From the IMG/VR virus record IMGVR_UViG_3300009506_000201, positions 1-22,703 of that record: a DNA stretch of 22,703 bases, one strand, 5' to 3'. The position numbers and the translations under genes are program-made. Positions within the stretch are counted from its first letter, which is position 1, and every line of letters begins with the position of its first letter. Source of the stretch: a virus. The notes under the pieces were generated by a model that searched no databases, was not told where the DNA came from, and worked only from the letters and a program-made list of their open reading frames with translations. Below are positions 1 through 22,703 of the stretch, piece after piece.

Positions 1-157
1 TTTCCCTTCGATTCTTCACCAGGTTACGAAGTTTGATGGCATAACAGCCACACTTGGGTTCAATTAGGGCTGTTCGTTTTGCGATCAACACTCGCAGCAA
101 TCCATACCAAGGCTTGTCTTTGTATTGCTCTGCCCATTTTATTGTATACTTTTGCAT
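1..157 (-). CDS. Unknown protein, N-terminal part only (gene runs off the left edge)
   Basis: The ATG at 157-155 overlaps the stop of the upstream hub-like gene as TAATG, which implies translational coupling. The frame is open to the window edge. The visible 52 residues start MQKYTIKWAEQYKDKPWYGL and continue as a basic sequence with a Cys-Gly-Cys and several Lys/Arg. I do not recognise the family. By position it belongs to the tail-tip/late operon, directly after the hub-like protein. It does not look like the continuation of a GTA-type hub (no TIM-barrel-like sequence), although only 52 residues can be judged. Confidence 0.75.
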   Translation of the reverse strand, partial: MQKYTIKWAEQYKDKPWYGLLRVLIAKRTALIEPKCGCYAIKLRNLVKNRRE

Positions 158-774
158 TACAACCCACCTTCTTTGAACACTTCGAATGTAAAGTTAGGAA
201 TACGTCCCGTTGCACCCAAGTCAAACTCGTCCATAACAATGTAGGCAATGCCAAGATACGCTGGAACGTTTCCAGCACCTTCCACTGCTTCAATGGTTGG
301 GTCAGGAGTCTGCGTATCGGTTCCCAGATACAAGGTTCCTGGTAGTTTGTTCTGCGTTGTAATAGGTGATCCACTATCAGGTGCGGCAACCAGTGTCCCA
401 TCAGCCCAAACACGACCAATACCTAAGATTGGACCAACACAAAGTGCAACTGCAAAACTTGCAGTGTATGTCGTCACAACAGTTTCTGTTCCACCACTGA
501 AGCCACCCTTTCCGCTTCGTTGTTTTGTTTGGTGAGCAGTCTTTGGAGCAGCCCAAATAATGTTGCCACTTATTCGCTGCTGACCAATAACAAAAGGTAT
601 CATCACTCCATACGCACTTGTTTGAATGCGTAGGTCCTGAATTTGTGGCAGTGTAATTTTTTGTTTGTCGGCAGTTGCGGCACTACCAATCATCCACCCA
701 ATAGCAGCTCCTTCACCACCTCCAACAAAGAAACCAACGGCAGCGGCAGCGGTAGGTATTACAAGTTTAGCCAT
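157..774 (-). CDS. Tail-tip hub-like protein, N-terminal GTA-hub domain only (205 aa)
   Basis: This 205-residue protein begins with a Gly/Ala-rich hydrophobic stretch (residues about 5-35). The body reads like the N-terminal region of the large tail-tip hub of gene transfer agents and lambda J-like phages: a YGVMIPFVIGQQRISGNIIW stretch, then a TYTASFAVALC...GIGRVWADG segment, then DPTIEAVEG followed by a PAYLGIAYIVMDEF-like segment, ending near IPNFTFEV. In GTA-type hubs this block is followed by hundreds more residues. Here the frame stops 7 residues after NFTFEV. The start is supported by AGGAG 7 nt upstream and by TAATG overlap with the peptidase gene. It probably forms part of the tail tip with the DUF2460, DUF2163 and NlpC/P60 products. 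One Gly-Ser-Pro is present. The domain match is from memory of the family and was not searched. Confidence 0.72.
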   Translation of the reverse strand: MAKLVIPTAAAAVGFFVGGGEGAAIGWMIGSAATADKQKITLPQIQDLRIQTSAYGVMIPFVIGQQRISGNIIWAAPKTAHQTKQRSGKGGFSGGTETVVTTYTASFAVALCVGPILGIGRVWADGTLVAAPDSGSPITTQNKLPGTLYLGTDTQTPDPTIEAVEGAGNVPAYLGIAYIVMDEFDLGATGRIPNFTFEVFKEGGL

Positions 775-1238
775 TACTCAACTCCTGGGAAAGTGTAGGC
801 TCCAATAATGCGATCGTGCCACTTTCCTGTTAATGAATTTATTGTCACTCTGCTGACGGACCCACTATAAGCATGGATGGCTTTTCGTGGTTCAGGGTAA
901 TCAAGCACAATGCCCAAATGTGATGCAACTCTTCCAATCTTGAAGACAACAATGTCCCCAGGAATAAGGTCATCAACGGGTTTTGTCTGACAACCAAAAC
1001 TCTCCATGATACCTGGAAGCAAAGGAACATCATTGTGAAGATGCCACTCTTGTGGATAGTTAGGTATCTTTTTCAGGTCGTCTTGTGTAATCAATCCAAC
1101 ACCCAATGCGACTCCAACAACAAGCATCGCACAATCAACTCCAACACCACGCACACAAGCCTGATGTTGATACGGAGTGTTAAGCCACTTTAGGGCTTCA
1201 CTTATAATTTGTTTCCGCTTGGATGTGAGGGAATCCAC
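774..1238 (-). CDS. NlpC/P60-family tail-tip cell-wall peptidase
   Basis: This is a cysteine peptidase/amidase of the NlpC/P60 type, a tail-tip protein expected to cut peptidoglycan during DNA entry. Visible motifs, numbered from the GTG start, are TPYQHQACVRGVGVDC with the likely nucleophile Cys36, VASHLGIVLD with the likely catalytic His107, and HAYSG near 122. The order and spacing match the GTA cell-wall peptidase family. The chosen start is GTG at 1238, preceded by GGAG with a 9-nt spacer. An ATG at 1253 (MEITSV...) is the alternative but lacks an SD. Either start overlaps the end of the DUF2163 gene by about 40-55 nt. The frame stays open further upstream to 1379, but that part is antiparallel in phase to DUF2163 coding sequence and unlikely to be translated. 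The stop overlaps the next gene (TAATG). Confidence 0.85.
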   Translation of the reverse strand: MDSLTSKRKQIISEALKWLNTPYQHQACVRGVGVDCAMLVVGVALGVGLITQDDLKKIPNYPQEWHLHNDVPLLPGIMESFGCQTKPVDDLIPGDIVVFKIGRVASHLGIVLDYPEPRKAIHAYSGSVSRVTINSLTGKWHDRIIGAYTFPGVE

Positions 1239-2781
1239 CGAAGTTATCTCCATTACTAAACTTGCTTTGGCAAGTTGAAAAGGTTTTATCGCAACCAGCA
1301 GTGACACTGAAGGTGTCTCCAGCATTGATTGTGAATGCTGTGGGCAAAAATAATTCAAATGTATCATTGGGTGAGCCATTTGTATGTTTCTTCACCTCAA
1401 AGGATAATCCGCTATTGTTTCCACTTGTGAAAGTCAGGATGCCGTTTGCAGCCCACGTGTCAGACTCACTCAATGAAGTGGCAGTAAAGGTTCTCTTGGC
1501 AACACTAACAGCAGCAACCGTGCTTGTGTGAGTATAGGAACCCGAACTAACACCACATTTGCCAATACGAGTGTTCGAAGATGCATCAAACAGATTATGA
1601 CGACACTTCGATGTTGTTTGAACACCAAGCGGTTTAGCAAGATCCTGCATCACGTCATAAACATCAGCACGGAATCCATCCGAACTCCACTGAACAAGAC
1701 CAATCTTACCTGCAAACACAGTTGCCACTGTTGCTTCATTTGGATTGTAAACATAAACAGGTTCATTGCTTGAATCAGCAATGCCTCCACCGAGCACAGT
1801 CCAGTCACCACCACTGCCAAGGTTGGTTCCAGCGTTCCAAACTGAAGCAACTCCATTCATAAAGACGTATGGCTGCGTGCCAGTAACGGTGGACCCATCT
1901 GATCCGAAATCAACGGGAAGTGCTCCTGCTCCTGAACCTGAAATGAGTTTTGCACGGTTGGCAGAACTCGACAAATCAAGATACTCACCAGTAGCATAGA
2001 ATTGAGACATCTCACCAGTGAATGGACTGTAGTTCAAACCACTGCTGTAACCCAAACAGTTGGTTGTATTGGTCCAGTCGACTGTGGCGTTGGTGATTGA
2101 ATCGCCAGTTAAGCTCGCCACAGAACCATTAATGTACACGTGGTAGGTGGATGTTGCAGCGTCCCAGCTAAACATAACATGGGTCCACTCGTTTACGGTC
2201 AAAACGCTGGTGGTCGTGAAAAGAAAAACATCCGTGGCTGAACCTGTGTACGCATGGAAGCCAATTTTATCAGCCTGCTGATAAAGATCAACTCGATCCG
2301 TCGCACCAGCACTAATCAAAAAGAGTTGTTCGTTGGTTGCAACCTGAGCAGGTCTTATCCAAAACGAAACCAACCCTTGTTTTGAGTTAGCCACACTAAA
2401 GGCAGTATCACGTCGCAAATACGCCGAAACGCTGCTGAAGTCTACAGCTTCAGGAGAGTAGTTAGAAAGACTCTCGTCCCAGTTTGCTTTAAACACTTCT
2501 ATTGAAGCATCGTCGAACACACCAGCAGCCAGATCCGTTTCAGGCAAATCAACAACCCATGCGGATGTAAATTCTTGGTTTGATACTTCAATGTTGTTGC
2601 GAAGTGCCATCACAAATCGTGAAAGACCAGGAGATGGTGTGTACGTAACTGAATTGATTGTTACTTCACGATCGTGATCTGTAAAACCATACACATCGCT
2701 TTGTTTGGTTGTCACCTTGACGAACGTTGCCAATGTCCCATTCTGAATGGCAGTGGTGAGAACTGGGTCAAATGTCTTCAT
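1198..2781 (-). CDS. DUF2163 tail-tip protein with an internal LamG-like insertion
   Basis: The protein has 527 residues, against roughly 280-300 for ordinary DUF2163 (GTA-type) tail-tip proteins. Residues 1-104 are the normal N-terminal domain, with a VYGFTDHDREVTINSVTYTP-like segment and IEVFKANWD. Residues about 348-527 are the normal C-terminal domain (Phage_BR0599-like), including CRHNLFD, RIGKCGV, AGCDKTFSTCQSKFSNGDNF and GGFPH. Between them, residues about 105-345 form a concanavalin/LamG-like jelly roll: SFWIRPA, WTHVMFSWDAAT, YHVYINGS, FTGEMSQFYAT. This insert closely resembles the free-standing LamG protein at 9218-9997. The gene sits between DUF2460 and the NlpC/P60 peptidase, the usual GTA-like order. 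The DUF2460 stop overlaps this start (TAATG). The insert probably gives the tail tip a glycan-binding surface; that is inference. Confidence 0.88.
   Translation of the reverse strand: MKTFDPVLTTAIQNGTLATFVKVTTKQSDVYGFTDHDREVTINSVTYTPSPGLSRFVMALRNNIEVSNQEFTSAWVVDLPETDLAAGVFDDASIEVFKANWDESLSNYSPEAVDFSSVSAYLRRDTAFSVANSKQGLVSFWIRPAQVATNEQLFLISAGATDRVDLYQQADKIGFHAYTGSATDVFLFTTTSVLTVNEWTHVMFSWDAATSTYHVYINGSVASLTGDSITNATVDWTNTTNCLGYSSGLNYSPFTGEMSQFYATGEYLDLSSSANRAKLISGSGAGALPVDFGSDGSTVTGTQPYVFMNGVASVWNAGTNLGSGGDWTVLGGGIADSSNEPVYVYNPNEATVATVFAGKIGLVQWSSDGFRADVYDVMQDLAKPLGVQTTSKCRHNLFDASSNTRIGKCGVSSGSYTHTSTVAAVSVAKRTFTATSLSESDTWAANGILTFTSGNNSGLSFEVKKHTNGSPNDTFELFLPTAFTINAGDTFSVTAGCDKTFSTCQSKFSNGDNFGGFPHIQAETNYK
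1747..2469 (-). other. LamG/ConA-like domain inserted in DUF2163
   Basis: This marks the inserted segment within the DUF2163 gene (protein residues about 105-345). The flanking halves join into an ordinary DUF2163 protein if the segment is removed. Its last ~90 residues align by eye, almost without gaps, with the C-terminal end of the LamG protein at 9218-9997. Shared anchors are the Asp-Gly-Ser-Thr near residue 295, a Trp-Asn-Ala-Gly-Thr-Asn and a terminal Asp-Ser-Ser-Asn-Glu-Pro-Val. Boundaries are approximate. Confidence 0.8.
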
Positions 2782-3401
2782 TAGTATTCTCCAAACACCT
2801 CAACCAGACGAATTTCATTCACTACATGTCCAATGGGACGGTTACTCGTGTTCAATGCTTGCAATGTTTCGCTGAAGTTTGAATCCAAGCGAACCGTGAA
2901 GTAAGCATTACCACTAAGTTTCACAACCTCCGTTCCTGTTGTGCCTGAAACCGTAATAACAGGTTGTCCACTGATGACAGAGATTGAACCCAATGTTCCA
3001 GGGCTTCCATCAACAGTAACACTCAATGCTGGCGATCCAGTTTCGTCAAGATTGAACAATGGGTGCGTCCCTGCAGTCGTGGAGTCAAGCGGAAGTGCAA
3101 GATTCCACTCCGTCCCCGAATTGTAGTCAAGTACTGCATCCTGAAGTAGTGAAAGTTCAGGGTCGTGATACTTGAAAGAGTTTAATCCGTGTCCTCGAGC
3201 TAAAAGAAAGTTCCGTATTTGCTCTTTTTGTGTGGTTGTCATTGTTTGTGTTGAAATGCGATACACGAACCGTTCCCAAATCTGTCGTTTGGTTCTGTAT
3301 TCGTACGAACCATTAGAAGCAACGGAGACAGGGTCAATCGTTTCACGAATTTGATCGTGAATCAAAGGCACGGTTGGAAAGACTACGTCATCAAATGCCA
3401 T
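2781..3401 (-). CDS. DUF2460 tail-tip protein
   Basis: The protein has 206 residues. Its N-terminal half resembles the DUF2460 family (GTA-like tail tip, distal-tail position): a short FDDVVFP opening, then a Gly-rich turn and an EYRTKRQIWERFVYRIS strand pattern typical of the family. The C-terminal half adds a beta-rich stretch with two Gly-Ser-Pro turns near residues 122 and 132. It lies between the tape measure and DUF2163, where DUF2460 proteins sit in GTA-type tail operons, and so probably joins the tail tube to the tip. Start and stop both overlap neighbours as TAATG, so translation is likely coupled. Length is close to the family's usual size. Confidence 0.82.
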   Translation of the reverse strand: MAFDDVVFPTVPLIHDQIRETIDPVSVASNGSYEYRTKRQIWERFVYRISTQTMTTTQKEQIRNFLLARGHGLNSFKYHDPELSLLQDAVLDYNSGTEWNLALPLDSTTAGTHPLFNLDETGSPALSVTVDGSPGTLGSISVISGQPVITVSGTTGTEVVKLSGNAYFTVRLDSNFSETLQALNTSNRPIGHVVNEIRLVEVFGEY

Positions 3402-5281
3402 TATGTTCTCCTCAAGTTATACGTGTTGGCTGCTCCAAACAGAAGTTCAGCAATGGGACGTTTGTTCTGTTCAAGAGCACGATAGACATCTTGTGAATCC
3501 ATCGCAGTGATGTTGACATTAACGGTGTTTCCACCACCCATTTTGTTGAGGTCTTTGTTGGGGACAACGCTACCAGCAGTTTTTGGAATCATTAGTTCTG
3601 GTCCCTGCTCACCAACAATGTAAGGCTTTCCAGCACTCACAGGACCACCATTTGCACGGAACATTGAACCCAAAAGACCACCCAACACTCCTGTTTCAGA
3701 GAAGTTGCCAGCAACGAAGGTAAGCAGTTTGCTTGCAAGCAAGTCAGCAACCATCTTGTCAATTGTTCTCTTGAACGAACCAGCCAAGTCAGTCAAGTTG
3801 CCCTGCATCACATCAAAGAAGAACGAACTGAAATCACTTTGCATGTTGCGTGCTGCTTGTCGCATAAACTCGTTTGTCTGTGAAGCAGCATCTTGCATGT
3901 CTTTAAATGCTTTGTTAGATGCACGTGAGAATGTTTCTTCGTTTATAGCACCTTCCAGAAGCAAATTGTTTAGGTGATCAATCTCAGCGTTATACTTCTC
4001 CTGAGCAGTCATGTTCTCCTCTGTGACACGCTTGCCCTCAGTCATCAACTGATCATGTTGCTTAGCAGCGTCTTCGAGGTGTTTTTGATAAGCCTTAACC
4101 TGCTCATCCATCATCTTTGTATCGGTAGGAGTTAAAACACCACCAATAGCATTGCCTGGTAACTTACCTACTGTTCCGGTCTTTGGAGCGTTCTTCTGTT
4201 GGTCATCCAAAACCTTTGACTGAGCTTTCTGAATGGCAACTAATTGGTCAAGCAAGTCGGAATAGGTCTTACGACGCTCTGCCAGTTGCTTGTTGTATGC
4301 ATCTTCCGACTGCCAACGCAATTTGCCACGTTGCAGAAGCTCCTGGTATGCATTTGCGGCTTTGGCAACCTGCTGTTCAAGCGAGTACTCAACAACTCCG
4401 AAAAACTTCAGCCAGTTCACGAGTGATTTTGCAAGTGCTGCTCCAACTTTAACCACTTGAACAGCCAACTCGCCCATGTTTTGTGCAAACTCAATGATCT
4501 TACCTCTGTTGGCAATGACAAGGTCTGCAAACTGTTTTATTTGAGGTGTGAGTTTCAAGAATGCAGCGGTGAGCTGAACTTTAACAATCTGCCACATCGT
4601 GGATAGTTGATCGTTTGCACTTTCGGCAGCCTTCACAGTCTCATTTGAGAGAACCAAACCCAGATCACGTGCTTTTGCACGCAATGCATCAATTTTCTCA
4701 ATGCCCTGTCCAAGAGCCAGAGCCAATTTAGGACCTGCATCATCACCAAACAACTGAGCTGCCAACGCACTCTTCTGAGCAGTGTTTGTCATCTGACCCA
4801 TTATGTCGACAACAGCGTTGAAAGTGTTTTCGGTTCCAGAAAGTTTACCACTTAGAATGTCGCTCGACAACCCCATCTGGTCGAACGCCGCTTTGGCAGG
4901 TCCTCCGCCCGACTTCGTGAATTCACCCAGACGTCGAGCAAAACGACGAAGACCATCATCGGTTTCTCTTGCGGATAAGCCAAACTGGTCGAAAGCGTAT
5001 CGAAGTTCTTGTAGCGATTCGGAAGTGATGTCAGAAACTGCAGCAGCTTTGCCAATGTGATCAGCATACGAAATTGCTGCCGCACCCGCACCTGCCAGAG
5101 CGGTACTGAGTCCGAGAATCCCTGTCACAGCACTCGCAATGCCCACCCCTGCAGTTTTAAGAGCACTACCAAAAGACAAGGCTGTCTTTTCAGTACCCTT
5201 CAAAGCACCTTGGAAGTTTTTGAGTTTGCTGGTTGCGTTATCCTTCAACGACAACAGCATTTTGATGTCTAAATCAGCCAT
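3401..5281 (-). CDS. Tail tape measure protein
   Basis: At 626 residues this is a short tape measure; at roughly 1.5 angstrom per residue (general rule) it implies a tail near 90-95 nm. Features in order: a basic/alanine-rich N-terminus, a strongly hydrophobic Gly/Ala stretch at about residues 42-73 (TAGVGIASAVTGILGLSTAL...), helical regions with LARRxGEF-like motifs, another hydrophobic segment near 270-295, coiled-coil-rich segments at about 300-480, and a C-terminal ANGGPVSAGKPYIVGEQGPE segment typical of lambda-type tape measures. It lies directly downstream of the frameshifted chaperones, as expected. The start is supported by AAGGA 6 nt upstream. The hydrophobic segments may insert into the host membrane during DNA ejection. 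It contains no Gly-Ser-Pro, unlike its neighbours. Confidence 0.95.
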   Translation of the reverse strand: MADLDIKMLLSLKDNATSKLKNFQGALKGTEKTALSFGSALKTAGVGIASAVTGILGLSTALAGAGAAAISYADHIGKAAAVSDITSESLQELRYAFDQFGLSARETDDGLRRFARRLGEFTKSGGGPAKAAFDQMGLSSDILSGKLSGTENTFNAVVDIMGQMTNTAQKSALAAQLFGDDAGPKLALALGQGIEKIDALRAKARDLGLVLSNETVKAAESANDQLSTMWQIVKVQLTAAFLKLTPQIKQFADLVIANRGKIIEFAQNMGELAVQVVKVGAALAKSLVNWLKFFGVVEYSLEQQVAKAANAYQELLQRGKLRWQSEDAYNKQLAERRKTYSDLLDQLVAIQKAQSKVLDDQQKNAPKTGTVGKLPGNAIGGVLTPTDTKMMDEQVKAYQKHLEDAAKQHDQLMTEGKRVTEENMTAQEKYNAEIDHLNNLLLEGAINEETFSRASNKAFKDMQDAASQTNEFMRQAARNMQSDFSSFFFDVMQGNLTDLAGSFKRTIDKMVADLLASKLLTFVAGNFSETGVLGGLLGSMFRANGGPVSAGKPYIVGEQGPELMIPKTAGSVVPNKDLNKMGGGNTVNVNITAMDSQDVYRALEQNKRPIAELLFGAANTYNLRRT

Positions 5282-5284
5282 AGT

Positions 5285-5940
5285 TTATCCTTTGTCCTTG
5301 AGCAATTTCACCAGCAATGCACTGGACATCTGCTCCAAGTTGCGATCAATGTTCTTTCTGTCCTCTTGGGAAGCATGGATGCGACCAACAGCAACAGTCT
5401 GTTCATTGATTCTTTTAGCAGCTGCACTTTCACAGGCGTACTCAAAGTACCGAATCTGTTTCAGCGACATGCCGTTCTTGAATTGATCAACTCCAAAGAT
5501 GTTTTCCAGTGTGAACCCATTATTCAGTAGGGTTACAACTGTTTCACCAAGTGTTACTTGTCGCCCTTGTTTTCCAACAACCCGTTCAGGCTGCGAAGCT
5601 CCTCCTGAACTTGTTGGGCGAAAAAATCTTTGTTGATCCTTATAATTTCAACTATGGCTTTCATTGCAGATCTGTTGTCGAACTTGCGAATTACTTCAAC
5701 ATCTAAACCCAAAGCGAGCGACATTGTTTGCTCAATACCATCACGAGCCTGCACGATGACTCCTGCAATAGCCTCAATGGACATTCCAACTTGAAGTAGA
5801 TGAAGAACTGACCGTAAGTGTTCAGCAACAAGAAAGGTTTCATGGAAACTAAATGGACGAAGCGTGAATGCATGTCCAGCAATTTCCACTGACTCTTCCG
5901 GGAACAGAAAAGCCAACTCTTTTTCAGTGACAGAGGTCAT
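5285..5940 (-). CDS. Tail assembly chaperone G-T fusion made by -1 frameshift
   Basis: The -1 frame relative to the 128-aa chaperone gene is open across that gene's stop and continues to a stop at 5285, just before the tape measure. This is the arrangement of lambda G and GT. After a slip near 5569-5575 the reading continues GRQVTLGETVVTLLNNGFTL, then FGVDQFKNGMSLKQIRYF, and ends LLVKLLKDKG. The fusion would be about 218 residues: 124 from G and 94 from T. The T part has no credible start of its own: the first ATG (5470) is deep inside it and lacks an SD. The slip heptamer G GAA AAC is not canonical (see the site entry), so the open frame and gene order are strong evidence while the exact slip point is inferred. 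The product should load the tape measure and recruit tube subunits. Confidence 0.78.
5554..5940 (-). CDS. Tail assembly chaperone (lambda G-like, unshifted product)
   Basis: This 128-residue, mostly helical protein is rich in Glu and Lys. It starts MTSVTEKELAFLFPEESVEI and has a hydrophobic core typical of phage tail assembly chaperones: a RPFSFHETFLVAEHLRSVL segment followed by helices ending in a charged EELRSLNGLLENKGDK tail. It sits between the tail tube gene and the tape measure, the diagnostic position. The start is clear, with GGAGG 5 nt upstream of the ATG. The final codons carry the putative -1 slip site. The usual role of the family is to bind the tape measure before tube polymerisation; it is absent from the mature virion. 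Confidence 0.85.
   Translation of the reverse strand: MTSVTEKELAFLFPEESVEIAGHAFTLRPFSFHETFLVAEHLRSVLHLLQVGMSIEAIAGVIVQARDGIEQTMSLALGLDVEVIRKFDNRSAMKAIVEIIRINKDFFAQQVQEELRSLNGLLENKGDK
5569..5575 (-). promoter_or_regulatory. Candidate -1 ribosomal frameshift site
   Basis: On the - strand the zero-frame codons read TTG GAA AAC AAG near the end of the G-like gene. The heptamer G GAA AAC would re-pair as GGA AAA after a -1 slip. The A-site tRNA would re-pair well, but the P-site has a middle-position mismatch, so this is a variant of the lambda-type GGGAAAG site rather than a perfect one. No better heptamer is visible before the stop at 5554. The downstream frame stays open for about 94 codons. 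Confidence 0.5.
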
Positions 5941-5961
5941 GCGACCCTCCTATGTAATTTA

Positions 5962-5989
5962 CAAGTGGGGGACCCATTTCCCCCACTTA
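5962..5989 (-). other. GC-rich hairpin between tail tube and chaperone genes
   Basis: The arms AAGTGGGGG (5963-5971) and CCCCCACTT (5980-5988) pair perfectly over 9 bp with an 8-nt loop. On the transcribed (-) strand no U-tract follows, so it is not a standard intrinsic terminator. It lies between the highly expressed tail tube gene and the low-demand chaperone gene. It may protect the 3' end of a processed message or cause a step-down in expression; both are inferences. Confidence 0.65.
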
Positions 5990-6004
5990 TCAGTGCCGTG
6001 CCTA

Positions 6005-6781
6005 TTAGGCAACAGCGTTAGACTTCACAACCTCGTAGAACTCGTTGTTTGTGTCAGGTAGAACCGCTCCTGTGAAGGAAAGCGAAGTAATGTCCTGACC
6101 AATCAAGCTCAACTCTTCAGTTGCGTTGATCTGAGCACGCTTCAGTGTAACAATAACTGGTTTGTTCGTTGCGTTCAGGTTAATACCATTGAAACGAATC
6201 TGCCAATCCTGCACACCAGCAGCAAGAGCCTCAACCGCACCCTCAATACCAACGTGTGTGTAGCTGACATAGAGTGAAGAACCATCACCAACAAAGTTAG
6301 GCGATCCACTCACAATGTAGATACCACCATTACGACTGTCTATGGTGTAATCGGTGTTGAGTGTTAATGCTGTAGCAGGCGAGCCGTTACCGTTGCTAAC
6401 GCTAACAGATGTGATGCCTGGATACGCTGTGTAAACCCACTTGCCTTCATAAGCAAATTTGACTTCCTCGGAAACAACGGAACCCGCAGCAACCGCACCA
6501 CTGTCAACGCCCTGCAAAAGAACGACAAGGTTGTCAATTGAAATGTTCTGGACAGCTAGTGTGAAATCAACTGTTGTTGAGTTTCTCCAACGAGCGGAAC
6601 GAACTCGGTTGCCTGACTGCGACTCAAAGTGGTCACCAAAATCCTGTGAATTGGAAATGCTCAAAGTATCGGCGTCGCCGAGCTTGAACCAACCACCAGT
6701 AGGATCGCCACAATCATCCGCAACTGGACGAATAAGCACGTCGCCGTTTCCGACGAAGTATTCCTGGTCTGTACATGCCAT
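6005..6781 (-). CDS. Major tail tube protein
   Basis: This 258-residue beta-rich protein has the features of siphovirus major tail proteins: an N-terminal GNGDVLIRPVADDC start, then LGDADTLSISNSQDFGDHFE followed by SQSGNRVRSARWRNSTTVDF, a pattern common in tube proteins of this type. Near the C-terminus are TLKRAQINATEELSLIGQDI and GAVLPDTNNEFYEV. The middle third (about 120-175) carries two Gly-Ser-Pro turns and a SVSVSNGNG region that may be a surface-exposed insertion. The start has GGAG 8 nt upstream. It lies between the tail terminator and the chaperones, which fixes its role as the polymerising tube subunit. A -10-like TATACT lies just upstream on the coding strand, but no good -35 is seen. 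Confidence 0.85.
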   Translation of the reverse strand: MACTDQEYFVGNGDVLIRPVADDCGDPTGGWFKLGDADTLSISNSQDFGDHFESQSGNRVRSARWRNSTTVDFTLAVQNISIDNLVVLLQGVDSGAVAAGSVVSEEVKFAYEGKWVYTAYPGITSVSVSNGNGSPATALTLNTDYTIDSRNGGIYIVSGSPNFVGDGSSLYVSYTHVGIEGAVEALAAGVQDWQIRFNGINLNATNKPVIVTLKRAQINATEELSLIGQDITSLSFTGAVLPDTNNEFYEVVKSNAVA

Positions 6782-6819
6782 GTGTAAATCTCCTATAGTA
6801 TACTAGATAGCGGTATTTA

Positions 6820-7239
6820 TTAGATACCCATTTGAACAGAGTAACTTTGATCCCAGACCAAACGTTCACTCATTTCTGTTAAACCTTGTCCTTCATACAA
6901 CCACTTTGAACCAGACACGGGGCTGCCACCCTGAATGGCTGATACAACCTCGTGCAACAAAGGCAAATAGGTCGTCAAAAGTGTGGTTTCGCTGCTGGGG
7001 TATGGAACAAGTACTTTTACCACGAAATTCAGTTTTATCAACGAACTGCATGGATTCATCGGCGACACACTCACAATTTCATCACCCGTATAAACACACC
7101 ATGCTGCAGGTATGTCAAGATCCCTATTCAAAGGATCCATGTCTTGTCCACCAACAGTGAAACCGACACGATTGGAGAAGGATGAAACTGTTTTCACACG
7201 TGTTACCAAATCCTGTGAAATTGTATCAATGTTTGACAC
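6820..7239 (-). CDS. Tail terminator protein (tail tube capping)
   Basis: The protein has 139 residues. The start is GTG at 7239-7237, with GGAG and a 6-nt spacer; no ATG is suitably placed. The gene begins 1 nt after the preceding stop. Composition and layout resemble phage tail terminators (lambda U/Gp37-like): an N-terminal helix with DTISQDLVTRVKTV, a central strand pair with SSLIKLNFVVKVLVPYPS, a helix TYLPLLHEVVSAI, and a C-terminal ERLVWDQSYSVQMGI strand similar to the family ending. Position just upstream of the tube gene supports the call. One Gly-Ser-Pro occurs near residue 106. The protein is expected to stop tube growth and join the tail to the head. Confidence 0.72.
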   Translation of the reverse strand: MSNIDTISQDLVTRVKTVSSFSNRVGFTVGGQDMDPLNRDLDIPAAWCVYTGDEIVSVSPMNPCSSLIKLNFVVKVLVPYPSSETTLLTTYLPLLHEVVSAIQGGSPVSGSKWLYEGQGLTEMSERLVWDQSYSVQMGI

Positions 7240-7240
7240 G

Positions 7241-7672
7241 TTAATCTCCTAATTGTTTGTTGAACAGCTTCGCAATCCGCCGAACGGAGTTATGGCTGAA
7301 CCCTAAAAATGGTCTTGCTGGCATCTTATTTGTGCCTGACTGCAAATACCGTGAGTAGTCTGCAGTGTTTGTTATCTCAAACTTCTTGTTCGTCACCTTC
7401 TTTTTGAAGGAACGATACAACATGCCCGATTTATACAGCAGCCCACGAGCAATGTTCCCTTCACGAAGTCGTTGCCGAATTGTGGCATACGACCAAGGAG
7501 CCCAAGGAAGTCCCTCAGGTGTCACCTTTGTTGTTCGAATACGACGGCGAGCATCCTTTATCTCTTGGTCAGCAATTTGATCGAGCACTTTTTTGGAGTT
7601 GGTTGTACGCTTTCGCTTCTTGGCGATTGCTTTCTCAACTGCACGTGCATCAAACTTGAAACTTAAACTCAT
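7241..7672 (-). CDS. Tail completion / virion morphogenesis protein (P2 gpS / Mu gpG type)
   Basis: The protein has 143 residues and is very basic at the N-terminus (AIAKKRKRTTNSKKVLDQIA). It then shows the signature of phage virion-morphogenesis proteins: TPEGLPWAPWS, then GLLYKSGMLYRSFKKKV, NTADYSRYLQSGTNKMPARP and FLGFS. The LxxSGxLxxS, Y..YLQxGT and PARPFLG elements are the classic family pattern. It overlaps the previous gene as ATGA. Together with its neighbours on both sides it belongs to the neck/tail-completion set that connects head and tail. No Gly-Ser-Pro is present. Confidence 0.83.
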   Translation of the reverse strand: MSLSFKFDARAVEKAIAKKRKRTTNSKKVLDQIADQEIKDARRRIRTTKVTPEGLPWAPWSYATIRQRLREGNIARGLLYKSGMLYRSFKKKVTNKKFEITNTADYSRYLQSGTNKMPARPFLGFSHNSVRRIAKLFNKQLGD

Positions 7673-8334
7673 GACTGTGCATCGTAAGCAAGTGTTGTTA
7701 GCACTGTGCCTGCATCTCCTGTATCAATGTTCACAACCTGGCTGCGACGGTTGTCCTGATCAACAATAGCATCACGCAACTGAATGGTTCCAACTGGATC
7801 CCACAAGAAAATCTTGTGAACTCGTATTGAATCCTTTGCTCCATACGATGCAGCGGGCATGTAGCCCAAATCACCACCAGCGGAGGAAGGTTCCTCAATC
7901 CAACAAGGAATGGAAACTGCCACTTCTGTATCGGTTGGAGCTCCACCATCGCTAAAGTCGTTGTATCCAGCACGATAGATGGAGATTGTGCTTGAAGCCT
8001 TCACCGCCATAATTGGCAAGTGTTGCTGAGCAGTGGCAATGTAGAATGTCTCACCCGTCAGTTTATCATACAAGTAATCGCCCTGTTGAATGTCATAGAG
8101 ATCATTCAAACGACCATCAACAAAGCAACGCCACATTGAAGTGCCAAAGGTGTGAGCAGATCCATACTTGTTATCGAGTGCGAATGCAGCCTTTTTGCGA
8201 TCGATCCAGTTTACGTCCTGAATTGGGTTCGTCAGCACCTCAGAACGATAGATGTCAAAGTCTCGACCCAAAGCCTTCGCAGCCTTGCCGAAACCCTTCC
8301 AAATCTTCTTCTGGTACGTATCTGCTTTACTCAT
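7669..8334 (-). CDS. Probable head-tail connector / head-closure protein
   Basis: The protein has 221 residues. The N-terminal third reads DTYQKKIWKGFGKAAKALGR, then DFDIYRS, resembling the openings of phage structural proteins found between the adaptor and tail-completion genes in podo- and siphoviruses. The central part has FVDGRLNDLYDIQQGDYLYD, then GETFYIATAQQHLPIMAVKA, a small beta-barrel pattern typical of head-closure proteins. The C-terminal part is beta-rich, with an acidic ending. The start ATG overlaps the 51-aa gene upstream (ATGA). I cannot name a family with certainty; the role is deduced from position and fold-like pattern. A tail-side neck protein is the main alternative. Confidence 0.6.
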   Translation of the reverse strand: MSKADTYQKKIWKGFGKAAKALGRDFDIYRSEVLTNPIQDVNWIDRKKAAFALDNKYGSAHTFGTSMWRCFVDGRLNDLYDIQQGDYLYDKLTGETFYIATAQQHLPIMAVKASSTISIYRAGYNDFSDGGAPTDTEVAVSIPCWIEEPSSAGGDLGYMPAASYGAKDSIRVHKIFLWDPVGTIQLRDAIVDQDNRRSQVVNIDTGDAGTVLTTLAYDAQS

Positions 8335-8486
8335 TTGCTCACTTCACCCTTTTTAGGCTTGTACCCTGCAGCCAAAATGGCTCTCATTTGTTTCAGGGCT
8401 TGTTCACGAGATGCGTAGCAATGTCCACTCGCACCCCATTTGTATCCACGTGTTCCTCTCGATGTTGTGCATCTACGAATTGGCAT
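8331..8486 (-). CDS. Small basic protein with a KWG-x-SGHCY motif (51 aa)
   Basis: This 51-residue gene has an excellent SD (GGAGGAGA, about 6 nt before the ATG at 8486) and a stop that overlaps the next start as ATGA. The translation begins MPIRRCTTSRGTRGYKWGAS, continues GHCYASREQALKQMRAI and ends YKPKKGEVSK. It resembles the small basic proteins seen in many tailed phages that contain GYKWG-x-SGKCY followed by a helix of the A..KA..QG type. Two cysteines (6 and 24) could bind metal, but that is not shown. Function is unknown. SD quality and coupling make it a real gene despite its size. Confidence 0.82.
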   Translation of the reverse strand: MPIRRCTTSRGTRGYKWGASGHCYASREQALKQMRAILAAGYKPKKGEVSK

Positions 8487-8487
8487 G

Positions 8488-8712
8488 TCAATCTCCTCCC
8501 TTATTCATAACCTTATGTATGGTTCTGTTCCCGACTACAACGGCTCCAAACAAAGCCCATAACATTACGTCAATGTCCGTGTGTCCTTTGTATACAACCC
8601 AGCAGAATGCCCAAGTCATCGCTGCATAACCAACGTTGGACCAGAACTTCGTATGACTTACGTGACCTTGTTTCTGGTCAACAAACAAAAACTGGTACAA
8701 GAAGCTGAACAT
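8488..8712 (-). CDS. Small membrane protein, holin candidate (74 aa)
   Basis: This 74-residue protein has two likely membrane segments: about residues 23-41 (FWSNVGYAAMTWAFCWVVY) and about 48-64 (VMLWALFGAVVVGNR). They are separated by a short polar loop KGHTDID, with a charged C-terminal tail. Small size, two transmembrane helices and clustering with another membrane/coiled-coil protein fit a holin or lysis-accessory protein. No endolysin gene adjoins it and none is seen in the window, so the lysis role is uncertain. It could instead be a superinfection or virion membrane protein. The start overlaps the upstream stop as TAATG. Confidence 0.6.
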   Translation of the reverse strand: MFSFLYQFLFVDQKQGHVSHTKFWSNVGYAAMTWAFCWVVYKGHTDIDVMLWALFGAVVVGNRTIHKVMNKGGD

Positions 8713-9032
8713 TAGTGAAACTTCCTTTCTCGGATTACTTTCAGTTCACCCTCAACGGTTGAGACACGCTCGGTAGTGTTATCAAGTTTCCTATCAAGTA
8801 CTTCAACCTTGTAATCCACTTTGTCGAAGCGAGCACAAATGTGGTTGTGTCGTTCTTCTTGTTTCTTCTGTCCGTCCTCGTGTTGTTGAGTGTTCCGTTC
8901 ATCGAGTTCGTGGATCATGTTCTTCAGTGCACGGAAAGCAAAAAAGATTGCTCCTGCTACAATAAGGAACAGAAATGGTTCAAGTCCTGCCTTGACAGCA
9001 GATTCGAGTCCTTTAAGTGCTACTTCCCACAT
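8712..9032 (-). CDS. Membrane-anchored coiled-coil protein (106 aa)
   Basis: The protein has an N-terminal helix MWEVALKGLESAVKAGLE, a transmembrane segment at about residues 19-35 (PFLFLIVAGAIFFAFRA), then about 65 residues of charged heptad-like helix (DERNTQQHEDGQKKQEERHN ... VDYKVEVLDRKLDNTTERVS). The layout resembles small phage holin/BhlA-like or spanin-like proteins but is not diagnostic, and no lipobox or signal-cleavage site is visible. The gene is coupled to the downstream membrane-protein gene (TAATG). Together they form a two-gene membrane cassette inside the fibre region. A lysis role is plausible; a scaffold for envelope interaction is an alternative. Confidence 0.6.
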   Translation of the reverse strand: MWEVALKGLESAVKAGLEPFLFLIVAGAIFFAFRALKNMIHELDERNTQQHEDGQKKQEERHNHICARFDKVDYKVEVLDRKLDNTTERVSTVEGELKVIRERKFH

Positions 9033-9035
9033 TAC

Positions 9036-9218
9036 TTATTCCTTCAACGATCGCTGAAGAGCCTCTGATAGATTCTTCAATTTGCCTATTACCATTTTCA
9101 TCAATTCTCGTTCAGTAGTGTCAGATTTGCGGACAAGAGCAAGTAGTTCTTCATCAGTTGAAATCATCTCCATGATGGGTTGAAGTCTTTTCTCAATTAT
9201 TTGTTGTTCCATTTTCAT
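9036..9218 (-). CDS. Small helical protein, unknown (60 aa)
   Basis: This 60-residue charged helical protein starts MKMEQQIIEKRLQPIMEMIS and ends SEALQRSLKE. The start overlaps the stop of the LamG gene as TAATG, and a second ATG lies two codons on. There is no membrane segment and no motif that I recognise. It lies between the LamG protein and the membrane/coiled-coil protein and is followed after 3 nt by that gene, so it is co-translated with them. The regular heptad-like hydrophobic spacing suggests an oligomerising helix. Confidence 0.6.
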   Translation of the reverse strand: MKMEQQIIEKRLQPIMEMISTDEELLALVRKSDTTERELMKMVIGKLKNLSEALQRSLKE

Positions 9219-9997
9219 TATGGCACCTGTACTGGTTCATTGGAACTGTCTGTAACAGATCCTGTCATTGTGAAACTATTACCACTACCATAGTTTGTTC
9301 CAGCATTCCAATTGCTTGCTGTTCCTTGTAGGTAAACGAGTGGTGCTGTTCCTGTTGGTGTGCTACCATCAGCTCCAAGATCAACAGGCTGTGCTCCTGA
9401 ACCTGCGGCTGTGATAAACTTCTCCCTATTAGTTTGAACAGATAAATCGATGTATTCGTTAGTCAAATAAAATTCAGCCATGTCACCATTTATTTTCTGT
9501 GAGATAGAATACCAAGTAGCAACATACCAATCATTACAACTGAAGTCAATACTACCACTGTTGTAAGTAGTCCACGTTGGAGAAACACTTGATCCATTAA
9601 TGTACATGTGACGTTTGGCACTATTGGTCATGTCGACGGACATCATAAAGTGAATCCAACTTCCTATAGGCATAGCATTCGCTGGAGTTGTCACGTTTAG
9701 TAAAATAGATGGAGTTGCATTTCGAGCCACAATCAACAGGTCATCATTGGTGGCTCCTCGTTGTGCGTACATACGGTATGAGGTTCCAACTAAGAAACAA
9801 GCTGGCATCTGCACAACATCACTTGCCCCTCTCCACCAAAACGATAGAGTCATGGTGCTTGCATCGCTTGCTCCCATTCCACCTGAAGCATACAAGTAGT
9901 CATTGCCATCAAATGTTACAGCGTCAGCCACATAAGGAGCCGCACCACCCAATGACCGTATTCTGTATCCGCTTGCTGTTATTCCTGGAATTGGCAT
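9218..9997 (-). CDS. LamG/concanavalin-like lectin-fold protein (259 aa)
   Basis: The protein opens MPIPGITASGYRIRSLGGAA, then shows a jelly-roll pattern: VTFDGNDYLYASGG, TMTLSFWWRGA, IGSWIHFMMSVDM, KRHMYINGSSV, KINGDMAEFYLTNEYIDLSV, and a C-terminal block with ADGSTPTGTAPLVYLQG and NWNAGTNYG, ending DSSNEPVQVP. These match the LamG/ConA-like domain family of phage tail and decoration proteins, which bind carbohydrates. The C-terminal block is strikingly similar to the insert in the DUF2163 protein (1747-2469), so the two are paralogous modules. It lies directly downstream of the fibre gene, sharing a TAATG junction with the following gene. It may be a fibre-tip lectin or a decoration protein; which one is unknown. 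Confidence 0.82.
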   Translation of the reverse strand: MPIPGITASGYRIRSLGGAAPYVADAVTFDGNDYLYASGGMGASDASTMTLSFWWRGASDVVQMPACFLVGTSYRMYAQRGATNDDLLIVARNATPSILLNVTTPANAMPIGSWIHFMMSVDMTNSAKRHMYINGSSVSPTWTTYNSGSIDFSCNDWYVATWYSISQKINGDMAEFYLTNEYIDLSVQTNREKFITAAGSGAQPVDLGADGSTPTGTAPLVYLQGTASNWNAGTNYGSGNSFTMTGSVTDSSNEPVQVP

Positions 9998-12543
9998 TAT
10001 GGTAGATCCAAATCACCAAATAGGACCCAAGTATCAGTTGCACGCTTCAAGAGTGTTACCACGCTCCACTTGTCTCTTGTTGCTAGTGCTCCGATTGGGC
10101 TTCCGTTTTGGTTTGCTGCGTTAATGGTAACAGGAGGACTACCAACCGATTGGATGGTTGTTTGACCTGCTCCCGTTTGAATTATGTGTATCTCTGTTCC
10201 AACAGGGAATGCCACATCTGCGTTGGCTGGCACATAAACCGTGTTCGCACTTGCATTACTCATCTCAACATACTGACCTGCGTCTGTTGCAGCAAGTGTA
10301 TAACTCGTACCACTCTGACCATTGATGTCACGAATGTTCTCTGGTGAGGTGATAACAGTGTGACCAGTTCCATTTGGAGTTATGTTGATGTCACCATTGC
10401 TTGTGCTTACAATGTCGTGGCTATTTACATCAAGATTTCCACCGAGTTGTGGAGTGGTATCCTCAACAACATTGTTCAGGAAGGTTGGGACCCAGTTAAT
10501 CCAACTTGTTCCGTTGTAGTACAGAATGTCACCATCTGCAACAGATGGGCTACCAGTGAAATCAACATCAACAAGATCGCCAAGGTTTGCTAATGCGATA
10601 CGACCATCAACGCTGGTGTTGAAGTCGCTTACCTGACTTGCTGTTATGGTGATTGCAGCATTGTTAATCTGTGCTGGATCCACCTGTAATGGAGAACCAA
10701 CTAAATCCGCCTTCCCAGCAAGACTGGTTGATAGGTTCAGCACTGCTGTGTAATCGCTGTTTGTTAGGTGGTAGTACTCATTTGCTGTTCCACCTTGAAT
10801 ACCAGACAAGTCATTGTGAACACTAACACCCGCACCACTGAATGATGTATCAAATGCAGACTCAACGCTGAAGAACGATGCCTGGTTCTGCTGAATGATA
10901 ATCTTACCAACCAGAATACCGTGAACCTCCAACTGTGGTGGTAGGCTTCCTGGTGGCTGTGCATCCTGTGCCTGTGCCAGTGTGTAGTCGCCCTGACCAT
11001 AAACAACAACGAGGTTGCTGTCAGTCTCTTCGTAAATCCAGTGAACACCGTAACGGTTCGTTGTTAGTGCGTGAAGGGTACCTGTCCCATCATCATAATA
11101 CAGATTATCAATCTGCGTCTGCAGTGGTACTTCTACCCATCCTGATGGAGTGTCACGGTAGAAGTACGAGAAGGATGGAGCTAATGGACTACCAGTTGCA
11201 GCAGACGTATCCTGTGCATTTGTGGTGAAGCGAGTTAGTCCTTCCCAGAATGCACCAGCGGTAATGGCAAAGTTGCGTGTTCCTGTTTCACTGACGAGAG
11301 CACCTGACTCCCAACTGATTGCTTCAGTTGCAAGTAAACGCTTGACAACATGCGTAATACCATCAACAATAAGCACATTGCGGTAGTCGTTGATGTGAAC
11401 AACTGTTCCATTACGATACACATTACCAAGCAGAAGGTTGGTCTCGTGGTCTGTGCGTTCTGTTACTGTGGCAACAATCTGTGGTGTGCCAGCATTGTAC
11501 TCAACATAGATGTAGTTAATCTGTCCATCCGTAAGGGCAAGACCAGTTGTTCCAGCAACATCTATTGGGTAAATGGTTGCAACTTCGCTATCAACTGCAC
11601 GAATGAAACCAGTACCAGCAGCGACATCAACAGTTCCACTTCCACCATCAGTAATGCTGAAACCTGTGATGATACCACAACCGTCAGTTACATTGTGCAA
11701 GTCCTGAAGTGTTGTGTATGTTGGAGTGCCAAGTAAGTCAATTGTAGACTGGCTTGCTGCAAGTGCAAGATTGGCTTGGTTGACATCAATAGCAATCTGA
11801 TCTGTTTGGTCTATTATACTAATGAGGTTAGAGCCTTCATACAAAGACTTGAATTGTAAATCAACTCCACTCTTGCTTTTGAATACTCCAACAGTTGGAC
11901 TTCCGCTACCAACATTGGATGCTGTGTTTGCTTCACCAGAAGATGATGGTAGTGCCAATGCTTGCCACTTGCTTGCAGCCGCATTCCATGTAAGCACATC
12001 GCCATCAATGCGAGACTCTGGACTGCCTGCAAAGTCTGTATCAGACAAATCTGAAAGTGTTGCTAAAGCAATTCGTGCATCTGCTGCTGTACTAAAATCA
12101 CTTACTTGTGAAGCGGTGATAGAAATCGACGCCTGTGTGAAGTGTATTGTGGCATCATCAATGTGGCTATCAATTTGTGCATGGGTGTATGACCCAATGT
12201 TCATGAGATTGGTATGATCAATTGCACTCTGGTTGATTTGAGTTGGATCAACCTGAAGCGGACTACCAACCAAATCTGCTTTTGAACCCAAGTTCAACGA
12301 AGCAGCGGTAAAGTGGATTGTGCTATCACTTGTGTGAGTTGTCAGAGTGGAACTATCCGCTTTCAGATCCAATGCAGCCTGTAAGTCCAACTGATCAGAA
12401 AGCGTACCAACTAACGACCCCCAAGCCAACGTACCCGAAACCGTGCCCGCAGGACCTTGTGGTCCTGGAGTGGAAACAGTGATGGTGAACTCATCATGAT
12501 TGACAGTTACATCGAACTCTTGTGGGACTTCTATTGTGCTCAT
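9997..12543 (-). CDS. Tail fibre with internal repeats and a collagen-like motif (848 aa)
   Basis: The N-terminus has a short virion-attachment-like region, then a collagen-like GPQGPAG at about residues 27-33. Two partly repeated modules follow. Module A has KADLVGSPLQVDPTQIN (88-104), then ITASQVSDFSTAADARIAL and the segment to SKW (142-193). Module B has KADLVGSPLQVDPAQIN (611-627) and a matching segment to about 684. Between them lies a unique beta-rich region (about 280-570), likely the adhesin body. The C-terminus has GTSYTLAATDAGQYVEM and FPVGTEIHIIQTGAGQTTIQ, a common phage-fibre terminal domain. Eight Gly-Ser-Pro turns occur. The start overlaps the upstream gene stop (ATGA). It probably binds the host receptor; no catalytic motif for a depolymerase was seen. 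Confidence 0.88.
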   Translation of the reverse strand: MSTIEVPQEFDVTVNHDEFTITVSTPGPQGPAGTVSGTLAWGSLVGTLSDQLDLQAALDLKADSSTLTTHTSDSTIHFTAASLNLGSKADLVGSPLQVDPTQINQSAIDHTNLMNIGSYTHAQIDSHIDDATIHFTQASISITASQVSDFSTAADARIALATLSDLSDTDFAGSPESRIDGDVLTWNAAASKWQALALPSSSGEANTASNVGSGSPTVGVFKSKSGVDLQFKSLYEGSNLISIIDQTDQIAIDVNQANLALAASQSTIDLLGTPTYTTLQDLHNVTDGCGIITGFSITDGGSGTVDVAAGTGFIRAVDSEVATIYPIDVAGTTGLALTDGQINYIYVEYNAGTPQIVATVTERTDHETNLLLGNVYRNGTVVHINDYRNVLIVDGITHVVKRLLATEAISWESGALVSETGTRNFAITAGAFWEGLTRFTTNAQDTSAATGSPLAPSFSYFYRDTPSGWVEVPLQTQIDNLYYDDGTGTLHALTTNRYGVHWIYEETDSNLVVVYGQGDYTLAQAQDAQPPGSLPPQLEVHGILVGKIIIQQNQASFFSVESAFDTSFSGAGVSVHNDLSGIQGGTANEYYHLTNSDYTAVLNLSTSLAGKADLVGSPLQVDPAQINNAAITITASQVSDFNTSVDGRIALANLGDLVDVDFTGSPSVADGDILYYNGTSWINWVPTFLNNVVEDTTPQLGGNLDVNSHDIVSTSNGDINITPNGTGHTVITSPENIRDINGQSGTSYTLAATDAGQYVEMSNASANTVYVPANADVAFPVGTEIHIIQTGAGQTTIQSVGSPPVTINAANQNGSPIGALATRDKWSVVTLLKRATDTWVLFGDLDLP

Positions 12544-12902
12544 GCTCTTGTTACCTCACGCTGAACGACAAGATACCCATAAATTGGTGTCTTGCGAGTA
12601 CTTGGAGGTGATCCAGTTGATTCGTATTGAACATCAAACACAAAACTACGATTGTGTCCAGTTACTGGCAGTGAAGCTGAGACGCCAGATGAAAGCACAA
12701 GATCAAACACACCAGCTGTGTAGTCCACTTCCTCAACAGTGAACGATGCAACAACCTCTGTATCATACTCATTCCGAATGTCGGCACGAATTGTCATGCC
12801 AGACAAGTCGATTCCAAGTGGACTACCTGTCGTTGCTTCTATTGTTACACGATAACGAACACTGTCACCCTGAACAAATGGAATTTTGATTGGATTTGCC
12901 AT
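12540..12902 (-). CDS. Fibre-attachment / baseplate-upper-like protein (120 aa)
   Basis: This 120-residue beta-rich protein starts MANPIKIPFVQGDSVRYRVT, with a IDLSGMTIRADIRNEYDTEV segment and VDYTAGVFDLVLSSGVSASL, ending TPIYGYLVVQREVTRA. The Q-G-D-x-x-x-Y... start and DLSGxTIxxxIR pattern are familiar from N-terminal attachment domains (BppU-like) and from small proteins next to phage tail fibre genes. It lies immediately upstream of the fibre gene with ATGA overlap, which supports a role in attaching or orienting the fibre. The SD is AGGAAG with a 7-nt spacer. Two Gly-Ser-Pro turns are present. The family call is moderate. Confidence 0.62.
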   Translation of the reverse strand: MANPIKIPFVQGDSVRYRVTIEATTGSPLGIDLSGMTIRADIRNEYDTEVVASFTVEEVDYTAGVFDLVLSSGVSASLPVTGHNRSFVFDVQYESTGSPPSTRKTPIYGYLVVQREVTRA

Positions 12903-12920
12903 AAACTATCTTCCTTTCTC

Positions 12921-13172
12921 TTACATCTGCTTCATTAAGCGAGCAGACTTTAGCAAATGCCGTGACATTGACGAAAAGGTTTTAGGTTCCACTCTCGTCT
13001 TCTCAGCGTTGAAATCAAGAAGCATCTGTTTGTCCACATTTTTGAAAATAAATTCCACCTGGTTTTCTGTCACTCGTCGCATGTCAATTATCTGTACATT
13101 CTTGACACGCAGAAATGATGCTAACGTTAGGTCAGTAGTGGCAAACTCGCTTATCAATGATGTCACTTTCAT
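12921..13172 (-). CDS. DUF5659-like small protein (83 aa)
   Basis: The protein, from ATG 13172, reads MKVTSLISEFATTDLTLASF, then LRVKNVQIIDMRRVTENQVE and FIFKNVDKQMLLDFNAEKTR, followed by a helix with LLKSARLMKQM. The pattern TTDLxLASFLxxKxxxI..., then VEFIFKN..., then a short D-F-x-A/N-x-x... resembles the small DUF5659 family found in phages and bacteria, of unknown function. The start at 13172 gives the typical family length and sits 13 nt after the stop of the adaptor gene. Upstream in-frame ATGs at 13226 and 13367 overlap the adaptor gene. The SD near 13172 is weak (AAGG). Function is unknown; its position suggests a late-expressed or virion-assembly role. Confidence 0.65.
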   Translation of the reverse strand: MKVTSLISEFATTDLTLASFLRVKNVQIIDMRRVTENQVEFIFKNVDKQMLLDFNAEKTRVEPKTFSSMSRHLLKSARLMKQM

Positions 13173-13185
13173 GTGTGTTTCAACC

Positions 13186-13782
13186 TTATCGGACCAAAGT
13201 TGGGAATTTTTCTCCACGCCAGCCATCAGGCGAAAAAGCACGAAGCAAACGAACAACAATGTCTGGAAGTTTGTCTTCACGAGCCTTTCGTAGAGTCTGT
13301 GTAATGGGTCCAACAGAAAAGCTTTGTAGTCGTTCCTGATCCTGTCTGGAAGCGAAAGGAAGCTCATCTAGCCACTCTTCAACATAGGAAAGTGCCAATT
13401 CGCAACACGCTCTTTCAATTTCGTGTGGCAGACGGAACGAATCTTGGTAGTAATTGCCATCCGTGAACTCAAGGAACTCCTGAGATGGAAGAAAATCACG
13501 GCTTGTCATCCACAACCGAGGAAACTGCAGTGCCTGATTGGAGTTCGTTCTGCGACCAGACCAAGTTTCCGCATCAAGTCTTAGACTTGCCCTGACAAGA
13601 AACTGCTGCTTTTGGGTTGTGGAGAGTTTATTCCACGTGTCATACTTTGGATGACGAGCAAAATAGTCGTCAGCCCCTAAAATTGAGTAATCGGTGCTAT
13701 CGTGCGTCAGGGTGTAGGAACTAAGCGGAACGTAACTATTGGAAGATGTACCCTGAAGGGTATAATCGAATTCAAATGCCAT
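13186..13782 (-). CDS. Head-tail adaptor (DnaT-like / HK97 gp6-like)
   Basis: The ATG at 13782 has AAGGAGA 5 nt upstream, so the in-frame TTG just before it is not needed. The protein (198 residues) shows the pattern of the adaptor family often annotated DnaT-like: YSILGADDYFARHPKYDTWN, then KQQFLVRASLRLDAETWSGR, then QALQFPRLWM, then LPHEIERACCELALSYVEEW. W-G-x-R, QAL-x-(W/F)PR and (L/V)P-x-x-I-x-x-A are the usual family anchors. It lies directly after the major capsid gene and its terminator, as expected for a protein that docks beneath the portal. The last part (SFSVGPITQTLRKAREDKLP) is also adaptor-like. It is not expected to bind single-stranded DNA despite the common annotation. Confidence 0.8.
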   Translation of the reverse strand: MAFEFDYTLQGTSSNSYVPLSSYTLTHDSTDYSILGADDYFARHPKYDTWNKLSTTQKQQFLVRASLRLDAETWSGRRTNSNQALQFPRLWMTSRDFLPSQEFLEFTDGNYYQDSFRLPHEIERACCELALSYVEEWLDELPFASRQDQERLQSFSVGPITQTLRKAREDKLPDIVVRLLRAFSPDGWRGEKFPTLVR

Positions 13783-13819
13783 CAATGTCTCCTTGCTAAC
13801 TGATTCTATTTATGAGTTA

Positions 13820-13853
13820 GGGAAAAAGAAAAGGGCAGCCGAAGCTACCCTTT
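13820..13853 (-). terminator. Intrinsic terminator after the major capsid gene
   Basis: On the - strand a 10-bp stem (fwd 13844-13853 with 13830-13839; one T-G wobble) is capped by a TTCG tetraloop (fwd 13840-13843) and followed by a T-rich run (fwd 13822-13829). This is a classical strong intrinsic terminator. It follows the capsid gene by about 25 nt and precedes the adaptor gene. Transcripts for tail genes must read through it or start below it; the arrangement would raise capsid mRNA relative to tail mRNA. Confidence 0.85.
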
Positions 13854-13877
13854 CTTTAGACCGCTTTACGTGTCTGC

Positions 13878-14855
13878 TTATGCAGCATCGACGTTTGTGA
13901 TCATTGCAGCCCCAAGAGCACTGTACAGAGCCAGCGAGCAGTAGAACTTCACACGCCAGATGTCGTTATCCTTGGTTTCAGCCGCACCAACTGCCTGAAC
14001 GTGAACACCCATGTTAGTAGCAGCGGTTAGACCAGCCACACCAACAGTTTCGGAACCGTCGTCGAAGTTGACAGCGTAGATGTTGGAATGAGCTCCAGAA
14101 CCTGGGCTACCACTACCTGCCAAATCAGTTGGAATGTAGTCAGAACGGAAGATTGGAACACCAGCGTACGTTGGCATAACAATGCTGTCCATCTTAACTT
14201 CACCAATGTAAGCACCACCCAGAGCACGCTCAAGAGTACGCAGCTTGCGGATGTCACGAGGACTCATAACAAGTGCATCAACCTGACCATCCTTGGACTT
14301 AACAGAGTGAAGCAGTTCATCAAGCTTCTCAAACGTGAATGGAATACCACCCATGTCAAGAACCTGATCACCACCGATGTCGGTTAGAAGGGCACGAAGA
14401 CCGTCGAACTCGTCGTCGTCTGCAGCAAACTTAGGAGATGCTGGATCAGACAAGGTACCTGCCGATGCACCGTTAGACTCACCTTCGAACAATAGCCACT
14501 GATAGTGACGACCAACGTTCTTAGCCTTGGAGGCAATCTGGTAAGCAGCAATGTCACCACCGACACGCTGTGCCTGTAGAAGACCATTAACTTCAGCATC
14601 ACCAAGAATGGTTGTCAAGTTGGTTGTAACTTTGGTGTAGGTTGCAGCGGACTTGGCTGTGATTGTGCCGTCGATACCAACGACCTGAGTATCACCGAGA
14701 GCGTTCTCACGGTTGTATGTCTTAGCGTTACCCATGATGTCCTGGAAAGGAAGGACACGATACATTGGGTTCACTTCGACGATGTTTTCAATAACGCCAG
14801 TAACGAGATCGTCAAGACCGAGTTTCTGGGCTTCAGCAAGTGTTACAGATGCCAT
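13878..14855 (-). CDS. Major capsid protein (HK97-fold)
   Basis: The protein has 325 residues. The N-terminus is MASVTLAEAQKLGLDDLVTG, without an obvious long delta domain. The body shows an HK97-fold type pattern: NPMYRVLPFQDIMGNAKTYN, LGDTQVVG, KNVGRHYQWLLFEGE, DEFDGLRALL, IPFTFEKLDELLHSVKSKDG, VDALVMSPRDIRKLRTLERA, MPTYAGVPIFRSDYIP and NIYAVNFDDG. The C-terminal region has VKFYCSLALYSALGAAMI. It sits between the scaffold and head-adaptor genes and is followed by a strong terminator. The start has AAGGAG 8 nt upstream. One Gly-Ser-Pro lies in a Gly/Ser-rich surface-loop segment near residue 249. The scaffold is a separate upstream gene, so no fused delta domain is needed. Confidence 0.93.
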   Translation of the reverse strand: MASVTLAEAQKLGLDDLVTGVIENIVEVNPMYRVLPFQDIMGNAKTYNRENALGDTQVVGIDGTITAKSAATYTKVTTNLTTILGDAEVNGLLQAQRVGGDIAAYQIASKAKNVGRHYQWLLFEGESNGASAGTLSDPASPKFAADDDEFDGLRALLTDIGGDQVLDMGGIPFTFEKLDELLHSVKSKDGQVDALVMSPRDIRKLRTLERALGGAYIGEVKMDSIVMPTYAGVPIFRSDYIPTDLAGSGSPGSGAHSNIYAVNFDDGSETVGVAGLTAATNMGVHVQAVGAAETKDNDIWRVKFYCSLALYSALGAAMITNVDAA

Positions 14856-14867
14856 GTTGAATTCTCC

Positions 14868-15563
14868 TTACATGATTTGCTTAGTTTTATCACCGTTATG
14901 ATTCGATAAACCAGATCGGATTCGATCCATTGGTGTGACCTTCTGATCACCCTCCACGAATCTACCACTGGCGGAGCGTCTTGCTCCTGTTCCTGTCGAT
15001 GGCTTGAACAAATGAGGGGCATCTGTTTCTAACTTCTTGAACCAAGATTCAGGAGTCAGAACATTGCCTTGTTCATCCCTGCCCACCGAATCTTTAGGGA
15101 CAGGTTTTCCATCTTTTACTGTAAACACGCTACGAGCTCGTGTTACAACATCAGGAAGTGCCGATTCATGAACCCCGTTCCGAACAGCGATGTCCTTTAC
15201 ACGATCGGACAACACAACTTCCTCTAACTGGTGAGTGAGTGTTTGGTTTTCGTTCTCAAACTTGTCAAGTCTTTCTCTCATCCCAGACACAGCAGCATCA
15301 ATTTTTGCCTGGACATCGGCACTAGCATCGCCTTCTGGAGCACTTTGATGATTGAACCCTTCAATCTGCTCTTTCAGTTTGATGTTATTGTCTCGAAATT
15401 CTTTGACTTTGGCTTTTGACTCTTCACTTTCAGCCTTCAGCGTGTTGTAAGATGTTTCATCCACCACGCCAGCGACCTCTAACACAAACCCATTATCACC
15501 GTCTTGCTTATAATGCTCTTCCAGACCCTCTGGAACAGTTGTTACTCTATAATCTAAACTCAT
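14868..15563 (-). CDS. Scaffolding protein
   Basis: The protein has 231 residues, mostly charged and helical. It starts MSLDYRVTTVPEGLEEHYKQ, followed by long heptad-rich helices (SEESKAKVKEFRDNNIKLKE ... SGMRERLDKFENENQTLTHQ). It has a Gly/Ser-rich stretch near 190-200 (STGTGARRSASGRF) and a basic C-terminus with MDRIRSGLSNHNGDKTKQIM. This composition, and the position directly upstream of the major capsid gene, fit a phage scaffolding protein, which directs capsid assembly and is later removed. The start has GGAGG 5 nt upstream. No serine-protease motif is visible, so if proteolysis occurs the protease is elsewhere or the scaffold exits intact. Confidence 0.85.
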   Translation of the reverse strand: MSLDYRVTTVPEGLEEHYKQDGDNGFVLEVAGVVDETSYNTLKAESEESKAKVKEFRDNNIKLKEQIEGFNHQSAPEGDASADVQAKIDAAVSGMRERLDKFENENQTLTHQLEEVVLSDRVKDIAVRNGVHESALPDVVTRARSVFTVKDGKPVPKDSVGRDEQGNVLTPESWFKKLETDAPHLFKPSTGTGARRSASGRFVEGDQKVTPMDRIRSGLSNHNGDKTKQIM

Positions 15564-15610
15564 TTTGTCCTCCCCGAGGCACTATGCTGTTATTTATACA
15601 AGAATGTTAT

Positions 15611-16936
15611 TTAGTTGGTACTTTCTTCACCCGTTTCCTCTGTTGTCGTGTCAACAACATCGGATGTTCCTGTCTTCTCCATAGTCAATCGTTCCAACTC
15701 TTCTTGTGTTTCTGGCGTAATCTCACCACGATACAAATTGTCAAGGAACGTTTCTTGTGAGATTGTGCCGTTCATGTAAAGATCCATCAGAGACTTCATC
15801 TCATTTGGACCCAATACACTCGCATTGAAATCACGGCTCATGTGAAATTCAACAGAGTAGTTTGGCTGTCCAAGCCAAGCCATGTAGTAAGCAAGAGCAG
15901 TCTGCATAGCGGACTCAATTGCTCCTGTAACATTCGCAAGTGTCGCACTTTCCGCCGCACTTCGCATTCGAAGGGCATCGGCTGACTCAACACCATTCTT
16001 CGGAATTAACAAACGACTGCCAATTGCAGCCATTTGTTCCTGTTTGTCTGTCATCCGACGTTCTATAGAGCTCAATCCAGAACCACTGAACTCCAGATAG
16101 CCAGGTTTTGCATTTGCTTCGAGCATCCACACGTCGAACGAACCAATAGGAATGTCACCCTCCACATCACGAGCAAAGTCTCCAGCCACATAGGGCTGTG
16201 GAAGAGCGGTGAAGTGAACTGCATGCTCAATGTCGACAGTTGAGATGAAGTGGCTGATGTTGATCTGTGCCATGTTCAAGATAATTGGTTCGTGAGCGTC
16301 CTGTGTTATGTCGAATGGGTTGACGAACACAAATGGAACTTCTGTGAATGGTGTGCCACGATACGTTGGAATGTTTGAATCATAGACATAGAAGTTATCC
16401 TGACCATCTTTACGATACACTGTGTATTCGTAGAAGCCCTGTTCATTGATAAACAGCTTGCGATACTGGCAAACATAAACCAGTTCGTAAGGATCTTTAG
16501 GGTTTTCCTCAAGAACGTGCTCTTTCAGCATTATCATTGAGTAGTCGGAACGCCAGTTGATGATGTTCTCACGCTCAACGTAGCAGAGGTAAGGGGCTTC
16601 CTTATCCATGTCATAATCAACAAGAACGCCTGCTCGTCCAGATAGAAACAACTCACGAGCAATCTGTGAACAGAACTCATTTACACTCAAGTCATCCACA
16701 ATCTGAATGTCTTCAACATTGGTACTTGGGTTACGACGAGTGATTGCTCCAACAGATGCCTCAACAGTTCGTTTTGTCATGTTGAAGTAAACACCACGAG
16801 AAACGTATTGCTCGTATTCTTTGGTGGACATTCCAGTTGGCTTTGGAACGTATTGCTTCACCTTACCCTCATAAGCGTGTTCACACACTTCGGCTTGGTG
16901 ATTACAGTATTGTGGGTGGTATGAATCAACAGGCAT
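15611..16936 (-). CDS. Portal protein (DUF4055 type)
   Basis: The protein has 441 residues, matching the DUF4055 portal family of siphoviruses. Its N-terminal region (HAYEGKVKQYVPKPTGMSTK, then EYEQYVSRGVYFNMTKRTVE and ASVGAITRR) has the family look. Further along are DYDMDKEAPYLCYVERENII, then NWRSDYSMIMLKE, then IGSFDVWMLEANAKPGYLEF followed by SGSGLSSIERRMTDKQEQMA and AIGSRLL. A long helix MRSAAESATLANVTGAIESA follows, as in portals. The C-terminal 60 residues are acidic and Thr-rich. It lies between the large terminase and the scaffold. The start has GGAG 7 nt upstream. It should form the dodecameric ring that is the DNA entry and exit point and binds the terminase. Confidence 0.93.
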   Translation of the reverse strand: MPVDSYHPQYCNHQAEVCEHAYEGKVKQYVPKPTGMSTKEYEQYVSRGVYFNMTKRTVEASVGAITRRNPSTNVEDIQIVDDLSVNEFCSQIARELFLSGRAGVLVDYDMDKEAPYLCYVERENIINWRSDYSMIMLKEHVLEENPKDPYELVYVCQYRKLFINEQGFYEYTVYRKDGQDNFYVYDSNIPTYRGTPFTEVPFVFVNPFDITQDAHEPIILNMAQINISHFISTVDIEHAVHFTALPQPYVAGDFARDVEGDIPIGSFDVWMLEANAKPGYLEFSGSGLSSIERRMTDKQEQMAAIGSRLLIPKNGVESADALRMRSAAESATLANVTGAIESAMQTALAYYMAWLGQPNYSVEFHMSRDFNASVLGPNEMKSLMDLYMNGTISQETFLDNLYRGEITPETQEELERLTMEKTGTSDVVDTTTEETGEESTN

Positions 16937-16948
16937 AATGATGCTCCT

Positions 16949-18268
16949 TTAAAATCCTTTAATCTTCACCTTTTTGTGGTGATGGTGTAGTGGATACTTC
17001 TTGTAAATGAAATACCCTCCTGCATCTACAGGGTGGTCTTGATCGTGCTGCTTATCAGGCTTTCCGTAGTTGTCGTATGCCTGTGTTTCCAACGCCTCAA
17101 CATAGGTTGGACATTTATTAGTGTTGACGAGATAACGAATCTGACCTTCAGCATTCCGAAACATCGCATTCATGCTGTTTACACGATCTCGAACAGGAGG
17201 GTTCTTGCTATTTGACTTCACAGTGAAGCCTGCCTGCCGCAGCAGTTTCAAATCTGTCATGGCAGCGTTCGTTTTCTCACTCTTTGCACTCGAATCTGGA
17301 TAGACAATGATGGACCGTTTTGGAAACCGTGCCTTTAACGATTTTATCATTGTCTCAGTGTTTTGTTCGCCCGTTATTTCATCGACAGCAATTGGGTGGT
17401 TTGTGTCAGGATCGATAATGTGGCAGATGGCACAACACTTACCAACGTTGAAGTCCATCCCAACATGAACGTCAGCATACTTTATCACCTCACCCCGAAC
17501 ATTCTTCTCATCGAAGTCTGTTAATACAACATTCGAATGGTTTCTCATCCTGTCAAAAGCATGATACACCGTTCCAGTTAGCAGGTTGGTAAACTGACCC
17601 TCAAGATAACTCACCACCAGATTGTCTGGATAGTCGTTCAAGAGTGATGGTATGTAGTCATCCTCAAGGAACGGATTGTCATACGTTCGAGCGTGAATGA
17701 TGCGACGATTGGTGATCACCTTACCTGTCTGTAATGCCTCACGAGGTTCCTTAACGAAATACTCATACAGAAACGAATACCCTTCAGGCGTTGAGGTTGT
17801 GAAACCCTGAACATGAGGAGCACGTGCACGCAAACGAGAGGTTAAAAGTCGCCACATCTTCCATGCGACACTCTTTTGGATGGTATCAGCTTCGTCAACA
17901 CCGAACCAAGCAAGGTTCAAACCAGCCAATCGACGATAGTTCTCTGCCGAGCGAATCAGGATTGTGGAATCACCTTCCTCAAAATGAAGAGTGAACGTCG
18001 GATAGGGTGAAGAACGAAGCGTGTAGTCAATTCCAAAGTTGTTTAGAACGTCTTCGAATACTGGAATAAGCACGTCAGATGCCATTGCATTGGTTGGTTC
18101 GAGCAAGGCACCACTGAAACCCATGTTGAGAAACGCCATGAAGATGCCCTTTACACAAAAGGCAAAAGTTTTCCCAGAACCATAACCAGCAACCATCGCC
18201 AAATAACGATGATCCAAGTCTTGAACAAAGTCCAGTTGATGTTTTAGAAGTGGAATTTCAAGTTCCAT
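16949..18268 (-). CDS. terL: Terminase large subunit
   Basis: This 439-residue packaging ATPase and nuclease has, in order, Walker A GYGSGKT (28-34), Walker B LAWFGVDEAD (119-128), coupling motif TSTPEG (158-163), and nuclease-domain aspartates in DVHVGMDFNVG (Asp272), SIIVYPDSSA (Asp325) and QDHPVDAGGYF (Asp411, Asp415). The order and spacing match the Terminase_6/GTA-like large terminase, an RNase H-fold nuclease fused to an ATPase. It begins 15 nt after the small-terminase stop, with only a weak SD (GGGA-like). The C-terminus has a short His-rich, basic tail (HHHHKKVKIKGF). It cuts and translocates DNA into the prohead through the portal encoded next. Confidence 0.97.
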   Translation of the reverse strand: MELEIPLLKHQLDFVQDLDHRYLAMVAGYGSGKTFAFCVKGIFMAFLNMGFSGALLEPTNAMASDVLIPVFEDVLNNFGIDYTLRSSPYPTFTLHFEEGDSTILIRSAENYRRLAGLNLAWFGVDEADTIQKSVAWKMWRLLTSRLRARAPHVQGFTTSTPEGYSFLYEYFVKEPREALQTGKVITNRRIIHARTYDNPFLEDDYIPSLLNDYPDNLVVSYLEGQFTNLLTGTVYHAFDRMRNHSNVVLTDFDEKNVRGEVIKYADVHVGMDFNVGKCCAICHIIDPDTNHPIAVDEITGEQNTETMIKSLKARFPKRSIIVYPDSSAKSEKTNAAMTDLKLLRQAGFTVKSNSKNPPVRDRVNSMNAMFRNAEGQIRYLVNTNKCPTYVEALETQAYDNYGKPDKQHDQDHPVDAGGYFIYKKYPLHHHHKKVKIKGF

Positions 18269-18283
18269 CCAGGTTCCCGCACG

Positions 18284-18655
18284 TCAATCTTCATTTTCAA
18301 CTGTCTCGGGTGTGATGGAAGGAAACTTGATGCTACTAACCTTCTCCTTATTATTGGAAAGGTCAGGGCGATCGCTAACATGGTGCCTTGTCTTGAGGTA
18401 GAAGAACATGTTTGCCGATGCATCCTTTCGGTTGTCGTCAAACGCACGCTTTCTAATCAAGTTGTAGCACAACTCGAAATCTTTCTTTAACCCATCATCC
18501 ACAGCTTCCTGTATTTGAGGGTACTTTCTTTTGCGATCATACCAAGAACGATACTTCAGACCGAATTGAGCAGCGACCGATGCTTCTGTTACCCCTTCGC
18601 TAATCCATTTTGTGATCTGATTCAGTTCTTCTTCATTAGGAGGACCCCGTCTCAT
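18284..18655 (-). CDS. terS: Terminase small subunit
   Basis: The start is ATG 18655, chosen because GGAG lies 7 nt upstream; the frame is open further upstream but has no SD there. The protein (123 residues) starts MRRGPPNEEELNQITKWISE and contains a helix-turn-helix-like region GVTEASVAAQFGLKYRSWYD followed by RKRKYPQIQEAVDDG. The middle helices have FELCYNLIRKRAFDDNRKDA and MFFYLKTRHHVSDRP, and the C-terminus is acidic. This N-terminal DNA-binding HTH plus oligomerising helices is the usual small-terminase plan, and the large subunit follows 15 nt later. The protein should recognise the packaging site and present DNA to the large subunit. Confidence 0.88.
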   Translation of the reverse strand: MRRGPPNEEELNQITKWISEGVTEASVAAQFGLKYRSWYDRKRKYPQIQEAVDDGLKKDFELCYNLIRKRAFDDNRKDASANMFFYLKTRHHVSDRPDLSNNKEKVSSIKFPSITPETVENED

Positions 18656-18688
18656 CCTGTTTCTCCATCCCCGATGGTTGTGACTAAC

Positions 18689-18718
18689 GTCATAATGGGT
18701 ATTTATGACTATTGACAA
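18689..18718 (-). promoter_or_regulatory. Candidate leftward (terminase/late operon) promoter
   Basis: On the - strand TTGTCA (fwd 18713-18718) and TATGAC (fwd 18689-18694) are separated by 18 bp. The start point would be near 18682, about 27 nt before the terS start. The -35 box overlaps that of the rightward promoter. The -10 is only a 4/6 match, so this is weak; an activator or a phage-specific factor may be needed. Confidence 0.35.
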
Positions 18719-18740
18719 ACAAACCATAATCGTGTAAAAT
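18712..18740 (+). promoter_or_regulatory. Strong sigma70-type promoter, rightward
   Basis: TTGACA (18712-18717) and TAAAAT (18735-18740) are separated by exactly 17 bp. The predicted start point falls at about 18746-18748, on the ATG of the next gene (18747-18749). This implies a leaderless message. The -35 box is shared in opposite orientation with the weak leftward promoter. Confidence 0.8.
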
Positions 18741-18746
18741 AATTAG

Positions 18747-19118
18747 ATGGAAAATGAAAAACGCAGATTGTACAATGTTGAGTATCGTGAAAAGAACAGA
18801 GACTCCATCAATGCGTCGAACTTACAGTCGTACCACAAGAACAAACACAAGTACGTTGATCTACGTCGCAAGCATGCCAAATTACATAGAGAACGACACC
18901 CCGATGCCAACCGACAAGCCAACAAGAGATGGCGAGAACGTCAACGGATTGAGAAGAAAGTTTGGGTGATCGAAATTGGTGGAACTCTGTATTACCCTTC
19001 AGCAGAGTCGCTCGACATTACCGACAAAGAGTATTTCAACAAGATTGTAAAGTTGAAGATGGAAAGAAGGGGAGCGATACCATCCAAACGATACGTGAAA
19101 CAAACAAGGTTTATTTGA
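18747..19118 (+). CDS. Small basic protein, homing-endonuclease-like N-terminus (unknown function)
   Basis: This 123-residue, very basic protein reads MENEKRRLYNVEYREKNRDS, then QSYHKNKHKYVDLRRKHAKL and HRERHPDANRQANKRWRERQ. The repeated Y-x-x-K/R-N-x-x and R-x-W-x-E pattern is common at the N-terminus of phage HNH homing endonucleases and in DNA-binding basic helices. No HNH catalytic block follows, so it may be a remnant or a DNA/RNA-binding protein. The C-terminal half has a short strand-rich VWVIEIGGTLYYPSAES. There is no SD; the ATG is placed exactly at the predicted start point of the promoter at 18712-18740. The stop overlaps the next start (TGATG). Function is unknown. Confidence 0.7.
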   Translation: MENEKRRLYNVEYREKNRDSINASNLQSYHKNKHKYVDLRRKHAKLHRERHPDANRQANKRWRERQRIEKKVWVIEIGGTLYYPSAESLDITDKEYFNKIVKLKMERRGAIPSKRYVKQTRFI

Positions 19119-19414
19119 TGCCAAGCAAAGGTAAAGTAAAAGGCTCACAGTTCGAGCGAGACATAGCAGCAATACTAACAAAGAACGGACTACCATCGAA
19201 GCGTGTCGTATTGTCAGGCTCACATCCTGATCATCCGGGCGATGTGTTGGGTGAAGATGGAACGCTTTACGAATTAAAGAAGCGTGAGAACATTTCTATG
19301 AACATGTGGAAGTGGCTTGAACCAGTCGATTACCTCATCATCGCTCGCAATAGACAAAAGCCATTGGTGGTGATGGATCTTGACCAATACATCGAATTGA
19401 GGAAGAAGAAATGA
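19118..19414 (+). CDS. PD-(D/E)XK nuclease, Hjc-type Holliday junction resolvase-like (98 aa)
   Basis: The ATG at 19118 overlaps the upstream stop (TGATG) and has AAGG 8 nt upstream; longer in-frame starts overlap the previous gene and are unlikely. The protein reads MPSKGKVKGSQFERDIAAIL, then a SGSHPDHPGDVLGEDGTLYE core, then LKKRENISMNMWKWL. The conserved pattern is Glu13 in QFERD, Asp42 in GDV, and Glu52-x-Lys54 in YELKKR, i.e. E...D...ExK as in Hjc-like resolvases and related PD-(D/E)XK nucleases. A final VDYLIIARNRQKPLVVMDLD is also family-like. It may resolve branched DNA before packaging; another PD-(D/E)XK nuclease role is possible. Confidence 0.78.
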   Translation: MPSKGKVKGSQFERDIAAILTKNGLPSKRVVLSGSHPDHPGDVLGEDGTLYELKKRENISMNMWKWLEPVDYLIIARNRQKPLVVMDLDQYIELRKKK

Positions 19415-19620
19415 TGTTTAACTGGTTAGCCTGTTTTCTACGGTCGTGGTTGAAGATTAGAGTTTTGGCACACGCTCATTCAACTCTCAAAGACATCACC
19501 TTTGAACGACTAACAGAGGTTGAGAAACGAATCACTAAACTCGAGCAGAAAGCAAACTGGTGCGGCAATGTTAATGACATTCAGTGTCAGAAGAATAGAG
19601 AAGCGAGGAAAGAACAATAA
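19411..19620 (+). CDS. Small protein, hydrophobic N-terminus plus coiled coil (69 aa)
   Basis: The protein has 69 residues. Its N-terminus is hydrophobic/aromatic (MMFNWLACFLRSWLKIRVLA) and may associate with membrane. A charged heptad-like helix ERLTEVEKRITKLEQKANWC follows, then a polar tail with two more Cys/Asn-rich turns and RKEQ. The start overlaps the previous stop (ATGA), and GAGG lies about 8 nt upstream of the first of two tandem ATGs. I do not recognise the family. It is the last gene of the rightward island; the structured non-coding segment begins directly after its stop. Confidence 0.6.
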   Translation: MMFNWLACFLRSWLKIRVLAHAHSTLKDITFERLTEVEKRITKLEQKANWCGNVNDIQCQKNREARKEQ

Positions 19621-19816
19621 GGCAGTGTCGTCATCTTTCGGTGACGTACTGACTGGTCCTAGCCAGAATGACTCTGCCGAATAGTCTGGCACACAATTTT
19701 AGGAGCAGGGTTAGTTTTCTTTCCTTCATTTGACCATCCACCAGTATGGGAGACTCCGAAACTGGCACACAATTTGACTTGAGGTGGTTCTCCGTTAGAC
19801 ATTCCACCTCACCCTG
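19621..19816 (+). ncRNA. Structured non-coding segment with a tandem hairpin motif
   Basis: This stretch holds no credible gene. Three features stand out. First, a 9-bp stem with one mismatch, GGCAGTGTC (19621-19629) with GACTCTGCC (19670-19678), encloses a CTGG/CCAG hairpin (19653-19656 with 19663-19666). Second, two copies of a hairpin-plus-tail motif: CCAGA...TCTGG then CACACAATTT (19663-19699), and CCAGT...ACTGG then CACACAATTT (19741-19775). Each loop contains GACTC and CCGAA or CGAA. Third, an 8-bp hairpin TGAGGTGG/CCACCTCA (19780-19787 with 19804-19811). The 5-bp stems differ by a compensatory A-T/T-A change. It lies between the last island gene and a terminator, so it would be transcribed as a 3' UTR or a separate small RNA. 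Function is unknown. Confidence 0.5.
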
Positions 19817-19865
19817 AAACCCTCACCGTTCCTTGAGTTGGTCCTCATGGTGAGGGTTTCTTTTT
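19817..19865 (+). terminator. Intrinsic terminator of the rightward island
   Basis: AAACCCTCACC (19817-19827) pairs perfectly over 11 bp with GGTGAGGGTTT (19849-19859), with a 21-nt loop, followed by a T-rich run to 19865. It ends rightward transcription from the promoter near 18740. The right arm overlaps the stop codon of the leftward gene at 19845-19847, so the two convergent units share this site. Confidence 0.85.
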
Positions 19866-20237
19866 GCCTGCTATCTCATCATCAATAACAATGTAGCCAG
19901 TGTTTCGCAACCTATCAGATGTTCCCAACAGATACTTTAATGCGATGATGGTGACGAACATGTTTGCCATGTCGCTCGTTTCGACCTGCTGCAGTGGTGT
20001 TTTGCAAATGGCGATCAAGTTCTGGAACTGACTGTCGATCTCTTCCTTTTCCCAATCGTCCGCTCTCCCCTCAACACTATCGAACAATGCGGTGAGGGTT
20101 TCGTCGGTGTAAGAACACTGGAATTCAAGCAAGGCGGATCCGTTGCCACAGTGAAGACCTCGCTTACCAGCAAGATAATTGTGGATGACTTTTGTGGTAA
20201 CATTGTGGTATACTATAATGACGGTTGGTTCTTTCAT
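19845..20237 (-). CDS. Unknown protein (130 aa), leftward
   Basis: The ATG at 20237 has AGGAG about 5-6 nt upstream. The protein has 130 residues and reads MKEPTVIIVYHNVTTKVIHN, then YLAGKRGLHCGNGSALLEFQ, with a central acidic helix SVEGRADDWEKEEIDSQFQN, and ends LRNTGYIVIDDEIAGKKKPS. One Cys pair (about 30 and 41) and one further Cys are visible. I recognise no family or catalytic motif. It is a single-gene leftward unit with its own candidate promoter (20260-20288) and convergent with the rightward island. Position between packaging and replication genes suggests an early or regulatory role, but nothing in the sequence proves it. Confidence 0.65.
   Translation of the reverse strand: MKEPTVIIVYHNVTTKVIHNYLAGKRGLHCGNGSALLEFQCSYTDETLTALFDSVEGRADDWEKEEIDSQFQNLIAICKTPLQQVETSDMANMFVTIIALKYLLGTSDRLRNTGYIVIDDEIAGKKKPSP
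20192..20219 (+). promoter_or_regulatory. Candidate rightward promoter for the gene at 20330
   Basis: TTGTGG (20192-20197) and a perfect TATAAT (20214-20219) are separated by 16 bp. An overlapping TATACT (20209-20214) preceded by TGG could act as an extended -10. The start point would be near 20226 and the leader about 100 nt. The promoter lies inside the start of the divergent leftward gene. Confidence 0.45.
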
Positions 20238-20259
20238 GTTTTCTCCTTATGATTGATCG

Positions 20260-20288
20260 ACTATACAAGAAAAGTGGATGGGGAACAA
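20260..20288 (-). promoter_or_regulatory. Candidate leftward promoter for the gene at 20237
   Basis: On the - strand TTGTTC (fwd 20283-20288) and TATAGT (fwd 20260-20265) are 17 bp apart. The -10 matches 5 of 6 consensus positions and is identical to the -10 proposed for the helicase gene; the -35 is weak. The start point would be near 20253, about 16 nt before the ATG. Confidence 0.5.
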
Positions 20289-20329
20289 CTTCTCCATTTT
20301 TATAAGGTTGTGCGTGAGGTGGAATCCCG

Positions 20330-20704
20330 ATGAATGAAAAAGACAAACAAGAGATGCAGAAGCGAAAAGAAATCAACCAGCTAACGAAGAAAAAGCGTGA
20401 GCAAGATCGTCGTTTAGCGTCCAGAAAACAAAAACGAAAGACACCTATCGTCAAGACCCCAAAACCACGCCAACGATCGACAAGAATCATCGAACAAGAG
20501 CAGTTGGCAGACGAGTTGGTTCGTCTCTCACTGAACCTCGATGTTGATAAAAGTGTTCTCATTACCCTTTTGATGGCAGCCTCGGTTTTACGTGAAGAAA
20601 GGGTCCCAGACTGGTATCTTCTCGAAGCATCACTGCTAACATCTGAACTGCTGTTCGAGTTGGGACTGCAAAATAAAGACCGAGCCGAACTGAAACTTGA
20701 GTAA
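20330..20704 (+). CDS. Unknown basic/helical protein (124 aa), rightward
   Basis: The ATG has GAGGTGG with a 7-nt spacer, a good SD. The N-terminal 50 residues are extremely basic, MNEKDKQEMQKRKEINQLTK then KKREQDRRLASRKQKRK, followed by a TPKPRQR linker. The C-terminal half is helical and hydrophobic, EQLADELVRLSLNLDVDKSV then LITLLMAASVLREERVPDWY and LLEASLLTSELLFELG. A nucleic-acid-binding tail fused to a dimerising helical domain is a reasonable reading; no family is recognised. An intrinsic terminator follows 56 nt after the stop, so this gene is a monocistronic rightward unit beside the replication gene. Confidence 0.7.
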   Translation: MNEKDKQEMQKRKEINQLTKKKREQDRRLASRKQKRKTPIVKTPKPRQRSTRIIEQEQLADELVRLSLNLDVDKSVLITLLMAASVLREERVPDWYLLEASLLTSELLFELGLQNKDRAELKLE

Positions 20705-20760
20705 ATACCTTTGATGGTTCTGGCGTTCCATCGTTCCTTAGAGTATGTAAGTCGAGTTAT

Positions 20761-20786
20761 GGGGCACAGGATGTGCCCCTTTTTAT
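20761..20786 (+). terminator. Intrinsic terminator after the gene at 20330-20704
   Basis: GGGGCACA (20761-20768) pairs perfectly with TGTGCCCC (20772-20779) around a 3-nt loop (GGA), followed by TTTTTATT. This is a compact, strong rightward terminator. Confidence 0.9.
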
Positions 20787-20799
20787 TGGCTTAGAGGCT

Positions 20800-20952
20800 G
20801 GCTGACTGACATCCCTCTTATACCACCTATTCTTCTCCTTCTCCTTTTATCCCTTTATTATAAGAATGCTGTCAGCCTGTAAGCCTATACTATAAAGAAC
20901 TAAGAAAACAGAACTTTTTGGCTGACAGCCCTCCGTCAGCCTCCTGTCAGCC
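20800..20952. repeat. Iteron-like GGCTGAC/GTCAGCC repeats, possible replication origin
   Basis: The 7-mer GGCTGAC occurs at 20800 and 20920 and its complement GTCAGCC at 20871, 20935 and 20946. A perfect 10-bp inverted pair is GCTGTCAGCC (20868-20877) and GGCTGACAGC (20920-20929), and a further CTGTCAGCC lies at 20944-20952 across the helicase stop codon. Between the repeats are a pyrimidine-rich tract (about 20828-20855) and an AT-rich segment (about 20850-20915). Repeats plus AT-rich DNA beside a replicative helicase gene are typical of an origin, but no replication initiator protein is visible here. Confidence 0.4.
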
Positions 20953-22357
20953 TTGTCACCTTCCCATTGAGTGTCTGTGCAATAGACCCAGCAAACGTAT
21001 CAGGAGCAGCATAACAGATGTAATAATCACGCTTAGCCTTATTCTGAAACTGAATGCCGTGTCGCTCCAAATAAGTCGAAGCACTTCGCACCTCCACTGG
21101 TGTCGGTTTGTTATAACCGATGAGATTTAGAATAGCAGTGGCATTACCCCTGAACGAATTGCGGCAATCATCCATAAAGGGTTCAATGTTCCAACTTTCC
21201 ATTTTTTCCATAACTGGGTCTCTAGCTTCAAATTTGAGGTTCAGGTCATTCAGTTGTTCGAGTTCATCAACATCGAGCCAATGTGCTTCACCCTTTGCCT
21301 TGAGAACTGCGAACTCAGCCCACAGTTGTTGCAAGTCGATGTCGTGCTCTCTGTGAATGGCTTCCACATCGAGTACCCAAAAACGTCGATTTCCAGCCTT
21401 ATCAATAAGCATCGACCCTGAATCAGTCGTTGCGAAGAAAGCAGTGCGTCGTGGGTATTGGTTTGCCTTTTTCGCATAAGGAGGACGATAGTGGTCGGCT
21501 TCTTTCGACAGGAACGCTTTGAGCACGTCGATGTCGCTTCGACGAAACGTGCTTCCCAACTCACCAAGTTCAGTAATCCAAGCCCCTAACGCTTCGATGT
21601 ACGTATCCTTGTCTTTATGGTTCAAACTAACACCTTCTTTTATCCAACTTGGATCAGGAACAAGCGATTTCAGCCAACTCGTCTTACCAGTTCCTTGTTT
21701 GCCATCGAAACAAAGCGTACCCTCTAACCTTCCACCGCTGCGGTTCATCACAACATAAACACAACCTAATGCCCACTTCTTCATTAGAAGTTTCTTCATT
21801 GGGTGGGCGGTTTCGATGGTGGCGTAAAATTGTTCTAAACGGCAAACACCGTCCCATTCTTTAGACTGGATCCATTCACGAACGGGGTGATACGGTTGGG
21901 CGAGAAGTTCGATGTGTTCCTCAATCTCCTTAACAGGCAAACCGTGCAAACGAGCGAGGTCTCGAACAACTGTTAGCACTTGGTTGTCGTATAAGTCGGG
22001 AATGAGTGTTTCACCTGGCACAACAACCTCAACCCTTTTCGTCATTTCATTGTATCGGGCGGTGATGTTGTAATAGTCAAGTAAGCACTGAGTGTTTTCC
22101 AATCGTGTGACTGGAACCCAAACGTCCTTACGCACTTCCTTCATGTGAGGAAACGAAATAACGTTGTTATGGGTTTGTTCTTGTTCGAGAACCTCCTGAA
22201 TTGCATCAATGATGTCAATAGCAGTCTTCTTATCCTGTTCGTTTTCGAAACGGAATTGTTTGTTCAGTAGGCTTTCGATGGTTTTTGCGGGTAGGTTTTG
22301 TCGGAGGTAATCTTCAACACGTTCGCCGAATGCCTCCCAATTAACATTGGTAGTCAT
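20936..22357 (-). CDS. VirE/SF3-type replicative helicase (phage P-loop ATPase, 473 aa)
   Basis: The start is ATG 22357, with AAGGA 6 nt upstream; the in-frame ATG at 22390 has no SD. Residues 1-65 are helical and charged. A central region has HPVREWIQSKEWDGVCRLEQ. The P-loop domain has Walker A CFDGKQGTGKTSW (216-228), Walker B-like AWITELGEL (259-267), an arginine-rich YPRRTAFFATTDSG (301-314), and GNRRFWVLDV (322-331). These are the hallmarks of the Virulence-associated E (VirE)/DUF5906 helicase family, found as phage and mobile-element replication helicases, often fused to a primase. No primase (PriCT or Toprim) domain is seen here, so the primase is probably separate or absent. It is expected to unwind DNA at the phage origin. 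A promoter (22434-22462) lies about 70 nt upstream. Confidence 0.85.
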   Translation of the reverse strand: MTTNVNWEAFGERVEDYLRQNLPAKTIESLLNKQFRFENEQDKKTAIDIIDAIQEVLEQEQTHNNVISFPHMKEVRKDVWVPVTRLENTQCLLDYYNITARYNEMTKRVEVVVPGETLIPDLYDNQVLTVVRDLARLHGLPVKEIEEHIELLAQPYHPVREWIQSKEWDGVCRLEQFYATIETAHPMKKLLMKKWALGCVYVVMNRSGGRLEGTLCFDGKQGTGKTSWLKSLVPDPSWIKEGVSLNHKDKDTYIEALGAWITELGELGSTFRRSDIDVLKAFLSKEADHYRPPYAKKANQYPRRTAFFATTDSGSMLIDKAGNRRFWVLDVEAIHREHDIDLQQLWAEFAVLKAKGEAHWLDVDELEQLNDLNLKFEARDPVMEKMESWNIEPFMDDCRNSFRGNATAILNLIGYNKPTPVEVRSASTYLERHGIQFQNKAKRDYYICYAAPDTFAGSIAQTLNGKVTRLTGG

Positions 22358-22433
22358 AGTGTATCCTTCAGTTATCAAGTTGTACCCCATTGCAGGGTCT
22401 TTTCTTCTTCTGCGTCAATGTTTGACAATGACT

Positions 22434-22462
22434 ACTATACTTATGATAGGAAGAATAGGCAA
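22434..22462 (-). promoter_or_regulatory. Promoter of the replicative helicase gene
   Basis: On the - strand TTGCCT (fwd 22457-22462) and TATAGT (fwd 22434-22439) are 17 bp apart, matching 4/6 and 5/6 of the sigma70 consensus. The predicted start near 22427 gives a leader of about 70 nt to the ATG at 22357. The same -10 (TATAGT) and spacing occur upstream of the gene at 20237, so both may be read as one early-promoter class. Confidence 0.55.
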
Positions 22463-22470
22463 CGACCTTG

Positions 22471-22499
22471 TTGTCTTTTGGCTTTTTGGTGTGTATGAT
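22471..22499 (+). promoter_or_regulatory. Promoter of the candidate rightward sRNA
   Basis: TTGTCT (22471-22476) and TATGAT (22494-22499) are separated by exactly 17 bp. The predicted start, about 22506, falls immediately before a 9-bp hairpin. Confidence 0.5.
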
Positions 22500-22505
22500 A
22501 AATAG

Positions 22506-22598
22506 CAACAGGTACTTCTAACGGTACCTGTTTCTACCTCAGTTATTTTCTTTCTTCTGGCAAATAAAAAACCCCTCGCAATGAGGGGTTTGTTTTTT
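22506..22598 (+). ncRNA. Candidate phage small RNA (~92 nt)
   Basis: The predicted transcript from the promoter at 22471-22499 begins with a perfect 9-bp hairpin AACAGGTAC (22507-22515) / GTACCTGTT (22524-22532) with an 8-nt loop. It continues through a pyrimidine-rich single-stranded linker (22533-22569) that includes CTACCTCAG. It ends in a perfect terminator stem AACCCCTC/GAGGGGTT (22570-22577 with 22583-22590) followed by T-rich DNA. It contains no ORF. This 5'-hairpin, linker, terminator layout is that of many bacterial sRNAs. The linker could pair with SD-type sequences such as TGAGGT; that is inference. Confidence 0.45.
22562..22597. terminator. Bidirectional intrinsic terminator
   Basis: AACCCCTC (22570-22577) and GAGGGGTT (22583-22590) pair perfectly with a 5-nt loop. 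T-rich runs follow on both strands: TTTGTTTTTT on the + strand and TTTTTTATTTG on the - strand. It ends the leftward partial gene at the right edge and the candidate rightward sRNA. Confidence 0.88.
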
Positions 22599-22612
22599 GG
22601 GGTGGGAAAGTG

Positions 22613-22703
22613 TTAGTCCTCGTCATCCATTGTGATTAGGTTCCTGAACATAGCCTCTTGACGCTTCTTTGACTCTTCTTCCTCCATCTTTTTGTAAGCC
22701 CTT
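22613..22703 (-). CDS. C-terminal end of an unknown leftward gene (runs off the right edge)
   Basis: The last 29 codons are visible, reading RAYKKMEEEESKKRQEAMFR then NLITMDDED and a TAA stop at 22613-22615, followed within 25 nt by a terminator. The sequence is charged, with an acidic end. Too little is visible to assign a family. It is transcribed in the same direction as the helicase gene but separated from it by a terminator and by the helicase promoter. Confidence 0.65.
   Translation of the reverse strand, partial: RAYKKMEEEESKKRQEAMFRNLITMDDED

Follow-up and report, generated by a model that had tools for sequence, protein, structure and literature searches.

What is a lectin-like domain doing inside the tail hub protein of a siphophage, and where did it come from? 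The question is raised by an IMG/VR virus record of 22,703 bases (the window, meaning the whole stretch analysed), a siphophage fragment whose structural genes lie on the minus strand. An original prediction, made from the sequence, had placed a LamG-like domain at 1747-2469, as residues 105-345 of a 527-residue DUF2163 protein (minus-strand ORF 1198-2781), and had proposed that it splits this protein in two and displays a glycan-binding surface at the tail tip.

A gene-transfer-agent-type tail tip

The window contains genes for terminase, a DUF4055-type portal, scaffold, capsid, connectors, fibre, tail tube and tape measure, together with a DUF2460 distal tail protein (Dit), a DUF2163 hub, an NlpC/P60 peptidase and a short g15-like protein (Table 1). 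The tail tip is of the gene-transfer-agent (GTA) type, as in RcGTA and phage R4C (PMC7296036, PMC10276861), and has the gene order of that type: Dit, hub, NlpC/P60, g15-like. The hub is of the same family as the RcGTA and R4C hubs (g13; PF09931 plus BR0599; structures 6tba and 8gtc), with the same four cluster cysteines; those hubs have 296 and 291 residues, carry no LamG domain and are accompanied by full-length megatrons, whereas the window combines an insert with a mini-megatron. The Dit match to PF09343 has an E-value of 0.0039, under the gathering score, and covers profile positions 3-186 of 205. The start of the peptidase is uncertain: the longest ORF begins at 1379, and relatives have about 150 residues.

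From the peptidase gene next to the hub, the original prediction had proposed that recognition and penetration are combined in one complex. This part we do not retain: a hub gene beside NlpC/P60 is the standard GTA-type order, and for RcGTA the peptidase is believed to lie inside the tail lumen and to be expelled (PMC7296036); adjacency of the genes therefore shows no such complex.

Two features of the virion proteins were seen in passing. In the fibre-like protein the stretch KADLVGSPLQVDP(T/A)QIN recurs, followed by an ITASQVSDF motif, a pattern suggestive of internal duplication of the shaft. The minus-strand proteins of the window (157-14855) contain 18 copies of the tripeptide GSP, with 1.4 expected and a maximum of 6 in 500 shuffles; 15 different 9-mers encode it, and all copies, 8 of them in the fibre, are in presumed virion proteins. 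In this enrichment the window tops the 233 fetched loci, and L151 (10) and L064/L240 (7) show it too; GSP is perhaps a turn motif or a modification site.

Table 1. Tail-tip and LamG features of the window, with the three parts of the hub
Feature	Position	Strand	Basis
Tail hub protein, DUF2163 (PF09931 + PF09356/BR0599), 527 aa, internal LamG	1198..2781	-	Pfam/PHROG; phmmer to R4C hub 8gtc_P and RcGTA hub 6tba_7A
Hub attachment domain, N-terminal part (residues 1-104)	2470..2781	-	PF09931 14-104, profile 12-103/160
Inserted LamG/ConA-like jelly roll, predicted (residues 105-345; core 108-344)	1747..2469 (core 1750-2460)	-	Laminin_G_3, paralogue match, model
Remaining attachment domain, Fe-S cysteines and BR0599 oligosaccharide-binding-type domain (residues 346-527)	1201..1746	-	BR0599 443-521
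Distal tail protein (Dit, DUF2460), 206 aa, usual size	2781..3401	-	PF09343, phrog_2913, gene order
NlpC/P60 tail peptidase	774..1253	-	PF00877 E 1.1e-5
Mini-megatron, 205 aa, only the N-terminal iris/adhesin-like part of GTA g15	157..774	-	phrog_4271 1-205 of 1309, E 4.3e-61
Tail-fibre-like protein, 848 aa	9997..12543	-	PHROG minor tail protein / tail-fibre connector matches
Free-standing LamG paralogue P0002, 259 aa	9218..9997	-	37% identity to hub residues 108-344

A LamG domain within the hub attachment domain

Pfam divides the hub as cleanly as had been predicted, into PF09931 at residues 14-104 (E 7.9e-28, in two stretches, 98.1 bits against a cut-off of 26), Laminin_G_3 (PF13385) at 138-261 (E 4.5e-13, 50 bits against a gathering cut-off of 27.6) and BR0599 (PF09356) at 443-521 (E 4.3e-25, 88.3 bits against a cut-off of 22.9). 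The predicted domain is thus identified by Pfam and by its match to a free-standing paralogue in the same window, and that match provides the best estimate of the insert boundaries, residues 108-344. The insertion site is inside the PF09931 attachment domain, not between the two hub Pfam domains; it follows a conserved '...NW' that closes a strand and precedes 'GxLGxV', between positions 105 and 107 in RcGTA numbering, and phmmer aligns hub residues 1-104 with RcGTA hub residues 17-105. The predicted Fe-S cysteines C393, C409, C497 and C504 are invariant in alignments A1 and A5. Since these four putative cluster ligands and the hub fold are kept on either side, the segment is a domain insertion into what appears to be a working hub.

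The two checks that accompanied the original prediction, a profile search and a structure prediction, were both carried out: the segment matches Laminin_G_3 and its flanks match PF09931 and BR0599, and AlphaFold2 places a jelly roll between two hub parts, in a whole-hub model of low confidence (pTM 0.42) whose domain arrangement is unreliable. Local pLDDT of the insert in this model is mostly 57-93 (residues 131-300). The model was built on a trimmed 14-row alignment (A11), a few columns of which are still misplaced; the trimmed set was used because mixed alignments of LamG rows with many hubs placed the LamG rows in the wrong columns. The free copy, P0002, was modelled with pLDDT 78 and pTM 0.81. 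Its top match in structure comparison is 4dqa, a putative carbohydrate-binding protein (Z 19.4, rmsd 2.9, 206 residues aligned), and further matches are PAPP-A, pentraxins, neurexin LNS domains and sialidase CBM40-type domains; the insert, taken from the whole-hub model as residues 108-330, matches 4dqa with Z 16.3 over 180 residues. The RcGTA and R4C hubs match residues 4-505 of the hub model (Z 12.7 and 12.2, about 210 aligned), with a large rmsd that stems from displaced parts of the model. Because 4dqa matches the segment and the RcGTA and R4C hub fold is recognised on both sides of it, the LamG segment is a separate domain and no integral part of the hub. The Laminin_G_3 profile matches 8 of 9 LamG family members at E 0.01 or better, and the modelled insert has the jelly-roll fold of the Laminin_G_3/ConA-like lectin superfamily.

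The hub and its insert come from one 22.7-kb IMG/VR contig, and a metagenomic assembly could in principle fuse two phage segments. Such an artefact is most improbable here: the hub is a single uninterrupted in-frame ORF, its insert has a G+C content of 0.474 against 0.43-0.44 in the flanks and 0.452 in the window, the two LamG copies are merely 37% identical, so that there was no repeat collapse, and comparable hub inserts occur in sequenced isolates. The base composition of the insert shows no recent transfer, and a whole-window repeat search revealed no repeats that explain the insertion, the clearest pair being the two LamG copies themselves.

Hubs without and with inserts

The excess length of about 240 residues that had been predicted is borne out by four sister contigs (L102, L103, L104 and L106) with the same gene order and insert-free hubs of 278-286 residues: these hubs align on both sides of the LamG segment, and the window hub is 241-249 residues longer. 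More than 20 related viral contigs have hubs without the insert (37-52% identity). We looked for standard homologues that carry the segment, and the possibility that it is common to all relatives was rejected, the sister hubs being without it. The core span is 250-309 residues in 290 of the 292 complete hub ORFs, which were collected from viruses, phages and prokaryotes (some of the contigs twice), and an insert of more than 30 residues is present in the remaining two, the window and Brevundimonas phage Gurke, in a sample that was drawn by similarity to insert-free hubs and P0001 and that under-samples hubs with other inserts. A hub with the same LamG would outscore others against P0001; that hubs with other inserts are under-represented became clear from the later phage search described below. 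A scan of viral contigs with the single protein P0001 found no relative, and alignments were used instead.

When annotated phages were searched with the Gurke hub, hubs of 463-708 residues were found. Pfam shows Laminin_G_3 between PF09931 and BR0599 in the hubs of V10, DSS3_MAL1 and RcXuper, and DSS3P8, MD18 and RpAliso have full-length homologues of this hub, so that six roseophages share with the window a GTA-type hub of LamG type. The proposition that no other hub carries LamG was thereby rejected. The exact arrangement, with LamG inside the attachment domain, is seen in the window's contig alone: in the V10/RcXuper type the insert lies between PF09931 and BR0599, at about residues 190-570, and PF09931 is complete to profile position 159-160, whereas in the window PF09931 is broken after position 103. 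The V10/RcXuper-type phages have genomes of about 146-150 kb, and their LamG is distantly similar to that of the window (V10, blastp E 0.004 and 10.7 profile bits; MAL1 and RcXuper below threshold). Hubs of the phiCbK/Gurke type, of Sphingobium phage Lacusarx and of RXM likewise have an extra module of about 170-270 residues but differ from the window in the module and in the insertion site; the phiCbK group module, of about 250-270 residues, has no Pfam match, and that of Lacusarx matches F5/8 type C weakly (E 3.5e-4, below the gathering score). The original view that tail-tip proteins normally lack such a domain therefore holds as to rarity, at 2 of 292, but is limited by the six roseophages, the phiCbK group, Lacusarx and RXM. 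With LamG in V10-type hubs, other modules in phiCbK and Lacusarx, and only remote similarity between the LamG of the window and that of V10, hubs gained binding-type modules several times, at two sites. We found no description of LamG-bearing hubs in the literature searched, and the DSS3P8 genome paper makes no mention of laminin, lectin or concanavalin.

Some details of these hubs may be recorded. Those of V10 (L314 3001-5061), DSS3_MAL1 (L315 3001-5067) and RcXuper (L316 3001-5127) have 686-708 residues, and their Laminin_G_3 seems to be embedded in another insert that separates PF09931 from BR0599; the V10 Dit is enlarged (304 residues). The Lacusarx hub (L313 3001-4392) is annotated as an F5/8 type C domain protein, and its module is at the second hub insertion site.

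The free paralogue and a mobile LamG family

The best clue to the origin and role of the insert is P0002, which was absent from the original prediction. The alignment of its residues 22-258 with hub residues 108-344 covers 245 columns at 37% identity (E 5e-37) and extends from the first strand through the closing 'SSNEPV'. P0002 is a gene of its own, its start codon sharing one base with the stop codon of the fibre gene. In a tree of LamG copies the free copy is the nearest by identity as seen from the insert, with open forks and a long branch, and a duplication within the window phage is a plausible origin of the pair. We found no member of the LamG family in the 23 other clade records, several of which are fragments.

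Members of the family occur at 80 loci (with a few contigs represented twice) and in 84 ORFs, of which 45 are free-standing proteins of fewer than 330 residues; in longer proteins the domain is N-terminal in 16, C-terminal in 9 and internal in 5, and a further 9 ORFs are cut. None of the 84 is a DUF2163 ORF. In size and form P0002 is typical of the free-standing phage LamG proteins (L014, L325, L346 and others); these, like the N-terminus of CRP-603 gp52, are of the same domain family but, unlike the window insert, not within a hub. In roseophage CRP-603 the domain is the N-terminal part of a 902-residue DUF7483 protein in the tail-fibre region. In another phage, L365, the tail-tip operon (2087-6251) has LamG fused to the C-terminus of an 837-residue protein that has a weak B_lectin match and occupies the distal-tail position next to the hub; a further, weaker LamG copy of 262 residues is a free gene directly upstream of the BR0599 hub. 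The family is thus a mobile module of about 235 residues, and, given the L365 fusion, the free gene beside its hub and the window insert, one that arrives at the tail tip in more than one way.

In L018 (7956-13040) and L019 (7929-11018), both large viral contigs from a single sample, proteins with very long Ser/Glu-rich repeats (SSSSSES) bear LamG at their N-terminus.

A miniature megatron throughout the clade

The g15/megatron homologue has about 200 residues in every one of the 28 complete clade loci (on 25 distinct contigs; for example L102 7276-7869 and L104 7270-7893, as well as the window); in most other hub loci it exceeds 750 residues and is typically about 1300. Like that of the window, these proteins consist of the iris and adhesin-like part, without the central, peripheral and fibre-binding domains, and the whole clade thus lacks those parts of g15 that bind sugars and fibres. 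The hub LamG may compensate for the shrunken megatron, but sister phages manage without an insert. We regard as doubtful the fuller version of this idea, in which surface recognition moved into the hub by capture of a fibre-linked lectin copy while the megatron shrank to its pore-forming N-terminal 200 residues, leaving two lectin versions at two places on the tail for staged or bivalent glycan binding.

The same reduction, shared by 28 of 28 complete loci, could mean instead that the insert is mainly structural, bracing the hub ring or replacing contacts lost with the 200-residue megatron, with no ligand; moreover, the domain interrupted by the insert is the one by which the RcGTA hub docks on the distal tail ring (PMC7296036). 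We think this unlikely, since other clade members have the same mini-megatron and no insert, which makes the insert dispensable for assembly, and since the module is found elsewhere free-standing or within long fibre-like proteins.

Proposed role of the hub LamG domain

Taken together, these results make it probable that a GTA-type siphophage hub took up a LamG/ConA-like module in a loop of its attachment domain and uses it as an accessory adhesin, a putative glycan binder. The module belongs to a mobile, adhesin-like phage family, of which the phage holds a second copy as the separate gene overlapping the tail fibre. As the hub is predicted still to fold around the insert, each hub subunit would display one LamG at the tip. 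Tails of RcGTA and R4C have three hub subunits, which form the tip with three megatrons (PMC7296036, PMC10276861); three hubs bearing LamG would offer three additional binding sites. There the domain would most likely bind a glycan of the surface or capsule and keep the particle near and oriented, ahead of or during engagement of the main receptor. The glycan ligand, the outward display, the copy number and the part played in adsorption are what we infer for the domain.

The glycan-binding surface of the original prediction agrees with the LamG/ConA-like fold and the location in a tail-tip hub, but its novelty was overstated: the standard hub is described as having an oligosaccharide-binding domain (PMC7296036), and a sugar-binding surface at the tip is therefore not new in itself. 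Hub, megatron, Dit and fibres have all been proposed as saccharide binders in RcGTA and R4C (PMC7296036, PMC10276861). The adhesin reading is further supported by the family being mostly free-standing or on long proteins, at least one of them in a tail-fibre region, and by the independent hub inserts of V10, DSS3P8, MAL1, MD18, RcXuper, RpAliso, the phiCbK group and Lacusarx. It has points against it. LamG and pentraxin folds also have protein-binding or structural roles. The loop that holds the insert might face the interface with the distal tail ring, which the attachment domain touches in RcGTA (PMC7296036).

A protein ligand, either an outer-membrane receptor or the phage's own fibre or LamG paralogue, deserves consideration. 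LamG domains of the neurexin type have proteins as ligands, the sequence-profile and structure matches both include neurexin LNS domains, and a related LamG lies beside the fibre in the same genome; yet a putative carbohydrate-binding protein and sialidase CBM40 domains rank among the best structural matches, and saccharides are believed to be what RcGTA-like tips chiefly recognise (PMC7296036, PMC10276861), which leaves protein binding quite unlikely.

The closest parallel for an accessory adhesin is the evolved Dit of lactococcal, streptococcal and Lactobacillus siphophages, in which a saccharide-binding module is likewise inserted in a loop of a tail-tip protein (PMC7291167, PMC6669499, PMC10688798). 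Skunaviruses whose Dit contains CBM insertions adsorb to EPS-bearing lactococci, and infection was restored when classical phages were given a CBM-bearing Dit (PMC10688798). The same CBM bricks recur in several virion and tail proteins (PMC6669499), a reuse that the window shares. Evolved Dit differs in its host protein, which is Dit and not the hub, in its CBM, often of BppA fold, and in its Gram-positive hosts; its binding and adsorption effects have been tested, whereas the window LamG is known from sequence and model. It is because of the analogy with CBM-bearing evolved Dit that we infer an accessory-adhesin role for the hub LamG; the window hub may work like an evolved Dit, yet it is none. 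A binding module inserted in a tail-tip protein was already known; new are the insertion site inside the attachment domain of a GTA-type hub and the free copy in the same genome.

These findings extend the evolved-Dit principle, by which binding modules are spliced into tail-tip proteins, to the GTA-type hub, in phages related to those of Gram-negative bacteria, with different modules acquired repeatedly at two sites. Hubs with and without inserts provide natural comparisons for the part that the tip plays in adsorption, and with a lectin in the hub, a free paralogue and a miniature megatron occurring together, it can be tested how labour is divided within GTA-type tips.
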